From: Rhodovulum adriaticum
GTDB taxonomy: Bacteria > Pseudomonadota > Alphaproteobacteria > Rhodobacterales > Rhodobacteraceae
Direction: 5' to 3'
NCBI RefSeq assembly: GCF_004345735.1
Contig: NZ_SLXL01000001.1
Span: forward strand, 505,876 to 569,875
DNA length: 64,000 nt
Shown here: piece after piece, positions 1 through 64,000 of the stretch
Position numbering within the stretch: the first letter of the stretch is position 1
How the letters are laid out: every line of letters begins with the position of its first letter
Translations under genes and position numbers: made by a program
Notes under the pieces: model-generated
Databases searched by the model: none
Told to the model about the DNA's origin: nothing
Seen by the model: only the letters and a program-made list of their open reading frames with translations

Positions 1-237
1 GGGATCGTCGGTGGTGCTGTCCGGGTGCGCCTCGGCGATCACCTCGACGATGCCGACGATCGCCTTTTCCTTGAGCGAATGGTAGAAAAAGCCGCGATCG
101 CCCAGCTTCATCGCGCGCATGTTGTTGCGCGCCTGATAGTTGCGCACGCCGTCCCATTCCTCGCCTGCCGCGCCCTTGGCCGCCTGGTCGTCCCAGCCCC
201 AGGTGTTGGGTTCGGATTTGAACAGCCAGTAGGCCAT
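1..237 (-). CDS. EVE domain-containing protein (3' part outside window)
   Basis: The reverse strand reads MAYWLFKSEPNTWGWDD and continues in frame to the window edge, so only the N-terminal 79 residues are present. The opening (YWLFKSEP, then WDGVRNYQARNNMR and GFFYHS) is the signature start of the EVE/Thy28 family, PUA-like proteins thought to bind modified bases in nucleic acids. The ATG overlaps the TGA of the upstream yciI-like gene (TGATG), which points to translational coupling in a four-gene minus-strand run with tsaD and gpsA. No catalytic activity can be assigned. Confidence 0.9.
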   Translation of the reverse strand, partial: MAYWLFKSEPNTWGWDDQAAKGAAGEEWDGVRNYQARNNMRAMKLGDRGFFYHSLKEKAIVGIVEVIAEAHPDSTTDDP

Positions 238-512
238 CAGCCGACCACCCGTTTCCACGCCTGAATGGTGACATCCTCGAACAGCCCGGCCTTGGCATAG
301 GGGTCGTTCGCGGCCCATCCTTCGGCGGCGGCCTTGTCGGCCACGTCGATCACCACCAGCGATCCGCACATCGCGCCCGCGTCGTCCAGAAACGGCCCGG
401 CCAGTGTGACCACGCCGGTTTCGGCGACATAGTCCAGATGCGCCTGTCGGTTGGCGGTGCGGGTGTCCAGGTGGCCGGGCTTGTCCCGGCAGATCAGGGC
501 GTAAAGGGGCAT
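237..512 (-). CDS. YciI family protein
   Basis: This 91-residue protein begins MPLYALICRDKPG and carries the YciI fold signatures: an early hydrophobic strand, a conserved R/H pair (R23, H25 in RQAHLDYV), GPFLDD, and a C-terminal DPYAKAGLF. The family is a small ferredoxin-like dimer with a proposed His/Asp active site; its substrate is generally unknown. It starts 1 bp after the gpsA stop and its own stop overlaps the EVE gene start, so the genes are probably co-transcribed. The EVE-YciI pairing beside gpsA/tsaD is common in Rhodobacteraceae. Confidence 0.9.
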   Translation of the reverse strand: MPLYALICRDKPGHLDTRTANRQAHLDYVAETGVVTLAGPFLDDAGAMCGSLVVIDVADKAAAEGWAANDPYAKAGLFEDVTIQAWKRVVG

Positions 513-513
513 G

Positions 514-1479
514 TCATTCCTCTTTCAATGGGCGGGACAGCAGGGTTGTTACAGCCTCGGCAATGCTGCGCTGGCCGTCAATCACCTGCGCCACGCTTTG
601 GGTCACGGGCATGTCGATGCCGCGGGCCTGTGCGATGGCGGCGACGGCGCGGGCGGTTGCCGCCCCCTCGACCGTGATCTGGGGGTCGAAATACGCGCCT
701 TGCCCCAATGCCGCGCCATAGCGGAAGTTGCGCGACTGGGTGCTGGTGCAGGTCAGCACCAGATCGCCAAAACCCGACAGCCCCGCCAGTGTTTCGGCCT
801 CTGCCCCCTGCGCGCGGGCAAAGCGCTGCATTTCCGCGAAACCGCGGGTCATCAGCGCGGCGCGCGCACTGTCACCCAGGCCCGCGCCGATCACGATGCC
901 GGCGGCGATGGCCATGATGTTCTTCAACGCGCCGCCCAGTTCGGCACCTACCGGATCGCCGCTGCGATACAGCCGCAGGGTGGGCGTGGACAGCCGTTCC
1001 TGCAACGCGGTGCCATGGTCGGGATCGACACAGGCCAGCGTCAGCGCGGTGGGCAGGCCGCGTGCGATATCGGCGGCAAAGCTGGGGCCGGTCAGCACGG
1101 CGGGAACGGCAGTCGGGCAGGCCCCGGCGATGATGGCCGTCGGGCCGCGCCCGGTGGTCATATCCACCCCCTTGCAACAGGCGACCAGCGCGCGGCCATC
1201 CAGGGTGGCGGCAGCGTCACGCAGGAACCCGGCCAGCGCCTGCATCGGCACGGACAGCAGGACCGGGTCGCAGATGCGCAGCGCATCCAGATCGGCGGTC
1301 ACTGTCACGTTTTCGGGCAGGGGAACGCCGGGCAGGCGGAGGTTTTCGCGGGTTTTGACCATGTCCCGGGCCGCATCGCAGTTGCGCGCCCACAGGGTGA
1401 CGGGCCGACCGGCCTGGGCCAGGGTCACGGCCAGCGCCGTGCCAAAGGCGCCCGCCCCGGCGATTGCAATCCTGCTCAT
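514..1479 (-). CDS. gpsA: NAD(P)H-dependent glycerol-3-phosphate dehydrogenase
   Basis: GpsA reduces dihydroxyacetone phosphate to sn-glycerol 3-phosphate, the backbone precursor of phospholipids, in the cytoplasm. The 321-residue product starts [17 protein letters not shown], a Rossmann GxGxxG nucleotide site. It continues with [28 protein letters not shown], the catalytic-lysine region [14 protein letters not shown] and the [22 protein letters not shown] motif, all diagnostic. The frame stays open far upstream, but that stretch is antisense to the tsaD frame. The ATG at 1479 overlaps the tsaD stop (ATGA) and gives the usual family length. Confidence 0.96.
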
Positions 1480-2561
1480 GCCTTGGCTCCTTTCTTGCCG
1501 GTGCCCAGCAAGGCCGGGCTGGTGCGATCCAGTGGCCAGCGCGGGCGTGCGGCCAGGGTCATGTCGTCGCGATGGCCCAGCCGGAACCGTTCCAGCCCCG
1601 CCCAGGCGATCATCGCGGCGTTGTCGGTGCACAGCCGCAGCGGCGGCGCGACAAAGGGCAGGCCGGCCTCTGCCGCGACCTCTTGCAGCGCGGCGCGGAT
1701 GCTGCGGTTGGCAGCGACCCCCCCGGCGACGGCCAGCGCGCTCAGCCCCTCGGGGGCGGCGGCGATGGCGCGCCGGGCCTTGCCCGCCAGAACGTCGCGC
1801 ACGGCGGCCTGAAAGCCTGCGCACAGATCGGTGCGGTCCTGCACCGGGATGCCGCCCTTTTCGGCGATGATGCTGTCGCGGGCGCGCAGCAGGGCGGTTT
1901 TCAACCCCGAAAAGGACATGTCGCAGCCGGGCCGGTCCATCAGCGGGCGGGGGAAGGTAAACCGTTTCGCGTCGCCCTTTCCGGCCTCGGCCTCGACCGC
2001 GGGGCCGCCGGGCTGGGGCAGGGCCAGCAATTTCGCGGTCTTGTCGAACGCCTCTCCGGGGGCGTCGTCGATGGTGCCGCCCAGCCGGGTAAAATCGTCC
2101 ACCCCGCGTACTGCCAGAAACTGGCAATGCCCGCCCGAGGCCAGCAGCATCAGGTAGGGAAATTCCAGCCCGTCGGTCAGTCGTGGCGTCAGCGCGTGCC
2201 CGGCCAGGTGGTTCACCCCGATCAACGGCTTGCCCGTGGCCGCGGCCAGCCCCTTGGCGCACATCACGCCCGACAGGACGCCGCCGATCAGCCCCGGCCC
2301 GGCGGTCACGGCGATTGCGTCGATCCCGGCCAGCGTCACCCCGGCCTGGCCCAACGCCTGTTCCACGCAGATGTCCAGCCGCTCGGCATGGGCGCGGGCG
2401 GCGATTTCCGGCACCACCCCGCCAAAGGCGGCGTGCAGCGCGGTTTGCCCCTGCACGACAGAGGACAGGATTTCCGGCACATCGCCGCGCGCCCGCACCA
2501 CGGCGGCGCCGGTGTCGTCGCAGCTGCTTTCCAGCCCTAGGATGGTGAGGGTGTCGCCCAT
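1476..2561 (-). CDS. tsaD: tRNA N6-adenosine threonylcarbamoyltransferase
   Basis: TsaD transfers the threonylcarbamoyl group from TC-AMP to A37 of ANN-decoding tRNAs, working with TsaB and TsaE. The 361-residue product shows the N-terminal [10 protein letters not shown], the metal-binding HAERL and [11 protein letters not shown] histidine motifs, [20 protein letters not shown], and SGLKTALLR followed by [15 protein letters not shown] and [12 protein letters not shown] of the ASKHA fold. The ATG at 2561 gives the canonical start. It lies divergent from hemD with 75 bp between, and overlaps gpsA by 4 bp. Confidence 0.97.
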
Positions 2562-2636
2562 GGCTCTGCCGTTGCGTCGGGTCCGGCTGGCAGGTAACAC
2601 CAAGCCTGTTCCCTGCACAATCCCGCGAGGCACCCC

Positions 2637-3359
2637 ATGGCCGACCGTCTGCCCCTGCTTTTGATGACGCGCCCGCGCGCGCAATCGGATCGTTTCGTCC
2701 GGCAATTCACCGACCGCTTTGGTCCCGATTTCGCGATCGCCACCGCCCCGGTGATGGAAATCGTCCTGTATGAGGAACCGATTTCGCTGGCGGGTGTGGG
2801 CGGTGTGATGTTCACCTCTGAAAACGGGGTGGCGGGGCTGGCCCGTGTCACGCAGGATCGCAGCCCGCATGCCTATTGCGTGGGCGACCGCACCGCCAGC
2901 GCCGCGCGGGCCGAAGGGTTTTCCGCCCGCTCTGCCCACGGCACGGCCGAAGAACTGGTCAAGGTGGTTGCCGCCGACCCGCCCGGCGGGCGGCTGTTGC
3001 ACCTGCGCGGCGAACATGCCCGGGGCAACATCGCCGCAGCGCTGCGCGAGCGTGGGTTCGACGCGGATGAGCGTGTGGTCTATGACCAGCGCCCGCTGGA
3101 TTTCGACCCGGCGGTGAAACAGGCCGTTGCGGATGCGCCGCTGACCTATCTGCCGCTGTTTTCGCCCCGCTCGGCCGCGCTGGTGGCCAAGCAGTTGCAG
3201 GGCTGCCCCGGCAAGCTGGCCATCGTCAGCATGAGCGCCGCCGTCACCGCGGCCTGGGATGGGCCAGAGCCTGCGGCCTTCGTTCAGGCCAGTTATCCGG
3301 ACGGACCGGCCATGCTGGACGGGCTGGACACGCTGATTGCCGCAGCGCACGCGCCTTGA
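2637..3359 (+). CDS. hemD: Uroporphyrinogen-III synthase
   Basis: HemD cyclises hydroxymethylbilane with inversion of ring D to give uroporphyrinogen III, the branch point to heme, siroheme and cobalamin. The 240-residue protein shows [13 protein letters not shown] at the start, [29 protein letters not shown] and the C-terminal [13 protein letters not shown] pattern. HemD is poorly conserved, but the order tsaD - hemD - mitofilin-like - hemY-like is typical of alphaproteobacteria and supports the call. It is divergent from tsaD and followed at 82 bp by the mitofilin-like gene. Confidence 0.92.
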
Positions 3360-3441
3360 GGCTGTGAGGCCGACTCAGTATGGTGCGCGCGGTCGCGCAA
3401 GGGTGTGACAATTTGCGTAGCGAATCGAAAGGCGGGTTCCC

Positions 3442-4623
3442 GTGGCGAATACCGAAGACGAAAAGATCACCGAGAGCTCTACCGATCTGCCCCAGGGCGA
3501 CACCGCGGAGGAGCCCCGCGCGCAGGATGACACGCCCGGCGACGTGACCGAAGAAACCCCGGTCGAGGATGCCGAGATCGTCGAGGAAACCGCCGAAGAG
3601 GCCACCGACGAAACGCCAAAGGCCCAGCCCGAACAGGACAAGGCCAGCCACCCCGCGCCCCGGCGCAAGGGCGGGCTGCTGATGCCGCTGATCGGCGGCG
3701 TGCTGGCCGCCGGCGTGGGCTACGGCGCCGCAAACTATATCAAGCCCGAGGGCTGGCCCTTCCCCGGCACCGCCGATCCGGCCGCTGGGCAGGAACTGGC
3801 CACGCTGGCCGACCGCCTGAGCGCGCTTGAGGGCCGGGTTGCCGAACTGCCCACCGGCGCCAGCGCGGTGGAAATGCCCGACCTGTCTGGGTTCGAGGCG
3901 CGGATCGACGCGCTGGCCGAACAGGTCGCCGGGCTGGAAAGCGCGCTGGAAGAGGTGCAAATCACCGGCGGCGGGGACGAGGCCGCCGCCGCCCTGACCG
4001 CCTATCAGGAAGAGATCGAGGCGATGCGCGCCGAACTGGCCTCGCAGCGCGAGGAAAACACCCGCCTGGCCGATTCCGTGGCCGCCGTTGCCGATGAATC
4101 CGAGGCAGAGATTGCCGCCGCCATGGACCGCGCCGCCGCGGTCGAGGCGCGCGCCGCCATGATGCGGATCGATGCCGCGCTGGCCAGCGGGGCGCCCTTT
4201 GCCCCCGCGCTGGATCAGCTGGGCGATGCCGAGGTGCCTGCCGCGCTGGCCGATATCGCCGCGCAGGGCGTGCCCACCCTGGCGCAACTGCAATCCGACT
4301 ATCCGCCCGCTGCCCGCGCCGCCCTGGACGCCGCCCTGGAAGAACAGGCCGATGGTGATGTCGCGAACCGGATGACGGCCTTCTTGCGCAGCCAGTTGGG
4401 CATGCGCTCGCTCAGCCCGCGCGAGGGGGACGATGCCGATGCCGTGCTGTCGCGCGCCGAGGCTGCCCTGCGTGCGGGCGATCTGGCCGCTGCCCTGGAC
4501 GAACTGAACGCTCTGCCCGATGCCGCCCGCGCCGAAATGGCCGGCTGGGTCGCGGATGCAACCGCCCGGGCCGAAGCGGTTGCCGCCGCCGCGGCGCTGG
4601 AGCAGACCCTGAACAGCAACTGA
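3442..4623 (+). CDS. Mitofilin/Mic60-like inner membrane protein
   Basis: This 393-residue protein (GTG start) has an acidic, Pro/Thr/Glu-rich N-terminal tail (residues 1-65), a single membrane segment around residues 72-90 (LLMPLIGGVLAAGVGYGAA), a long alanine/glutamate-rich coiled coil (about 100-235) and a helical C-terminal domain. This is the architecture of alphaproteobacterial Mic60, the ancestor of mitochondrial MICOS, which shapes the inner membrane and contacts the outer-membrane assembly machinery. Location between hemD and a hemY-like gene is the known syntenic position. Assignment rests on architecture and synteny, because the sequence has low complexity. Confidence 0.82.
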   Translation: MANTEDEKITESSTDLPQGDTAEEPRAQDDTPGDVTEETPVEDAEIVEETAEEATDETPKAQPEQDKASHPAPRRKGGLLMPLIGGVLAAGVGYGAANYIKPEGWPFPGTADPAAGQELATLADRLSALEGRVAELPTGASAVEMPDLSGFEARIDALAEQVAGLESALEEVQITGGGDEAAAALTAYQEEIEAMRAELASQREENTRLADSVAAVADESEAEIAAAMDRAAAVEARAAMMRIDAALASGAPFAPALDQLGDAEVPAALADIAAQGVPTLAQLQSDYPPAARAALDAALEEQADGDVANRMTAFLRSQLGMRSLSPREGDDADAVLSRAEAALRAGDLAAALDELNALPDAARAEMAGWVADATARAEAVAAAAALEQTLNSN

Positions 4624-4636
4624 GGACGCCCGGAAC

Positions 4637-6034
4637 ATGCTTTGGTCTCTTCTCAAGATTCTCCTTTTCGTCGTCCTCGTGGCCGCGCTGACCTATGGCG
4701 CGAACCTGCTGATGGAAAACGGCCCCGGCCTGCGTGTCGCCGTGGGCGACGTGGAATTCGTGCTGGGACCGTTGCAGGCGGTCATCGTCGCGCTGCTGCT
4801 GGTCGCGGCGGTGTGGCTGGTGCTGAAGGTTGCCGGGCTGCTGGTGGCGGTGCTGCGCTTCATCAACGGGGATGAAACCGCGATTTCGCGCTATTTCTCG
4901 CGCTCGCGCGAACGGCGCGGGTTCCAGGCGCTGGCCGATGGGATGATCGCGCTGGCCTCTGGCGAGGCGCGGCTGGCGATGGCGAACGCGACCAAGGCGG
5001 AACGCTACCTGCGCCGACCGGAACTGACCAACATTCTGGCCGCCCAGGCCGCCGAGATGCTGGGCGACAACAAGAAGGCGACCGAAACCTACAAGAAGAT
5101 GGTCACGATCGACCAGACCCGGTTCGTGGGCGTGTGTGGCCTGATGAAGCAGAAGCTGGCCGAGGGCGACACCGACACCGCGATGAAGCTGGCCGAGAAG
5201 GCCTTTGCCATCAAGCCGCGTCACGGTGAAACCCAGGACACCCTGCTGAAGCTGCAGGCCCAAGCCGAGGACTGGAAAGGTGCGCGCGAAACGCTGAACG
5301 CCAAGCTGCGCCACGGCTCTCTCCCCCGCGACGTGCACAAGCGGCGCGATGCTGTGCTGGCCCTGTGTGAGGCCCGCGATTGCGCCGTGGACGGCAAGAT
5401 GGCCAAGTCCCACGAACTGGCGCTGGAGGCCAACCGCCTGTCGCCGGATCTGGTGCCCGCCGCGGTGATGGCCGCGCGCGCCTATGTGGAACAGGGCAAG
5501 CCCAACCTGGCCAGCCGCCTGATCAAGCGCGCGTGGGAGGCCCAGCCCCATCCCGACCTGGCCGCCGCCTATGCGGAAATCGTGCCGGACGAAACCCCGC
5601 AGGACCGGCTGACCCGCTTTGCCGAGCTGACCGCGCTGCGCGCCGATGACCGCGAAACCCGCATGCTGCTGGCAGAGCTGAACATCGCCGCCGAGGATTT
5701 CGTCGAGGCCCGCAAGGCCCTGGGCGATCTGCCCGAGACCGGCGCCACCGTGCGCGTGCTGACGCTGATGGCCGCGATCGAACGGGGGCAGGGCGCCGAC
5801 GACAGCGTGGTGCGCGGCTATCTGGCTTCGGCCCTCAGCGCGCCCGGCGAACCGCAGTGGATCTGCGAGAATTGCGGCACGATCCACGATTCCTGGCAGG
5901 CGGTCTGCAAGAATTGCGGCGCCTTCGACTCGATCACCTGGAAGACGGCCCCGGCGGCCCCGCTGGCCCTGCCGGGCGGGTCCGGCATGCTGCCGCTGCT
6001 GGTCGGCGGAACCGGCGCCGCGCAAAACGAGTGA
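4637..6034 (+). CDS. HemY-like TPR membrane protein with C-terminal zinc ribbon
   Basis: The 465-residue product starts MLWSLLKILLFVVLVAALTYGA and has a second hydrophobic segment at about residues 50-78, the two-helix HemY N-terminal domain, followed by TPR-like helical repeats (KATETYKKMV, AMKLAEKAFAIKP, AARAYVEQGKP). The tail holds two CxxC pairs, CENCGTIHDSWQAVCKNCG, a zinc-ribbon pattern. HemY-domain proteins were named from heme operons but no enzymatic step is proven; they are inferred scaffolds. It follows the mitofilin gene at 13 bp and is probably in its operon. Confidence 0.85.
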   Translation: MLWSLLKILLFVVLVAALTYGANLLMENGPGLRVAVGDVEFVLGPLQAVIVALLLVAAVWLVLKVAGLLVAVLRFINGDETAISRYFSRSRERRGFQALADGMIALASGEARLAMANATKAERYLRRPELTNILAAQAAEMLGDNKKATETYKKMVTIDQTRFVGVCGLMKQKLAEGDTDTAMKLAEKAFAIKPRHGETQDTLLKLQAQAEDWKGARETLNAKLRHGSLPRDVHKRRDAVLALCEARDCAVDGKMAKSHELALEANRLSPDLVPAAVMAARAYVEQGKPNLASRLIKRAWEAQPHPDLAAAYAEIVPDETPQDRLTRFAELTALRADDRETRMLLAELNIAAEDFVEARKALGDLPETGATVRVLTLMAAIERGQGADDSVVRGYLASALSAPGEPQWICENCGTIHDSWQAVCKNCGAFDSITWKTAPAAPLALPGGSGMLPLLVGGTGAAQNE

Positions 6035-6090
6035 GGGTGAAAAAGGGTCTACACACCCCCCGGTTTGGGTGCTAAAGACCCCGCCACGGC

Positions 6091-6166
6091 GCCGGTGTAG
6101 CTCAGCTGGTAGAGCACGTCATTCGTAATGATGGGGTCGGGGGTTCGAGTCCCTTCACCGGCACCA
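6091..6166 (+). tRNA. tRNA-Thr (anticodon CGU)
   Basis: A full cloverleaf can be folded by eye: the acceptor arm GCCGGTG pairs with CACCGGC, the D-arm is GCTCAGCTGGTAGAGC, and the anticodon stem-loop holds TTCGTAA (anticodon CGU, decoding ACG). The T-arm is GGGGGTTCGAGTCCCTT and the CCA end is encoded. The 3' end is the core of the attachment-site repeat that recurs at 50555-50571, so this gene is the insertion target of the island and was left intact by it. Confidence 0.96.
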
Positions 6167-6233
6167 CTGTCAAGCAGAAAAGTCCCGAGAAACCTTGGTT
6201 TCTTGGGGCTTTTGCTTTTTGAGGGCAGGATTT
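6151..6233 (+). repeat. attL: direct repeat over tRNA-Thr 3' end and terminator
   Basis: This stretch is the last 16 bases of tRNA-Thr plus 67 bases downstream. It matches 50555-50635 with a perfect 17-bp core (CCCTTCACCGGCACCAC) and then roughly 85-90% identity with 1-bp gaps. Direct repeats of a tRNA 3' end with an integrase gene beside one copy are the standard signature of tRNA-targeted integration. The crossover probably lies in the 17-bp core. Confidence 0.88.
6184..6220 (+). terminator. Rho-independent terminator after tRNA-Thr
   Basis: An 11-bp stem, CCCGAGAAACC against GGTTTCTTGGG (one G-U pair), with a tight TT loop is followed by GCTTTTGCTTTTT. It sits 18 bp after the tRNA CCA end. 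A second copy lies in the right-hand repeat at about 50586-50617. Confidence 0.8.
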
Positions 6234-6237
6234 TGCC

Positions 6238-6256
6238 CCACAAACTGCCCCACACA
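6238..6256 (-). repeat. 19-bp stub matching the 5' region of the island integrase
   Basis: CCACAAACTGCCCCACACA here is identical to 50432-50450, where it covers the possible GTG start and upstream edge of the integrase gene. Both copies have the same orientation, so read on the minus strand this copy runs straight into the attL repeat and tRNA. It is either the remains of a second integrase gene of the same family or a product of recombination between tandem elements. Confidence 0.6.
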
Positions 6257-6428
6257 CCGCTCTCGAAAGGCTCGCGCCGAGGCGTAGCCCATGGCCGCTC
6301 TTGAGCCGCGCAAATTCATCCTGATGGATTCTTCCAGCACACCCGGCGGCAGAACTCGCCCGCATTTCTGATCGAGACGATCTCGGCAGCGGCCTCCCCG
6401 GGCCCTGCGGCAAAAGTTCGAGGGTTAC

Positions 6429-6494
6429 GATTTCCGTGTCCCCATCGATGAACCGACTTCCTCGGTGCTAGAGGTTGAACGGAGCCCGGGATGA
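6429..6494 (+). repeat. 66-bp repeat shared with the right island flank
   Basis: This segment aligns without gaps to 50631-50696 at roughly 85% identity and ends on the ATG of the small downstream gene in both copies (TTGAACGGAGC, then GGGATGA). At the right end the repeat abuts the att repeat directly. Here it is separated from it by about 195 bp of unrelated DNA. Confidence 0.7.
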
Positions 6495-6667
6495 CTCTCG
6501 AGAGACTGCAAAAAGTACACCAGATCATGATCCGTATCGTTTCGGAGAGGTCTGATGGCGTGGCCTACGTGCCGATTGTCCTTCGTATCGAAGAAGAGAT
6601 CCGAAAGCGCGAGACGTCGCAGAGCGAATATGAGCGTATCCTAGAGATGGCGAGAAAGGCTGCATAG
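6491..6667 (+). CDS. Small hypothetical protein (58 aa)
   Basis: An ATG 12 bp after the sequence GAACGGAG opens a 58-codon frame starting MTLERLQKVHQIMIRIVSE. It is charged and probably helical (RIEEEIRKRETSQSEYERILEMARKA). I do not recognise a family. A shortened copy of the same gene, missing about 30 codons after the ATG, lies at 50693, just outside the right end of the island. That the same tRNA-adjacent gene occurs at both ends supports its being a real, inherited feature of the insertion site. Confidence 0.5.
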   Translation: MTLERLQKVHQIMIRIVSERSDGVAYVPIVLRIEEEIRKRETSQSEYERILEMARKAA

Positions 6668-6829
6668 ATTGACGCCGGGAAGAGGATTAAGCCTGCCGCT
6701 ATACTTAGGGATCGTCGCCTTTGGGAAGCAGACGGCAGGGTACTTCCGTTGCCATATCTAGATGAGAAAGAATTCCGTCGTGCGCGCAGCATACATCGAA
6801 AATCGGGCAATCCGAGAGTCAACACGCAA

Positions 6830-7080
6830 GTGCAGCCCTTCTCGCGGCTGCGGGCATAATCGCCGTGGGTGGGCCGCCAGGAACCGGAAAGACGACGCTT
6901 GTCCGCCATATCCCCCGGCGCTTAGGCCCGAAGCGGCCATTGGCGAACTCGCCTGTCGCTGCACCGCAGCTTACCCGAAGCGGACCTTCAGGGCACCGCG
7001 CAGGATCGTCCAGGGCTCCGGGGTCCGTAGTGCGGAACAAAGCGGTCGAGGTTCTAAGATGCCGAACGTCTCGTCCTGTC
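6830..7080 (+). pseudogene. Remnant of a P-loop ATPase/kinase
   Basis: One frame reads GIIAVGGPPGTGKTTLVRHI, a textbook Walker A motif in the setting found in the P-loop kinase half of aminoglycoside-phosphotransferase/ATPase fusion proteins. No start codon with a ribosome site precedes it, and the sequence loses family character within about 25 residues. I see no Walker B. It is most likely a decayed fragment; the exact limits are approximate. Confidence 0.35.
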
Positions 7081-7174
7081 TCGATGATCTACGTCCTAGC
7101 ATATCCAGAGTTCGGGCTGAGCGTGACTGAGAACGTCAATCGGTTCAGCTTTGCCTACACCTCCACCCCAACCA

Positions 7175-7198
7175 CGGCGACGGCGACGGCGACGGCGA
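7175..7198 (+). repeat. Four tandem copies of CGGCGA
   Basis: A perfect hexamer repeat of four units lies in non-coding decayed DNA about 55 bp after the 3' end of the next minus-strand gene. No function is apparent; slippage in GC-rich DNA explains it. Confidence 0.7.
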
Positions 7199-7253
7199 GA
7201 GGAGGCGGGTTAGGCTCTCTCATGGCAAGCTCTCTCTGGAGAAAAAGGGGGGG

Positions 7254-7658
7254 TCATTCGAATTCACCCCAATCTGGGTCGAAGTGACAACCATTGGCGC
7301 CGTCCGCCTCGATCATGATGCCGTTATGGCCGCCACCCGCCTCCATCACAGCTTCGCTAATGGCTGACCGAAGGTTCGGTACCCAAAGGTCAACGCGCAC
7401 AGTGACCGTGTAGCAGGCCCCGGCGTTTGAATCGCACCAGATGGTTTCGAGGCGGCGCGCCATCAGCTCGGGCATCGCGTCGATGATCCGGCGCATCGTG
7501 TCCAGCTCATCCATCACAGCCCAGCGGCTCTCAATCTGGACGCCCCTGTAGCGGAAGCCCGAGACCGGGGCCTTGGGTCCGGCGTCGGCGCGGTCAATGT
7601 CATACTGGCGCTGGATCAGCTCAGCCGCCTCGAGCGGAAGGTCGGTGTATTCTACCAT
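7254..7658 (-). CDS. Hypothetical protein (134 aa)
   Basis: The frame starts MVEYTDLPLEAAELIQRQYDI with a good ribosome site (GGGAGAGC) 4-5 bp upstream and runs to an acidic, Trp-containing end (HFDPDWGEFE). It has two cysteines (CDSNAGAC) and no signal peptide or membrane segment. I do not recognise the family. It is the last gene of a minus-strand run with two very small genes and an HTH/ImmA pair, all of which have island-like character. Confidence 0.7.
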   Translation of the reverse strand: MVEYTDLPLEAAELIQRQYDIDRADAGPKAPVSGFRYRGVQIESRWAVMDELDTMRRIIDAMPELMARRLETIWCDSNAGACYTVTVRVDLWVPNLRSAISEAVMEAGGGHNGIMIEADGANGCHFDPDWGEFE

Positions 7659-7718
7659 GTTGCTCTCCCGTGAAATGTCGTGCCCCGCGAGCGCTGCCGC
7701 AGGGCACGACGATGACCG

Positions 7719-7835
7719 TCACTTCTTCTTGATGGTCTCCACCACATGGGTGGACTTGCGTTGCGTGGCCTTCTTGACCGTGGTGAAGCGGCCCGTCTTG
7801 GCACTGCGGCCGACTTTGAACGTCTTGGATTTCAT
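7719..7835 (-). CDS. Small basic protein (38 aa)
   Basis: This ORF is short. It reads MKSKTFKVGRSAKTGRFTTV and ends VETIKKK before a TGA. The pattern GRSAKTGRF, then TV, then VVETIK occurs in a widespread family of tiny lysine-rich proteins of unknown function in proteobacteria, often next to toxin-like or HTH genes. It lies 60 bp upstream of the 134-aa gene. Confidence 0.65.
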   Translation of the reverse strand: MKSKTFKVGRSAKTGRFTTVKKATQRKSTHVVETIKKK

Positions 7836-7909
7836 GTTCAGAACTTTCACTTTTGCATTGAGGGTGGGAGGCGCGCTCACCGCGCCTCCCGTTCATTTGG
7901 GTGGGGTGG

Positions 7910-8047
7910 CTACTCCGGGATCAGAATAGGCCACGCCCGCAGCCCAAACGCTTTCGCGTAGAGCCGCCTGCCGGTCTGCGGGCACGTCCGCCAAGGGCGG
8001 AAGACATACCGGTAGCCGGGCGGAGGGGGTGTGTGACGCTTGGTCAT
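7910..8047 (-). CDS. Small Pro-rich hypothetical protein (45 aa)
   Basis: Read on the minus strand from the ATG at 8047, it starts MTKRHTPPPPGYRYVFRPWR and ends FGLRAWPILIPE. The PPPPGYR opening, a TCPQTGRRLYA segment and the RAWP tail look conserved and protein-like rather than random. The product has one cysteine and no membrane segment. The function is unknown. It belongs to the minus-strand run downstream of the XRE/ImmA pair. Confidence 0.6.
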   Translation of the reverse strand: MTKRHTPPPPGYRYVFRPWRTCPQTGRRLYAKAFGLRAWPILIPE

Positions 8048-8217
8048 AGCACTCTCCACTTCGGGGCGTATCTTGCCTTTTGACCCAAAATGCGCTAAAT
8101 GCAGCTCTGTCTAGGGAGACTGATTTGCGCTTTCGGGAGGCTCTGCATCGTCAAGCCCCTGATGCACGATGAAGAAATCCGTTGGGAGGCTCGGGCGCCA
8201 ACCTGAGCCTTCTTTCG

Positions 8218-8757
8218 TTAGAACCTCCCGTTCTTGTGGAGGTAGCGCAGCCGGTTGCGCGCCGCCTCCCACGAGACGCCAAACCGCTCGATCAGGTCAT
8301 CCTCCTCGTCCCAAGCGTCAATGAAGCACTCGGGCATCAGGAACTCGGCGGCAAACTGGTTGGCCTGCGGCTCCGCAAGCCGGTAAGCCGGGGTGCCATC
8401 CCCGCGCTTCGCCCGGGCGAGCGGGATGTTGGTGTGCATCGCCCAGTGGCCCAGCTCATGGGCGGTGGTGAACCGGGCGCGGCCTTCGCCCGCCCAGACA
8501 CCTTCATGGACATCCTCGCGGAGCATGATGAAATCGCCCTTGGGGCAGGTGTAGCCCTCGGCCTGGCCCATCTCCTCGTGGCTGCCCACTTGGAAATGGA
8601 CGAGCCCAAGCCGCTGGTCCAGCACCCTCTCAATGATCTCGATCACCGGCACCCGGGGGTTGTCTGCCTGGCCGAGCTGGCGGCGCAGGTTGTCTGCGAT
8701 GCCGCCAATCTCGGCCCAGCGCCGGGGCGGCACAATAAAGTCGCTTCCGTCAGTCAT
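8218..8757 (-). CDS. ImmA/IrrE family metallo-endopeptidase
   Basis: The 179-residue protein carries the zinc-protease motif HELGHWAMH (about residues 100-108), preceded by ARFTTA, and followed by EPQANQFAAEFLMPE, the glutamate-bearing third ligand region of ImmA/IrrE peptidases. Known members cut or antagonise the HTH repressor encoded beside them (ImmA/ImmR of ICEBs1; IrrE/DdrO). The start overlaps the stop of the upstream XRE gene by 4 bp, so the two are translationally coupled, which supports a peptidase-repressor pair. Confidence 0.92.
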   Translation of the reverse strand: MTDGSDFIVPPRRWAEIGGIADNLRRQLGQADNPRVPVIEIIERVLDQRLGLVHFQVGSHEEMGQAEGYTCPKGDFIMLREDVHEGVWAGEGRARFTTAHELGHWAMHTNIPLARAKRGDGTPAYRLAEPQANQFAAEFLMPECFIDAWDEEDDLIERFGVSWEAARNRLRYLHKNGRF

Positions 8758-9110
8758 TTCGCGTCCTTCTTGCTGAGGATTTGGAAGATGTTGTTGAGCT
8801 CCTCCTCGGACAGCGAGTTCATCCGGCGCGCCATCAGACCGGCGGTGTCCCTCGCAAGGAGGGTGTCAGCCTCCAATGTGAAGCTCTTGCGCGACCTGTC
8901 GGCAGCCCGGCGGAGCGATGCTGCGGCATCCTCGGCCAGCTTGTATGCCTTGATCACGAGCTCAACGAAGCCCTCGGGCGGGGTCTTGGTGCCCCGCTCC
9001 ACGGCTGAGATAAACGCCGACGATTTGTCCAGCCTCGCTGCCATATCCAGCAGTCGCTCATCCTCATCAATTCGCAGTTTCCGCAGCTCCTTCCCGATTT
9101 CTGTGGTCAT
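8754..9110 (-). CDS. XRE-family HTH transcriptional regulator
   Basis: The 118-residue product starts MTTEIGKELRKLRIDEDERL and contains a Cro/C1-type helix-turn-helix (MAARLDKSSAFISAVERGTKTPP). The frame extends upstream to a TTG at 9167, but the ATG at 9110 has a clear AGGAG site 8 bp ahead and gives the usual HTH start. It is the first gene of the pair with the ImmA/IrrE peptidase and is the likely target of that protease. Confidence 0.9.
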   Translation of the reverse strand: MTTEIGKELRKLRIDEDERLLDMAARLDKSSAFISAVERGTKTPPEGFVELVIKAYKLAEDAAASLRRAADRSRKSFTLEADTLLARDTAGLMARRMNSLSEEELNNIFQILSKKDAK

Positions 9111-9906
9111 GGTTGGTCTCCTAGGTGGTTCAGCACCCAATATGTGGTGTCCGGGTGGTCCTGTCAACCTTTCTGGTTAATTTGTAGCGCCGCGTAGGTT
9201 AACGCGGAGATCATCGGTGCAGTTCCAGCTGTTTCCGGCCGCCGGCGCGGTTGGCCTTGACTAGAACTGCATGGCTAATGGCCCCACCCCATGCACGGGG
9301 ACCATCAAACTGGGCCGGGTAGGGCTCCGCCCTCAGTGTCGGCGGCCTCGATCCTGGCGGAGTAGGCTTGGCGGAGTGTCCGCTTCAGCAATGCGGCCTG
9401 GATGCGTTCGGGTGTGCAGCGAAGGTCAGCACTCCGCCCAAGGGTTGATTGATGCGCAGGTCACGGGGCTCTTCAAGGATTCTCTTGCGTCCCCCCGACC
9501 CCGCGATAGATATCCACGTCGCCTTCCATGGATGCATCGAGATCGACCTCGACGGCAGCATCCCGGTAGGACTGAAGGAGGTCATCAAGCGCGGCCATGC
9601 TGAGAACTCATCATAACAATGGATTTTTTGGTTTTTCGGCGCCTCGCGCCCGCCTCAATCTACGCACCGGACTTCCCCCTGCTCAACCAGAAACTGTGGT
9701 GAGGCCCGATCGACTCTTGTGTGAAGAAGGACCCGACGATTTCCATCGTTCAATGGCAACTGATCCGCAGCCGATTGGTCAGGGGGGGGGGCGATCTGCG
9801 GTCCTGAAACGATCGCACCATGCGGACCCGTGTCCGCGGATGATTTCATGCACAATGATGCAAGGCGTTAATCACCGGCCGGTTCCACATCCGGCTGCTT
9901 TTCGGA
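9111..9906. other. Non-coding, decayed stretch
   Basis: No frame here has both a ribosome site and a recognisable protein. On the minus strand near 9600-9470 a short run reads MAALDDLLQSYRDAAVEVDL before losing the frame, possibly the tip of a dead gene. A CAGTTC/GAACTG inverted pair spans about 9215-9270. I see nothing else. Confidence 0.5.
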
Positions 9907-10080
9907 TCAGTCTTTTCGTACCGGCTTGTCGATGAAACCAACCAGCGCCTCGAAGTCCTCGGCGGTCGCCTTCCAGCCATCGGAAGCTTCGACGACGATC
10001 GCACCATCCCGGGGTTCCAGGACCAGACCGTTTCGCGGCTCAGCCCGCCGCGCGGAGCGGTTCAAGATCGGCGATGCCAT
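9907..10080 (-). CDS. Possible small hypothetical protein (57 aa)
   Basis: From the ATG at 10080 the frame reads MASPILNRSARRAEPRNGLV and ends ALVGFIDKPVRKD. The amino-acid mix (DGAIVVEASDGWKATAEDFEALVGF) looks protein-like, but I recognise no family and the ribosome site is weak. It may be the 3' part of a longer gene whose start is lost, since the frame stays open upstream to 10128. Confidence 0.35.
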   Translation of the reverse strand: MASPILNRSARRAEPRNGLVLEPRDGAIVVEASDGWKATAEDFEALVGFIDKPVRKD

Positions 10081-10489
10081 GTCCGGTTTGGGTCCCGGTG
10101 CCAGTTTCAACGCCTGCCGCACCACCACGAAGACTTTTCAGATGAATGGGCGGATGGCGGAAGTTCGCTGCGCGTGCGCATTGCTTGATGCTGAATGGTG
10201 TGAGCGGACATTCAGATCTCGGCAAATCTAGAGAATCTATTGGACTGGCGCGTGACCGCTGGAAGTCCTGAGCAGACCAGTCTCGAAATGGCGCCTATGT
10301 CCGATCGTCGTTTGATTGACGGCAGGACACCATGCCAAAGGCGGCGGCGCCTCGCCTTGTTTCAGCGACGAGTGGGCTTAGCGGCTGCGCGACGGACGCT
10401 TCTGAAGGAGGTGGGCACAGGGCGTGACCGGCTTTCTTCGAATACAGTTGGGCGCGACCCGGCGCGGACTTGCCCAAGTACAGGGACAC
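10081..10489. other. Non-coding gap upstream of the sulfur cluster
   Basis: About 410 bp without a supported gene on either strand. Codon patterns are irregular and no motif, hairpin with T-run or repeat stands out. It separates the decayed left part of the island from the ArsR-rhodanese gene. Confidence 0.5.
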
Positions 10490-11155
10490 TCAGCCCGCAT
10501 CGACAAGCACCTGTCGCCCGTCCTCGCGCCATTCCGGCAGACCGCCCTCCAGTCGCCGCGCGTTGAGGCCATGGCGGCGCAGGGTGGCGACGGCCTGATG
10601 GGCGTAGACGCAGTAGGGGCCGCGGCAATAGGCGACGATCTCGGCGTCCGGCGCGAGCGTGGGGAGGATCTGCTCCAGTTGCGCCAGGCTCGCGTTCAGC
10701 GCGCCGGGAATGTGGCCCGCGGCGTATTCGTCGGCGGGTCGGACATCGAGCACGGTGACGGAGCCTTCCGCGAGCCGTGCGGCGAGGTCCGCGCGGCTGA
10801 CGGGTTCGGGGGCATCCTCGCCGCCCGAGAGCCCCCGCAAAATGCGCTCGACCTGCGCGAGGTTGCGCTCCGCGACGATGCGCAGAAGGTCCATCAGCTC
10901 CAACGTCTTCGCGTCGGTCAGCCGGTAGATCACCGCCTTGCCGTCGCGGCGGCTGGTGACGAGGCCTGCACGGCGCAGCTGCTGGAGATGCTGCGAGCAA
11001 TTGGCGATGGTCAGGCCGGTCTTCTCCGCCAGCGCCTCCACGCCACGCTCTCCTTGCGCGAGTTGTTCGAGGAGCGACAGCCGGGCCGGAGCCGACAGGG
11101 CGCGTGCGACGAGCGCGTATTCCTCGAGCAGAGCCAGCTTCGGGCTGATTGACAC
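10490..11155 (-). CDS. ArsR-family regulator fused to a rhodanese domain
   Basis: Residues 1-100 form an ArsR winged helix (ALSAPARLSLLEQLAQGERGVEALAE, then NCSQHLQQLRRAGLV and a KAVIYRLTD wing). Residues 115-221 form a rhodanese domain (VLDVRPADEYAAGHIPGALN) with active-site loop CRGPYC. Such fusions are inferred to sense sulfane sulfur or another thiol-reactive cue through the rhodanese cysteine. It is divergent from a desaturase/DsrE/rhodanese operon, and a perfect inverted repeat lies between them, so it probably represses both transcripts. Confidence 0.93.
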   Translation of the reverse strand: MSISPKLALLEEYALVARALSAPARLSLLEQLAQGERGVEALAEKTGLTIANCSQHLQQLRRAGLVTSRRDGKAVIYRLTDAKTLELMDLLRIVAERNLAQVERILRGLSGGEDAPEPVSRADLAARLAEGSVTVLDVRPADEYAAGHIPGALNASLAQLEQILPTLAPDAEIVAYCRGPYCVYAHQAVATLRRHGLNARRLEGGLPEWREDGRQVLVDAG

Positions 11156-11176
11156 TGGATGTCTCCAGACTGTAGA

Positions 11177-11202
11177 TCATTCAAGCGATGACTTGAATGA
11201 TA
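11177..11202. promoter_or_regulatory. Perfect inverted repeat, likely ArsR operator
   Basis: ATCATTCAAG and CTTGAATGAT are exact reverse complements separated by CGATGA. The site sits 22 bp upstream of the ArsR-rhodanese start and 42 bp upstream of the divergent membrane-protein gene, where an ArsR dimer would block both promoters. Sulfide-responsive ArsR proteins of the BigR/SqrR group also bind ATTC/GAAT half-sites. Confidence 0.75.
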
Positions 11203-11243
11203 GCGACTCCATCGCGCCCCACAAGCCCGAAGGTTAGCGCCCG

Positions 11244-12098
11244 ATGTCCGAGACCATCCTCGCCGCCGAACCGACCATCCGCCTTGCCGCCTTTCTCGGC
11301 ATCCTGGTGGCCATGGCGCTGTGGGAGGTGGCGGCGCCGCGCCGCAGGCGAGAGATCCCGCGCGTCATCCGCTGGACGAACAACCTCGCGCTCGTGGTGC
11401 TCGACACCGCCATCCTGCGGCTGACCTTCCCGATCCTCGCGGTCGGGCTTGCGGTCATGGCCGAGGAGCGTGGCTGGGGCCTCTTCAACACCATCGACGT
11501 GCCGGTCTGGCTGGCCATCGTCGTCTCGATGCTGCTGCTCGACCTGGCGATCTACCTGCAGCACGTCATGTTCCATGCGGTGCCCGGGCTCTGGCGGCTG
11601 CACCGGATGCACCACGCCGATCTCGACTTCGACGCCACCACGGGCCTGCGGTTTCACCCGGTGGAAATCCTCATCTCGATGGGGATCAAGCTGGCGGTGG
11701 TCGCGGCGCTCGGCCCGCCCGCGGTCGCGGTGCTGCTGTTCGAGGTGATCCTGAACGCCACCGCGCTCTTCAACCACGCCAATATCGACCTGCCGCGCCG
11801 GGTGGACCGCGTCCTGCGCCTCATCGTCGTGACGCCGGACATGCACCGCGTCCACCATTCCACCGACCCGCGGGAGACCAACTCGAACTACGGCTTCAAC
11901 CTGCCATGGTGGGACCGGCTGCTCGGCACCTACATCGCCCAGCCCGCCAGGGGACATGAGGGGATGAAGATCGGCATCGAGCAGTTCCGCACGCGCCGCG
12001 ACCTGTGGCTCGACCGGATGCTGGTCCAGCCGGTTCGCGGCCCGGCCAGCGGTGGTGCGCTGGACCCGAGGCTCACGAACAAGGAGCGCGGCGAGTGA
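11244..12098 (+). CDS. Fatty acid hydroxylase/sterol desaturase family protein
   Basis: This 284-residue integral membrane protein has the three histidine clusters of the di-iron hydroxylase family: HVMFH, HRMHH and HRVHH (about residues 110, 120 and 200), plus FNHANI and NSNYGFNLPWWDRLLGTY near the end. Hydrophobic segments precede and separate the clusters. The family oxidises lipid substrates using di-iron and oxygen; the substrate is unknown. It is first in an operon with DsrE and rhodanese genes, a pairing common in sulfur-related clusters, so a role in sulfide or NO stress is inference. Confidence 0.88.
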   Translation: MSETILAAEPTIRLAAFLGILVAMALWEVAAPRRRREIPRVIRWTNNLALVVLDTAILRLTFPILAVGLAVMAEERGWGLFNTIDVPVWLAIVVSMLLLDLAIYLQHVMFHAVPGLWRLHRMHHADLDFDATTGLRFHPVEILISMGIKLAVVAALGPPAVAVLLFEVILNATALFNHANIDLPRRVDRVLRLIVVTPDMHRVHHSTDPRETNSNYGFNLPWWDRLLGTYIAQPARGHEGMKIGIEQFRTRRDLWLDRMLVQPVRGPASGGALDPRLTNKERGE

Positions 12099-12448
12099 AA
12101 CACCTGATCCTGCTGAACGATCCGCCCTACGGCACCGAGCGCAGCTTCAACGGCCTGCGCATGGCCCACGCGCTGGCCAAGAACGACCCTGACGCGGACA
12201 TCACCGTCTTCCTGATGGCCGACGCGGTGCTCTGCGCCAAGGCGGGGCAGAAGACGCCCGATGGCTACTACAACCTCGAGCGCATGCTCCGCCGGGTCCT
12301 GTCCGCCAAGGGCCGCGTCCTGATGTGCGGCACCTGCATGGATGCGCGCGGCCTCGCCGAGGCCGACATGATGGAGGGGCCGACGCGCTCCACCATGGAC
12401 GAGCTCGCCCAGGCGACGCTCGCCGCCGACAAGGTGCTGGTGTTCTGA
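12095..12448 (+). CDS. DsrE family sulfur-relay protein
   Basis: The 117-residue protein (GTG start overlapping the previous TGA) begins MKHLILLNDPPYGTERSFNG and keeps the DsrE/DsrF-like fold pattern LRMAHAL, then ITVFLMADAV. It has cysteines in AVLCAKAG and VLMCGTCMDARG. DsrE-type proteins carry persulfide between sulfur-transfer partners in the cytoplasm. Coupling to the membrane hydroxylase and the nearby rhodanese and cysteine desulfurase genes supports a sulfur-relay role; no partner can be named. Confidence 0.88.
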   Translation: MKHLILLNDPPYGTERSFNGLRMAHALAKNDPDADITVFLMADAVLCAKAGQKTPDGYYNLERMLRRVLSAKGRVLMCGTCMDARGLAEADMMEGPTRSTMDELAQATLAADKVLVF

Positions 12449-12492
12449 TGGCCGGCCAAGAAACCATAAATCCGAAGCGGAGGAACCCCCGG

Positions 12493-12918
12493 ATGACCCT
12501 GAAACACCTACTTTTAGCGACCACCGTCGCATTTGGCGTGCACGCAGCGCCCGCCCTGGCGCAGGACACGGCCGTCGAGGCCATGCAGGAATACATGATG
12601 TTTTCGGACTACGAGTCCGGCATCATCCTGCCCCAGCAGATCGACCAGACCGTCTTCGAGACCGCACTCTTCGTCGACACCCGCGATGCGGGCCAGTTCG
12701 AGGAAGGCACGATCCCCGGCGCCGTCAACATCGAGTGGCGCGAGGTGCTCGACCGGATCGACGAGATCCCCGAGGACCGGATGACCATCCTGTTCTGCAA
12801 CACCGGCAGCCTGTCGGCGCAGGCGGCCTTCGCGCTGCGGGTCGCGGGGCGGTCGAACGTCGTCGTCATGCAGACCGGCTTCACCGGCTGGCAGCAGGAC
12901 GCGGCCTACCAGCCCTGA
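12493..12918 (+). CDS. Secreted rhodanese-like protein
   Basis: The 141-residue product starts MTLKHLLLATTVAFGVHAAPALAQ, written here in part as a cleavable Sec signal (cut after ALA, about residue 23). A single rhodanese domain follows: LFVDTRDAGQFEEGTIPGAVN and the active-site loop FCNTGSLSAQAA with the catalytic cysteine. It would act in the periplasm on sulfane sulfur or as a sulfur carrier. It lies 44 bp after the DsrE gene with a GGAGG-like site before the ATG. Confidence 0.9.
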   Translation: MTLKHLLLATTVAFGVHAAPALAQDTAVEAMQEYMMFSDYESGIILPQQIDQTVFETALFVDTRDAGQFEEGTIPGAVNIEWREVLDRIDEIPEDRMTILFCNTGSLSAQAAFALRVAGRSNVVVMQTGFTGWQQDAAYQP

Positions 12919-12954
12919 CCCCGGGCAAGGCGACGACGAAAGGGAAGCAGGGCC

Positions 12955-13979
12955 ATGCGCGACATCTATCTGGATTTCAACGCCAGCACTCTAGTCGTCC
13001 CCGAGGTCGCGGCGATCATATGCCATGCTCTGGAAACGGGGCATGGCAATCCTTCCAGCAGCCACTGGGCCGGGGTGCCCGCCCGCCGAATGGTCGAGGA
13101 CGCCAGGACCCAGATCGCGGATCTTGTCGGCTGCACGCCGCAGGAGATCGTGTTCACGAGCGGCGGCAGCGAAGCGAACAACCACGCGCTGAAGGGCGTG
13201 TTCTTCGCCACCGGCAAGGACCGGCCGCATTTCATCACGTCGCGCGCCGAGCATCCGGCCATCGTGGCGCCGCTTCGGTTCCTCGAGCGCCTCGGCGCGC
13301 GGGTGACCTGGTTGCCGGTCGATGGCACGGGGATGGTCGATCCCGATGACCTGCGGTGCGCGAGCACGGCGTTCGCTTCCACACCGATGCCGCGCAGTCG
13401 GTCGGCAAGATCCCGACCCGGGTGGACGAGCTTGGTGTCGATCTGCTGACGATGGCGGGGCACAAGTTCCATGCCCCCAAGGGCGTCGGCGCGCTCTTCT
13501 TCCGTGACGGCCTCCGGCTGGAGCCGTTCATCCATGGCGCCGGGCATGAGAGCGGCCGGCGCGCGGGCACCGAAAGCGCGATGCTCACAGCCGCGCTCGG
13601 GGTGGCCGCCAGTCTCTCCGCGGACTTGGGGCCGATGGAGCACGTCCAGGCCCTGCGGGATCGCTTCTGGGCCGCACTCAAGGATGCGTTCGGCGATCAA
13701 GTCGTTCTCAACGGCCATCCCGAGCGCCGCCTGCCCAACACGCTCAACGTCGCCTTCGTCGGGCGGGTGGGCGCGGAGATCCTCGCGGCCATGCCCGAGG
13801 TTGCGGCCTCGACCGGCTCTGCCTGCCATTCGGGACGGGTCGAGTTGTCTCCGGTCCTGGAGGCGATGGGAGTTGCGACGGAGGTCGGCATGGGCGCGAT
13901 CCGGTTCAGCCTCGGTCGCACCACGACCGCGGACGAGATCGACCACGTGGTGACGCGCCTGCGCCGGGTGCTGAGTTGA
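12955..13979 (+). pseudogene. Cysteine desulfurase, broken by an internal deletion
   Basis: Two pieces of one NifS/IscS-type aminotransferase are present. The first (12955 to about 13358) has IYLDFNAST, HGNPSSSHW, FTSGGSEANN and HFITSRAEHPA. The second (about 13357-13979, other frame) resumes with REHGVRFHTDAAQSVGK, MAGHKFHAPKG with the PLP lysine, HESGRRAGTES and STGSACHSG with the catalytic cysteine. The segment that normally joins DPDDL to the HTDAAQ region (about 45-50 codons, usually containing a HxNNExG motif) is missing and the join is out of frame. All other key residues are intact, so the loss looks recent. Confidence 0.85.
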
Positions 13980-14737
13980 CAGAAGCGGATCGGCCCGGCG
14001 CGGATCGGAGCGCTTACGACCCTGCGCTCGAGGGTTTTCCTGACGCCTATGCGGACTGGCGCCGCAGCACGCTCGGCCGGATCACCGACGCGCTCGAGGA
14101 GCATCTCCTGCTGGACCGCATCGGCCCGGTGCGCGGCCTGCGCATCCTCGATGTCGGTTGCGGCGACGGCGTGCTGGCCACCCGGCTCGCACAGGACGGC
14201 GCGCGTGTTACCGGCCTCGATGCCTCGACAGACATGATCGCCGCCGCGCGCCGACGGGCGAAAGCCGCCGGCGTCGATGTCGATCTGGTCGAAGGGGACG
14301 CTGGCGGCCTTCCATTCCACGCGGGGCACTTCGATTGCGTCGTGTCTGTCGCCACGCTCTGCTTTGTCGACGATCCGCGCCCGACGATCCGGGAAATGGT
14401 CCGCGTCCTGAAACCCGGCGGACGGCTGATCCTCGGCGAGCTCGGTCGCTGGAACCTCTGGGCGGCGCAGCGCCGCGTGAAGAGCTGGCTCGGCTCCAAT
14501 CTCTGGCGCATGGCGCACTTCCGCAGCCGGGCCGCTCTGCTTGCGCTGGCAACCGGGGCGGGGCTTGCCGACGCCAAGGTCATCGGGGCCGTCTTCTACC
14601 CGCCGTTCGGGTGGGCCGCGAAACTCATGGCGCCGGTCGATCCGTGGCTCGGGCGCTGGACAACGCGGGGCGCGGCCTTTCTGGTCCTGAGCGCGACCAG
14701 GCCCTTTGATCCACGAACCGGAACAAAGCAGTCATGA
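13976..14737 (+). CDS. Class I SAM-dependent methyltransferase
   Basis: The 253-residue protein carries motif I LRILDVGCGDGVLATRLA (about residues 55-72), motif II GLDAST, LVEGDAGGLPF and the post-motif HFDCVVSVATLCFVDDP with MVRVLKPGGRLILGEL, the UbiE/methyltransferase-11 pattern. The start is a TTG overlapping the stop of the cysteine desulfurase (TTGA), so it was translationally coupled to that now-broken gene. The substrate is unknown. Confidence 0.88.
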   Translation: MTEADRPGADRSAYDPALEGFPDAYADWRRSTLGRITDALEEHLLLDRIGPVRGLRILDVGCGDGVLATRLAQDGARVTGLDASTDMIAAARRRAKAAGVDVDLVEGDAGGLPFHAGHFDCVVSVATLCFVDDPRPTIREMVRVLKPGGRLILGELGRWNLWAAQRRVKSWLGSNLWRMAHFRSRAALLALATGAGLADAKVIGAVFYPPFGWAAKLMAPVDPWLGRWTTRGAAFLVLSATRPFDPRTGTKQS

Positions 14738-14753
14738 GTGTCGGTGAAGGACC

Positions 14754-14873
14754 CACGCCACCCACGTGACGAACCAGATGGGCATGATCGAGGGCAGCTT
14801 CGAAAAGGGCGAGGCGAACGGAACGGCCGATGCTCTCGCCGTCGTGTCGCGGATCGCCGCCAGCCTCGGCTGA
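14754..14873 (+). pseudogene. 3' remnant of an unrecognised gene
   Basis: A frame without a start reads HATHVTNQMGMIEGSFEKGE and ends SRIAASLG before a TGA. It looks like the last 39 codons of a real protein, directly after the methyltransferase. I do not recognise the family. It is the first of several truncated genes packed into the next 700 bp. Confidence 0.4.
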
Positions 14874-14876
14874 CCC

Positions 14877-15180
14877 TCAGCCGCGCTGCGGCAGCAGGAT
14901 CACCGCGCTGCCGATCAGGCAGAGCGCGAGACCGGCGGCGTCCCACCGGTCGGGACGGTGCCCTTCGACCAGCCACATCCAGAGCATCGAGCTTGCGATA
15001 TAGACACCGCCATAGGCGGCGTAAGCGCGTCCCGCCAGCGCGCTGTCGGCGCGCGTCAGGACCCAGGCGAACAGCGCGAGGCTGGCGAGCCCCGGGATCA
15101 GCCAGAGCGCCGACTTGTCCAGTCGCGCCCATGCCCAGAAGGCGAAGCACCCTGCGATCTCCGCGAACGCCGCGATCAGA
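14877..15180 (-). pseudogene. YnfA/UPF0060 membrane protein, 5' truncated
   Basis: The minus strand reads [20 protein letters not shown], then [31 protein letters not shown] and [13 protein letters not shown] to a proper stop, matching the YnfA family almost end to end. The N-terminal 8-10 residues and the start codon are missing at the junction near 15180, where another gene fragment begins in the opposite direction. The family has four membrane helices and unknown function. Confidence 0.8.
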
Positions 15181-15307
15181 TACCTACGACTACCTCGTCA
15201 ACCTGCGCAACCGGATGCGCGAGCACATCGACACGGGCGGCGACATCATCGGCTCGGTCGAGGTGGATCAGTCCTTCTTTGCCTTGTTGATTTCCGCTGA
15301 GAACTGA
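15179..15307 (+). pseudogene. C-terminal fragment, possibly of an MBL-fold hydrolase
   Basis: The frame [35 protein letters not shown] resembles the C-terminus of metallo-beta-lactamase-fold hydrolases found in sulfur-oxidation and quinoprotein clusters. No start is present; the 5' side is fused to the ynfA fragment and the 3' side runs into an insertion-sequence end (GAGAACTGACCC). The family call is tentative. Confidence 0.45.
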
Positions 15308-15480
15308 CCCGGGTTTTTCATCGAGAACTGACCCGCCTGACCTTTATGGTCTTTGGGTCATGTGTGGGTCAATGCCGGTCATTCCTCCTTCTTCTTTCGG
15401 GCGGCCTCGGTGCTGGCCTTGAAGCGATAACTGTCGTTGCCGGTTTCGAGGATGTGGCTGCGGTGGGTGTCCTTCGACCA
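15297..15480 (-). mobile_element. IS21-type insertion sequence end with istB 3' fragment
   Basis: Two copies of GAGAACTGACCCG lie 26 bp apart at about 15298-15341, typical of the repeated ends of IS21 elements. On the minus strand the frame THRSHILETGNDSYRFKAST, EAARKKKEE, stop at 15379, matches the C-terminus of IstB helper ATPases. The rest of istB and all of istA are gone. It marks a former insertion into the fragment next to it. Confidence 0.7.
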
Positions 15481-15672
15481 AGCCTCTTGGGGTTGCAGAT
15501 CGCCCAAGCACACCTTCGGTGGCGTACCTTCGTCACTGAGCGGTGCGCGCCAACACAGGCGAAAATGTCCAGTGGGTAATCGAAGCCGAGGATCGCGCCA
15601 GCGGTGACAAACCGGTTGCAGTCTGGAATTTCGGTTGCACTGCGGATTTGGCGAGCTTGCCCTGTCTGTTCG
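15481..15672. other. Non-coding junction before nnrS
   Basis: No complete gene. A plus-strand frame ending at 15686 reads VIEAEDRASGDKPVAVWNFG without a start, possibly another truncated gene; it overlaps the 3' end of nnrS and I give it little weight. Confidence 0.4.
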
Positions 15673-16884
15673 TCAAGCCGGCCTGACCTTTTTACGGCCT
15701 GCACTTCTGGGACGCGCAAGGATCGGCCAATAGATCGTCGCGAAGCCGAGGAAGGCCACGATCCAGGCGGCGCCGGCAAGGTGAAGCAGCCAGGCCGCGA
15801 AAACCATGTCCTCGAAGACCCTTGCAACGATGGCGACCAGAAGCGCGAGATAAAGCAAGGTGACCTTGGGCCCGGCGGTCAACGGGCGGCCGGAATGGCC
15901 CAGGCTGGCGCGGGTCATGATCGCTAGCGTCATCATGCCCACGGCGCCCGCCATCCAGACATGCTGTGCGGCGGTCGCCCCGGTCAGGCCGGGGATCAAT
16001 GTCGCCAGCGCCACCGCCAGGAATCCGGCGGGGATGAACACATACGAAAGGTGCAGCACCCAGACCAATGGCTCGGCCAAGGTCCGGTGCCCGGCCCAGC
16101 GGCCCTGGCGGATCAGGTTCACCACACCTGCCGCAAGACACAGGAGCGCCGAAAGGGCGTGGTCGGGCGCTGCGGTCCAGGCCAGAAGGGCGATGCCCGT
16201 AACCGCCAACGCCGCCCGGTCAAGGGTGCCGAACGGCCTTGGTAACTGTATGCTGTCTCGTTTTGCCAGCCAGTTGCGGGTAAAGCCGGGCACCACGCGG
16301 CCGCCGATCAGCGCGATCATCATGATCGCCGCCGCCAGCGCCACCCGCAGCCCCGGCCCGCCCGCCGCATAGCCGCCGCGCGCGGCCTCCAGGTGGAACA
16401 GCGCCTGGCCCAGCGTCATCAGAACCACCAGCCCCCAGACCGGAAGGTTGCGCCAGTTGCGGCCTGAAACGATCTCGCGCAGGGTCAACGCGGCCAGCGC
16501 GACCGGAAAGGCAAGATCGACCAGCGCCGCGATCCCGGCAGGCCAGAGCGCCGAGGTGGACACCGCCAGCCGCCCCGCGCCCCACAGCAGGACCAGCCCC
16601 AGCAGCGGCCAGCCCCGCAACGGCAGCCGGCCCGTCCAGTTCGGCACGGCCGTCAGCAGGAACCCCGCGGTGACGGCGCCGAGATAGCCGAAAAGGAAGG
16701 CATGCGCATGCCAACTGACCGGGTCCAGTGTCGTGGGCAGGGCAAGCCCCCCGGCCAGCATCGCGATCCATGCGGCCATGGCGCCCGCCGCCCAGAGACT
16801 TCCCAGCAGGAAGAATGGCCGGAAGCCCTGGCTGAGGAATGCGGGCCCGGTCCAGGTGCGGCGCAGAACGGAACTTGTGGCCAT
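15673..16884 (-). CDS. nnrS: NnrS family heme-copper membrane protein
   Basis: The 403-residue protein has about 12 hydrophobic segments and the NnrS signatures FLSQGFRPFFLLGSLWAA, WHAHAFLFGYLGAVTAGFLLTAVPNWTGR and HVWMAGAVGMMTLAIMTRASLGHSGRPL, with histidines in the membrane. NnrS contains heme and copper and helps cells withstand nitrosative stress by limiting iron-nitrosyl formation. It is divergent from an NsrR-like regulator with a palindromic NsrR-type site between them, so it should be induced by NO. Confidence 0.93.
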   Translation of the reverse strand: MATSSVLRRTWTGPAFLSQGFRPFFLLGSLWAAGAMAAWIAMLAGGLALPTTLDPVSWHAHAFLFGYLGAVTAGFLLTAVPNWTGRLPLRGWPLLGLVLLWGAGRLAVSTSALWPAGIAALVDLAFPVALAALTLREIVSGRNWRNLPVWGLVVLMTLGQALFHLEAARGGYAAGGPGLRVALAAAIMMIALIGGRVVPGFTRNWLAKRDSIQLPRPFGTLDRAALAVTGIALLAWTAAPDHALSALLCLAAGVVNLIRQGRWAGHRTLAEPLVWVLHLSYVFIPAGFLAVALATLIPGLTGATAAQHVWMAGAVGMMTLAIMTRASLGHSGRPLTAGPKVTLLYLALLVAIVARVFEDMVFAAWLLHLAGAAWIVAFLGFATIYWPILARPRSAGRKKVRPA

Positions 16885-16900
16885 GGGGCGACTCCCTTTT

Positions 16901-16915
16901 GGTATTTCAAATACC
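16901..16915. promoter_or_regulatory. NsrR-type operator
   Basis: GGTATTTCAAATACC is a perfect 7-1-7 inverted repeat that contains the ATTT/AAAT core of known NsrR sites. It lies 16 bp upstream of nnrS and 47 bp upstream of the divergent regulator gene. A second short dyad, AATACGTATT (16929-16938), lies closer to the regulator start. Confidence 0.75.
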
Positions 16916-16962
16916 GATTAGCCGATGTAATACGTATTGAAAACTCCAATTCGTGAGGCGCC

Positions 16963-17376
16963 ATGCGACTGACCCAGTTCACCGATTTCGGCCTGCGCGC
17001 GCTGATGCGGCTGGCGGGCGCCCCCGACCGGGCCTTTGCCACCGCCGAGCTGGCGCGGGAATTCGGTATCTCGCGTCATCACCTGGCCAAGGTCGTCGCG
17101 CGGCTGGCCTCGGCGGGGTTGGTGCGCACGCGCCGCGGCGGTGGCGGCGGGCTGAGCCTGGCCCGGCCACCGGAAAAGATCACCCTGGGCGAGGTCGTGC
17201 GCCTGCTGGAGGCCGATCAGGCGTTGGTGGAGTGTTTCGCCACGACCGGCGGGGGCTGCACCCTGTTGCCCGACTGCCGTCTGAAAGGCCGCCTGGCGCG
17301 GGCGGAAATCGCATTCCTGGCCGAACTCGACCGATCCACGCTGGCCGACTGCGCCTGGAAACCAAGGACTGCATGA
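16963..17376 (+). CDS. nsrR: Rrf2-family NO-sensing repressor, NsrR-like
   Basis: The 137-residue product begins MRLTQFTDFGLRALMRLAG, the Rrf2 winged helix, with FGISRHHLAKVVARLASAG as the recognition region. Three cysteines in ECFATTGGGC and LLPDCRLKG match the [2Fe-2S]/[4Fe-4S] ligand spacing of NsrR rather than IscR. NsrR releases DNA when its cluster is nitrosylated. It is divergent from nnrS, and its stop overlaps the start of the nnrU-like gene, which makes a self-contained NO-response unit. Confidence 0.9.
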   Translation: MRLTQFTDFGLRALMRLAGAPDRAFATAELAREFGISRHHLAKVVARLASAGLVRTRRGGGGGLSLARPPEKITLGEVVRLLEADQALVECFATTGGGCTLLPDCRLKGRLARAEIAFLAELDRSTLADCAWKPRTA

Positions 17377-18074
17377 TGGGCGGATGGGGGGAATTGATAC
17401 TGGCCTTTGTCGCCTTCCTGGCCTCGCACGCGGTGCCGGTGCAGCCCCCGGTCAAGCGGCGGCTGGAGGCGGCGCTGGGGCGGCGCGGCTATCTGGCCGG
17501 CTACATTGCGCTGTCGGTCGCGATGCTGAGCTGGATGATCTTGGCGGCCGGGCGTGCGCCCTGGGTGCCGGTGCTGCCCTGGGCGGCGTGGCAGGCCTGG
17601 GTGCCGAACCTTGCCATGCCGGTGGTCTGTCTGCTGATCGTGTTCGGGGTGGGGGTGCCGAACCCGCTCAGCTTTGGCGGCGCGCGGAACGATCGGTTCG
17701 ACCCGGACCGGCCGGGAATTGCCGGGCTGACGCGCCACCCGCTGCTCTGGGCGCTGGCATTGTGGTCGGCGGCGCATGCGCTGGCCAACCCGGATCTTGC
17801 CCATCTGCTGCTCTTCGGCGGGTTCGCGGGTTTCGCGGTGCTGGGCACGCGCGTCATCGACCGTCGCAACCAAAGGCTGATGGGCCGGGCGGCATGGCAG
17901 CGCCTCGCTGCGCGCAGCTCGAACCTGCCCTTTGCCGCCCTGGCCGCGGGCCGCTGGCGGCCCCGCCGCGGACCCGACCGCGCCCGCGTCCTGATCGCCC
18001 TTGCGCTCTGGGCCGCGCTGTTCTGGGGCCACGCGCCGGTGATCGGCGTCTCGCCGCTGCCGGCGCCGTTTTGA
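17373..18074 (+). CDS. nnrU: NnrU family membrane protein
   Basis: The 233-residue protein has five or six hydrophobic segments and NnrU/isoprenylcysteine-methyltransferase-like features: ASHAVPVQPPVKRRLEAALG near the start, LSFGGARNDRF, and GIAGLTRHPLLWALALWS. NnrU is linked to nitrite and NO reduction in Rhodobacter; its biochemical role is not known. Start codons at 17373 and 17376 are in tandem, and the first overlaps the stop of nsrR. It is probably co-transcribed with that regulator. Confidence 0.88.
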   Translation: MMGGWGELILAFVAFLASHAVPVQPPVKRRLEAALGRRGYLAGYIALSVAMLSWMILAAGRAPWVPVLPWAAWQAWVPNLAMPVVCLLIVFGVGVPNPLSFGGARNDRFDPDRPGIAGLTRHPLLWALALWSAAHALANPDLAHLLLFGGFAGFAVLGTRVIDRRNQRLMGRAAWQRLAARSSNLPFAALAAGRWRPRRGPDRARVLIALALWAALFWGHAPVIGVSPLPAPF

Positions 18075-18119
18075 CCATTTCTGGCGGCCCGGTCTATCTT
18101 GGCGGGAAGGAGACGGGGA

Positions 18120-18785
18120 GTGGAAGTCTTGAAATTTCGAACAGAAACCCCGAGTTGTCCGGGCGTGGTTCTGGCGGGCGGGCGATCGAGCCGCATGGGC
18201 GGACGCGACAAGGCGCTGTTGCCGCTTGGAGCGGATCGAATGATCGACCACGTCTTGATGCGACTTGTGCCTCAATGCAGCGCGGTTGCACTAAACAGGA
18301 ACGGCGGATCAGCCCCCCTTGCCGGGTTGGGCCTTCAATTCCTGTCAGATCCTTTTCCCGGGTATCCTGGGCCGCTGGCGGGCATCCTGTCCGCCATGGA
18401 ATGGGCCGCGGGCCAGGGCGCAAGTCATGTCGTGACGGTTGCCGTCGATACGCCCTTTTTCCCGGGCAACCTTGTCGCACGGCTTTGGGCCAGCAAGACC
18501 GACACTTCGGGCCCCGTTCTGGCATCATGTCCCGATGAAGCGGGCGTATCCCGCCTGCACCCAGCATTCGGGCTTTGGCCCGCCAGCTTGCGTGCCGACG
18601 CACGCAAGGCATTGATCGATGGAAAAAGAAAAGTGCGGCAGTGGGCAAAAGGCCTTGATCCTGCGATCGCGGAATTCGACCGCCTGTCATATGATCCATT
18701 CCTGAACGTGAACACGCCGCAGGATCTGGCACGCGCCGAGCGGCTTTTGCCTCTTGTGAACCGGCAGCAACGCCAGACGACCTGA
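18120..18785 (+). CDS. mobA: Molybdenum cofactor guanylyltransferase
   Basis: MobA attaches GMP to molybdopterin to make the MGD form of the cofactor needed by nitrate reductase. The 221-residue product has the nucleotide-binding start VVLAGGRSSRMGGRDKALLPL, GPLAGILSAM, VAVDTPFFP and the late NVNTPQDL motif. I chose the GTG at 18120, which follows GGAAGGAGACGG; an in-frame TTG at 18099 is less likely. It is not part of the genomic core Moco set in this window and fits as cargo serving narG. Confidence 0.9.
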   Translation: MEVLKFRTETPSCPGVVLAGGRSSRMGGRDKALLPLGADRMIDHVLMRLVPQCSAVALNRNGGSAPLAGLGLQFLSDPFPGYPGPLAGILSAMEWAAGQGASHVVTVAVDTPFFPGNLVARLWASKTDTSGPVLASCPDEAGVSRLHPAFGLWPASLRADARKALIDGKRKVRQWAKGLDPAIAEFDRLSYDPFLNVNTPQDLARAERLLPLVNRQQRQTT

Positions 18786-18848
18786 GCGGGCTCGTGCAAG
18801 AGACGGGCGGTCTCGCCCAGGCGTTCCGGTCTTCCGGGCGTGGCCCGT

Positions 18849-19160
18849 TCAGCCGTCGATATCCTCGATCCATGTCTTTGCCGCAACTGCCTGAGGCAGA
18901 CCCAGCGGGCCGATGGCCAGCATCGCGACATGAAGCAGCGCGTCGCGCTCGATGCCTTCGGCCAGACCGCGGCGGGTATGGGAATGGACAGCCCCTTCCG
19001 ATCCTGCGCCGATCGACAGCGCCAGCTTGACCAGGCGCCGTTCCCGGTCGGTCAAGGGCCCCGCGGCGGCCGTCGCGGCGCCAAGTGCGCTGTAGGCCTT
19101 CCAGATATCGGGATGGGCCTCGGCCAGCTTGCCGGCCTCTCCTTGGATTCTATCGGTCAT
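18849..19160 (-). CDS. Carboxymuconolactone decarboxylase (AhpD-like) family protein
   Basis: The 103-residue protein reads DIWKAYSALGAATAAAGPLT, DRERRLVKLALSIGAGSEGAVHSHTRRGLAEG, a single CMD/AhpD helical module. Peroxidase-active members have a CxxC or Cys plus ExxCxxH motif; here the position before HSH is Ala-Val (EGAVHSH) and there is no cysteine in the protein, so thiol chemistry is unlikely. It lies 17 bp downstream of the narR-like gene on the same strand and is probably co-expressed with it. Confidence 0.85.
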   Translation of the reverse strand: MTDRIQGEAGKLAEAHPDIWKAYSALGAATAAAGPLTDRERRLVKLALSIGAGSEGAVHSHTRRGLAEGIERDALLHVAMLAIGPLGLPQAVAAKTWIEDIDG

Positions 19161-19177
19161 GGGTGTCTCCTGTTTGG

Positions 19178-19876
19178 TCAGGTTGAGGGGTCGTCGATGA
19201 GCGGGGTCGGCTTGGCAAAATGAACCAGATCTTCACGGTCCCTGATCGTGACCGTCAACCCGTCGATCTCGACCCCGTACTCTCCGAGTGTCCTGAGCGC
19301 GCGCGAGAAATTTTCAGGCGTCATGCCCAGAAGGGAGGCGATCTTGCGCTTTTCGACCGGCAACTGGAAGGTTCGCGCACCCTCGGCCCGATCCTGTCGC
19401 CGGACCAGGTAATTCGCCAGCCGCTCGATCGAACTGCGCAGCTTGAGGTTCTTGGTATTCTTGACCACGTTGCGGTAATCGGTCGCCAATTCGGTCACGA
19501 CCGCCCGGGCAAAGGCGGCGTCCTCTTCGAAGATCGCGCGCACGTCTTCGGAGGGCAGCAGGATGATACGCGATTTTTCCAGCGTTCGGGCAGACATCAG
19601 ATAGGGCCGGTCACGTACCGTGGCCGCCAGAATGAAACTGGTCACCGGCCGCAGCAGGGCCATCGTTGTCTCACGCCCGTTCCAGCGGGCGAACATCTCG
19701 ACACGGCCTTCGGAGAGCACATGCAGAAAATCGCTGGGCTCGCCTTCGGTGATCAGTTCGATCTGGGGCGGGAAGGTCTGGACATAGGCCCCGCGGCAGA
19801 GACGGTCGAAAGCTTCATCGGCCATCTTGGCGAAGATCGCGAGACTTCGAATCTCTCGAATTTCAGAGTCACGCAT
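19178..19876 (-). CDS. narR: Crp/Fnr-family regulator, NarR-like
   Basis: The 232-residue protein has a cyclic-nucleotide-like beta roll (residues 10-125; ELITEGEPSDFLHVLSEGRVEMF) and an Fnr-type HTH (IASLLGMTPENFSRALRTLGEYGV). It has only one cysteine near the N-terminus, so it cannot hold an FNR [4Fe-4S] cluster. This matches NarR of Paracoccus, which activates narK/narG in response to nitrate or nitrite and is encoded divergently from narK. The FNR-type boxes between this gene and narK1 are its probable targets. Confidence 0.85.
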   Translation of the reverse strand: MRDSEIREIRSLAIFAKMADEAFDRLCRGAYVQTFPPQIELITEGEPSDFLHVLSEGRVEMFARWNGRETTMALLRPVTSFILAATVRDRPYLMSARTLEKSRIILLPSEDVRAIFEEDAAFARAVVTELATDYRNVVKNTKNLKLRSSIERLANYLVRRQDRAEGARTFQLPVEKRKIASLLGMTPENFSRALRTLGEYGVEIDGLTVTIRDREDLVHFAKPTPLIDDPST

Positions 19877-19896
19877 GAGTCCCCCATCGACTTTAC

Positions 19897-19910
19897 TTGA
19901 TAAAAGTCAA
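19897..19910. promoter_or_regulatory. FNR/NarR-type box upstream of narR
   Basis: TTGATAAAAGTCAA keeps the TTGA-N6-TCAA spacing of FNR-family sites with one half-site change. It sits 21 bp upstream of the narR-like start, where it could mediate autoregulation. Confidence 0.6.
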
Positions 19911-20032
19911 GCCTCACCCGCCTCGATGTCAAGAGTTGAATTTGGTATGCGATGGGATGCGCTTGCGCGATTTCCCGGGCCGATGCAACAGTTTTCCCGT
20001 GACCGCTTGTTTCGCCTGCAGGCGCCGAATTT

Positions 20033-20046
20033 TTGATCCAGATCAA
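20033..20046. promoter_or_regulatory. Perfect FNR/NarR box upstream of narK1
   Basis: TTGATCCAGATCAA is an exact TTGAT-N4-ATCAA dyad 82 bp upstream of the narK1 ATG, a typical activator position for an anaerobically induced nar promoter. Confidence 0.85.
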
Positions 20047-20127
20047 GTCCCCGTGAACGCCTTGACCTGAACGCTGCCCCCAATCCGTCGCGTCCCGAGG
20101 GGCGCTGCGCAGAAGGAGGGACGTTCC

Positions 20128-21501
20128 ATGCACACATTGACGGGGGTCACGCGGGGCGATCAGTATCGCGCGCTGGGCCTCAGCACCTTCGCTTTCACCG
20201 TGTGTTTCGCGGTGTGGACGATTTTTTCGATCATAGGCGTCAAGATCAAGGGCGAACTCGGCCTCAGCGATACCCAGTTCGGCCTGCTGGTCGCCACGCC
20301 CGTTCTGACCGGCTCGATCAGCCGCATCTTCCTGGGCGTCTGGACTGAACAGTTCGGCGGCCGGATCATGTTCCCGCTGCAGATGCTGATCACCGCGGTC
20401 TGCGTCTGGCTGCTGACCTGGGCCCAGACCTACGAGGTCTTCCTGCTGGCCGCCCTTGGCCTCGGGCTTGCGGGCGGCTCGTTCATCATCGGCGTGGCCT
20501 ATACCTCGCGCTGGTTCGAGGCCAAGAACCAGGGCACGGCCCTCGGGATTTTCGGGGCGGGCAACGTGGGCGCGGCGGTGACCAATTTCGGCGCGCCCTT
20601 CCTTGTGGTGGCGCTCGGCTGGGAAGGCACGGCGCGGGTCTATGCGGTCGTGCTCGCGATCACGGCGGTGCTGTTCTTCCTGCTGTCCAAGACCGACCCG
20701 GTGCAGGTGGATCGCAAGCGCACGGGTGAAGGCCCGGTTTCCACCGGCCAGCAACTCGAACCCCTGAAAGATATCCAGGTCTGGCGCTTCGCCACCTACT
20801 ACTTCTTCGTCTTCGGCGGCTTTGTCGCGCTCGCCTCCTTCCTGCCACGCTATTACACGGGCGCCTATGGGCTGGAACTGACCACCGCAGGTGTCTTCGC
20901 GGGGCTCTACTCGCTGCCGGGCTCGGTCTTCCGCATCCTTGGCGGGTGGATGTCCGACAAATGGGGCGCACGTTTCGTGATGTATCTCACCTTCATCGTG
21001 TCGCTGGTGGTGCTGTTCGTCCTGAGCTATCCGAACACGAGCTATGTCGTGCAGGGCATGACCGGGCCGATCGAGTTCAGCTTCGGCCTGTCGGTTGGCT
21101 TCTTCGTGGCGATGACGGTGATCCTGGGCTTCGTGATGAGCCTCGGCAAGGCCGCGGTCTACAAGCACATCCCGGTCTACTATCCCCACCACGTGGGCTC
21201 GGTCGGCGGTCTGGTCGGCATGATCGGCGGACTTGGCGGCTTCTTCCTGCCCATCGCCTTCGGCTTCCTGCTGGATACCACCGGTGTCTGGACCACGCCC
21301 TTCATGTTGCTCTTCGTGCTCGTCGCCATCTCGACGATCTGGATGCATGTCGCGATCCGACGGATGGAGCATCGCCGCCATCCGAAGATTGCCGAAGAGA
21401 AAGAGCGGCTTTCCGACCTGCCCGAAGCGCCGGTCATCCCTGAAAACAAACAATCCGGGTCCGACCTGCCGCGCGGCGCGAAACCCACACCGGCCGAATG
21501 A
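20128..21501 (+). CDS. narK1: Nitrate transporter, NarK1 type
   Basis: This 457-residue major facilitator protein has 12 membrane segments and the nitrate signatures GLAGGSFIIGVAYTSRWF and GGLVGMIGGLGGFFLPI, with arginines in helices 2 and 8 regions (GSISRIFLGV, SVFRILGGW). NarK1-type carriers are nitrate/proton symporters that start nitrate respiration. It is the first gene of narK1-narK2-narGHJI. In Paracoccus NarK1 and NarK2 are fused in one polypeptide; here they are separate genes. Confidence 0.93.
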   Translation: MHTLTGVTRGDQYRALGLSTFAFTVCFAVWTIFSIIGVKIKGELGLSDTQFGLLVATPVLTGSISRIFLGVWTEQFGGRIMFPLQMLITAVCVWLLTWAQTYEVFLLAALGLGLAGGSFIIGVAYTSRWFEAKNQGTALGIFGAGNVGAAVTNFGAPFLVVALGWEGTARVYAVVLAITAVLFFLLSKTDPVQVDRKRTGEGPVSTGQQLEPLKDIQVWRFATYYFFVFGGFVALASFLPRYYTGAYGLELTTAGVFAGLYSLPGSVFRILGGWMSDKWGARFVMYLTFIVSLVVLFVLSYPNTSYVVQGMTGPIEFSFGLSVGFFVAMTVILGFVMSLGKAAVYKHIPVYYPHHVGSVGGLVGMIGGLGGFFLPIAFGFLLDTTGVWTTPFMLLFVLVAISTIWMHVAIRRMEHRRHPKIAEEKERLSDLPEAPVIPENKQSGSDLPRGAKPTPAE

Positions 21502-21563
21502 TGGGCCCAGGGGCGGGCCACCGACGGCCCGCCTCTCCCGCGGATCGAATTGAGGAAAAGACA

Positions 21564-22985
21564 ATGTCATCCACCGCCAACTCTCCCGGTCACCTGCTGA
21601 CCGACTGGCGCCCCGAGGATACCCAGTTCTGGGACAGCACGGGCCGCCGTATCGCCAACCGCAATCTCTGGATCTCGATCCCCGCGCTTTTGCTGGCCTT
21701 CTCGGTCTGGATGGTGTGGTCGGTCGTGGTGGCAAAGCTGCCCGCCATCGGGTTCCAGTTCACCACCGGCCAACTGTTCTGGCTTGCCGCGCTGCCCGGC
21801 CTGTCGGGCGCGACGCTGCGCATCTTCTACAGCTTCATGATCCCGATCTTCGGCGGGCGGCTGTGGACGACACTATCGACCGCGTCGCTGCTGATCCCGG
21901 CTGTCGGCATCGGTTTTGCGGTGCAGAACCCGGACACGCCCTACACCGTGTTCCTGATCCTCGCGCTGCTGTGCGGGTTAGGCGGGGGCAACTTCGCGTC
22001 TTCGATGGCCAATATCGCCTATTTCTTCCCGAAACGGTCAAAGGGTAACGCGCTGGCGTTGAACGCGGGTCTCGGCAACCTTGGCGTGTCGGTCATGCAG
22101 TTCCTGGTGCCGGTCGTCATCACCGCGGGCGTGTTCGGTGCGTTGGGCGGCGAGGCGCAGACGCTGTCGGATGGCGGCAAGCTTTGGCTTCAGAACGCGG
22201 GCTTTGTCTGGGTGCCGTTCCTGCTGATCGCGACGCTGGCGGCATGGTTCGGGATGGATGACATCGCGGATGCCAAGGCATCGCTGTCCGACCAGCTGGT
22301 GATCCTGAAGCGGCGCCAAAACTGGATCATGTGCATCCTCTATACCGGCACATTCGGCAGCTTCATCGGCTATTCGGCCGGATTTCCCCTGCTGATGAAG
22401 ACCCAGTTCCCCGATCTGGACATGCTGCACCTGGCGTTCCTCGGCCCGCTGGTCGGTGCGCTGAGCCGCGCGGGCACCGGCTGGATTTCCGACCGCTTCG
22501 GTGGCGGCCGCGTCACCTTCTGGACCTTCGCGGGCATGATCGTGGCGGTCTGGGGCGTGCTGCAATTCCTGCCGCTGGGCGGTTCGGGCGGCAGCTTCTG
22601 GGGGTTCTTTGCCTGCTTCATGGCGCTGTTTTTCCTCACAGGCGTGGGCAACGCCTCGACCTTCCAGATGATCCCGGTGATCATGCGCCGCGAGGTCGCC
22701 CGGCTGAACCCCGGCGACCAGCCCGAGGTTCAGCGCCGCAAGTCCGAGCGCGAGGCGTCCTCGATCATCGCCTTCACCAGCGCGATCGCGGCCTATGGCG
22801 CGTTCTTCATCCCCAAGGGCTACGGCACCTCGATCGCCATGACGGGCGGTCCCGCCGCCGCCCTCTGGGCCTTCCTGATCTTCTACGTGATCTGTCTCGG
22901 CCTGACCTTCCTGGTCTACACGCGGCCGGGCGGAATCCTGCATGCCATAGAACACGGACGCGCCCCCGACGGCGCCGCCGCCTGA
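21564..22985 (+). CDS. narK2: Nitrate/nitrite antiporter, NarK2 type
   Basis: The 473-residue carrier starts MSSTANSPGHLLTDWRPEDT with a GAGG site 9 bp upstream; an in-frame ATG at 21498 overlapping the narK1 stop is less likely. It keeps FWDSTGRRIANRNLWISIPALL, GLGGGNFASSMANIAYFFPKR and the long loop ending QRRKSEREASSIIAF that typify NarK2 antiporters, which export nitrite in exchange for nitrate. It lies 62 bp after narK1 and 16 bp before narG. Confidence 0.93.
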   Translation: MSSTANSPGHLLTDWRPEDTQFWDSTGRRIANRNLWISIPALLLAFSVWMVWSVVVAKLPAIGFQFTTGQLFWLAALPGLSGATLRIFYSFMIPIFGGRLWTTLSTASLLIPAVGIGFAVQNPDTPYTVFLILALLCGLGGGNFASSMANIAYFFPKRSKGNALALNAGLGNLGVSVMQFLVPVVITAGVFGALGGEAQTLSDGGKLWLQNAGFVWVPFLLIATLAAWFGMDDIADAKASLSDQLVILKRRQNWIMCILYTGTFGSFIGYSAGFPLLMKTQFPDLDMLHLAFLGPLVGALSRAGTGWISDRFGGGRVTFWTFAGMIVAVWGVLQFLPLGGSGGSFWGFFACFMALFFLTGVGNASTFQMIPVIMRREVARLNPGDQPEVQRRKSEREASSIIAFTSAIAAYGAFFIPKGYGTSIAMTGGPAAALWAFLIFYVICLGLTFLVYTRPGGILHAIEHGRAPDGAAA

Positions 22986-23001
22986 GCCAAAGGAGAAAGC
23001 C

Positions 23002-26000
23002 ATGAGTCACCTTCTCGACAGACTGAATTTCCTCAAGCCCAAGGAGCTGGAGAAATTCTCCGACGGCTGGGGTCAGGTCACCAAGGAAGATCGCAACTGG
23101 GAGGACACGTATAGAAACCGCTGGCGCCACGACAAGATCGTGCGCTCGACCCACGGGGTGAATTGCACCGGGTCGTGTTCGTGGAAGATCTACGTGAAAT
23201 CGGGCATCGTGACCTGGGAAACCCAGCAGACCGATTATCCCCGCACCCGCGCCGACCTGCCCAACCACGAACCCCGCGGCTGCCAGCGCGGCGCCTCCTA
23301 CAGCTGGTATCTCTACTCGGCCAACCGTGTGAAGCACCCGCTGGTCCGCGGTCGGCTGATGCGGATGTGGCGCGAGCTGCGCCAGACGAAATCGCCGATC
23401 CAGGCCTGGGCCGCGATCCAGAAGGACCCTGCCCTGCGCGCAGAATATACCCGCATCCGCGGCAAGGGCGGGTTCGTCCGCGCCAGCTGGGACGAGGCGA
23501 CCGAGATCGTGGCGGCCGCCAACGCCTGGACCGCGAAGACCTGGGGGCCTGACCGGGTGTTCGGCTTCTCGCCGATCCCGGCGATGTCGATGGTCTCCTA
23601 CGCGGCCGGGTCGCGTTACCTCAGCTTGCTGGGCGGCACCTGCCTGTCGTTCTACGACTGGTATTGCGACCTGCCGCCCTCCAGCCCGCAGACCTGGGGC
23701 GAACAGACGGACGTGCCGGAAAGTGCCGACTGGTACAACGCGGGCTTCCTGCTGATCTGGGGCTCGAACGTGCCGCAGACCCGGACGCCGGACGCGCATT
23801 TCTACACCGAGGCGCGCTATCGCGGCACCAAGTCGGCGGTGATCTGCCCCGACTATTCCGAGGCGTCGAAATTCGGCGACATCTGGCTGAACCCCAAGCA
23901 GGGCACCGACAGCGCGCTGGCGATGGCGATGGGCCACGTGATCCTGCGCGAGTTCCACCTCGACCGCCAGGCGCCCTATTTCGAGGATTACGCGCGCAAG
24001 TACACCGACATGCCGATGCTGGTGCGGCTGGAGGAAAAGGACGGCCGGTTCGTTCCGGGCCGGATGCTGCGCGCCGATGATTTCGACGGCCATCTCGGCC
24101 AGACCAACAACCCCGACTGGAAGACCGTCGGCTTCGACGACCGGACCGGCGACATCGTGGTGCCGAACGGGTCGGCCGGCTTCCGCTGGGGCGAGGAGGG
24201 CAAGTGGAACCTCGAAGAGCGTGCCGGCGACCGCGAGGTGTCCTTGCGCCTCAGCCAGATCCTCGAGGAACACCATGACGAGGTCGTGGGCGTGGACTTC
24301 CCCTATTTCGGCGGCGCCGCGCACCAGCATTTCGTGAAATGCGGCCATCCCGACGTGCTGACCCGCAACATCCCCGCCCGGCGGGTGAAGCTGGCCGATG
24401 GTGAGGCACTGGTCGTCACGGTCTTCGACCTGTTCTGCGCCAATTATGGCCTCGACCGGGGGCTGGGCGGCGAGTGGATCGCCAGGTCCTATGACGAGGA
24501 CCTGCCCTACACCCCGGCCTGGGCAGAAAAGATCACCGGGGTCCCGGCCGACAAGATCATCACGGTCGCCCGCGAATTCGCGATGAACGCGGAAAAGACC
24601 CAGGGCAAGTCCATGGTCATCCTCGGGGCCGGTCTGAACCACTGGTATCACATGGACATGAACTACCGCGGCATCATCAACCTGCTGGTGATGTGCGGCT
24701 GCGTCGGCCAGTCCGGCGGCGGCTGGAGCCATTACGTGGGCCAGGAAAAGCTGCGCCCACAGACCGGCTGGCTGCCCTTGGCCTTCGCGCTCGACTGGAA
24801 CCGCCCGCCGCGGCAGATGAACGGCACCTCGGCCTTCTACGCGCATACCGACCAGTGGCGCTATGAAACGCTGAACGTGCGCGAAATCCTCAGCCCCACC
24901 GCCCCCGAGGGCGACTGGGACGCCGCGCTGATCGACTACAACATCCGCGCCGAACGCATGGGTTGGCTGCCGTCCGCCCCGCAGCTGAAGACCAACCCGC
25001 TGGAGGTGGCGAAGGCCGCCAAGGCCGCCGGACAGGATCCAAAGGACTACGTGGCCGAGGGGCTGAAATCCGGTGCGCTGCAGATGTCCTGCGAGGATCC
25101 GGACGCGCCCGAGAACTGGATTCGGAACCTGTTTGTCTGGCGGTCGAACCTCCTGGGATCCTCGGGCAAGGGGCATGAATACTTCATCAAGCACCTGCTC
25201 GGCACCGACAACGGCGTGATGGGCAAGGATCTGGGCGCCGAGGGCCGCGAAAAGCCGAAGGAGGCCGTCTGGCATGACACCGCCCCCGAGGGCAAACTAG
25301 ACCTGCTGGTCTGCATCGACTTCCGGATGAGCACCACGGCGGTCTATTCGGACGTGGTCCTACCGACCGCCAGCTGGTACGAAAAGAACGACCTCAACAC
25401 CTCGGACATGCACCCGTTCATCCACCCGCTGCAGGCGGCGGTGGACCCGGCCTACGAGTCGAAATCGGACTGGGAGATCTTCAAGGCGATCGCCCGGAAG
25501 TTCTCGGAGGTCGCCCCGGAAATCCTCGGCGTGGAAACCGATATCGTGCAGGCGCCGATCCTGCACGACACGCCCGGAGAACTGGCCCAGCCCCATGTGC
25601 GGGACTGGAAGAAGGGCGAATGCGACCTGATCCCGGGCAAGACCGCGCCGAACTATGTCGCGGTCGAACGGGACTACCCCGCACTCTATGACCGCTTCGT
25701 CTCGGTCGGGCCGCTGCTCGACACGCTCGGCAACGGCGGCAAGGGCATCGGCTGGAACACCGAGGCCGAGATCCACGAACTGGCCAAGCTGAACGGCGCC
25801 TGGGCCGACGGCCCGGCCAAGGGGCGGCCGAAGATCGTGACCGACATCGACGCGACCGAAGTCATCCTGATGCTGGCCCCGGAAACCAACGGCGAGGTCG
25901 CGGTCAAGGCGTGGCAGGCGCTGGAAAAACCCACGGGCCGGCACCACGCGCACCTGGCCGAGGGGCAGGAGCACAACAAGATCCGCTTCCGCGACATCGC

Positions 26001-26730
26001 CGCCCAGCCGCGCAAGATCATCAGCTCGCCCACCTGGTCGGGCATCGAAAGCGAGGAGGTCTGCTACAACGCCGGCTATACCAACGTCCACGAACTGATC
26101 CCCTGGCGCACCGTCACCGGCCGCCAGCAGCTTTATCAGGATCACCTGTGGATGCGGGCCTTCGGCGAGGCGCTGTGCCAGTACCGCCCGCCGGTGGACC
26201 TGAAGACCATCACGGCGGAGGTGAACCCCGAAACCGACCGGCCCCACGTTGTGCTGAACTTCATCACGCCGCACCAGAAATGGGGCATCCATTCAACCTA
26301 TACCGACAACCTGCACATGCTCACGCTGAACCGCGGCGGGCCGGTGGTCTGGATTTCCGAGGTCGACGCGAAGAAGGCCGGGATCGAGGACAACGACTGG
26401 ATCGAGGCCTTCAATGTCAACGGCGCGCTGACCGCGCGGGCCGTCGTCTCGCAGCGGGTGAAGGAGGGGATGACGCTGATGTATCACGCGCAGGAGAAGA
26501 TCGTGAACACGCCCGGATCGGAAAAGACCGGCATCCGCGGCGGCATCCACAACTCGGTCACCCGCGCGGTACCCAAGCCCACCCACATGATCGGCGGCTA
26601 TGCCCAGTTGGCCTACGGCTTCAACTACTACGGCACCGTCGGCTCGAACCGGGACGAATTCGTCATCGTCCGCAAGATGAACAAGGTCGACTGGCTCGAC
26701 CGTCCGGCAACCCAGGAGGCCGCGGAATGA
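23002..26730 (+). CDS. narG: Respiratory nitrate reductase alpha subunit
   Basis: NarG reduces nitrate to nitrite at a bis-MGD molybdenum centre on the cytoplasmic face. The 1242-residue product has no Tat signal, as usual. The FS0 [4Fe-4S] ligands are H51, C55, C59 and C94 (HGVNCTGSC and GCQRG). The molybdenum ligand aspartate is D223 in DWYCDLPPSSPQTW. Length and motifs are canonical for NarG. The stop overlaps the narH ATG (ATGA). Confidence 0.98.
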   Translation: MSHLLDRLNFLKPKELEKFSDGWGQVTKEDRNWEDTYRNRWRHDKIVRSTHGVNCTGSCSWKIYVKSGIVTWETQQTDYPRTRADLPNHEPRGCQRGASYSWYLYSANRVKHPLVRGRLMRMWRELRQTKSPIQAWAAIQKDPALRAEYTRIRGKGGFVRASWDEATEIVAAANAWTAKTWGPDRVFGFSPIPAMSMVSYAAGSRYLSLLGGTCLSFYDWYCDLPPSSPQTWGEQTDVPESADWYNAGFLLIWGSNVPQTRTPDAHFYTEARYRGTKSAVICPDYSEASKFGDIWLNPKQGTDSALAMAMGHVILREFHLDRQAPYFEDYARKYTDMPMLVRLEEKDGRFVPGRMLRADDFDGHLGQTNNPDWKTVGFDDRTGDIVVPNGSAGFRWGEEGKWNLEERAGDREVSLRLSQILEEHHDEVVGVDFPYFGGAAHQHFVKCGHPDVLTRNIPARRVKLADGEALVVTVFDLFCANYGLDRGLGGEWIARSYDEDLPYTPAWAEKITGVPADKIITVAREFAMNAEKTQGKSMVILGAGLNHWYHMDMNYRGIINLLVMCGCVGQSGGGWSHYVGQEKLRPQTGWLPLAFALDWNRPPRQMNGTSAFYAHTDQWRYETLNVREILSPTAPEGDWDAALIDYNIRAERMGWLPSAPQLKTNPLEVAKAAKAAGQDPKDYVAEGLKSGALQMSCEDPDAPENWIRNLFVWRSNLLGSSGKGHEYFIKHLLGTDNGVMGKDLGAEGREKPKEAVWHDTAPEGKLDLLVCIDFRMSTTAVYSDVVLPTASWYEKNDLNTSDMHPFIHPLQAAVDPAYESKSDWEIFKAIARKFSEVAPEILGVETDIVQAPILHDTPGELAQPHVRDWKKGECDLIPGKTAPNYVAVERDYPALYDRFVSVGPLLDTLGNGGKGIGWNTEAEIHELAKLNGAWADGPAKGRPKIVTDIDATEVILMLAPETNGEVAVKAWQALEKPTGRHHAHLAEGQEHNKIRFRDIAAQPRKIISSPTWSGIESEEVCYNAGYTNVHELIPWRTVTGRQQLYQDHLWMRAFGEALCQYRPPVDLKTITAEVNPETDRPHVVLNFITPHQKWGIHSTYTDNLHMLTLNRGGPVVWISEVDAKKAGIEDNDWIEAFNVNGALTARAVVSQRVKEGMTLMYHAQEKIVNTPGSEKTGIRGGIHNSVTRAVPKPTHMIGGYAQLAYGFNYYGTVGSNRDEFVIVRKMNKVDWLDRPATQEAAE

Positions 26731-28250
26731 GAGTGCGTGCGCAAATCGGCATGGTGCTGAACCTCGACAAGTGCATCGGGTGCCACACCTGCTCTGTCAC
26801 CTGCAAGAACGTGTGGACGAGCCGCGAAGGCGTCGAATACGCGTGGTTCAACAACGTCGAAACCAAGCCCGGCATCGGCTATCCGAAGGACTGGGAGAAC
26901 CAGAAACGCTGGAACGGCGGATGGGAGCGCAACCGGCGCGGCCACATCCAGCCGAAACAGGGCGCCAAGTGGCGCATCCTGTCCAACATCTTCGGCAACC
27001 CCGACCTGCCCGAGATCGACGACTATTACGAACCCTTCGACTTCGACCACGACCACCTGAAATCGGCCCCCGAGATGGAGGCCTTCCCGACCGCGCGGCC
27101 CTATTCCAAGATCACCGGCGAGCGGATCGAGAAGATCGAATGGGCGCCGAACTGGGAGGAGATCCTCGGCGGCGAATTCTCGAAACGGTCGAAGGACTAC
27201 AATTTCGAGGGCGTCCAGAAGGAGATCTACGGGGAATACGAGAACACCTTCATGATGTATCTCCCCCGGCTCTGCGAACACTGCCTGAACCCGACCTGCG
27301 CGGCCTCCTGCCCCTCGGGCGCGATCTACAAGCGCGAGGAGGACGGCGTCGTCCTGATCGACCAGGAAAAGTGCCGGGGCTGGCGGATGTGCATCTCGGG
27401 CTGCCCCTACAAGAAGGTCTACTACAACTGGGACACCGGCAAGTCCGAGAAATGCACCTTCTGCTATCCGCGGATCGAGTCCGGCATGCCGACGGTCTGT
27501 TCCGAGACCTGCGTGGGGCGGATCCGCTATCTGGGCGTGATGCTCTATGACGCCGACGCGATCGAGGCGGCGGCGAGTTCCGAAAAGGTAACCGACCTTT
27601 ACGACGCGCAGCTCGACGTCTTCCTCGACCCCAACGACCCGGTGGTGCGCGAGATGGCGCTGGCCGATGGCGTGCCCGAGGAATGGATCGAGGCGGCAAA
27701 GAACTCGCCGGTCTGGAAGATGGCGATGGAATGGAAGGTCGCCTTCCCGCTCCATCCCGAATACCGAACGCTGCCGATGGTGTGGTACATCCCGCCGCTG
27801 TCGCCGATCCAGAACGCCGCCGAGGCGGGCAAGATCGGCCATGACGGCGAAATGCCCGACGTGCGCAGCCTGCGCATCCCGGTCAGGTATCTCGCCAACA
27901 TGCTGACGGCGGGTGACGAGGCGCCGGTCGTCTCAGCGCTGGAACGGATGCTGGCGATGCGCGCTTACATGCGCGCCAAGACCGTGGACGGCGTCACCGA
28001 CGAGGGCATCGCCGCGCGCGTCGGCCTCTCGGGCCGGGTGATCGAGGACATGTACCGGATCATGGCGCTTGCCAATTACGAGGACCGCTTCGTGATCCCG
28101 ACGACGCACCGGGAACTCGCAGAAGAGGCGATGGACCTGCGCGGCGGCTGCGGCTTCACCGATGGCAACGGCTGTTCCACCGGCATGTCCGAGGGCTCGC
28201 TCTTCGGCGGCAAGAAAAAGAAATTCACCCTTCCCTCGGAGGCGTTCTGA
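26727..28250 (+). CDS. narH: Respiratory nitrate reductase beta subunit
   Basis: NarH carries electrons from NarI hemes to NarG through one [3Fe-4S] and three [4Fe-4S] clusters. The 507-residue protein shows CIGCHTCSVTC (C16-C26), CEHCLNPTCAASCP, CRGWRMCISGCP (tryptophan in place of the second cysteine marks the [3Fe-4S] site) and CTFCYPRIESGMPTVCSETC. I start at the ATG at 26727, which overlaps the narG stop; the frame extends far upstream only as antiframe to narG. Confidence 0.98.
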   Translation: MRVRAQIGMVLNLDKCIGCHTCSVTCKNVWTSREGVEYAWFNNVETKPGIGYPKDWENQKRWNGGWERNRRGHIQPKQGAKWRILSNIFGNPDLPEIDDYYEPFDFDHDHLKSAPEMEAFPTARPYSKITGERIEKIEWAPNWEEILGGEFSKRSKDYNFEGVQKEIYGEYENTFMMYLPRLCEHCLNPTCAASCPSGAIYKREEDGVVLIDQEKCRGWRMCISGCPYKKVYYNWDTGKSEKCTFCYPRIESGMPTVCSETCVGRIRYLGVMLYDADAIEAAASSEKVTDLYDAQLDVFLDPNDPVVREMALADGVPEEWIEAAKNSPVWKMAMEWKVAFPLHPEYRTLPMVWYIPPLSPIQNAAEAGKIGHDGEMPDVRSLRIPVRYLANMLTAGDEAPVVSALERMLAMRAYMRAKTVDGVTDEGIAARVGLSGRVIEDMYRIMALANYEDRFVIPTTHRELAEEAMDLRGGCGFTDGNGCSTGMSEGSLFGGKKKKFTLPSEAF

Positions 28251-28960
28251 TGTACCTGACCCTCAAGGCCCTCTCGGCGCTGCTGAGCTATCCCGGCGCC
28301 GACCTGCAGGCCGCGCGCTACGAGATCGCGCGCGCCCTGCTGACCGACCGGCGGCTGACATCGGGGCTGCGCCACGACCTGTTGCCGCTGCTCGATGCGC
28401 TCGGCAATGACGACCTGCTCGACCTGCAGGAAGGTTTCGTCGGGCTCTTCGACCGGTCGCGGTCGCTGTCGCTCAACCTCTTCGAGCATGTCCACGGCGA
28501 AAGCCGGGCGCGGGGCAGCGCGATGGTGGACCTGGTGGAAACCTACCGTGCCGCGGGCTTCGAGCCCGCGACCGAGGAACTGCCCGATCACCTGCCGGTG
28601 CTGCTTGAATTCCTGGCCCACCGGCCCGAGGCCGAGGCGCGCGAGACCCTGGCCGACGCGGCGCACATCTTCGAGGTGCTCGCGCAGCGGCTGGAGAAAC
28701 GGGACAGCCCCTATGCGGGGGTGTTCCGCGCGCTTCTGCATCTCGCAGGCGAGACGGCCGATGCTGCAACGGTAGAAACCCTACTCGCCCAGCCCGAAGA
28801 CGACCCCGACGACCTGGAGGCGCTCGACGCCGTCTGGGCCGAGACCCAGGTCACCTTCGGCCCCGATCCCAATGCCGGCTGCCCGCAAGTGCGCGACATG
28901 CTCGCGCGGATGGACAACCCCACCAACCCCGCCCCGGCCGTGCCGGCGGCCGCAGAGTGA
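28250..28960 (+). CDS. narJ: Nitrate reductase molybdenum cofactor assembly chaperone
   Basis: NarJ binds NarG and helps insert the molybdenum cofactor before membrane docking. The 236-residue protein has the TorD/NarJ all-helical pattern: LKALSALLSYPGADLQ, LQEGFVGLFDRSRSLSLNLFEHVHGESRARG, DHLPVLLEFLAHRP. The start overlaps the narH stop (TGATG), so the subunit and its chaperone are translationally coupled. Confidence 0.95.
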   Translation: MYLTLKALSALLSYPGADLQAARYEIARALLTDRRLTSGLRHDLLPLLDALGNDDLLDLQEGFVGLFDRSRSLSLNLFEHVHGESRARGSAMVDLVETYRAAGFEPATEELPDHLPVLLEFLAHRPEAEARETLADAAHIFEVLAQRLEKRDSPYAGVFRALLHLAGETADAATVETLLAQPEDDPDDLEALDAVWAETQVTFGPDPNAGCPQVRDMLARMDNPTNPAPAVPAAAE

Positions 28961-28972
28961 CGGAGGCACGTC

Positions 28973-29743
28973 ATGCATAACTTTCTCTTCGGGATTTACC
29001 CCTATATCGCGCTGTCGGTGCTGATCTTCGGGTCCATCGCGCGCTATGAACGCGACCCGTTCACCTGGAAATCCTCGTCCTCGCAACTGTTGCGGCGCAG
29101 GCAGCTGATCCTCGGCTCGGTGCTGTTCCATGTGGGCGTGATCGTGATCTTCTTCGGCCACCTGATCGGGCTTCTGACGCCGATCTGGGTGTTCGACGCC
29201 ATCGGCATCAGCCACGGCGCGAAACAGACGCTGGCCGTGGTGGTGGGCGGCATCGCCGGCGTGATGGCGCTGGCGGGCGGGATCATCCTGTTCCACCGCC
29301 GCTGGACCGATCCGCGCATCCGCACGACCTCGAGCGTCGCCGATATCGGCATTCTGGGGCTCCTGATCGCGCAGCTCGGTCTCGGCCTGATGACGGTCTT
29401 CGTCTCGCTGCAACATCTCGACGGGCACGAGATGACCAAGTTCATGGCCTGGGCACAGGGCATCTGGACCTTCGACGGTGCGGCGGCCAGCTACATTGCG
29501 GACGTGAACATCCTGTTCAAGCTGCACCTCTTCATGGGGCTGACGATCTTCGTCCTGTTCCCGTTCACCCGGCTCGTGCACATGCTCTCGGTGCCGCTGC
29601 GCTATCTCTACCGGCCGGGCTACCAGATCGTGCGCTCGCGCCGCCGCGCCCCGCTGCCCGTCCGGAACGGCAAGTCCGCGCAACTGATGGCACAAGCCCG
29701 TCCGGTGTCGGCCGCGGGCACGCAGACTCGGCCGGCGGAGTAG
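28973..29743 (+). CDS. narI: Respiratory nitrate reductase gamma subunit (cytochrome b)
   Basis: NarI anchors the complex and takes electrons from quinol through two b-type hemes. The 256-residue protein starts MHNFLFGIYPYIALSVLIFGS and has five membrane helices with heme histidines in FHVGVIVIFFGHLIGL and LFKLHLFMG/RLVHMLSVP. The C-terminal tail is about 30 residues longer than the enteric protein and is basic. It is followed at 5 bp by a parvulin gene, as in Pseudomonas nar operons. Confidence 0.96.
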   Translation: MHNFLFGIYPYIALSVLIFGSIARYERDPFTWKSSSSQLLRRRQLILGSVLFHVGVIVIFFGHLIGLLTPIWVFDAIGISHGAKQTLAVVVGGIAGVMALAGGIILFHRRWTDPRIRTTSSVADIGILGLLIAQLGLGLMTVFVSLQHLDGHEMTKFMAWAQGIWTFDGAAASYIADVNILFKLHLFMGLTIFVLFPFTRLVHMLSVPLRYLYRPGYQIVRSRRRAPLPVRNGKSAQLMAQARPVSAAGTQTRPAE

Positions 29744-29748
29744 GACGC

Positions 29749-30549
29749 ATGACCTCGCTGTTCCCCGAAGTCACCATCAACGGTGTGACCATTGCCTCCG
29801 CCGCAATCGCGGCGGAGGCCCAGAACCACACGGCTCCGGCGGGCAAACCGGGGCTAGCCTGGCGCCGCGCGGCCCGCGCTCTGATCATCCGCGAGGCGAT
29901 GCTTCAGGAGGCGCGGCGCGTCGGCATGACGGCCGAGCCGCAAGAACTCGCTCCCGGTCGCCGCGAAACCGAGGATGAGGCCCTGATCCGCGCCCTGATG
30001 GAGGAACGGATCGTACCCGCCCCGGTAAGCGAGGACGCGATGCGCGCCACCTATGACGCCGCGCCCGATCGGTTCCGTGCACCCGACCTGTGGCAGGTGT
30101 CGCATATCCTTTATGCCGCCAGGCCGGACGATACCGCGGCCCGCGCGCTTGCCCGCGAGGGGGCGGCCCGCGCGCTTTCGCGTCTGGCGGCGAACCCCGA
30201 CGCCTTTGGCCGAATCGCCGCTGAGCAAAGCGACTGCCCCTCTCGCGGGGCGGGAGGTCAACTTGGCCAGATCGGTCCTGGCGAGACCGTGCCGGAATTC
30301 GAGGCTGCGCTTGCGGACATGGCCGAAGGCACGATTTGCCCTGATCCGGTAGAAACGCGCTTTGGTCTGCATGTGATCCGCATGGATGCCTGCGCCAAGG
30401 GGGCGATCCGCCCCTTCGACGCAGTGCGGGACGAGATCGCCGCAGCCCTGGAAAAGGCGGCCTGGGCGCAGGCGGCGCAGGCCTTCACCGCCGCACTTCT
30501 GGCGGGTGCGACGGTAACAGGGCTGGACCCGATGCAACCCATCCACTGA
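29749..30549 (+). CDS. Parvulin-type peptidyl-prolyl isomerase of the nar operon
   Basis: The 266-residue protein has a helical N-terminal part (residues 1-115) and a parvulin domain: DLWQVSHILYAARPDD, then AEQSDCPSRGAGGQLGQIGPGETVPEFEAAL and TRFGLHVIRMD. There is no signal peptide, so it is cytoplasmic like NifM. PpiC/NifM-like genes directly after narI are known from Pseudomonas and related nar operons, where a role in nitrate reductase maturation is presumed. It lies 12 bp before a hemerythrin gene. Confidence 0.9.
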   Translation: MTSLFPEVTINGVTIASAAIAAEAQNHTAPAGKPGLAWRRAARALIIREAMLQEARRVGMTAEPQELAPGRRETEDEALIRALMEERIVPAPVSEDAMRATYDAAPDRFRAPDLWQVSHILYAARPDDTAARALAREGAARALSRLAANPDAFGRIAAEQSDCPSRGAGGQLGQIGPGETVPEFEAALADMAEGTICPDPVETRFGLHVIRMDACAKGAIRPFDAVRDEIAAALEKAAWAQAAQAFTAALLAGATVTGLDPMQPIH

Positions 30550-30561
30550 AGGAGAACGGCC

Positions 30562-31143
30562 ATGTGCCCCCAGATCGACCAGCCACCGCCCCGCGACGAC
30601 GGCACGCGGCCGGTCGATCTGCGGCGCTATGGCAATCCGTTGGATGCGTTGGCGGCGGACCACTATCGCCAGCGGCTCATCCTGGCGGACCTGGAGCGGC
30701 TGGCGGCATCGATCGATCGCGACAACGACGATGTGGCTGCACTTCTGATGCATATCGAAATCGAAATGCCCATGCATACGCTTGACGAGGACGAAGACCT
30801 GTTCCCGCTGCTCAGACGCCGCGCCGCCCCCGAGGACCGGATGGACCGTCTGCTTGCACGTCTCGATGCCGAGCATGACTCGATCAAGGCTCTGGCTGCC
30901 GAGGTCCGGGACATCCTGCGCGGGGTCTTAGCCGGCGATATGCCGGGCGACCGCACCCCCCTGCATGGTTTCACATCCGCCTATCGACGCCACATGATCC
31001 TGGAAAACGCCGTTCTTTTGTCGCTGGCCCGCGCGCGGCTGACCCAGGCGGACCTTGCCGATCTACGCAGCCGTATGGCCGCCCGCCGCGGGCTGGACCT
31101 CGCGCTGGAGACCGGGCCGCGGGAGGACCGGAATGCTCAGTGA
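30562..31143 (+). CDS. Hemerythrin HHE domain protein
   Basis: The 193-residue protein contains an HHE bundle: ADHYRQRLILADL, IEMPMHTLDEDEDLFPLLR, LDAEHDSIKAL and YRRHMILENAVLL supply the usual histidine and acid ligands for a di-iron site. Family members bind oxygen or NO or help repair iron-sulfur clusters (YtfE-like). Its place in the nar operon favours protection against nitrite- or NO-derived damage, which is inference. Its 3' end overlaps the carbonic anhydrase start by 11 bp. Confidence 0.88.
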   Translation: MCPQIDQPPPRDDGTRPVDLRRYGNPLDALAADHYRQRLILADLERLAASIDRDNDDVAALLMHIEIEMPMHTLDEDEDLFPLLRRRAAPEDRMDRLLARLDAEHDSIKALAAEVRDILRGVLAGDMPGDRTPLHGFTSAYRRHMILENAVLLSLARARLTQADLADLRSRMAARRGLDLALETGPREDRNAQ

Positions 31144-31750
31144 CCTTCTGCGCCGGAACGTGGCCTGGTCGGCCGAACGCCACCGCACCGAACCGGGCTA
31201 TTTCGCGCGGCTCGCCACGCGGCAGAGGCCCGAATTCTTCTGGATCGGCTGCGCCGACAGCCGGGTGCCGGCGAACGTGATCGCCGGGCTCGATTCCGGC
31301 GAGGTCTTCGTGCAGCGCAACATCGCCAACGTCGTGCATTCCTCGGACCTCAACCTGCTGAGCGCGCTGGAATTCGCCGTCGAGGCGCTGAAGATCCGCG
31401 AGATCATCGTCTGCGGCCATTACGGCTGCGGCGGGATCAGGGCCGCGACCGAAGATGTGCCGCATGGCCTTGCCGATCACTGGCTGGAACCGATCCGCAG
31501 GCTGGCCCGGCGTCGCGCTGAGGAATTATCCGCGATCCCACAGATAGAGGCCCGCCGTGACCGGTTGGCGGAACTGAATGTTGTCGAGGGCGTGCGGCGC
31601 GTGGCCGAGACGCCGATCCTGAGAAAGGCGTGGGAACGCGGGGAACCCGTCAAGGTGCATGGCCTGATCTACGGGTTGAAAGATGGGCTTCTGCGGAACC
31701 TCGATTGTACATTGTCGCTTGAAACGGTTGCCGAGGCCAAATGGGCATGA
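31133..31750 (+). CDS. Beta-class carbonic anhydrase
   Basis: The 205-residue enzyme shows the zinc site of beta carbonic anhydrases: C40, D42 and R44 in GCADSR, and H96 and C99 in CGHYGCGG, with VFVQRNIAN between. It interconverts carbon dioxide and bicarbonate in the cytoplasm. It overlaps both neighbours by a few bases and so belongs to the nar operon. Supply of bicarbonate or pH control during nitrate respiration is a reasonable but untested role. Confidence 0.94.
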   Translation: MLSDLLRRNVAWSAERHRTEPGYFARLATRQRPEFFWIGCADSRVPANVIAGLDSGEVFVQRNIANVVHSSDLNLLSALEFAVEALKIREIIVCGHYGCGGIRAATEDVPHGLADHWLEPIRRLARRRAEELSAIPQIEARRDRLAELNVVEGVRRVAETPILRKAWERGEPVKVHGLIYGLKDGLLRNLDCTLSLETVAEAKWA

Positions 31751-33021
31751 CCTTGAGTAAGCCCCAGTATTCGCCCGACTGTTCCTGTGACGAGGCCGGG
31801 TCCGCCGGGCGGCTTCTTTCACTGGAGCAGGCGCTTGCGCGCGGGTTGGCGCTGGCCTCTGCGGTCGAGGAAATGGAGCGCCTGCCGCTGGCCCGAGCCA
31901 CCGGGCGCATCACCGCCACTGCCGTGCGTACAACGACGCCGCTGCCCCAATTCGATAATGCCGGGATGGACGGCTATGCGCTGCGGCTGTCCGACATGGC
32001 CGGTAATGGCCCCTGGGTCCTGCCCGTTGCCGGGCGCGTGGCGGCAGGCGATCCGCCCGCCGAGTGCTGGCCGAAAGGCAGCGTGCTGCGCATCCTGACT
32101 GGCGCGCCGGTGCCAGACGGGGCGGATGCGGTCCTCATGCAGGAACAGGCTGACCGCCAGGAAGGCAGGGTCGTGCTGCATGCCCGCCCGCGGAGGGATG
32201 AGAACATCCGGCGCCGCGGCGAGGATTTGCAGGCAGGCGCCGAAATCCTGCCGGCGGGCATAGAGATCGGCCCGCGCGAGGCCGCAGCCCTGGCCGTCGC
32301 CGGGATGGGCGAGGTGACAGTTCGTCGACAGGTCCGTGTCGCGATCTTTTCTACCGGCTCCGAATTGCGCGAGCCAGGCGAGCCGCTTGCACCAGGCCAG
32401 ATATGGAATGCCAACCGGTACATGTTGCGGGCCGCGCTGGACCGGCGCTGGGTCGCGCTGACCGATCTTGGCGCCGTTCCCGACGACGCCGGCGCATTGG
32501 CGGCAGCGCTGAGGCTGGCCACCGAAACGGCAGACATGGTGATCACGACAGGCGGCGTCTCCGTCGGCGACGAGGACCACATGCCGAGGCTTGTCCGTGA
32601 AGCTGGCGGCGAGATCCATGCCATGCGCATTGCCATGAAGCCGGGCAAGCCGGTAACGCTGGGCTATTTGGGGGCGGCTGTTTTTGCAGGGCTGCCGGGG
32701 AATCCGGTCTCTGCCTTCGTCACCTTGAAAGTTCTGGCTGCGCCGATCCTTGAACGGCTTGCAGGCATTGGCCGCCCCGCAACCCGCGACCGACTGGTGA
32801 TGCCCGTGGCCGAAGCCCTGGATCGCAAGCCCGGGCGACTGGAGTTTCGCCCGGTTCGACTGGTTGCGCCAGCAGAGGGCGGCACGCGCCGTATCGCATG
32901 GCTGGCCCCGTCCTATTCCGCCCGCGTCGCGCTGCTCGCTGGTGCGGATGGTCTTGCCGTCATACCGCCTGCGCTGTCCCATGTGGCGGCAGGCGATTAT
33001 CTTGAGGTGCTGACGTTCTGA
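31741..33021 (+). CDS. moeA: Molybdopterin molybdenumtransferase
   Basis: MoeA inserts molybdate into adenylated molybdopterin. The 426-residue product has LPQFDNAGMDGYALR, VAAGDPP, RILTGAPVPDGADAVLMQEQA, IFSTGSELREPGEPLAPGQIWNANRYM, VITTGGVSVGDEDHM and GLPGNPVSAFVT, all diagnostic. A cysteine-bearing N-terminal tail (SPDCSCDEAG) precedes the domain. It is the last plus-strand gene of the module and, with mobA, adds late cofactor steps to the nitrate reductase cargo. Confidence 0.95.
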   Translation: MGMTLSKPQYSPDCSCDEAGSAGRLLSLEQALARGLALASAVEEMERLPLARATGRITATAVRTTTPLPQFDNAGMDGYALRLSDMAGNGPWVLPVAGRVAAGDPPAECWPKGSVLRILTGAPVPDGADAVLMQEQADRQEGRVVLHARPRRDENIRRRGEDLQAGAEILPAGIEIGPREAAALAVAGMGEVTVRRQVRVAIFSTGSELREPGEPLAPGQIWNANRYMLRAALDRRWVALTDLGAVPDDAGALAAALRLATETADMVITTGGVSVGDEDHMPRLVREAGGEIHAMRIAMKPGKPVTLGYLGAAVFAGLPGNPVSAFVTLKVLAAPILERLAGIGRPATRDRLVMPVAEALDRKPGRLEFRPVRLVAPAEGGTRRIAWLAPSYSARVALLAGADGLAVIPPALSHVAAGDYLEVLTF

Positions 33022-33031
33022 AGGCCCGGGA

Positions 33032-33547
33032 TCAGGCAGCCGCCGCTTCCATTGCCTCACGGCACCACGCGCGGATGGCCTCCGGCTTCGGTGACAGGTA
33101 TTCAGCCATCCCGCCCGCGAATGCGTCGAATGCCTCGATATTGAAGCGCCCGATGCCCATGAGAACCGGAAGACCTCTGTCGAGCGCGCGCGCGATCGTG
33201 TCCCGGAAGCCATGGCCCTCGGCCTCGTGCTGCCCGAACTTGTTCAGAAGAAAGATATCGGCTGGGCCGTAGAGGCGCTTTTCGACCTCCACAACCGCAT
33301 GCTCTATCGCCTCTGGATCGAGCCGACAGCCGCGCGACCCCACCCCGAGTTGCTGCGTAATGGCGATCCGCGGACCAGCGGGCAATACCCGAAGGTCCAT
33401 GTCGCAGGCATGGCTGGCAGCCCGACCGTTGAATTCACGAACGATCCCGACCGGCGCACGCCCGGTCCGCAGCAGCCAGCCTGCCGTATCGGAAAGAAGC
33501 CTGTCGATCTCTCCGCTTTTTTCGGAACGCAAAGCAGCAAGACGCAT
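33032..33547 (-). CDS. DUF2478 protein (P-loop NTPase-like, molybdenum-linked)
   Basis: The 171-residue protein fits DUF2478: an N-terminal strand and helix with SGEIDRLLSDTAGWLL, then VGIVREFNG, CDMDLRVLP, GSRGCRLDPEAI and DIFLLNKFGQHEAEGHGFRD. The family resembles NTP-binding proteins and often sits beside molybdate or molybdopterin genes, but no activity is established. It converges on moeA with 10 bp between. A perfect FNR box lies 78 bp upstream, which ties it to the anaerobic nitrate regulon. Confidence 0.82.
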   Translation of the reverse strand: MRLAALRSEKSGEIDRLLSDTAGWLLRTGRAPVGIVREFNGRAASHACDMDLRVLPAGPRIAITQQLGVGSRGCRLDPEAIEHAVVEVEKRLYGPADIFLLNKFGQHEAEGHGFRDTIARALDRGLPVLMGIGRFNIEAFDAFAGGMAEYLSPKPEAIRAWCREAMEAAAA

Positions 33548-33625
33548 GTGTCACTTCCTTTCAGAGGGGCCCCCTTCCCCTCGGTCAACGGTGACGAGTC
33601 TACCGTGGCGATAGGAGACAGGTGA

Positions 33626-33639
33626 TTGATATATATCAA
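33626..33639. promoter_or_regulatory. Perfect FNR-type box upstream of the DUF2478 gene
   Basis: TTGATATATATCAA is an exact TTGAT-N4-ATCAA dyad, extended to a 16-bp perfect palindrome by the flanking A and T. It is in the divergent spacer between the DUF2478 gene and the tetR gene, in an AT-rich patch. Confidence 0.8.
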
Positions 33640-33692
33640 TTATGAGTTACTTTTGCCACAAAATTTATAGCTTGTTACCCATGATATAAAAT

Positions 33693-33718
33693 AATAAGCA
33701 AGTGCTCACTAGCTTATT
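33693..33718. promoter_or_regulatory. Near-perfect palindrome, likely TetR operator
   Basis: AATAAGC and GCTTATT arms flank AAGTGCTCACTA, which itself contains AGTG/CACT, giving a 26-bp dyad with only a few mismatches. It ends 9 bp before the tetR ATG, in the position of an autoregulatory operator that would also control the co-transcribed efflux genes. Confidence 0.75.
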
Positions 33719-33727
33719 GAGGAGATC

Positions 33728-34348
33728 ATGACAGCCCGAAAAAGCGCCGATCTGCGTCGGGCCGACATCGTCGAGGCGGTGCTCGACCTGCTTGCATCGG
33801 TGTCGCCCGAACGCCTGTCGACCTCGCGCATCGCGGCCAAGGTCGGCGTCAGCCATGGCGCGCTGTTTCGCCATTTCCCGACCAAGGATGACATCTGGCG
33901 CAGCGTGATGGAGGAGGTCGAGCACCGCGCGCAGCGGGCCTGGGCGAAGGCTTCCGAGATCGGCGGTGGGCCTCGCGACAGGCTGCGCATGTTGTGCCTT
34001 GCCCAACTGGGGCTGATCGAACAGACGCCAGCCATTCCAGCGTTGGTCATGGCACCCGGCCGTCACGTCGCAGAGGATTCGGTCAGGCCGATTGTTCTTC
34101 GTCTAATGGCTGGCTTGATGGATCGGATGGTCGCCCTCGCGCGTCAGGCCAAGGCCGCCGGGAACCTGCGGGGCGATCTGCAACCGGACGACATCGCGGC
34201 CCTGTTGCTGGGGATATTGCAGGGTCTCGTGCTACGCTGGTCGCTGTCAGGCCGTGGCTTTGATCTGGTGACCGAGGGTGATCGCCTGGTGTGCCTTCAA
34301 CTGCGCCTGATGGCGCCCAGTCAACCCCAAGAGGTCTCATGCGACTGA
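33728..34348 (+). CDS. TetR-family transcriptional regulator
   Basis: The 206-residue protein starts MTARKSADLRRADIVEAVLD and has a TetR HTH, STSRIAAKVGVSHGALFRHFPTKDDIW (residues 32-58), followed by a helical ligand domain. It overlaps the start of the downstream adaptor gene by 10 bp and follows a strong palindrome, so it most likely represses its own RND efflux operon and is released by a pump substrate. The ligand is unknown. Confidence 0.92.
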   Translation: MTARKSADLRRADIVEAVLDLLASVSPERLSTSRIAAKVGVSHGALFRHFPTKDDIWRSVMEEVEHRAQRAWAKASEIGGGPRDRLRMLCLAQLGLIEQTPAIPALVMAPGRHVAEDSVRPIVLRLMAGLMDRMVALARQAKAAGNLRGDLQPDDIAALLLGILQGLVLRWSLSGRGFDLVTEGDRLVCLQLRLMAPSQPQEVSCD

Positions 34349-35649
34349 AACCCTTCATCGGCTTTCTCGTCCCCGTCGCCTTGGGTGTGGTCCTGACGGC
34401 GGGTCTGGTCTCGCGCGCCGAACCGCCCGCGCGCAACGCCATGGCGGAACGCAGCGCGGCGGTTCGGACGATGATGGTGGCCGAACGACCAGTCCGGCCT
34501 ATGGCGCGCGGCTATGGCGCCGTCACCCCGTCCCGCACATGGGCCGCGGTCGCCGAGGTGGCCGGCAGCGTCGTCTGGCGCAGCCCCGAGCTTGAGACCG
34601 GCACCCTGATCCGCGCCGGGCAGGTCGTGCTGCGCCTCGATCCGACGGCCTACGAGCTGGCGCTTGCCCAAGCCGAGGCCGACCGCGCGGTGCTGCGGGC
34701 CGATCTGGCGCAGCTCGAGGCTGAGGCGACAAACACGGGCCGGTTGCTCGAGATCGAGCGCCGCCGCCTGCGCCTGGCCGAGGCGGAGTTCCGGCGCGTG
34801 CGCGCGCTGGTCGACCAGGGCACCGCGCCCGAAGCACAGGCGGACGCGCAGGAACGGGCCATGCTGCAGATCGAACGCGGCGTGCAGGAACTGACCAACG
34901 CGCTGGATCTGATCCCCAGCCGCCGCGCCCGGCTGACCGCGCAGATCGCCCGCGCCGATGCGGTTCTGGCGCGCGCCCGGCGCGATCTGGAAAAGACGGA
35001 AATCACCGTTCCCTTCGATCTGCGCGTCGCCGAGGTCGCGGTCGAACAGGACCAGTTCGTCGCCGTGGGCCAGCCGCTGGTGCGGGGCGACGGGATCGCC
35101 GCGGCAGAGGTGACGGCGCGGATTCCGCTGGACAGCTTCCCGCGGCTGATGGGGCGCGCGCGGGCGGACGGGGCCGAGGGGCTGGCGCTGCTGGAACGCG
35201 CCGACCTTCGGGCTGACATCGCCGCCGAGGTCCGGCTGGTGGGCGCGTCCGGCCAGACCTGGGCGGCGCGGCTGGTCCGGGTGGGCAACGCGCTCGACCC
35301 GCGGACCCGGACGGTTCCGGTCACGGTCGAGGTCGCCGACCCCTATGCCGGGGCCAACCCGCCGGACCGGCTGGCACTGGTGCCCAACATGTATGTCGAG
35401 GTCGTGCTGACCGGCCCCGAGGGCGCGCCGCAGATCGCCATTCCCGACCCTGCGGTGCAGGCCGGGGGCATAGTCCACCTGCGCGATGCCGAAGGCCGGC
35501 TGGCGCTGCGCGCAGTGACGGTCGCCTTTCGCCAGGATGGTCAGGCGATCGTTTCGGACGGGCTTGCGCCCGGGGACGAGGTGGTGCTGGACGATCTCGT
35601 TCCCGCGATCCCGGGCATGCGGTTGATCGCGGTGGAGGCCGGGCAATGA
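34339..35649 (+). CDS. RND efflux periplasmic adaptor subunit
   Basis: The 436-residue membrane-fusion protein starts MRLKPFIGFLVPVALGVVLTA, an N-terminal membrane anchor or signal. Lipoyl halves (AAVAEVAGSVVWRSPELETGTLIRAGQVVLRLD and ITVPFDLRVAEVAVEQDQFVAVGQPL) flank a helical hairpin, then a beta-barrel with IPLDSFPRLMG. It links the inner-membrane pump to an outer-membrane channel, which is not encoded here. The ATG at 34339 lies inside the tetR end; its stop overlaps the pump start. Confidence 0.92.
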   Translation: MRLKPFIGFLVPVALGVVLTAGLVSRAEPPARNAMAERSAAVRTMMVAERPVRPMARGYGAVTPSRTWAAVAEVAGSVVWRSPELETGTLIRAGQVVLRLDPTAYELALAQAEADRAVLRADLAQLEAEATNTGRLLEIERRRLRLAEAEFRRVRALVDQGTAPEAQADAQERAMLQIERGVQELTNALDLIPSRRARLTAQIARADAVLARARRDLEKTEITVPFDLRVAEVAVEQDQFVAVGQPLVRGDGIAAAEVTARIPLDSFPRLMGRARADGAEGLALLERADLRADIAAEVRLVGASGQTWAARLVRVGNALDPRTRTVPVTVEVADPYAGANPPDRLALVPNMYVEVVLTGPEGAPQIAIPDPAVQAGGIVHLRDAEGRLALRAVTVAFRQDGQAIVSDGLAPGDEVVLDDLVPAIPGMRLIAVEAGQ

Positions 35650-38600
35650 TCCGCTGGTTCGCCGGGCATCCGACCGCGGGCAACCTTTTGTTGATCCTGC
35701 TGCTGGCGGCCGGCGCGATCGCGGCGCCGACGCTCAAACGCGAGACCTTTCCCGATTTCCGGCCCGTCGAATCCGAGATCACCGTCGTCTATCGCGGCGC
35801 CTCGGCCGAGGAGGTCGAGGATGCGATCTGCCGCCGCCTGTGGGATGCGCTCGACCCCGTCGAGGGGCTGGAGGAGCTGACCTGCACCGCCGCGGACAAC
35901 CGCGCCCGGGCGGTGGCGACGATGGCGCCGGGCGGCGATGCCCTGCGCTTCGTCAACGACATCCGGACCGAGGTGACGGCCATCGACGACCTGCCCGCCC
36001 GCGCCGATCCGCCCATCGTGCGCGAATTGCACCGCACCGATGCGGTGACCTCGGTCGCGGTGGCGGGCGACCTGCCGGCCGTGGCGCTGGACCGCTATGC
36101 CGAGGAGTTGCGCGACCGGCTGGCCGCTCTGCCGGGCGTGGCGCGGGTGGCCCTGTCGGGCTTTGGCGAGCGGCAATTCCGCATCACGGTGCCGCGCGCG
36201 GTCCTCGCCCGGCACGGGCTGACCGCCGCCGGGCTGGCCGGCATCGTGGGGGCGCAAAGCGTCGATCTGCCGATTGGCAGCCTCGAATCCCCCGGCCGCG
36301 ATCTGCGCCTGCGCTTTGTCGACGAACGCCGCACCATCGCCGAGCTGGCCGAGTTGACCGTGCTGGCGACCCCCGAGGGCGGAATGCTGCGCCTCGGCGA
36401 CATCGCCGAGATTGTCGAGACCTACAGCCCCGAGGAGGAACGCGCCCGCCTCGACGGGCAGCGCGCCGCGTTCCTCGAGGTGCACAAGTCGCTTGAGGCC
36501 GACGCGCTGCGCGTACTCGACGCCGTCGCCGCCGTGGTCGAGGCCGAGAGTGCCGCCCTGCCGGACAGCCTGCGGCTTGAGATCGTGCAGGACATGACCT
36601 CGATCGTGCGCGACCGGTTGCAGATGCTGGTCAGGAACGGCGCGATGGGCCTTGTCCTCGTGCTGGCGATGATGAGCCTGTTCTTCCGGCCGCGGTTTGC
36701 GATCTGGGCGGCATTCGGGCTGCCGGTGGCCTTCCTCGGGGCCTTCGTGGCGATGGCGCTCATGGGGCTGTCGCTGAACATGATCACGCTGGTCGCGCTG
36801 TTGATGGCCATCGGGATCGTGATGGACGATTCCATCGTGATCGTGGACAGCATCGTTAGCCATGCCACCGACGGCCGGTCGCGGCTGGAGGCAGCGGTCG
36901 CGGGCACCCTTGCGGTTCTGCCGGGCGTGCTGTCGTCATTTGCCACGACGGTCGCGGTGTTCGGACCGCTGTCGTTCCTCGCGGGGGAACTGGGCGCCGT
37001 GCTCGAAGTCCTGCCGCTGGTGCTGATCGCCGCCCTTGCCGCCAGCCTGATCGAGGCGTTCTGGGTGCTGCCCCACCACCTAAGCCACGGGCTGAAGGCG
37101 GCCGAACGCCCGCCCTCGCGCCTGCGCCGCGGCTTCGACAGGGGGTTCGAGGCGATGCGGGAAAGGGGTGTCGGCCGCGCCGCCGATTTTGCCATCGCCT
37201 GGCGCTATCCGGTCGCGGGGCTCGTGCTGGCGCTGATGATCGTCAGCGTGGGGGCCGTGCGCGGGGGCCTCCTGCAGCGCGAGGCGATCCCGGCCATCGA
37301 CGGCGACGTGTTGCAGGCGCGCATCCTGATGCCGCAGGGCACGCCGCTCATGCGCACCGAGGCGGTCGCCGATCACGTGATCGCGGCGCTGATGCGCACC
37401 GATGCGGCCCTTGCGCCCGACCAGCCGGGCGGCGCGGCGCTGGTCCGTTCGGTCCAAACGCGGTTCAACCTCAACGCCACGGCTGGCGAGGGTGGGCCCC
37501 ATGTGGCCACCGTCAGCGCCGACCTGCTGGGCGCCGAGATCCGGGCGACGACGCTCGACGAGATCACCGCCCGCTGGCAGGCCGAGATCGGCGACGTGCC
37601 CGGTGTGACCGAGATCGTCCTGACCGAGCCCGGGATCGGGCCGCAGGGCATCGCCATCGAGATCCGGCTGTTCCACGACGACCTCGACGGCCTGCGAACC
37701 GCGGGCGACACGCTTCTGGCCGAGGTCGCGGCCTATCGCGGGGTCTACAACGCCACCCACGACCTTCGCCCCGGCCTGCCCGAACTGCGCCTGCGGCTGA
37801 AGGAGGGGGCGGCGGCGCTGGGGCTGACCGCGGCCGATGTCGCGGGGCAGGTGCGCGCGGCCTTCCTCGGCACGATCATCGCCGATGTGCAGCAGGGCGA
37901 CATCGCCCACGAGATCGAACTGGAACAGGCCCCGGCGGACCGCAACGCCCGGGACGACCTGACCGATTTCACCGTGACGCTGCCCGACGGCTCGGCCGTG
38001 CCGCTGACCATGGCCGCCGATCTCACCGAGGCCCGCGGCTGGGCGCGCATCACCCATGTCGACGGGCGGCGCACGCTGACCGTTCAGGCCGATGTCGACA
38101 CCCGCATCGCCAATGCCGACGCCATCGTGAAGGCGCTGCGCGAGGGGGTCCTGCCGGGCCTTGTCGCGGATCTGCCCGGCCTTGGCGTCGAGATCGGTGG
38201 GCAAAGCGCCAATTCCGCCGAAACGGTCGGTTCCATCATTCGCGGCTTCGTCATCGGGCTGGTGGGGGTCTACCTGATCCTGTCGCTGCAGTTCCGCAGC
38301 TATGTCGAGCCGGTCATCGTGATGCTGACCATCCCGCTGGCCTTCATCGGGGTGATCTGGGGCCATGTCGCGATGGGCTACAACCTGTCGATGCCCTCGA
38401 TACTGGGCGCGGCCTCGCTGGCCGGGATCGTGGTCAACAACGCGATCCTGCTGCTTCAGGTGATCAACGCCCGCGCGGCCGAGGGCATGGACCTGGCGCG
38501 CGCCGCCGGACAGGCAAGCCGGGATCGGTTCCGCCCGATCCTGATCTCGGTCTCGACCACAGTGATGGGGATGGCGCCGCTTCTGTTGGAGTCCAGCACG

Positions 38601-38786
38601 CAGGCGCAGACGCTGAAACCCCTCGTAATCTCGGTGGTCTTCGGGCTGCTCGGGGCCACGCTGCTCGTCCTTATCGTGCTGCCGGCGCTCTATGCGATAC
38701 TCGCAGATCTGACGTCGAAGCCCGGAATTGCACCCGCCGTGAAGAAGGGCGTTCCAAGCACCGTAATGGGCGACCGGATAAGCTAA
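35646..38786 (+). CDS. RND efflux transporter permease
   Basis: The 1046-residue protein has 12 membrane segments and two large periplasmic loops, the AcrB/MexB plan. Helix 4 carries the proton-relay aspartates in MAIGIVMDDSIVIVDSIV (about residues 385-402). The signature regions FPDFRPVESEITVVYRGASAEEVEDAI and LAGIVVNNAILLLQVIN are present. It belongs to the AcrB/HAE group of unknown substrate and is co-transcribed with its adaptor. No TolC homologue is nearby, so it must use one encoded elsewhere. Confidence 0.94.
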   Translation: MIRWFAGHPTAGNLLLILLLAAGAIAAPTLKRETFPDFRPVESEITVVYRGASAEEVEDAICRRLWDALDPVEGLEELTCTAADNRARAVATMAPGGDALRFVNDIRTEVTAIDDLPARADPPIVRELHRTDAVTSVAVAGDLPAVALDRYAEELRDRLAALPGVARVALSGFGERQFRITVPRAVLARHGLTAAGLAGIVGAQSVDLPIGSLESPGRDLRLRFVDERRTIAELAELTVLATPEGGMLRLGDIAEIVETYSPEEERARLDGQRAAFLEVHKSLEADALRVLDAVAAVVEAESAALPDSLRLEIVQDMTSIVRDRLQMLVRNGAMGLVLVLAMMSLFFRPRFAIWAAFGLPVAFLGAFVAMALMGLSLNMITLVALLMAIGIVMDDSIVIVDSIVSHATDGRSRLEAAVAGTLAVLPGVLSSFATTVAVFGPLSFLAGELGAVLEVLPLVLIAALAASLIEAFWVLPHHLSHGLKAAERPPSRLRRGFDRGFEAMRERGVGRAADFAIAWRYPVAGLVLALMIVSVGAVRGGLLQREAIPAIDGDVLQARILMPQGTPLMRTEAVADHVIAALMRTDAALAPDQPGGAALVRSVQTRFNLNATAGEGGPHVATVSADLLGAEIRATTLDEITARWQAEIGDVPGVTEIVLTEPGIGPQGIAIEIRLFHDDLDGLRTAGDTLLAEVAAYRGVYNATHDLRPGLPELRLRLKEGAAALGLTAADVAGQVRAAFLGTIIADVQQGDIAHEIELEQAPADRNARDDLTDFTVTLPDGSAVPLTMAADLTEARGWARITHVDGRRTLTVQADVDTRIANADAIVKALREGVLPGLVADLPGLGVEIGGQSANSAETVGSIIRGFVIGLVGVYLILSLQFRSYVEPVIVMLTIPLAFIGVIWGHVAMGYNLSMPSILGAASLAGIVVNNAILLLQVINARAAEGMDLARAAGQASRDRFRPILISVSTTVMGMAPLLLESSTQAQTLKPLVISVVFGLLGATLLVLIVLPALYAILADLTSKPGIAPAVKKGVPSTVMGDRIS

Positions 38787-39086
38787 ATTTCTGTCATCAT
38801 GCGCGGTTCGGATGCCAGTGCCGAAATGCACGGCGCGTCGGAAGAGGTCTACGGCTCGCTGATCCGCGCCGTTCAGGTCGACGCCACGGGCCATGCAGCG
38901 TCGGCGGTGAACGTCTCGAAAGGGCTGGCCTACGACATCTGATGGTTTGTGTCAGGTATTCGCAATACCTAACGATGTGCGGTGCGCCAGCTGCGTGATT
39001 TCGCAGGCGCAGCGAATGGCTGGAATGACGGGCCGCGCCGCGCCGCGGCGGAGCGAGGCGGTGGTGAATGGCCGGAACGGGCCGTT
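38787..39086. other. Gap with a possible gene remnant
   Basis: From the ATG at 38799 to a TGA at 38942 a 47-codon frame reads MRGSDASAEMHGASEEVYGS and ends NVSKGLAYDI; it looks protein-like but has no ribosome site and no family I recognise, so I treat it as a fragment. The rest is GC-rich non-coding DNA. Confidence 0.35.
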
Positions 39087-39491
39087 CTAGCCCTTAGGAC
39101 TTTGTACACGAGAAACACGATCCGCCTCGGCTAGGCCCGATCGGATCCTCCTCAACATTTCCATCCGTTCGTGCGCGCCCTCGGGTGCCCGGGGATCAAG
39201 GCAATAGACATCACAACCACGCTCAAGCTCCACGCGGTGTCCCAGCCGCTCCAACAAGCCTGTGGCTTCTGCCCGGATTGCCCGCCGTCTCGCCGTATCG
39301 TGGTCAACACCGTAGACCACGAGAAATGCGAAATTCGGCGGCCCATAGTGGCACTGAGCGCAGAATCCCAGGTCGAGATCCGGATGCCGCGCTTGCATCT
39401 CCACTTGGACCAGGGACAGGTCCTCGACGCGCGTATCCTGCGGCGGAGAGCCATTTCGATCGGTTGGGCAAATCTGGTCGTTCATCGTCAT
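39087..39491 (-). CDS. Hypothetical protein (134 aa)
   Basis: From the ATG at 39491 (or 39485) the product reads MTMNDQICPTDRNGSPPQDT and contains LGFCAQCHYGPPNFAFLVVYGVDHDTARRRAIRAEATGLLERLG. The CAQCHYGP element looks like a CxxCH site but there is no signal peptide, so heme attachment is unlikely. The C-terminal half is charged and helical. I do not recognise the family. The longer upstream frame to 39647 has poor composition. Confidence 0.55.
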   Translation of the reverse strand: MTMNDQICPTDRNGSPPQDTRVEDLSLVQVEMQARHPDLDLGFCAQCHYGPPNFAFLVVYGVDHDTARRRAIRAEATGLLERLGHRVELERGCDVYCLDPRAPEGAHERMEMLRRIRSGLAEADRVSRVQSPKG

Positions 39492-39962
39492 ACCTTGCAA
39501 TTGTTGTGAGCGAAAACGGCGACCGATCAGGATTAGCCGCCGCATTGAAGGCTGTTCTCGGCTGGCCGACGGCAAAGAGCTCCAGCAGGAATGATCGCAC
39601 CTCCTTGATGCTGCGTTTTTCTGGTCCGTGCCGGGGGTCATCATCATCAGGTCACCCGACCTGAAGAGAATTTTGGCTCTTTTCTTTCCGCTGAAAGAAA
39701 TTTCTTAAAAAAATGATGAGAACGCGATCAGGATGAGCCCGTCTTAGTTGTGGAGCTCCTCTCGTCCTTCGCGCCCAGAGCCTCTAACCCGAGCAAAACC
39801 ATGGGACCCGGTCGGTCGGACAGATCAGGATACACACGAGAGAAAACGAGGGGCAGATGAATTCCGAAAAGGACATCGCGCATGACCTGCTCCCCTTGGA
39901 GCCGGCGCTTACATGTCAGCTCTGTTCAGGGTTTGGTCCTCTTTCGACCGTTCATGATACAC
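39492..39962. other. Non-coding gap before the IS3 remnant
   Basis: AT-richer DNA with A-runs near 39690-39715. A short frame from the ATG at 39857 (MNSEKDIAHDLLPLEPALTC) follows a GAGGGG site and may be the truncated start of a gene cut by the IS3 insertion. Nothing else is supported. Confidence 0.45.
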
Positions 39963-40215
39963 TCACGGGGTGAGCTCGTCGCGGCCCGTATGGGGGCGGT
40001 GATGGTTGTTGTCGTCGCGCCACGTCGCGATCAGGCTGCGGGCATTGCGCAGGTTGGCAAACAGGTGTTCGTTGAGGCATTCGCCCCTGAAGCGGCCAAT
40101 AAAGCTCCCGACAAAGCCGTTCTGCATCGGTTTCCCCGGCGCGATGTAGTGCTATTCGATCCGGCGCTCCTCCGGCAATTTGAGGATGGCGTTCGATGTC
40201 AGCTCCGTGCCGTCT
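39963..40215 (-). mobile_element. IS3-family transposase OrfB fragment with nonsense codon
   Basis: The minus strand reads DGTELTSNAILKLPEERRIE, stop, [20 protein letters not shown], then [20 protein letters not shown] and [13 protein letters not shown], the C-terminal DDE-domain end of IS3 OrfB. The tryptophan expected before HYIAPGKP is a TAG stop, and the upstream two thirds are missing. It is a dead fragment that borders the recombinase cluster. Confidence 0.88.
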
Positions 40216-40325
40216 TTCTATGGCGCGACGCTCCGAGACGTGAGGCTGTCGTGCCCCGCAATCTGACATCGAAATCGGGCCGAAGGCGAAAAACCTTTTT
40301 TCTGAACAACATAGATGGTTCTCCC

Positions 40326-40373
40326 CTTTCTGTTTGCGGTCGCCCGCCGGGTGCGGCGACCGCAAACAGAAAG
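40326..40373. repeat. 18-bp perfect inverted repeat at the edge of the recombinase cluster
   Basis: CTTTCTGTTTGCGGTCGC (40326-40343) and its exact reverse complement (40356-40373) flank a 12-base loop; pairing extends imperfectly outward (CTCC/GGAGG). It lies 87 bp upstream of the first cluster gene. There is no T-run after it, so it could be an operator, a recombinase-binding or hairpin DNA site, or a transcript structure rather than a terminator. Confidence 0.8.
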
Positions 40374-40459
40374 GAGGAAAGACAGACAGAAAGAAGGAGC
40401 TTCCGGAACCTTGACGCGGCGCGATGGGCGTGCCGCAACCTGAGAAGGACCTACATTCA

Positions 40460-40972
40460 ATGTCCCCGGATGATTTCACACCCACCCCGGAACTCCTCGC
40501 CGCTGAAGCTCTTGGCGCCGCCAAAGATGCCGCACCGGTTCTGCAAAGCGCCATGGGCCTGCTGTCCCATCGCGATCGTCTGCTCTTGCGGGATTGCACA
40601 AGGGCATGCGCCAACGGTCAGCTGTTTTCGGAGCGTGCGCGCGCCGACCTTGCCGTACTGCTCGAACGGCTGGACGAAGAGGTCGAAGCGGAAACCGACT
40701 GGCGCTATATCACCGTGCAGGCCGGCGCTATCGGCGAGGAACCCCTCTATGACGGCGTCCTCCGGGCCGTCCGCACCGATCGGGGGATGCGCCTGGAGGC
40801 CTGCCACCAGGCGCTGGCGCGGGTGGCGCATGCGGTCTTCAGACTGCAAGCGCTTCTTGAAGCGGAGCAATGTGTCGAGGTGCTGCGCAACTCGATAGCG
40901 GACCGGAATCGCCGAGCAGGCGACAAGGCGGCAGCTCGCACCTTGTCCAAGCTCGAACATCGCCGTTGGTGA
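40460..40972 (+). CDS. Hypothetical protein of the recombinase cluster (170 aa)
   Basis: From the ATG at 40460 the product reads MSPDDFTPTPELLAAEALGA and is almost wholly helical (LLSHRDRLLLRDCTRACANG, RADLAVLLERLDEEVEAETDW). It ends in a basic tail (NRRAGDKAAARTLSKLEHRRW). I recognise no domain. The in-frame ATG at 40424 is possible, but GAAGGAC before 40460 is a better ribosome site. A GC-rich hairpin (40982-41006) follows its stop. Its place at the head of the cluster suggests an accessory role in the same process. Confidence 0.65.
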   Translation: MSPDDFTPTPELLAAEALGAAKDAAPVLQSAMGLLSHRDRLLLRDCTRACANGQLFSERARADLAVLLERLDEEVEAETDWRYITVQAGAIGEEPLYDGVLRAVRTDRGMRLEACHQALARVAHAVFRLQALLEAEQCVEVLRNSIADRNRRAGDKAAARTLSKLEHRRW

Positions 40973-40981
40973 GTTTACGCA

Positions 40982-41006
40982 CGGGCCCGGCGTCGAGCCG
41001 GGCCCG
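40982..41006 (+). terminator. GC-rich hairpin after the first cluster gene
   Basis: CGGGCCCGGC and GCCGGGCCCG are exact complements around GTCGA. No T-run follows, so it may attenuate rather than end transcription. Confidence 0.45.
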
Positions 41007-41181
41007 GGGCGCTCTTTGGTATGAAGCTCATGCGCCCGGATGCCACACCACGCCCGCAACCTGCCGGTTTCCGGCGGTGCTGGTCCGATCCCAGATCATG
41101 TCCGAAACAAGCGCGTGGCCGCGATCCTTAGCCCTTGGGGCGATGTTCGCGTCCCGCATCTCGACGAGGAGGCATTCCGAG

Positions 41182-43260
41182 ATGATGACACTGGAGAAAA
41201 TCTATCACGCGCTCGGCGCGGATCCGCTGCCTGCACCACTCGATCTCCTGGGTGACGGGTTTGCGCATCAAACCGCCCTCGGGCTCCTGGCAAAGCTAGA
41301 GGGTATTCCTCTGCGGGGCCTCGGTCGTCTCTCGACGGAAATTGCGGTGCGTTATCCGTTTGACCGCGTCCCTGTTCATGCGCGTTCCCTGTTCGAAAAC
41401 GACCTCCGTCGCTACCGCTCCTGGCGCCGTCTTGTTTTCGACAGTCTTACGCTGGGATTCGGGCGGCCGGTCGACCCGGATCCCTGGACGGGCGTGTATC
41501 GCCTCGCGAGCTTTCTTCACGGGAAGAGGCTAGCGAGCGCGGTCTACAACTTCCGGGCCCGCCTGCCTGCGGGAACCCTTCCCCGGGATGTCACGACCGC
41601 GCTCGCGCATGCCTGCGACCGCGACCTGTCGGGCTCAGAACGGCAGTCCTTTCGGCGCGGGGCACTGATCTTCGACAGCCTCTTCGGACAGGATGCCTTC
41701 CTCGGCTTCGGTCTCCTGCCGTCCAACCCGATCGGAGATTTCCCGGACTGGGAGCATCACGCGACACAAGCGCCTTTGCCCCCGAAATTGGAGGATGCCT
41801 ACGAAGCTGCGCCTGCGCAGATCCGCGCGGCGTTGCCATTCATCTGGCACATCGCGCTACGCGCAAAGGTATTCTGCGAAGGCGACAACCCCTCCGGCGA
41901 ACACCTTATGTCCGACGCGGCGCGCGATCGCCTGATCGCGATCACGCCAGCAGAATTCGGGTTCTCGGCTCCTTCGGAGGGAACCTACCGGTCCTACATC
42001 ACGCGGCTGACACGCTATTTCCGACCCGAGGCGGAGTTCCCGCCGATTGCCGTTCAACGGCGCGGGCCGGCTGCAGTGGGCTGGCATGATTTCAGATCGC
42101 GGCTGCGCGCCTGTGGGGTTTCGATGCAGCGAGCGTCCGTGCTCTCGGTGCTTTCGACCCGCGCGGAAAAGGCTGGCCTCGGACCATCCGACCTGACGCC
42201 CGGCTGGTGCGCAGAACAGGAGGCAGACCTGCATGGCCCAAATCGAAATGCTTTCAGGACCGCGTGCTTCCTGATCGATGAGGTGCGGGATCTGCCCGGG
42301 CTCCCGCCGTCTCTCCTGCCGGCAACGCCCCTCGGTCTGGAGCGCAAGCGCGCACTGCCTGGGGTTGGTAAAAAGCCTAAACCCGCTAAGGCCCCCACCG
42401 AGCCCACGGACCCGGTCGAGGCCGCCTGGGGCGTGTTCTTCAGGCGGGCACGCCACGATGGCGTGTCCGCGAGCGCGCTGCACCCGCTCTACACCATTAG
42501 ATCTGCCGCGCAAAAAGCAGGCCTCCGGCCGTGCGATCTTCGGCCAGACTGGTTGGCTTCGGTGCGCGACAGCGCCACGCGATCGCAAGCCGCGAAACTC
42601 AACATGGCATGCCGGCTGCTCGATACGCTCAAGGAACGTGACTCCCTCGCCCCGCTCTTGCCGACCATGCCCCTGTCGCTTCCGGATCGCCGGAGATCCG
42701 CTGCGGGCCTTTCGAAGGTTGCCATGGCCGAACTCGACCGGATCATCGCGCTGCAGGGGGTCTCGGAGAGCACGGCGCGGGCACACCGTATTGCGGTCAA
42801 GGCCCTCGCAGAGGTGACCGGCGTTGCGCCTGAGGACGGCAAGGCATTGCATCGGCTCCTCGCGCGCGACCCCGGTTCCGTCGATTGGCAACACCATTCG
42901 GGGCAGGCATCGCGCTATTCCAGTGCGCTCCGCAAGCTTCGCATCATCGCGCAACTCTCTCGGCACGAGCAATGGCACGGGCTGCAGGTGGCCGTTGTCG
43001 CGGCTGGCGTCGCGTCACGCGACAATCCCGTCCCCTATTTCTTCACGCTGGCCGAAGGCGACAGCCCCGGGATCCTTACCGCGTACTGGGTCACGGCACA
43101 GGCGCGCGCTTTCCGCTCGACGGTTCTCCATCCGCCGCATGGCCGCGCCGACCTCGCGGAAACCCTCGCGGCAAATGCCGCGCGCCTTGATGCGCTACAC
43201 GAGATCCCCTGCCTGCGCGACAGCGGCCTGCTTCCGCCAAGGCTCGGCGTCACCGGTTGA
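41182..43260 (+). CDS. Large recombinase-associated protein with internal repeats (692 aa)
   Basis: No catalytic motif is visible, but the protein contains two tandem copies of a 90-residue module at about residues 300-390 and 415-505. Both have the pattern AxKAGLxPxDLxPxW, then a helix with ACFLIDEV/ACRLLDTL and a closing LLPxxPL. A related KAGLEPDLSPE segment occurs in the 501-aa recombinase of the same cluster. The modules therefore look like repeated core-binding (arm) domains without a catalytic domain. The ATG at 41182 follows GAGGAGG by 10 bp; longer starts to 40870 lack a ribosome site. The role is inferred: DNA binding or architecture. Confidence 0.7.
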   Translation: MMTLEKIYHALGADPLPAPLDLLGDGFAHQTALGLLAKLEGIPLRGLGRLSTEIAVRYPFDRVPVHARSLFENDLRRYRSWRRLVFDSLTLGFGRPVDPDPWTGVYRLASFLHGKRLASAVYNFRARLPAGTLPRDVTTALAHACDRDLSGSERQSFRRGALIFDSLFGQDAFLGFGLLPSNPIGDFPDWEHHATQAPLPPKLEDAYEAAPAQIRAALPFIWHIALRAKVFCEGDNPSGEHLMSDAARDRLIAITPAEFGFSAPSEGTYRSYITRLTRYFRPEAEFPPIAVQRRGPAAVGWHDFRSRLRACGVSMQRASVLSVLSTRAEKAGLGPSDLTPGWCAEQEADLHGPNRNAFRTACFLIDEVRDLPGLPPSLLPATPLGLERKRALPGVGKKPKPAKAPTEPTDPVEAAWGVFFRRARHDGVSASALHPLYTIRSAAQKAGLRPCDLRPDWLASVRDSATRSQAAKLNMACRLLDTLKERDSLAPLLPTMPLSLPDRRRSAAGLSKVAMAELDRIIALQGVSESTARAHRIAVKALAEVTGVAPEDGKALHRLLARDPGSVDWQHHSGQASRYSSALRKLRIIAQLSRHEQWHGLQVAVVAAGVASRDNPVPYFFTLAEGDSPGILTAYWVTAQARAFRSTVLHPPHGRADLAETLAANAARLDALHEIPCLRDSGLLPPRLGVTG

Positions 43261-43379
43261 TGCGCGCCCGGATCACGGTGCGCGCGTCCCGGTGACCCCG
43301 CGGCCTCGAAAATTTTTTCGCCCTACGATTTCCGTCTGATCTTCATCGGACCGAACTCCTCGAAAAGAGGAGACGGTCC

Positions 43380-43979
43380 ATGACACTTCATCCAGACCAG
43401 CTGCCCAGGGTGGTGCCGGAGCATCGCGGTTTCCTGACGCGCGAAGAGATGGGATTCTATTTTCGGGTCGGCAAGAACGAGGTTGCCGGGATCGCGAAAC
43501 GCTTCGGCGTCCGCCCACTCGAGGGGCTTTTTCCCGAACGCGCGCTCTGGCGGCAGATCCTTGGGCTCGAACCGGTTACAGCGCAGGGCGAAGACCTGCT
43601 GCGCCTCCAGTTGCAGGACATCCACTGGGTCGCCGGTCGCACCGGCCGGGCCGTGTCGACGCTCCGGAACCGGATCCGGAGCGGCAGCTTCGATTACCCG
43701 CCAGGCGTCCAACTAGGAGCGATCTCGCCGGGGCGGACACCGCGCCTGCGCCGATGGCTTCCCGAAGTGATCGAGGCCGCGCGCGAGGGACGCGCGCTCG
43801 CGGGCATCCGGCCGGTTCCGCGCCAGGCACCGCTCGCGCAAGCCCGCGACAAGACTCCGCTGGCGGCCTGCGACGGCACTGCCCAGGACCGGGCCTGCAC
43901 AGTGGCACCCGAGCCCGGGGCCGTTCTCGCGGCCATTGCCAGTGGCGCCATGCCCCCCGCGGTCAAGCCCCCGCTGTAA
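43380..43979 (+). CDS. Putative DNA-binding protein of the recombinase cluster (199 aa)
   Basis: The product starts MTLHPDQLPRVVPEHRGFLT and has REEMGFYFRVGKNEVAGIAKRFGV (residues 21-45) and a second helical pair, HWVAGRTGRAVSTLRNRIRSGSFDYPPG (about 82-110), that read like helix-turn-helix or excisionase-type motifs. The C-terminal third is low-complexity. A GAGGAG site lies 8 bp before the ATG. A small DNA-binding protein between recombinase genes could act as a directionality factor, but this is inference. Confidence 0.6.
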   Translation: MTLHPDQLPRVVPEHRGFLTREEMGFYFRVGKNEVAGIAKRFGVRPLEGLFPERALWRQILGLEPVTAQGEDLLRLQLQDIHWVAGRTGRAVSTLRNRIRSGSFDYPPGVQLGAISPGRTPRLRRWLPEVIEAAREGRALAGIRPVPRQAPLAQARDKTPLAACDGTAQDRACTVAPEPGAVLAAIASGAMPPAVKPPL

Positions 43980-43984
43980 CGGAA

Positions 43985-44019
43985 TCCCTGTCCCTTTCGG
44001 CTCGGGAAAAGGACAGGGA
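43985..44019 (+). promoter_or_regulatory. Stem-loop between the small DNA-binding gene and the first recombinase
   Basis: TCCCTGTCC (43985-43993) pairs with GGACAGGGA (44011-44019), with CTTT/AAAA extending the stem. It sits 5 bp after one stop and 66 bp before the next start. Without a T-run it may be a processing or regulatory structure, or an inverted binding site. Confidence 0.6.
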
Positions 44020-44084
44020 ATTCATTACGCCTCACCCGATAACGGCCAATATTCCCGATAACGCTGACAAATGGAGTTTCTGCA

Positions 44085-46004
44085 ATGACAGCGCATCCGA
44101 CATTCGAAGACATCCTGCGGGCCGGTGCGGCCGACCCTGACAACACGGTCCGCCGATATGCCGCCGATCTCGACAAGATGCTGACACTCAACGGGATCAC
44201 GAAAGCCCATCGGGCCGAGATGGCCGGAACGGTTGAAACCTACCTGGCAATCGCACCGAAAGTCAGCCCCGAGGATGTGCAGCTGGCACGCCTGATCGGC
44301 GCAAGAGGCTGGACCCCCAAGACCTACACGCAGTACCGGAGCAACGGAAGACGGATGATCGAGCACGTCACGGGGGACCTTGCGGCACGCCGGGCCGTTC
44401 GAGATCGGGACGATGAATGGGAGGTCTTAAGTGACCGCGCCGGGCGCCTCAGAGCCGAGGGCCTGCTCACGAAGCACGAGTTGGCCGGCCTGCGTTCGCT
44501 CGCGCTCGCCGCGCGGCGCCGTGATATCCTGCCAACCACCCTCACGACGTCTCTTGTCCAGGATCTCGTTGACGCGGCAGCGAATTACGATGCGCGCAAG
44601 CAGATCAAGAGGGGAGCGACATGCCTGAACCGGCTCCGCGACCTGACATCGTTGCACAATCTTCTGCCCCCCGCCCCGCTCGGGGTCATCGAGACCGCGA
44701 CCCGCCAGCCGGTCCCGCTCGAGGGACCGTACGCGGTGGAAGCAGCCCGCTGGATCGAGACCGCGACCACGACCATTCCGGACAATATCAAGACCGCCGA
44801 GGCGCGAGAGACATTCAAGACCCAGCATGCGGAAGGCTCGCGGGGGATCTTTCGATCCGCGCTCAATCGCTACATCCGGACGGCAACAGCTCTCGAAGCT
44901 CACGCATCCTGCCCGCCCGATGGACTCGCCGGGTTGTTCGATCCGGCGACCGTTGAACGGGTCATCGCCAGCTGGATCGAGGACACCCGGGCCGAGGCGC
45001 GAACGGCCCTCTCGAAGCGGTCCCTCTACAGCTACGTCGACAAGCTGCGGATCACGCTCAGTCGTAACGGGTATCGCGCCGAAGCCCAGAAGGTCATGGA
45101 GCTGCGCAATGATCATGCCTTGCTGATCGAAGGGCGCATGCTGTCCCAGTTCATGTCCGCGACGACCGAGACATGGTGTCGGAACCTGATCGAGGACGAG
45201 GAAAAGACCTGCCTCTTCGAGTTGCAGCACGTTCGTTACTGGGAAATCGCCAAAAAAACACTGGCGGCGGCCGCGGCCGAGGGGTTCGATCTCGTCAGGT
45301 TGTCCCGCCCGGATGCCATGAAGGCTCTTCCACGCAGGAAGCGTGCCCGGGCGAAAAAGCTGCTGCGTCGTGCCCGGAGGTTTGGTGTCTGCGCGGCCTA
45401 CGCCGCGATCGGTCGGGAAGGCGTCCCGTTCCGCATGTGCAACATGTTGGCACTCTGCTCGGGCGGTCCTGTTCCCACGTTCTTCGATCATTCCGGCGCG
45501 GACGCGCCCCGCTTCGTGGTGAAGGTGCCGAACGAACTGATCAAGAACGGCGATTCTCTCACTATGCGCAACCAATCGATCCCCCCGATCCCCTTCGCCC
45601 AAGGTGAGGAAGGCTCCTTTGCCTTCGATATTCTCATGTTCTTTCGCGATGAAATCCGGCCTCTCTTTCCCGGTGCGTCAGCGTCGGAGGCGCTTTTTCC
45701 GGGACTGAATCCCGGAGATCACCATCTCAACGAAAAGACATTCAATAGGTGGCTGATGGCCTGTTCCTCCGAAATCGGTCTGCCGATGAAGTCGCACAAT
45801 TTCCGGCATGGCGAAGCCTCTCTGATGATCAACGAGGACCCCTCGTGCATCGAGACCATTGCAATGACGCTTGGCGACAGACCGGATACCGTACGGCGCT
45901 ATTATGCCTTCCTCCATCCGCAGAAACTGCTCCGTGAAATGCAGAAGAAACGCAATGCACGCCGCAAGGAGCTCATTGAAGCCCACCAGGAGGTCGCGGC
46001 CTGA
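44085..46004 (+). CDS. Tyrosine recombinase (639 aa), cluster member 1
   Basis: A long N-terminal half is followed by a tyrosine-recombinase catalytic domain: R450 in GVPFRMCNML, H571 and R574 in HNFRHGEASLMI, and tyrosines 606/607 in VRRYYAFLH. The second conserved histidine (LGH) is replaced by aspartate (LGDRPDTV). The protein is about twice the usual XerC/D length and unlike phage integrases. Its stop overlaps the start of the next recombinase (CTGATG), so the two are translationally coupled and probably act together. Confidence 0.85.
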   Translation: MTAHPTFEDILRAGAADPDNTVRRYAADLDKMLTLNGITKAHRAEMAGTVETYLAIAPKVSPEDVQLARLIGARGWTPKTYTQYRSNGRRMIEHVTGDLAARRAVRDRDDEWEVLSDRAGRLRAEGLLTKHELAGLRSLALAARRRDILPTTLTTSLVQDLVDAAANYDARKQIKRGATCLNRLRDLTSLHNLLPPAPLGVIETATRQPVPLEGPYAVEAARWIETATTTIPDNIKTAEARETFKTQHAEGSRGIFRSALNRYIRTATALEAHASCPPDGLAGLFDPATVERVIASWIEDTRAEARTALSKRSLYSYVDKLRITLSRNGYRAEAQKVMELRNDHALLIEGRMLSQFMSATTETWCRNLIEDEEKTCLFELQHVRYWEIAKKTLAAAAAEGFDLVRLSRPDAMKALPRRKRARAKKLLRRARRFGVCAAYAAIGREGVPFRMCNMLALCSGGPVPTFFDHSGADAPRFVVKVPNELIKNGDSLTMRNQSIPPIPFAQGEEGSFAFDILMFFRDEIRPLFPGASASEALFPGLNPGDHHLNEKTFNRWLMACSSEIGLPMKSHNFRHGEASLMINEDPSCIETIAMTLGDRPDTVRRYYAFLHPQKLLREMQKKRNARRKELIEAHQEVAA

Positions 46005-47509
46005 TGTCCCTGAAAGACGTTTTCCAGAAGCCGCACTGGCAGCATTTCCTCGGCCTTCCGGGTCTGGGCGATCTGGCAACACCCGCCATTCTTGCTGCGG
46101 ACGAGTTCTTCGACTTCATCGCGACACACGGCATCGCGGCGCCGGGATCTTCGGATTTCGCGACCTGGGCGCTCAATGCCGGTCCCGACGCCGCGGACAG
46201 GCGGCTCCTCGATCTCGGGCATGCCCTCGCAACCTGTCTGCCCGGTTTCGAGGGCCAGATCGCCGAAGCTCGGAAATTCGTGAAGGCCAGCATACGCTCG
46301 ACCGCGCTCTCGTCTGCCAAGGGCAAACCCGCAGATGCCCCGGGGGCAATGCACAGCCCGGTGCGATACGAACCCTGGGATCCGATTGCGCCGCCCGCAC
46401 GCCCGGCGCCTGTTCCGCGCCGCGTGTCCGTACAGCCGTGGGAACTCCCGCAGGATTGGCAAACCGCTCTTCGCCGGGCCGCCACCGGCATGCCCCGGAA
46501 TGGGGTCGCCATCGCGCCCTCCATCGTCAAGCGCATGCGCGAAAAGCTCTGCCAGCTTGCCTGGAGCGCGCGGAAGGCGGGGCTCGAGCCTGATCTCAGC
46601 CCCGAGGTGACGGAACAGTACCTCGTGGACCTTCGGACACGGATTGAAAAACGGCGCGACGGTTTGCGCTGGGCAACATTGCGCGCCAGCTTCGAAGAAC
46701 TGCACCGCTTCAGCCGGTTGATCGGCGCGCCCGGGGATACCGTGACGCATCTCTCCCGGATCTACTGGGATCTTCATGGCCGTGAACGGTTTCAGCTCGC
46801 TCTCAAGCATTTCAGAATCCTGGAAACGGGTCACACGACCGATTCCGTCCTCGACCTCGCAGAACAGCTACTTCATACCGCCAACACGCTTGAAAACGCC
46901 AACAAACGCCACCGGATGCGCAACGCGAGCTGTATCCTTGGCCTTTATCCGATCGCTCCGCTTCGGAACGCGTCCGCCTACCTCGTATTCGGTGAAACGC
47001 TATTTTGGCACGGGAACCAGTGGATCATTGATACGTATATTCAGAAGACCGCCCGGCATACTCCCGAGCGGTTCGTCATGCCCCTCGAACCCGAGACCGG
47101 TCGTTTCATCGATGCCGTCATCCTCGGCGACCGCTCCATCCTTCTTCTTCCGGAATTGCGTCGGCAGGTCCAGGAAATGCAGCGCCCTCTTTTCATTCTC
47201 GCGAACGGCAAACCGGCTGCCAAGAGCTATGCACCCCGGATTTTCAAGGCGCTGACGGGCAACAGCTTCACGACGACCCGCTCGATGCTCCACACGGACG
47301 AAGCCATTCACAATGGCGAGGCAGGCGTCGATAGTGCCCGGGCAGCTTGCCATCAGAAAGCCGGAAGCCGGATCGTCGAAAAATATCAGCTCGAGGCGGT
47401 CATGCGGCATGCAGTCGAACATAGCCGAGAGGCGAGTCGGAAGCGGCGCCTTGCATTGCTCGCGAAGACTGAAACCTCGTTATTTGAAACGGCGCCGCCC
47501 CTTGGGTGA
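46004..47509 (+). CDS. Divergent tyrosine recombinase-like protein (501 aa), cluster member 2
   Basis: The C-terminal domain keeps R321 (YPIAPLRNASAYLVF), a lysine turn (QKTARHTPERF), R426 in FTTTRSMLHTDEA, H450 (ACHQKAGS) and Y461 (VEKYQLEAV). The histidine of the HxxR box is a threonine. With the nucleophile retained, it may still be active or may be a structural partner. An upstream KAGLEPDLSPE segment resembles the repeats of the 692-aa protein. It is the last gene of the cluster and is coupled to member 1. Confidence 0.75.
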   Translation: MSLKDVFQKPHWQHFLGLPGLGDLATPAILAADEFFDFIATHGIAAPGSSDFATWALNAGPDAADRRLLDLGHALATCLPGFEGQIAEARKFVKASIRSTALSSAKGKPADAPGAMHSPVRYEPWDPIAPPARPAPVPRRVSVQPWELPQDWQTALRRAATGMPRNGVAIAPSIVKRMREKLCQLAWSARKAGLEPDLSPEVTEQYLVDLRTRIEKRRDGLRWATLRASFEELHRFSRLIGAPGDTVTHLSRIYWDLHGRERFQLALKHFRILETGHTTDSVLDLAEQLLHTANTLENANKRHRMRNASCILGLYPIAPLRNASAYLVFGETLFWHGNQWIIDTYIQKTARHTPERFVMPLEPETGRFIDAVILGDRSILLLPELRRQVQEMQRPLFILANGKPAAKSYAPRIFKALTGNSFTTTRSMLHTDEAIHNGEAGVDSARAACHQKAGSRIVEKYQLEAVMRHAVEHSREASRKRRLALLAKTETSLFETAPPLG

Positions 47510-47659
47510 CAGGCGGGGCGCGAGGCGCTCACACGAGCCTCGACGTGCTGAAGGTTCGGCCACGCGCTCGACTGCCCGCGCTATTCAGCGGGCCGCTACC
47601 GGGACCTTGAGACACGCGCGGTGCGCTTCCGGCTGCCGCGCGATAGGATCCCGGTATCA
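47510..47659. other. Short gap at the right edge of the recombinase cluster
   Basis: GC-rich DNA with no gene. I looked for a copy of the left-edge 18-bp inverted repeat here and found none. Confidence 0.5.
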
Positions 47660-47851
47660 TCAATCGGGGCCGCCAGCCCGACCGAGGGCGCGACGCCGGG
47701 CGTAGAAGGATTTCTCGCTCACCGAAGGCTGCCCCATCGTCTCGGTGAAAGCGTCGAGCCATGCGGCTTCCTCGTCCTCCGTCAGCTGTGTTGTGTCGAG
47801 CTTGCCTTCAAGGGCTGCGGTGATGCGGGCATGATCCACGGGGCGCGCCAT
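47660..47851 (-). CDS. Small hypothetical protein (63 aa)
   Basis: The product reads MARPVDHARITAALEGKLDT, then TEDEEAAWLDAFTETMGQPS and ends ARRRALGRAGGPD. An excellent AGGAGGTGATC site directly precedes the ATG. It is acidic and helical with a basic end and resembles an antitoxin or a small regulatory protein in composition, but I recognise no family and no toxin gene is adjacent. Confidence 0.65.
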   Translation of the reverse strand: MARPVDHARITAALEGKLDTTQLTEDEEAAWLDAFTETMGQPSVSEKSFYARRRALGRAGGPD

Positions 47852-47958
47852 GATCACCTCCTGTGAAGATGCATCAGATGGGACCGGACGATGAGGCGGT
47901 CCAAGTCCGTCATTTATATCAGGATACCGCGATCTGGAAACCGGGAACCGGGCGGGCG

Positions 47959-48554
47959 TTATCGCCCGGTCTCGAGGATGGTGACGAAGGTCGGCCCGAA
48001 ATCGGGCTCCTCGTCCAGCAGCCGGATGACAGAGATCACGATCCACGCCCGCGTGCCGTCTCGGAGATGTCCCCGGTGCTTTCGACGATCCGCCGTCCCG
48101 AGACTTCAAGCACGAAGGAATGCCCGGCCAGCGCGGCCTGGATGATCCCTTCCATACTCTCCATGTCCTTGGGTGGCGAGTTCGCGGTCTCGCTTGCGAA
48201 GAGTTCGTTGGGATCGATACTCACCCGCACACGGTTGCGGCGCAGCCAATCAAGGCGGGTCTTGCCGCCGGGGGAGAAAAGGCTCTCCGCGCCCCCGGGG
48301 AGAACCCCGTCGCGCAGATCGGCATAGGCCGTCTCCTCGACGACCTCGCACCGGTATTCATCGACCCCGATGGTCTCGACGCCATCGGCGCACATGGCGT
48401 TCTGATCGGCCTCGATCAAGTCATACAGGCTGCGCTCCATCCGCATCTCGACGGTCTGCGCGAGCGCGTCCCGGCCGGAGAAATCGAGGGCCACGCGGAC
48501 ATCGAGACAGGCGCCGAGCATGAGGCAGGCGGTAAGAAGAAAAGCGATCCGCAT
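47959..48554 (-). pseudogene. Lipoprotein gene with a 3' frameshift
   Basis: The 172-residue open frame (48036-48554) starts MRIAFLLTACLMLGACLDVR, a lipoprotein signal with lipobox LGAC. It breaks off at TGDISETARGRGS. Shifting by one base near 48063 gives DGTRAWIVISVIRLLDEEPD, FGPTFVTILETGR and a stop at 47959, which reads like the true C-terminus. A 1-bp deletion is the simplest explanation. If the stop at 48036 is genuine the protein is merely shorter. The product would be an anchored periplasmic lipoprotein of unknown function. Confidence 0.6.
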
Positions 48555-48673
48555 GGAAGCTTCGTCTATTCAACTCTCGGAAAATATAAGACCAAATGGT
48601 TTCGTGGTTAAGGTGAGTTCGGGGCCTCGTCGAGACCCTGTTCTGGCGCGGGGATGCGAAAAAGCACAGGCAC

Positions 48674-48907
48674 TTACGGAAAGACGTCAAATTCATGCAT
48701 TGGTTTGGGGTGGTTCAGGGTCAGATGCGATCCGGGCACACCTCTGCTCCGGATATAATCCGCCTCAATGGAGAGCGCAGCTTCGTTTTCGCGGAACCAA
48801 GCGGCGGCGCGATCCTCGGGGCTCCCAATCGCTATGTCCATCCCGTCTCCAAAGAGCAAAATAAAGGTGCCGGAAAAACTAAATGGTTTTTTCCTGTCAC
48901 CAGACAT
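48674..48907 (-). CDS. Small hypothetical protein (77 aa)
   Basis: From the ATG at 48907 the product reads MSGDRKKPFSFSGTFILLFG, then DIAIGSPEDRAAAWFRENEAALSIEADYIRSRG and ends HEFDVFP. The composition is protein-like; no domain is recognised. It lies 52 bp downstream of the integrase stop on the same strand, where island accessory genes (excisionase, antirestriction) often sit, but neither can be claimed. Confidence 0.5.
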   Translation of the reverse strand: MSGDRKKPFSFSGTFILLFGDGMDIAIGSPEDRAAAWFRENEAALSIEADYIRSRGVPGSHLTLNHPKPMHEFDVFP

Positions 48908-48959
48908 TTTATGCTCCAAAATATACCCTGAATGTAGAGTGTCAACGGTCCTTGGCCCC

Positions 48960-50423
48960 CTAAACTCGGAATCCCGATTCCTTGGCAAGACGATCAATCT
49001 CTTTCCGAAGCGCCTCGATTGGGCGGGGCTCCCAAGTGTCAGTGGGGAAAGATACCATCTCTTGGTAAAGTGCCCGCAAACGTAAATCAGGGGTTGAGCC
49101 GTACACGGGACGCCCGCGGACCTTCCCAATCGAATGCCCCATGAGATAGGCGCGCTCCTCGTTGGTTAGCTTCGCAAAGCGCATGCGATCCTCGAAAGTG
49201 TGCCGGGTGCTGCCAATCGAGAATTTCGCCTCTAGACCGCCGGGAAGGAGCAATCCCTCTGGCGGGTTTGGAAAATAGTTATTCTCACGGAAGTACTTGT
49301 TCACAGCGCCCGAATAGCTGCCCTTGCCACGATATCGAGGGAAACCTCTGGGGTGTCTGCGCATCGCTTCGAGAGAAGCTCCGAGCAACACCACGGGGCG
49401 AAAAGACGCCGTATTCTTGATTTGCCGTTTCTGTTCGCCGTCCCGCACGGTCTGCAAGAGAATGTGGGGGATCGGATGGTCGAGATGAATATCCGATTCC
49501 GGCAAATTATATATCTCAGACTGCCTCGTTCCACTGTCGGCGGCAATAATTGTTATATCGCGCGCCTCGTCATTCAGGCCCTCGAGCATTTCGCCCCTGA
49601 CCAGACGCGATACCCACACCACGGGTAGCGCAAGCTTCTTCCCATCATTCGTTCGATCGTCGAATGCAATCTTCTCGATTGCTTGGCCGATAAATGGATT
49701 TTTTCGATGACTTTTCGGAATATCGAACTTCCAATAGTAAGCATCGACAATCTGCCCCATGAAGCGAATTCGCTTATTGACGTGATTGGTGGTTACCTCT
49801 CCACCGTCACGCCGTGCTTTCCAGTATTTGCAGAACCTCATTGCATCGGCTTCGGTTATGTCACACACGGGCTTGTCCATGCAAACCTCGGAAAAAACCT
49901 TTGCGGCATTGATGTATTTGTTTCGCCATTCCCGAAGTTGATTGGCATTCTTTGATGCAATGTCCGCTGCCTTCAGTTCCTCGACGATCGCTGGCATTTC
50001 AGAGACCTTGATTTTCGGATAATCGAGGACACCGAGAGCCGCAGGAACAAGTGCGGATTGGACGCCGGAATTCACGACTTTCTCAATCCGTGTCACAAGA
50101 TCGGTGATCGATCCGTGCACCAGTTCTTGCATCGGGACGTATCGCATGTCCCAAGCTTCCAGTAGCGAGATGGCGCCAGAAAAGGCGTTGGTCGTCGATC
50201 CGTCTTCCTCGCGAGCAAGCCTGGCCTCCCAGTCGGCCTTCAAGGCTTTGATTGCGACAGCGAACCGGGCCCGCGCCTCTGTCTGGTCACATGTCTTGAG
50301 CGACCTGTTGATCTCGCGTCGAGGTTCGACCTCGGCATAACGTTTCGGCACCCGGATCCGCATGTAGTAGACGCGCCCCCGGCGCTCGATTCCATCCACA
50401 CAAGCCGAGTTCGCATTGCCCAT
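48960..50423 (-). CDS. Tyrosine-recombinase integrase of the tRNA-Thr island
   Basis: The 487-residue protein starts MGNANSACVDGIERRGRVYYMRIRVP, written here in part: an N-terminal arm-binding domain of the DUF6538 kind (residues 1-60). It continues with a core-binding helical domain and a catalytic domain with R in DSGTRQSEIYNL, RHTFEDRM after GST, LMGHSIG and the nucleophile in RPVYGS. I chose the ATG at 50423, which has GGAG 7 bp ahead; a GTG at 50447 is also in frame. It reads away from attR, about 130 bp off, and is the likely integrase for this island. Confidence 0.92.
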   Translation of the reverse strand: MGNANSACVDGIERRGRVYYMRIRVPKRYAEVEPRREINRSLKTCDQTEARARFAVAIKALKADWEARLAREEDGSTTNAFSGAISLLEAWDMRYVPMQELVHGSITDLVTRIEKVVNSGVQSALVPAALGVLDYPKIKVSEMPAIVEELKAADIASKNANQLREWRNKYINAAKVFSEVCMDKPVCDITEADAMRFCKYWKARRDGGEVTTNHVNKRIRFMGQIVDAYYWKFDIPKSHRKNPFIGQAIEKIAFDDRTNDGKKLALPVVWVSRLVRGEMLEGLNDEARDITIIAADSGTRQSEIYNLPESDIHLDHPIPHILLQTVRDGEQKRQIKNTASFRPVVLLGASLEAMRRHPRGFPRYRGKGSYSGAVNKYFRENNYFPNPPEGLLLPGGLEAKFSIGSTRHTFEDRMRFAKLTNEERAYLMGHSIGKVRGRPVYGSTPDLRLRALYQEMVSFPTDTWEPRPIEALRKEIDRLAKESGFRV

Positions 50424-50431
50424 TTTCTGCT

Positions 50432-50450
50432 CCACAAACTGCCCCACACA
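50432..50450 (-). repeat. 19-bp copy at the integrase 5' end
   Basis: CCACAAACTGCCCCACACA, identical to 6238-6256 next to the tRNA. Here it lies between the two possible integrase start codons and just upstream. Confidence 0.7.
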
Positions 50451-50554
50451 TCCGAGGTGTTCGTCTTCTCGCCTGCCGCGACCGTTGCGGCGGATCCTGC
50501 AGAAAAGATTGGTCTTTCTGGCAGAGACGGAAAAAATTCCTCTCTCTACCTCTG

Positions 50555-50635
50555 CCCTTCACCGGCACCACCCTCAGCAGAAAAGTCCCGAGAAACCCTG
50601 GTTTCTTGGGGCTTTTGCGTTTCAGGGCCGGATTT
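50555..50635 (+). repeat. attR: copy of tRNA-Thr 3' end and terminator
   Basis: The 17-bp core CCCTTCACCGGCACCAC is identical to the tRNA-Thr 3' end at 6151-6167, followed by a diverged copy of the terminator hairpin (50586-50617). No tRNA sequence precedes the core, so this is the displaced chromosomal 3' end, and marks the right boundary of the island. Confidence 0.88.
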
Positions 50636-50696
50636 CCGCGACCCCACCGATGAACCGGCTTCCGCAGTGCCACAGGTTGAACGGAGCGCGGGATGA
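50631..50696 (+). repeat. Right copy of the 66-bp flank repeat
   Basis: Gap-free match (roughly 85%) to 6429-6494. Here it follows the att repeat directly, which is probably the ancestral order in the chromosome. Confidence 0.7.
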
Positions 50697-50740
50697 TCCA
50701 AGAGGAGATCCGAAAGCGCAAGACGTGCAGCGTGCATCGG
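50693..50740 (+). pseudogene. Truncated copy of the tRNA-adjacent 58-aa gene
   Basis: The ATG is followed directly by IQEEIRKRKTCS, matching codons 36 onward of the gene at 6491 (IEEEIRKRETS). About 30 codons are missing and the frame then drifts toward the globin gene, so it is a remnant. Confidence 0.55.
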
Positions 50741-50818
50741 GGGGCTACGGTTCAGTCAAAACCCTTGTGCTGGGCAAGGGACGCGTCTTTATTGCCCGGT
50801 GGAAGAGCATCGAGGGCC

Positions 50819-51241
50819 ATGCGCATGGAAGACAGTGTCACGGATGCAGATCGCGTGCGCCGCGGATGGGCGATGGCGGCCGCGATGCCGGACGAGGCTG
50901 GCCGCGCCTTTTATGCACATCTCTTTCGCATTGATCCGGGGACCAGATCCCTGTTCAAGACGGACATCAACCTGCAAGCGCGCAAGCTTGTGGACACGAT
51001 GACCTTTATCGTCGACCACCTTGACGACCTGGACACGCTGTTCCCCGCGGCCAAAGATCTGGCCCGTCGTCATGTCGCCTATGGCGTGACCGCGCAGCAA
51101 TATGCCTCTGTCGGGGCGGCGTTGATCGCGACCCTCAAGCAATTGATGGGGCCAGCCTTCACCCCCGAGGATGAGGCCGCCTGGACCGCCATTTACGGAA
51201 CCCTGTCGAACCACATGATCGCCTCGGCCTATGGGGCCTGA
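50819..51241 (+). CDS. Single-domain globin
   Basis: The 140-residue protein (MRMEDSVTDADRVRRGWAMA) has the globin fold pattern: PDEAGRAFYAHLFRIDPGTRSLFK in the A-C helices, a distal-side ARKLVDTMTFIVDHLDDLD and the proximal histidine in ARRHVAYGVTAQQY (about H85), ending in an amphipathic H helix. Such bacterial single-domain globins bind oxygen and NO. It is followed at 96 bp by a FIST-domain sensor and a sensor kinase, so a link to gas sensing is plausible but not shown. Confidence 0.88.
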   Translation: MRMEDSVTDADRVRRGWAMAAAMPDEAGRAFYAHLFRIDPGTRSLFKTDINLQARKLVDTMTFIVDHLDDLDTLFPAAKDLARRHVAYGVTAQQYASVGAALIATLKQLMGPAFTPEDEAAWTAIYGTLSNHMIASAYGA

Positions 51242-51244
51242 CGT

Positions 51245-51262
51245 CCTATCCTTTCGGATAGG
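51245..51262. promoter_or_regulatory. CCTATCC/GGATAGG dyad upstream of the FIST gene
   Basis: CCTATCCTTTCGGATAGG is a perfect 7-4-7 inverted repeat, 3 bp after the globin stop and 76 bp before the FIST start. No T-run follows, so an operator is as likely as a terminator. Confidence 0.5.
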
Positions 51263-51337
51263 GCGCGATACCAATGCACCGCATCGCGACGGCGCCGAAT
51301 GCGCTAGGGTGCCTCGAACAAACAACGGGGGTCAGCC

Positions 51338-52498
51338 TTGAAGATCACGGTGCAGTCTGCCGCCACGGCCAATGCCCTGGCAGAGGCGATCCTGTCGGAA
51401 CCGGGCAGGCCGGATTTCGTGTCGCTGCATTGCGCCTGTGGGTGCGATGTCGGCCCGCTGCAGGCGGCGTTGATGGACGGTACCGCTGTTCTGGGCGCGA
51501 CCTCTTGCCTTGGGACGGTGACACAGGATGGCGCGGCACCGGCCCTGTCGGCCTTCGTGATCCGCGACCCCGGCGGCAGCTATGGTACGGCGCTGCGGCC
51601 CTTTTCCGGCGACCCGACGCAGGCCGCGCGGCAGGCCACGATCGCCGCGCTGGAACAGGCGGACCGGGCGGGCGAGAAACCCGAACTGATCTGGATGGCC
51701 GCGACACCGGGGCAGGAAGAGGCCGTTTTGGCCGGGATCGAGGCCGTTATCGGGACAGATGTGCCGATCATCGGCGGCAGCGCGGCGGACGATACCGTCC
51801 AGGGCGACTGGTTCCTTTTCGACACGAACCGGAAACTGACAGAGGGCGTTCTGGTGGCGGTGATGTTTCCGACCGCGCGCGTCTCTTTCGCCTATCAGAA
51901 CGGTTATGCGCCCACCGCCCATGCCGGCCGGGTCACCCGCGCCGAGGGGCGGCGTATTCTGGAGATCGACGACCGGCCGGCCCTGGATGTGTACCGCGAC
52001 TGGACCGGCGGCGCGGGCCTGCCCGATCCTGTCCCGTCCGAAACGGATACCCAGCCGATCCTGGCGCAAAGCACGTTCTGGCCGCTGGGGCGCGAAATCA
52101 GCGACACGGGCGGCGTGCCGCAATACCTGCTGGCCCACCCGGCTGCGGCGCATGGGTCGGGGGCCATCGATCTGTTCGCCAATGTCGAAGAGGGCGAGGT
52201 TCTGACCCAGATGTGCGGCTCGGTCGAGGGGCTGACGGCGCGCGCGGGCCGGGTCGCGGCCCTGGCCCGGCGGGCCGGCGGGATCGCGACAGAAGATGTG
52301 GCCGGGGCGCTGATGGTCTATTGTGGCGGCTGCATGCTGGGCGTGCGCGATCATCTGGAGGACGTGGTCGCGAGTGTAAACGCGGAATTGCAGGGCGCGC
52401 CCTTCCTGGCGGTGTTCACCTTCGGCGAACAGGGTCCCATCCTGGGGATGGGCAATCGCCATGGCAATCTGATGATCTCCTGCATAATCTTCGGCTAG
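51338..52498 (+). CDS. FIST-domain signal-sensing protein (NosP-like context)
   Basis: The 386-residue product (TTG start) has a FIST N domain (FVSLHCACGCDVGPLQAALM, GATSCLGTVTQDG, IIGGSAADDTVQGDWFLFD) and a FIST C domain (DTGGVPQYLLAH, EGEVLTQMCGS, MVYCGGCMLG, TFGEQGPILGMGNRHGN). FIST proteins sense small ligands; one branch, NosP, binds heme and NO and controls a kinase encoded next to it. It sits 19 bp before a hybrid histidine kinase, the same layout. Heme binding cannot be judged from sequence. Confidence 0.88.
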   Translation: MKITVQSAATANALAEAILSEPGRPDFVSLHCACGCDVGPLQAALMDGTAVLGATSCLGTVTQDGAAPALSAFVIRDPGGSYGTALRPFSGDPTQAARQATIAALEQADRAGEKPELIWMAATPGQEEAVLAGIEAVIGTDVPIIGGSAADDTVQGDWFLFDTNRKLTEGVLVAVMFPTARVSFAYQNGYAPTAHAGRVTRAEGRRILEIDDRPALDVYRDWTGGAGLPDPVPSETDTQPILAQSTFWPLGREISDTGGVPQYLLAHPAAAHGSGAIDLFANVEEGEVLTQMCGSVEGLTARAGRVAALARRAGGIATEDVAGALMVYCGGCMLGVRDHLEDVVASVNAELQGAPFLAVFTFGEQGPILGMGNRHGNLMISCIIFG

Positions 52499-52517
52499 GA
52501 AGCCGAAGGGGTCCGCG

Positions 52518-55283
52518 ATGGCCGAGGACGAGCGCCTGCGCGAAGCGTTGCTCGAACTGCAACTCCTGCAAGAGCGGGAAGCGCAGGCATTACGCGAGAC
52601 GAAGGATCTGCTGGCGTGCATCGAGGCCTTTTCGATGGCGGCCACGCCGCAGGACAGGCTCGATTCGATTTTCGCGTCGCTGCGGGACCGGGCGAAGGCC
52701 GATCACGCGATGCTGCTTGACGCTGCCGGTGCGGGATCGGCGCGCGTGGTTGCCGCGGATCGCGCGGCATGGGTGGGCGCAGAATTGCATCCGCCCCTGG
52801 ACCTGACCGCCCGGGCACGCAACCTGGCCGATCTGGCGCTGGTCGGGGATTGGGGCGGCGATATTTGCCTGGATGGCTATGCCGGGATGCTGGTGGCCCC
52901 GTTCCGCGGTGCCGGTGGGGACTGTTTCGTGTTGCTGTGCCTGCGGGCGGCGCCTCACCGCTTTGCCAAGGAGGCATTGAATTTGGCCGAGCGTCTGGCG
53001 GGCCTGGCCGTGCGCGCCCTGCAGGCCAAGACGCTGGCCGCCGAAAACGCCCTGCTTGCGGCGACGATCCAGGGTTCGTCGTCGGGCGTGGCGATTTCCG
53101 ACGCGCAAGCCCCGGACAAGCCGCTGGTCTATGTAAACCCGGCCTTCGAACGCCTGACAGGCTATCTGGCTGAAGAGTTGCTGGGCACCAATTGCCGCAT
53201 CCTGAACGCCGAGCCGCCCGACGCGCCAGAGCGCACGCGTCTGCGCCGCACGGTTGCGGAAAACGGGTCGGGCCGGTTCCTGCTGCGCAACCGCAGGAAA
53301 TCGGGACAGATATTCTGGAACGAATTGACGCTGTTTCCGGTGCGCGACACGGCGGGCACGGTCAGCCACCTGGTCGCCACCCAGAACGACGTATCCGAAC
53401 GCATCGCCGCCGAAGAGGACCGCTACCGCACTCGCGCCCGCATGGAACAATCCCTGGCCGCGACCGACAATGCGTTCCTGGTGCTCGACCCGGCCGGGCG
53501 CGTGGTGTTCGCCAATGCGGCCACATCGGACCTGTTCCCCGCGGCTGGCCCGGACTGGTGCCCCGATACGGGTTTTGCCGAGAATTGGAACGCTTATCTG
53601 CGTGCGGCGCGCACGATGCCGGGCCGTGTTACGCGGCTGTTGGAAACCCCCGATCTGGACGCCCTGGCCGCGCTGCCCTCGGGGCGTGAGGTCGACCTGC
53701 CCGACGGGCGCAGCCTGCTGATGCGGGCGGCGCGCCTGGGCGACGGGGCGATTGTGGTGTCGGCTACTGATGTCACCCCTCTGAAAAGCGCCCAGATGCT
53801 GCTGGAACAACGTCTTGCGGCGATCGAGGCCGCCCGGGACGGCATCGCGATCACGGACCATGACGGGCGGTTGTTCTACCTCAACGGGGCGGCGGCGGCG
53901 CTGCTGGGATTTGCCAAGCCGCCGGATGCGCTCGGCCGCAAATGGATGGGCCGCTATGTGGATGTGCCCGAGGTCAGGGTCGCCGGTGAGGCTGAACTGA
54001 CGCTGCACCGCGACCAGAATGGCAAGACCTGTACCCACGAGATCACCGCATCGCGCCTGGACGGCAATGGCTTTGTGATCGTGATCCGCGATGTGACCGA
54101 ACGGCTGGAAACCGAAGCGCGCGAAGAGGATCTGAAACTCGCCCTGATCCGCGCCCAGCGGCAAGAGGCGGTGGCCCAGCTGGCCTCTGGCATCGCGCAT
54201 GATTTCAACAACCTGCTGTCGGCCATCAACGGGTCGGCCACGCTTATCACCATGGACCCCACCCGGCATGACGCGGTGCGCAGCCATGCCGAACGTATTG
54301 CGTCTGCCGGAACGCGGGCCGCGCGGCTGGTCAACCGCCTGCTGGATCTTGGCGCACCAGCCCCCGCACGCGGCACGTTCGAGTTGCGCAGCGTTCTGTC
54401 GGATCTCGAAGCGCTGGTCGCGCCGACCCTGCCGTCGCAGGTCGGGCTGGAGGTCGATATAACGCCCCAGCCGCTGCTGATGCGCGGCGACTCCAGCGAG
54501 TTGCACCAGGCCGTGGTCAATCTGGTGTTCAACGCCCGCGATGCGATTGGCCGCGAGGCCGGGCACATCCGCGTGCAGGTGGACGCGTTCCAGCCAGAGG
54601 AACCGATGCTGCTGCTGTCGGGCCTGTTGCCCGAAACAGACCGCTATGCGCGCATCCGGGTGGGCGATACCGGCAAGGGTATGACCGAGGATGTTCTGCT
54701 ACATGCCATGGAACCCTATTTCACCACCAAGGGGCGCGAAGGTACGGGGCTGGGTCTGGCCATCGTGGGGATGCAGCTGGGTGCCATTGGCGGCGGCCTG
54801 GATATCGCCTCGACACCGGGGACGGGGACCACGGTGACGATCTACTGGCCCTGCCAGCCAGAGGCGCGGATGGCGGACGCAGCCCCTGCGCCGGGCGCCT
54901 GCCACGACCTGAGCGGCATGACCATTCTGGTCATCGACGACGAGCCCGAGGTGGCCGACGTGCTGCAAAGCTATCTGGAAACCTTCGGGGCAGAGGTTGC
55001 CGTCTGCGACATGCCGCAGGACGGGGTCGAAGCGGTGGCAGAGGGCCCCCAGGACTGGTCCGCCGTCATCACCGACTACGACATGCCGGGCATGACGGGG
55101 GGCGATGTTGTCGAACGGTTGTCGAAACTCGCCCCCGAGGTGCCGGTCTTTCTGGTCACCGCCCTGGCCCGCCGTCTGTCGGATCCCCGGGTCGGCCCCG
55201 GCCGGGTGCGGGGCGTTTTTGCGAAGCCGGTGGATCTGGACAAGCTTTGCGGGGCATTGTCCGCCCTGCGCTCTCGCGACTGA
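52518..55283 (+). CDS. Hybrid histidine kinase with LOV-like PAS domain
   Basis: The 921-residue cytoplasmic protein has a coiled start, a GAF-like region (35-170), a PAS/LOV-like domain (about 183-295), two more PAS-like regions (310-425, 432-530), an HisKA domain with H561 (ASGIAHDFNNLL), an HATPase domain (GTGLGLAIVGMQLG) and a C-terminal receiver (ILVIDDEPEV, ITDYDMPGMTGG). The LOV-like part has NPAFERLTGY, GTNCRIL with C226, N258, FWN with N268 and Q289, the flavin and adduct residues of blue-light LOV domains; the usual Q after NCRFL is N here. Coupled to the FIST gene. Confidence 0.88.
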   Translation: MAEDERLREALLELQLLQEREAQALRETKDLLACIEAFSMAATPQDRLDSIFASLRDRAKADHAMLLDAAGAGSARVVAADRAAWVGAELHPPLDLTARARNLADLALVGDWGGDICLDGYAGMLVAPFRGAGGDCFVLLCLRAAPHRFAKEALNLAERLAGLAVRALQAKTLAAENALLAATIQGSSSGVAISDAQAPDKPLVYVNPAFERLTGYLAEELLGTNCRILNAEPPDAPERTRLRRTVAENGSGRFLLRNRRKSGQIFWNELTLFPVRDTAGTVSHLVATQNDVSERIAAEEDRYRTRARMEQSLAATDNAFLVLDPAGRVVFANAATSDLFPAAGPDWCPDTGFAENWNAYLRAARTMPGRVTRLLETPDLDALAALPSGREVDLPDGRSLLMRAARLGDGAIVVSATDVTPLKSAQMLLEQRLAAIEAARDGIAITDHDGRLFYLNGAAAALLGFAKPPDALGRKWMGRYVDVPEVRVAGEAELTLHRDQNGKTCTHEITASRLDGNGFVIVIRDVTERLETEAREEDLKLALIRAQRQEAVAQLASGIAHDFNNLLSAINGSATLITMDPTRHDAVRSHAERIASAGTRAARLVNRLLDLGAPAPARGTFELRSVLSDLEALVAPTLPSQVGLEVDITPQPLLMRGDSSELHQAVVNLVFNARDAIGREAGHIRVQVDAFQPEEPMLLLSGLLPETDRYARIRVGDTGKGMTEDVLLHAMEPYFTTKGREGTGLGLAIVGMQLGAIGGGLDIASTPGTGTTVTIYWPCQPEARMADAAPAPGACHDLSGMTILVIDDEPEVADVLQSYLETFGAEVAVCDMPQDGVEAVAEGPQDWSAVITDYDMPGMTGGDVVERLSKLAPEVPVFLVTALARRLSDPRVGPGRVRGVFAKPVDLDKLCGALSALRSRD

Positions 55284-55320
55284 TGCCCCGGCCCGCTTTG
55301 GCCAGGGCAGCGCGATCCTG

Positions 55321-56208
55321 TCAGGCCGCACGCGCCTGCGGTGCAAGGCGCCCGGCGACGAAATCGGCGAACCCGTCTGCCAGGTCCGGGCGATCCAGCG
55401 CAAAGGCGGCCGTGGCCTCCAGATATCCGGGGACCGAGCCACAGTCGTAACGTTCGCCCTCGAACCGGTAACCGCTTACCGCGCGGTAGGGCAGATCGGC
55501 GGCAATCGCATCGGTCAGCTGCAATTCCCCGCCTGCCCCGGTCGGGATCTCGGCCAGCCGGTCAAAGATGCTGGGCGACAGGATATACCGCCCGATGACC
55601 GCCAGCGCCGAGGGCGCGTGATCGGGATGCGGCTTTTCCACCAGCCCGCGCGCATGGGCCAACCTGCCCGACAGCCGCGCAACATCCAGAACGCCATAGG
55701 CCCCGGTCCGGTGGCGGGGCACCTCCATCGTGGCGACCATGTGCCCCCCTGTGCCCGCATGGGCCTGGGCCATCTGCGACAGACAGGGACGCCCCGCGCG
55801 GATCACGTCATCGGGCAGCAGCACGGCAAAGGGTTCGTCGCCGATCAGGTGCCGTGCCAGGCTGACGGCGTGGCCCAGCCCCTTGGGATGATCCTGCCGC
55901 AGAAAGGTCAGCCGCCCCTCTGGCATGCGCGAGGGACCAAGCGCGGCCAGGGCGTCGTGCTTGCCCGCATCCTGCAAACGGCGTTCCAGCGCGGCGGCGG
56001 TGCTGAAGTAATCCTCCAGCGCGCCCTTGCCGGTGGCAGTGATGAAGATGAACTCTTCGATCCCGGCGGCGCGGGCCTCGTCCACGGCATACTGGATCAG
56101 GGGGCGATCGATCAGGGGCAGCATTTCCTTGGGCACCGATTTGGTGGCGGGCAGGAAACGGGTGCCCATCCCGGCAACGGGGAAGACGGCCTTGCGGATA
56201 CGGGTCAT
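55321..56208 (-). CDS. galU: UTP-glucose-1-phosphate uridylyltransferase
   Basis: GalU makes UDP-glucose for exopolysaccharide and glycan synthesis. The 295-residue enzyme starts with the nucleotidyltransferase motif KAVFPVAGMGTRFLPATKSVPKEMLP and has PLIQYAVDEARAAG, FLRQDHPKGLGHAV, FAVLLPDDVI, GLVEKPHPDHAPS and the late CGSVPGYLEA. It converges on the kinase gene, and is the first member of the polysaccharide locus to the right. Confidence 0.95.
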   Translation of the reverse strand: MTRIRKAVFPVAGMGTRFLPATKSVPKEMLPLIDRPLIQYAVDEARAAGIEEFIFITATGKGALEDYFSTAAALERRLQDAGKHDALAALGPSRMPEGRLTFLRQDHPKGLGHAVSLARHLIGDEPFAVLLPDDVIRAGRPCLSQMAQAHAGTGGHMVATMEVPRHRTGAYGVLDVARLSGRLAHARGLVEKPHPDHAPSALAVIGRYILSPSIFDRLAEIPTGAGGELQLTDAIAADLPYRAVSGYRFEGERYDCGSVPGYLEATAAFALDRPDLADGFADFVAGRLAPQARAA

Positions 56209-56240
56209 GGGGTCAGTCCTTTCTGTATGGAATTGAGGGA

Positions 56241-57644
56241 TCAGTAGGCGCCGCGCCCGGTCAGGACGGCGCGGAAGGTCAGCGCGATCAGCAGGATATC
56301 CAGCACCACGCTGCGCGAGCGGGCATAGGCCAGGTCCATGTCGATCATCTTGTCAAAGCCGATGTCGGCACGGCCGGACACCTGCCAGATCCCCGTCAGG
56401 CCCGGACGCACGGCCAGCCGGCCATGGGCGCGCGGGGGATAGGCGGCCACCTCTTGCGGCAGGGCTGGGCGCGGGCCGACAACGGACATTTCGCCCCGCA
56501 GAATGTTGAATATCTGCGGCAGCTCGTCGATGGAATAGCGGCGCAGCAACCGGCCGATGCGGGTGACGCGCGGATCGTTGCGCGCCTTGAAGCAGACGCC
56601 CTGACGGTCGGATTGCGCCAGCAGCGCGGCGCGCCGGGCCTCGGCATCGATATGCATGGACCGGAATTTCAGCACCTGGAACGGCACGCCATCCTTGCCC
56701 ACGCGGGTCTGGCGGAACAGAACCGGCCCGCGGCTGTCCAGCCGGATCGCCAGCGCCACCAGCGCCAGCAGCGGCGCCAGCACCGCAACAGCGCCCCCGG
56801 CCACGGCAAGATCCAGCAGGCGGCGCAGGATGTCGCCCTGCTGGCTGCGAACCCGCACCGCATGCGCGACAGCCCGCCCCATGAAGGTCACGTTGCCCAC
56901 CAGATAGCGCCCGGCCATACGCCGCGGTTCCATCGCCAGCCGCCAGGCCCATTCCAGCCGCGCACGGCGCAAGGGCAGCGGTGCGCGGGCGACGCGGCCC
57001 GAAAGAAAGTCGAACAGCGCCCCCACGCCCAGGCACAGGCCCGGGGCCAGGCGGTCGGCGTTGCGGGCAAGCCAGACATCCTGACGGGGCACACCCATTG
57101 CCACCAGCAGGATATCGGCCCCCGAGGCGTTGATCGCGGCAATGGCGGCGGCCTCGTCTGTGGCGCCGTCAAACCCGTCCCGCGTGCCCGCGATCCGCAG
57201 GCCCGGAATATCCCGGGCCAGCCGGTTGGCGGCGGCCTGGGCCACACCGGGCGCGGCCCCGAACAGGAACACGCTTTGCCCCCGCCGCGCGGCCTCTGCC
57301 AGCAGGCGCGGTGTCAGGTCTGTGCCATTCAGGTTGCCCGCCAGCCGCTGCCCGGCCATACGCACGCCGATCTCCACCCCGATCCCGTCGGGCAGAACCA
57401 GATCGGCACCGTGCAGCGCATCGGCATAGGTCGTGTCGCGGACCATGACATTCGCACAATGCGCATTGAGGAAGGCCACCCGGCGGCGGGTGTCGTCCAG
57501 CAGTAGATCGACCGCCGCCTGCGGGGTGGCGTCAAGCAGGGGCAAACCGAAAAACGACGCACCCTGATACGCTGCAACGGCAGTGGGACGGTTCGCGACC
57601 GGGCTGGGACTGTCGATCATGGCGTTCATCGGGGGCATCCTCAC
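56241..57644 (-). CDS. Fused WecG/TagA-type glycosyltransferase and undecaprenyl-phosphate sugar transferase
   Basis: Residues 25-235 are a WecG/TagA/CpsF glycosyltransferase (FLNAHCANVMVRDTTYADAL, GADLVLPDGIGVEIG, LFGAAPGVAQAAANRL, LLVAMGVPRQDVWLARN). Residues about 265-467 are a bacterial sugar transferase with one membrane helix (VAGGAVAVLAPLLALVAL), GPVLFRQTRVGKDG, FKFRSM-like LKFRSMHID, YSIDELPQIFNILRGEMSVVGPRP and RPGLTGIWQVSGR. The second half starts glycan assembly by loading sugar phosphate on the lipid carrier, and the first could add the next residue, so one polypeptide may do two consecutive steps. Confidence 0.92.
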   Translation of the reverse strand: MRMPPMNAMIDSPSPVANRPTAVAAYQGASFFGLPLLDATPQAAVDLLLDDTRRRVAFLNAHCANVMVRDTTYADALHGADLVLPDGIGVEIGVRMAGQRLAGNLNGTDLTPRLLAEAARRGQSVFLFGAAPGVAQAAANRLARDIPGLRIAGTRDGFDGATDEAAAIAAINASGADILLVAMGVPRQDVWLARNADRLAPGLCLGVGALFDFLSGRVARAPLPLRRARLEWAWRLAMEPRRMAGRYLVGNVTFMGRAVAHAVRVRSQQGDILRRLLDLAVAGGAVAVLAPLLALVALAIRLDSRGPVLFRQTRVGKDGVPFQVLKFRSMHIDAEARRAALLAQSDRQGVCFKARNDPRVTRIGRLLRRYSIDELPQIFNILRGEMSVVGPRPALPQEVAAYPPRAHGRLAVRPGLTGIWQVSGRADIGFDKMIDMDLAYARSRSVVLDILLIALTFRAVLTGRGAY

Positions 57645-57920
57645 GGGTTTCGATGCCTTGCAGCGTGCCGGTCTTGCGCCCCACGCTCAACGGAGCGCCC
57701 GGAGAGTTCGCCAGCGCGGATGGCGCAGCGACCTAGCAAGGCGTGACCGGCCCCATCCGTTTGGACAGCCCGTGCTGCCTGATCGGATGCCCCTTTCACA
57801 CCGCTGGCGGACGACGGCAGCGGCGGCATTGATGCGGGCATGCGATTTCGCGTGGCGACTGCGGCGGGTTCGTATTATCGTTGGCACACGGTGAGCGTGT
57901 GAAAGGTTGAACAGGCAAAG
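57645..57920. other. Divergent intergenic region of the polysaccharide locus
   Basis: 276 bp between the fused transferase (minus) and the response regulator (plus), so it must hold both promoters. I see no strong dyad or canonical promoter by eye. Confidence 0.5.
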
Positions 57921-58535
57921 ATGAAGATCCTGATTGCCGATGACCACGATCTGTTGCGCGATACGCTTGTGGCGTTCCTCGATGCCGAGCCCGATATCGA
58001 AACGGCCAGCGTCGGCGATCTGGACGCGGCCCTGTCGCTGATCGACGGCGAGACGGCCTTTGACCTGGTGCTGCTGGATTTCAACATGCCTGGAATGAAC
58101 GGCTTGTCGGGTCTGGACCGGGCGCTTGTCCATGGCGGAGGGCAGCGCGTCGCCTTGATGTCTGGCGTGGCCACGCGTGAGATCGCCGAAAAGGCGCTGG
58201 CCGCGGGTGCCGCGGGGTTCCTGCCCAAGACGCTGGCCGCAAAGTCGCTGGTCAACGCGGTGCGGTTCATGGCGATGGGTGAACAATACGCGCCGCTTGA
58301 TTTCATGACCGCCGCAGAGGACGCCCCCAGAAACGCCTTGGCGGACAAGCTGTCGAAGCGAGAGTTGCAGGTGTTGGAGGGGCTGACCGAGGGCAAATCC
58401 AACAAGGAAATCGCCCGCGACCTGGACCTGCAGGAACCGACCATCAAGCTGCACGTCAAAACGCTGTATCGAAAGATCGGCGCATCCAACCGGACCCAGG
58501 CGGCCATGATCGCCAAGGATGCAGGGCTTTTCTAG
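57921..58535 (+). CDS. LuxR/NarL-type response regulator
   Basis: The 204-residue protein has a receiver domain (IADDHDLLRDTLVAF, phosphorylation site D53 in LVLLDFNMPGMNG, K in GFLPKTL) and a LuxR HTH (LSKRELQVLEGLTEGKSNKEIARDLDLQEPTIKLHVKTLYRKIG, residues about 143-186). It is encoded inside the polysaccharide locus with no cognate kinase beside it; the nearest kinase in the window is the LOV-like hybrid kinase 2.6 kb away. It is the likely regulator of the downstream Wzz-like and ligase-like genes. Confidence 0.93.
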   Translation: MKILIADDHDLLRDTLVAFLDAEPDIETASVGDLDAALSLIDGETAFDLVLLDFNMPGMNGLSGLDRALVHGGGQRVALMSGVATREIAEKALAAGAAGFLPKTLAAKSLVNAVRFMAMGEQYAPLDFMTAAEDAPRNALADKLSKRELQVLEGLTEGKSNKEIARDLDLQEPTIKLHVKTLYRKIGASNRTQAAMIAKDAGLF

Positions 58536-58544
58536 GCGCCTGAC

Positions 58545-58560
58545 CTATCCGAACGGCTAG
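58545..58560. promoter_or_regulatory. CTATCC/GGCTAG dyad upstream of the Wzz-like gene
   Basis: CTATCCGAACGGCTAG is an imperfect dyad (one mismatch) similar to the perfect dyads at 51245-51262 and 62801-62818. It lies 10 bp after the response-regulator stop and 79 bp before the next start. Confidence 0.4.
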
Positions 58561-58638
58561 CCCGCCAGCCGCTTGCCCCACAGGCTATCCGCCGGCGGGT
58601 CTGACGGGATCGTGCGCGAACGTCTAGCTCTCTCCCCA

Positions 58639-60120
58639 ATGAGAGATGCCATGACCCTGAATGCCGACATTGCCCCGCCTGCCCCGCTGCGTGGGGTCCG
58701 GTTTCCCCGCGTCCTGCGGACCCGCTTGCGTGATATCAAGGCACTGCGGTTGCTGCGCGGCGGGCGAATTAGCGATCCGGGGCGGCTGCCCCGCTATGCG
58801 GGGGTCTTTCTGCTGGCCGGTGCCGCGATCTGGGCGCCGATCCTCAGTTACCTGGAAACTGCGCCGCTGCGCTACACCTCGGGGCTGTCGCTGATCCTGC
58901 CCGGATCGGGGGCCAGCGCGTCGGTCAATCTGGACCGGATCGGGCAGGCGTCGTCCTACGCCAATTCGCCGTTTTCCAGCCCCTCGGTCAGCCCGACAGA
59001 GACCTACAAGCGCCTGCTTGCCGCCGACCGCATCCTGGGGGCCGCAGCCGGCAGCATGGACATGCCCAAGACCGATTTCGGCAAGCCCCGCATCGAACTG
59101 GTCGATCAGACCGGGCTGATCCATGTCCAGATGACCGGCAATTCGCCTGCCGATGCGCAAGCACGGGCTGATGCTTTGCTGGCGGCCTTCTTTACCGAGA
59201 TTGACGCCCTGCGAAACGACGAACAGGCCGTGCGCGAGGATGGCGGGCGCAGCGCCCTGGAGGATTACCGCGCCTCGGTCGCGGCCACGCGCGAGGAAAT
59301 CGCCCGGCTGCAACGCGAAACCGGCCTGATCAACGCCGCGCAGTATCAAACGTTGGTGGGCGAGGCCGACGGGCTGCGCGCCGACCTGGCGGCGCTGGAA
59401 CAGGCGTTGGTCGAGAAATCGCGCGCGGTCGAGGTGCTGCGCGCGACACTGGGCATCGACGCGGCAGGGGCTGCGGCGACGCTGAAACTGCACGCGGATG
59501 CCGAATTCAACGCCATCATCGCCGAAATGGCCGCCCATGCCGGCGCGCTGGCCGAGGCCGAGGGCAAATACGGCCCGAACCATCCCGCCCTGCGTGCCGC
59601 ACATAGCGATCATCAAGCCACGAAGCGAAAGGCGCAGCAGCGCGCCGCCGCGATTACAGGTCTGAACCTGGTTCAGGTTCAGATGCTTGACCTGTCGCCC
59701 GCCGGCGGGCGGGTTGAACTGCTGGCCCAGCTGGTGCGCGAGGAAAGCGCACGCGCCGGGCTGGCCGCCGAGGTGGACAGCGCCCGCGCTCGGCTGGCCA
59801 GGGCGGATGCGCGGGTGCTGGACCTGATCGGCCCGGCTGCCCGGCTGGAGGATCTGGAACGCGATTTCGCCGTGGCAGAGGCGGTCTTTGCCTCGGCCAT
59901 GGCGCGCAGCCAGACCTCCAAGGTGGATCTTTATGCCTCCTATCCGCTGGTGCAGGTGCTGGAAAACCCCTCGCTGCCCGATGCGCCGTCTTCGCCGCGC
60001 AAGAAGCTGGCGATTGCCGCGGGCGTGGCGGCCACCTTTATGGTGCTGATCGGGCTGGCGATGGGCTGGCTGCGCCGCCCGCTGATCGACCGGCTGCTGC
60101 ACACCGGGGATCAGGGGTGA
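58639..60120 (+). CDS. Wzz/GumC-like chain-length determinant protein
   Basis: The 493-residue protein has a first membrane segment at about residues 55-75 (AGVFLLAGAAIWAPILSYL), a periplasmic Wzz region with long coiled coils (LEDYRASVAATREEIARLQRE, EAEGKYGPNHPALRAAHSDH) and a second membrane helix near the end (LAIAAGVAATFMVLIGLAMGW). There is no cytoplasmic tyrosine kinase. Such polysaccharide co-polymerases set chain length in Wzx/Wzy export. Starts at 58639 and 58651 are both possible. The stop overlaps the next start (GTGA). Confidence 0.88.
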   Translation: MRDAMTLNADIAPPAPLRGVRFPRVLRTRLRDIKALRLLRGGRISDPGRLPRYAGVFLLAGAAIWAPILSYLETAPLRYTSGLSLILPGSGASASVNLDRIGQASSYANSPFSSPSVSPTETYKRLLAADRILGAAAGSMDMPKTDFGKPRIELVDQTGLIHVQMTGNSPADAQARADALLAAFFTEIDALRNDEQAVREDGGRSALEDYRASVAATREEIARLQRETGLINAAQYQTLVGEADGLRADLAALEQALVEKSRAVEVLRATLGIDAAGAAATLKLHADAEFNAIIAEMAAHAGALAEAEGKYGPNHPALRAAHSDHQATKRKAQQRAAAITGLNLVQVQMLDLSPAGGRVELLAQLVREESARAGLAAEVDSARARLARADARVLDLIGPAARLEDLERDFAVAEAVFASAMARSQTSKVDLYASYPLVQVLENPSLPDAPSSPRKKLAIAAGVAATFMVLIGLAMGWLRRPLIDRLLHTGDQG

Positions 60121-61424
60121 TCCGCCCCGCCCCCCTGCGTGCGCAGAACCCGGCCGAGGCGCTGGTGCTGCGCACCCTTGCCTGGACGTGGCCGTTCTAT
60201 TTCCTGGGCGCGCTTTACGTGGTCGGGCCGGTCCTGGCCTGGCTGTTGGGCGGGCTGGCGGCGCTGTCGCTGTATCTGGGGCCCGCGATCCGGGCCGATC
60301 TGCGGGCGACCGGCCCGGTGCCGCCGGTCGTCTGGGGATGGTTTGCAGGCATGGCGCTGATGCTGGTCGCACTCTGGGCCGGGCATGTGAACTGGGATAT
60401 GGGCCTGAAACAGACGATCAAGTCATCGATCGGCTGGGCCAAGGGCTGGGCGCTGATGGCGCTGTTCCCGCTGGCGGGCGCCGTGCTGCCGATCCGGCGC
60501 GAGGTTCTGATCCGTGGCCAGTGCATCGTCGGCCTGTGGACGCTGGCGCTGATACCGATCCTGGCGGCCGCCCCCTATCTGGGCCTGCCCGAACGCATCT
60601 TTACCTCGCCGCTGAAGGCCGTGGGCGGGCCGGGGCCGGAATATTTCAGCGTCTATTTCTTTACCTTCGATCCGTCGTCCTGGACGCCGCGCTGGCAGTT
60701 CTACGCGCCCTGGTCGCCCTTTGCCGCGCTGCTGGGCGTGGTGATGGTGCTGTTCGCGCTAGAGGAAAAGGACAACCGCTGGCGCGCGGCGGGGATCGCG
60801 GCGGGCACGCTGATGATCCTGATGTCGAAATCGCGCATGGGGCTGGTGGGGCTGGTGGCCTGCACGATCGGGCCGCGCATGATGCCGCTGATCCTGCGCG
60901 GCTGGGCCTGGCAGGTGGTCGCGGCGCTGACGGCGGCGCTGGCGGCCCTTGGCCCTGCGCTGATCCGGCTGGTGTCCGACGGCGTTGCCGCCTTCAAGGG
61001 CGCGCGGGCCGACAGTACGCGGGTGCGCGCCACCTTGCAGCGGATCGCCGGCGAACGCTGGGAAAACGAGGCCTTCTGGTTCGGCCATGGCCGTGTCGCG
61101 CCGGGGCCGCATCTGGTGGAATACATGCCCATCGGCAGCCACCACACCTGGTGGGGGCTGTTGTTCGTCAAGGGGCTGATCGGGTTTCTGGCGCTGCTGG
61201 TGCCGCTGGTCTGGCAGACGGGACTGGCCCTGATCGATGCTGCGCGCGGCCCGCGCGGGCGGCTGCCGCTGGGGATCGTGATGACGCTGGTCCTGTTGTC
61301 GATGGGCGAGAATATCGAGATCGAGGCCTACATGATGTGGCCCGGCCTGATCATTCTGGGCCTGCATGCACGCGAACTGGCCGATGAGCGCCGGGCGCCG
61401 GTCCCCCAGGGCGTCACGGCCTGA
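60117..61424 (+). CDS. O-antigen ligase/polymerase-like membrane protein
   Basis: The 435-residue protein (GTG start) has about 10-12 hydrophobic segments and a large extracytoplasmic loop containing WENEAFWFGHGRVAPG and IGSHHTWWGLLFVKGLIG, the position of the conserved His/Arg region of the WaaL/Wzy family. It would polymerise or ligate repeat units in the inner membrane. Coupling to the Wzz-like gene supports the role of polymerase. Confidence 0.85.
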   Translation: MIRPAPLRAQNPAEALVLRTLAWTWPFYFLGALYVVGPVLAWLLGGLAALSLYLGPAIRADLRATGPVPPVVWGWFAGMALMLVALWAGHVNWDMGLKQTIKSSIGWAKGWALMALFPLAGAVLPIRREVLIRGQCIVGLWTLALIPILAAAPYLGLPERIFTSPLKAVGGPGPEYFSVYFFTFDPSSWTPRWQFYAPWSPFAALLGVVMVLFALEEKDNRWRAAGIAAGTLMILMSKSRMGLVGLVACTIGPRMMPLILRGWAWQVVAALTAALAALGPALIRLVSDGVAAFKGARADSTRVRATLQRIAGERWENEAFWFGHGRVAPGPHLVEYMPIGSHHTWWGLLFVKGLIGFLALLVPLVWQTGLALIDAARGPRGRLPLGIVMTLVLLSMGENIEIEAYMMWPGLIILGLHARELADERRAPVPQGVTA

Positions 61425-61570
61425 CAGGCCGCGTTTCCGGCCCGCCGCCACATCAACGGTCAAACCCTGTCCCGCCATGCCGGTCGTGCGTTGAGCTGCC
61501 CGGCCCGGCCGCACCGCCACACGCCCCAACCCCCCCCGTTGCCCGGCAGACCAGCCCCACGCCCAATACA

Positions 61571-61598
61571 AAAAGGCGCGCCCGCAGGCGCGCCTTTT
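61571..61598. terminator. Bidirectional rho-independent terminator
   Basis: AAAAGGCGCGCC and GGCGCGCCTTTT are exact complements around CGCA, giving a stem with A-run and T-run on either side. It lies between the converging ligase-like gene and the glycosyltransferase gene ending at 61620. Confidence 0.92.
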
Positions 61599-61619
61599 CC
61601 GGTGCTTTTCTTGTTGGGC

Positions 61620-62657
61620 TCAGGCGGCCTGTGCCAGATCCCGCTGCTGCGCCGCGTCCCCGCCAGAAACAAGCGCTGTCACCAGCGCCGACCAGCTTTC
61701 GGCGAACCGGGCCTCGGCCCGGGCCGCATCGGCGCGCGCCTCCGCGACCGCGATGCGCACCGGGGCGTCGGCATCGGTCAGGTTTCGCAGCGCCTCGGCC
61801 CAGGCATCGACGCCCTGCCCGGAAACCGCCGTGGCACCGGCAGCCGCGTGATCGGCAAGGCCATCCACCCGCGCGGTCAGCAGCGGGCGGCCTGCCGCGC
61901 GGGCCTCCAGCGAGACCAGGCCGTAGGCCTCCCAGCGTGAGGGCATGGCGACCGCCTCAACCCCGGCCATGGCTGCGGCGGGATCGGGCGCGAACCCGGC
62001 AAAGGTGATCCGGGGATCGCCCGCGGCCAGATCCTGCAGCGCGGCGCGCTCGGGGCCGTCGCCGATCAGGCGCAGGCGCAGGGCCGGGTTTTCCACCTTG
62101 CGGAAGGCCGCGATCAGGATGTCGAACCCCTTTTGCCGGTCGAACCGACCGATCGCGCCGATCACCTGCGGCGGGTGATAGACCGGGCGCAGCGCGGTGA
62201 AAGCCCCCAGCCCGACCGCCGGCGAAATCACCGTCAGTGCATCGGCAGACACCAGCCCGCGCCGCGTCATCCAGTCGGCCTGTCCCGCGCTGACCGCCAC
62301 CACGCTGTCGAACAGGGAATAGGCCGTGCGCAACAGGGTAAAGAACCGCCCCTTGCGCGGCACGTTCAGGGCGGTGAAGCCCTCTGTATAGCTGTGTTCC
62401 ACATGGACCAGCGGCAGGCCCGGATGGCGGGCGCGCAGGGTCATCAGCGCCGGCAGGTTGCGCCAGTTCACCGACAGGTGGGACACGATCATGTCGGCGC
62501 CCTCGCGCCGCGCGCCGATCCGGCTGCGCGATACGACCTCGACCCGGTGGCGGGCAAACCGGGCAAAGTCCGGTGCGGTTTCGATATGGGACAGCATCCG
62601 CATCACGCCCCCGGCAGAGGCGTCGTCGACAAGGTGAAGGATGGTCGGCAGGGTCAT
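61620..62657 (-). CDS. Glycosyltransferase family 4 protein
   Basis: The 345-residue GT-B enzyme has an N-terminal domain with LHLVDDASAGGVMRML and VHVEHSYTEGFTALN, and a C-terminal nucleotide-sugar domain with IGAIGRFDRQKGFDILIAAFRKV, LRLIGDGPERAAL and the EAVAMPSRWEAYGLVSLEARAAGRPLL signature (EX7E). It adds a sugar during repeat-unit assembly on the cytoplasmic face; donor and acceptor are unknown. Confidence 0.92.
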   Translation of the reverse strand: MTLPTILHLVDDASAGGVMRMLSHIETAPDFARFARHRVEVVSRSRIGARREGADMIVSHLSVNWRNLPALMTLRARHPGLPLVHVEHSYTEGFTALNVPRKGRFFTLLRTAYSLFDSVVAVSAGQADWMTRRGLVSADALTVISPAVGLGAFTALRPVYHPPQVIGAIGRFDRQKGFDILIAAFRKVENPALRLRLIGDGPERAALQDLAAGDPRITFAGFAPDPAAAMAGVEAVAMPSRWEAYGLVSLEARAAGRPLLTARVDGLADHAAAGATAVSGQGVDAWAEALRNLTDADAPVRIAVAEARADAARAEARFAESWSALVTALVSGGDAAQQRDLAQAA

Positions 62658-62800
62658 GTCTAGGGCTCCTTGACGGGTGGGTGTTCGATGGGCCGGCGGT
62701 CCGGGTATTTACGGGGGGCGCGGCCCTGAAAGGATTAGCCGGTCCCCGTCCCGATCGCCTGCCCGCCGACGGACAGGCGCACGGCCAGGAGGGGCAGCGC

Positions 62801-62818
62801 CCTATCCCTTGGGATAGG
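62801..62818. promoter_or_regulatory. Perfect CCTATCCC/GGGATAGG palindrome
   Basis: An 8-2-8 perfect palindrome overlaps the stop codon of the family 2 glycosyltransferase and lies 144 bp upstream of the family 4 gene on the same strand. There is no T-run on the minus strand, so it may be an operator or a structured 3' end. Confidence 0.5.
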
Positions 62819-63788
62819 AAAGGCGCCTCTGCGTGGCGATCCGGCCCAGGCGTGCCGCGCCCGGAAGGGTCAGCGCGGCGGCGGCTGCGCAGGTGGTCAG
62901 GGTCTTGGCCGGTTCCTCGGCCAGCGGACGGCGGGAGCAGGCCAGCGCGCGCAGCACCAGATCGCGGGCGCGCGGGCCGTCCCCGTCGCTGACCGCGCGG
63001 CGGGCCAGATAGCGCAACTGATAGGCGCGCGCGGCCGGGGCATGTGCCGCGAAAAACGCCGGGTTCAGCGGGGCCAGCTTTTCCACCATGCGTTCCCACG
63101 CCGCCAGCTGGCGGCCGGTATTGGCCGACAGCCCCCCGCCATTCACCCGGTAAAGCGTCAGCGCACCGGGGATGCCCTCGACCTCCCAATCGGTGGTCAG
63201 GGCCAGGCGCAGCCACATCTCGATATCCTCGGACTGGCGAAAGGTTTCGTCGAACCACCAGTCGCGCTGCGTTTCCCCGGCGGGGCGATAGGCCACCCGG
63301 TCCAGCATCGCCCGGCGCAGCACGGGGGCAGAGCCGTTACCGATGGGGTTGCGCCTGAACAGATGGGCGGCATCGACGCCGCGCAGCCGAGGGCGCTGGA
63401 ATACGCCCAGGGGGCGGCTGGCCGCGTCGATGAATTCGGACCCGGAATAGCTGATCCCGACCTCGGGTCGGGCATCCAGATGCGCGATATGGGCGGCCAG
63501 CTTGCCCGGGCGCCACAGATCGTCGCCGTCGCACAGGCCGATATAGGCGCCGCGCGCGGCCGCGATGCCGGTGTTGCGTGCCCCCGCCAGCCCGCGATTT
63601 TCCTGCGATATCAGGCGAATGCGCGGGTCGGACAGGCGCTGGACGATCTCGGCGGTGGCATCGGTGGACCCGTCATCGACTACGACGATCTCGAAATCCT
63701 GTGCGGTCTGGGCCAGCAGCGAGCTCAGCGTTTCGGGCAGCGTTTCGGCGACGTTATAGGCGGGTACGACGATCGAGGCTTTGGGCAT
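62802..63788 (-). CDS. Glycosyltransferase family 2 protein
   Basis: The 328-residue GT-A enzyme starts MPKASIVVPAYNVAETLPETL and has EIVVVDDGSTDATAEIV, NRGLAGARNTGIAAARG, the DXD-type metal site in LCDGDDLW and a later EDIEMWLRLAL. The start at 63788 follows GGAGAC. The C-terminal helical part resembles the fragment at the window edge, so the two neighbours may be related enzymes. It acts in the polysaccharide pathway; the sugar is unknown. Confidence 0.93.
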   Translation of the reverse strand: MPKASIVVPAYNVAETLPETLSSLLAQTAQDFEIVVVDDGSTDATAEIVQRLSDPRIRLISQENRGLAGARNTGIAAARGAYIGLCDGDDLWRPGKLAAHIAHLDARPEVGISYSGSEFIDAASRPLGVFQRPRLRGVDAAHLFRRNPIGNGSAPVLRRAMLDRVAYRPAGETQRDWWFDETFRQSEDIEMWLRLALTTDWEVEGIPGALTLYRVNGGGLSANTGRQLAAWERMVEKLAPLNPAFFAAHAPAARAYQLRYLARRAVSDGDGPRARDLVLRALACSRRPLAEEPAKTLTTCAAAAALTLPGAARLGRIATQRRLSYPKG

Positions 63789-63808
63789 CGTTTGTCTCCT
63801 GTAAGGGG

Positions 63809-64000
63809 TCAACGGGCGAACAGCGCGCCGGACAGGCGGCGCGGCAGGATCGGGGTGGCAAGTGCGGCCAGCGCGGTCAGCCCGCCCCGGCGCGGGTCGG
63901 ACAGGAAACCGGCGGGGCTGGCGCGCAGCCCGGCCAGCGTCAGCCGCAGCGCCACCAGCCGCCCGGCCTGCAGCCGCAGCGCGCGGCGCGCGAGATAGCG
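63809..64000 (-). CDS. C-terminus of a further polysaccharide gene, probably a glycosyltransferase (5' part outside window)
   Basis: The last 63 residues read RYLARRALRLQAGRLVALRL, then SDPRRGGLTALAALATPILP and end RRLSGALFAR. The RYLARRA segment matches the same stretch in the family 2 enzyme downstream, which suggests a paralogous glycosyltransferase. The start lies beyond the window. Confidence 0.65.
   Translation of the reverse strand, partial: RYLARRALRLQAGRLVALRLTLAGLRASPAGFLSDPRRGGLTALAALATPILPRRLSGALFAR

Follow-up and report, generated by a model that had tools for sequence, protein, structure and literature searches.

A four-gene module of Rhodobacterales with two coupled tyrosine recombinases that resembles known multi-recombinase mobile elements

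Known multi-recombinase elements and the gene set of the module

The strand-biased circularizing (SE) elements carry IntA, Tfp, IntB and Srap, that is, two tyrosine recombinases, a non-catalytic recombinase-like protein and a small companion. They reside on plasmids and chromosomes and have known ends, with imperfect inverted terminal repeats and a 6-bp spacer or footprint (PMC10214605). Within the sections of that paper available here, relatives of Tfp and Srap are not reported from Alphaproteobacteria, and ginC-ginD blocks were not found there either. GInt, or ginABCD, encodes two catalytic recombinases, a third whose active site is partly or wholly missing, and a fourth protein of small size, on islands with cargo; the available sections of its description report all four genes as essential and record gin operons in Alphaproteobacteria (PMC5385486). 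Tn554 (TnpA, TnpB, TnpC) has two tyrosine recombinases and a small protein, and RIT elements have several adjacent recombinase-type genes (PMC10214605, in the sections available). The gamma-mobile-trio elements are described, in the part of the report available, as mobile and as carrying much cargo for defence and offence (PMC12715929).

The window, by which we mean the whole 64,000-nucleotide stretch of Rhodovulum adriaticum DNA that was analysed, contains a compact cluster that looks like an undescribed relative of these multi-recombinase mobile elements. Five plus-strand open reading frames (170, 692, 199, 639 and 501 aa), already picked out by a sequence-only reading of this DNA, were all recovered from the ORF list in the same places. 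The longest forms of the first two, made through upstream start codons, are 182 and 796 aa, the 170-aa form starting at 40460 and the 692-aa form at 41182, and position 46004 is both the end of A and the beginning of B. The cluster and its left neighbours are as follows.

39087-39491, minus strand: D-like gene, 134 aa, found now and then beside the module (36% over 100 aa with the gene that follows C in locus L093)
39883-40213: remnant of an IS3-family transposase (rve_3; multi-copy matches in relatives)
40460-40972, plus strand: 170-aa ORF, not a conserved member, no family match
41182-43260, plus strand: gene C, 692 aa, predicted recombinase-derived helical repeat protein without catalytic domain (AF2 model, repeat profiles)
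43347-43379, plus strand: predicted hairpin over the G3 ribosome-binding site (leader alignment, folding)
43380-43979, plus strand: gene G3, 199 aa, small companion, possibly DNA-binding or excisionase-like (profile, weak PHROG match)
44085-46004, plus strand: gene A, 639 aa, large tyrosine recombinase (conserved residues, profile matches)
46004-47509, plus strand: gene B, 501 aa, second, highly divergent tyrosine recombinase (motifs, Cre-like model)

Searched for in other genomes, the five-gene order that had been taken for a single unit held for four genes, which co-occur, and broke down for the 170-aa gene, which has no counterpart in the module loci compared and gave a distant match in 2 of 294 other genomes, one of which (G119) carries the module on a different contig. 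Judged by homology and gene order, the conserved unit of Rhodobacterales is thus a four-gene module consisting of C, G3, A and B. Of 295 genomes from the family to which the window belongs, 23 contain relatives of B, and 19 of 394 genomes match C, own genome included in both searches; scanning named genomes with A yielded 21 named loci, the genera of which we take to belong without exception to Rhodobacterales. G3 and A are present in all 21 and B in 18; among those without B, L107 is decayed, and L108 and L109 end at or just past A. Across many marine bacteria, modules lie on plasmids (Thioclava, Falsirhodobacter, Limimaricola and others) as well as on chromosomes and in genomic islands: among 72,556 plasmids, searched at E 1e-5, A matches eight records and B five, all of Rhodobacterales. 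In searches that included these plasmids and the named genomes, neither protein had a match beyond Rhodobacterales, and two scans of viral contigs gave no loci.

By profiles, the order across loci is G3, then A, then B. Usable lengths of both A and B are available from 35 loci, the window among them, and in every one the two genes abut or overlap; in L089, where B is split, it is the first part that lies next to A. The position of C varies. It is encoded at a length of at least 350 aa in 16 loci, a count from which shorter fragments (e.g. L043, L053) were lost to the length filter and in which many loci have short flanks; it lies upstream of G3 in ten (window, L050, L089, L090, L091, L096, L097, L098, L101, L102) and downstream of B in six (L032, L093, L095, L099, L100 and, on the opposite strand, L104). 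Since C measures about 390-590 aa in nine of the 16, it is possibly shortened or split there.

The compact multi-recombinase unit does recur across genomes, as the sequence-only reading led one to expect, and reaches no named family's cut-off: none of the five proteins matched Pfam at the curated cut-off, nor NCBIfam or PADLOC at E up to 1. For gamma-mobile-trio, the negative NCBIfam result concerns a library from which its models are possibly absent (NF040692 is listed there as recomb_assoc). The likeness to multi-recombinase systems that had been noted also stands, with RIT a poorer fit than SE and GInt, neither of which had been named. In the sections available, RIT elements are described with three recombinases of 315-410 aa, each with the catalytic Tyr, whereas two proteins have it here and C lacks the catalytic domain, so that membership in RIT was rejected (PMC10214605). 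Tn554 is described there with one ordinary and one large recombinase and without a counterpart of Tfp, whereas both recombinases are large here and C is added, a comparison made by description (PMC10214605).

The module shares with SE the two tyrosine recombinases, the non-catalytic relative, the small companion and the occurrence on plasmids and chromosomes. The SE order intA-tfp-intB-srap, which places Tfp between the two recombinases and srap at the end, does not occur: here nothing separates A from B, the small gene precedes them, and C stands outside the pair (PMC10214605, available sections). Likewise the ginABCD order, with the small gene last, is absent, as G3 precedes A and C has no fixed place (PMC5385486, available sections). 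C can be likened to Tfp and GinC in having no catalytic residues (PMC10214605, in part), but GinC retains integrase-domain matches, whereas C is made up of N-terminal-domain repeats (PMC5385486, in part). Because gene orders differ, C is unlike GinC and the likeness is one of description, the module, which resembles SE and GInt in make-up, is placed as probably working like them rather than as a member. The resemblance seen is one of make-up, and kinship with SE or GInt proteins would be no more than a possibility, as matches of A and B were confined to Rhodobacterales in the plasmids and genomes searched.

The gene products and the G3 leader

By their catalytic residues and predicted fold, A and B are both tyrosine recombinases: the catalytic Arg, Lys, Arg and Tyr are kept in each nearly without exception. 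In the alignment of A, R450 and K487 are conserved in 38 of 38 rows, and H571, R574 and Y607 in all 36 rows with a letter at these positions; L037-L041, duplicates of named loci, were excluded from the conservation counts of A and B. The profile of A matches XerC-like and XerD structures in the PDB (E 4e-7) and A itself matches PHROG 1 (integrase, E 1.3e-4), while its match to PF00589 (E 0.011) falls below the cut-off. B has a Cre-like predicted structure. Pairwise identities of A and B co-vary across loci (r 0.97, 595 pairs), which is partly expected from linkage.

C is homologous to the gene after B on the Thioclava plasmid p5 (30%, E 5e-65). Its AF2 model is all-helical, with no beta strands (pLDDT 84, pTM 0.36). 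The A profile alone finds three repeats in window C and the B profile finds none; an iterated profile, whose E-values iteration may inflate, finds four copies at about residues 102-185, 300-385, 415-498 and 597-687, and one in A at 110-200. According to these profiles and the model, C is composed of four copies of the N-terminal domain of A, from which it is derived, without a catalytic domain.

G3 lies directly upstream of A in most loci according to its profile. Its match to a PHROG excisionase is weak (E 0.011), and it is possibly a DNA-binding or excisionase-like factor. The hairpin in its leader was aligned across 19 loci, chosen by eye among G3 leaders; the sequence block preceding G3 appears to differ in L035, L036, L054 and L055. 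The window leader folds at -25.8 kcal/mol (z -4.25), and the z values of nine folded leaders range from -4.65 to -0.04, with no excess stability in L093 (-0.45), L103 (-0.44) and L050 (-0.04). Since the leader also contains conserved sequence such as CCATCTCCT, a protein-binding site is possible as well. At L046:11491-11502, ten bases are inverted to the left arm of the hairpin, at the stop codon of B and at the point where homology to L045 ends; this inverted match of 10 bp is seen in L046 only.

Exchange, probable island setting and proposed mode of action

Exchange is seen between two genera. Over 8,574 aligned bases, L093 of Arenibacterium halophilum and L095 of Pseudooceanicola onchidii are 89.7% identical; the shared stretch starts 64 bases ahead of G3 and runs to the end of a small gene that follows C, and the surroundings of the two loci are unlike; L095 and L098, the latter from P. 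marinus, have in common only pieces of about 64-68%. The presence of a unit of about 90% identity between unlike flanks in two genera shows that it is exchanged.

The reading that we favour, with somewhat more confidence than doubt, is that G3, A and B together with C form the recombination unit of a mobile element that would work like SE and GInt. The two different recombinases from coupled genes would team up in a single mixed complex to cut and join DNA at the element ends, and the four non-catalytic A-type domains of C would provide a DNA-binding scaffold for this complex. G3 would be a small factor setting direction or timing, and the hairpin covering its start would keep its translation low. 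What we counted for an element is the adjacency of A and B with their co-varying identities, the conserved catalytic residues, the Cre-like B, the A-derived C, the exchange between L093 and L095 and the spread over plasmids and chromosomes. Counted against it are the failure to find ends, target or empty site, the ordinary integrases nearby, a C that is short or split in several loci, and the limitation of matches to Rhodobacterales.

As to the ends, the loci compared yielded neither terminal repeats nor a target site or an empty site for the module, although SE has known ends (PMC10214605, in part), and no direct repeats were convincing as its attL and attR; those in the window fit a tRNA-Thr island instead.

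6151-6233: probable left attachment site, tRNA-Thr 3′ end and downstream (90.4% repeat of 50555-50635)
48960-50447, minus strand: ordinary island integrase, DUF6538 and integrase (PF20172, E 4e-13; phrog_1, E 1.4e-12)
50555-50635: probable right attachment site of the island (direct repeat of 6151-6233)

The tRNA-Thr gene lies at 6091-6166 and the right repeat directly beyond the integrase, and the nearest relative, G306, matches the window at 80% over 2-6294 and then diverges. Taken together, these findings place the window module most likely inside a tRNA-Thr island of about 44 kb (6151-50635) with its own ordinary integrase. The earlier suggestion that the cluster may be a mobile unit of its own finds no support here: no module ends were found, and in the window the module would be carried passively, close to one end of the larger island that this separate integrase moves. 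The probable island also contains nitrate-reductase, NnrS and efflux genes, named from reading the ORFs, and parts of it are 93-94% identical to another contig of G306.

Left of the cluster, the dead IS3 fragment that had been seen there was confirmed (39978-40127, minus strand, 50 residues against rve_3, E 2.3e-17). A 50-base inverted repeat at 40325-40374 (90% over 51 aligned), between this remnant and the 170-aa ORF, is perhaps a terminator. The D-like family is also matched at L046, L055 and L095, and three genomes of the genus carry DNA copies of the window's D-like gene with 83% similarity. A 165-base repeat at 38921-39084 has copies in several genomes of the genus, two of them on contig C21 of the own genome.

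It could be that no module moves itself, and that islands and plasmids spread it while it serves another recombination task such as multimer resolution or cargo rearrangement. An ordinary integrase is close to the module in the window, L095, L097, L105 and L106, and a DUF6538 protein, unmatched by PF00589 at E 0.01, in L044, so that the spread of these modules could stem from such integrases. In L044 and L105 a convergent gene and a tRNA-Asn come after the module, and the convergent gene of L105 encodes an integrase (PF00589, E 2.5e-9). In L103, L106, L108 and L109 the module adjoins an intact tRNA-Ser, and all four genomes hold a partial tRNA-Ser copy with an adjacent ordinary integrase, in three of the four on another contig; the tRNA-Ser site is therefore not creditable to A and B. 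The failure to find ends of the module's own fits this alternative as well. However, a local profile, which misses some such as the L044 protein, finds ordinary integrases in 9 of 41 loci, Pfam integrases make up 2 of 93 flank proteins, and the near-identical unit of L093 and L095 stops at the module genes amid unlike surroundings. On balance we regard a purely passive module as rather unlikely. At L107 of Yoonia maritima (G434:C9:497884-514382), an intact and a partial tRNA-Ser lie 16 kb apart, and a decayed module follows the partial copy.

If the favoured reading of a recombination unit is right, the module bears on why some elements depend on more than one kind of recombinase (two or three) together with a relative that has no catalytic function, and offers a clean case for division of work, since the non-catalytic partner is an array of a domain of the active one and the active enzymes are coupled. 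More tentatively, and with less than even confidence, such modules may define an undescribed class of Rhodobacterales mobile elements with two coupled recombinases and a four-domain scaffold, which would insert into plasmids and islands, carry defence systems and be the alphaproteobacterial counterpart of SE, GInt and gamma-mobile-trio. In that case this abundant marine group would have a further vehicle, unnamed in the family libraries searched, for genes of islands and plasmids, including some defence genes.

Neighbouring defence genes and active-site residues

Several modules stand beside defence genes, namely CBASS in L032, HerA-SIR2 in L093, Pycsar in L097, an NsnA-like gene in L095, a HamB-like helicase in L102 and type I restriction in L096, and a CRISPR-type array lies near G3 in L104. 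One could suppose from this that the recombinases serve the turnover of defence genes, by capture or swapping at island ends, which we consider improbable. Seven of ten neighbour proteins were matched in a defence check, but the ten had been picked by hand and three were unmatched. In an unpicked comparison at E 1e-8, 273 families were recovered for 93 flank proteins against 54 for 62 controls, tables that count families, not proteins (the commonest family in 3 of 93 against 1 of 62), and from which no clear excess can be read; beside the window module, no defence gene was recognised. The Pycsar pair, a cyclase with a TIR effector, lies upstream of the module at L097:3043-4689. The CRISPR-type repeat motif at L104:6830-8311 has 17 bases and 23 copies and ends at or near the start of G3.

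The sequence-only reading was right about the motifs. A shows HNFRHG, followed by LGD and Tyr607, and B shows TTTR at the HxxR position and Tyr461. The idea of that reading that the two recombinases are each partly inactive and that, joined in a hetero-complex, each supplies the histidine which the other is missing, drawn from the absence of the second His/Trp in A and of the first His in window B, is hardly tenable, because the B histidine is kept in 17 of the 35 loci with both genes, A still lacks its second His/Trp in 16 of these 17, and the changes do not co-vary.
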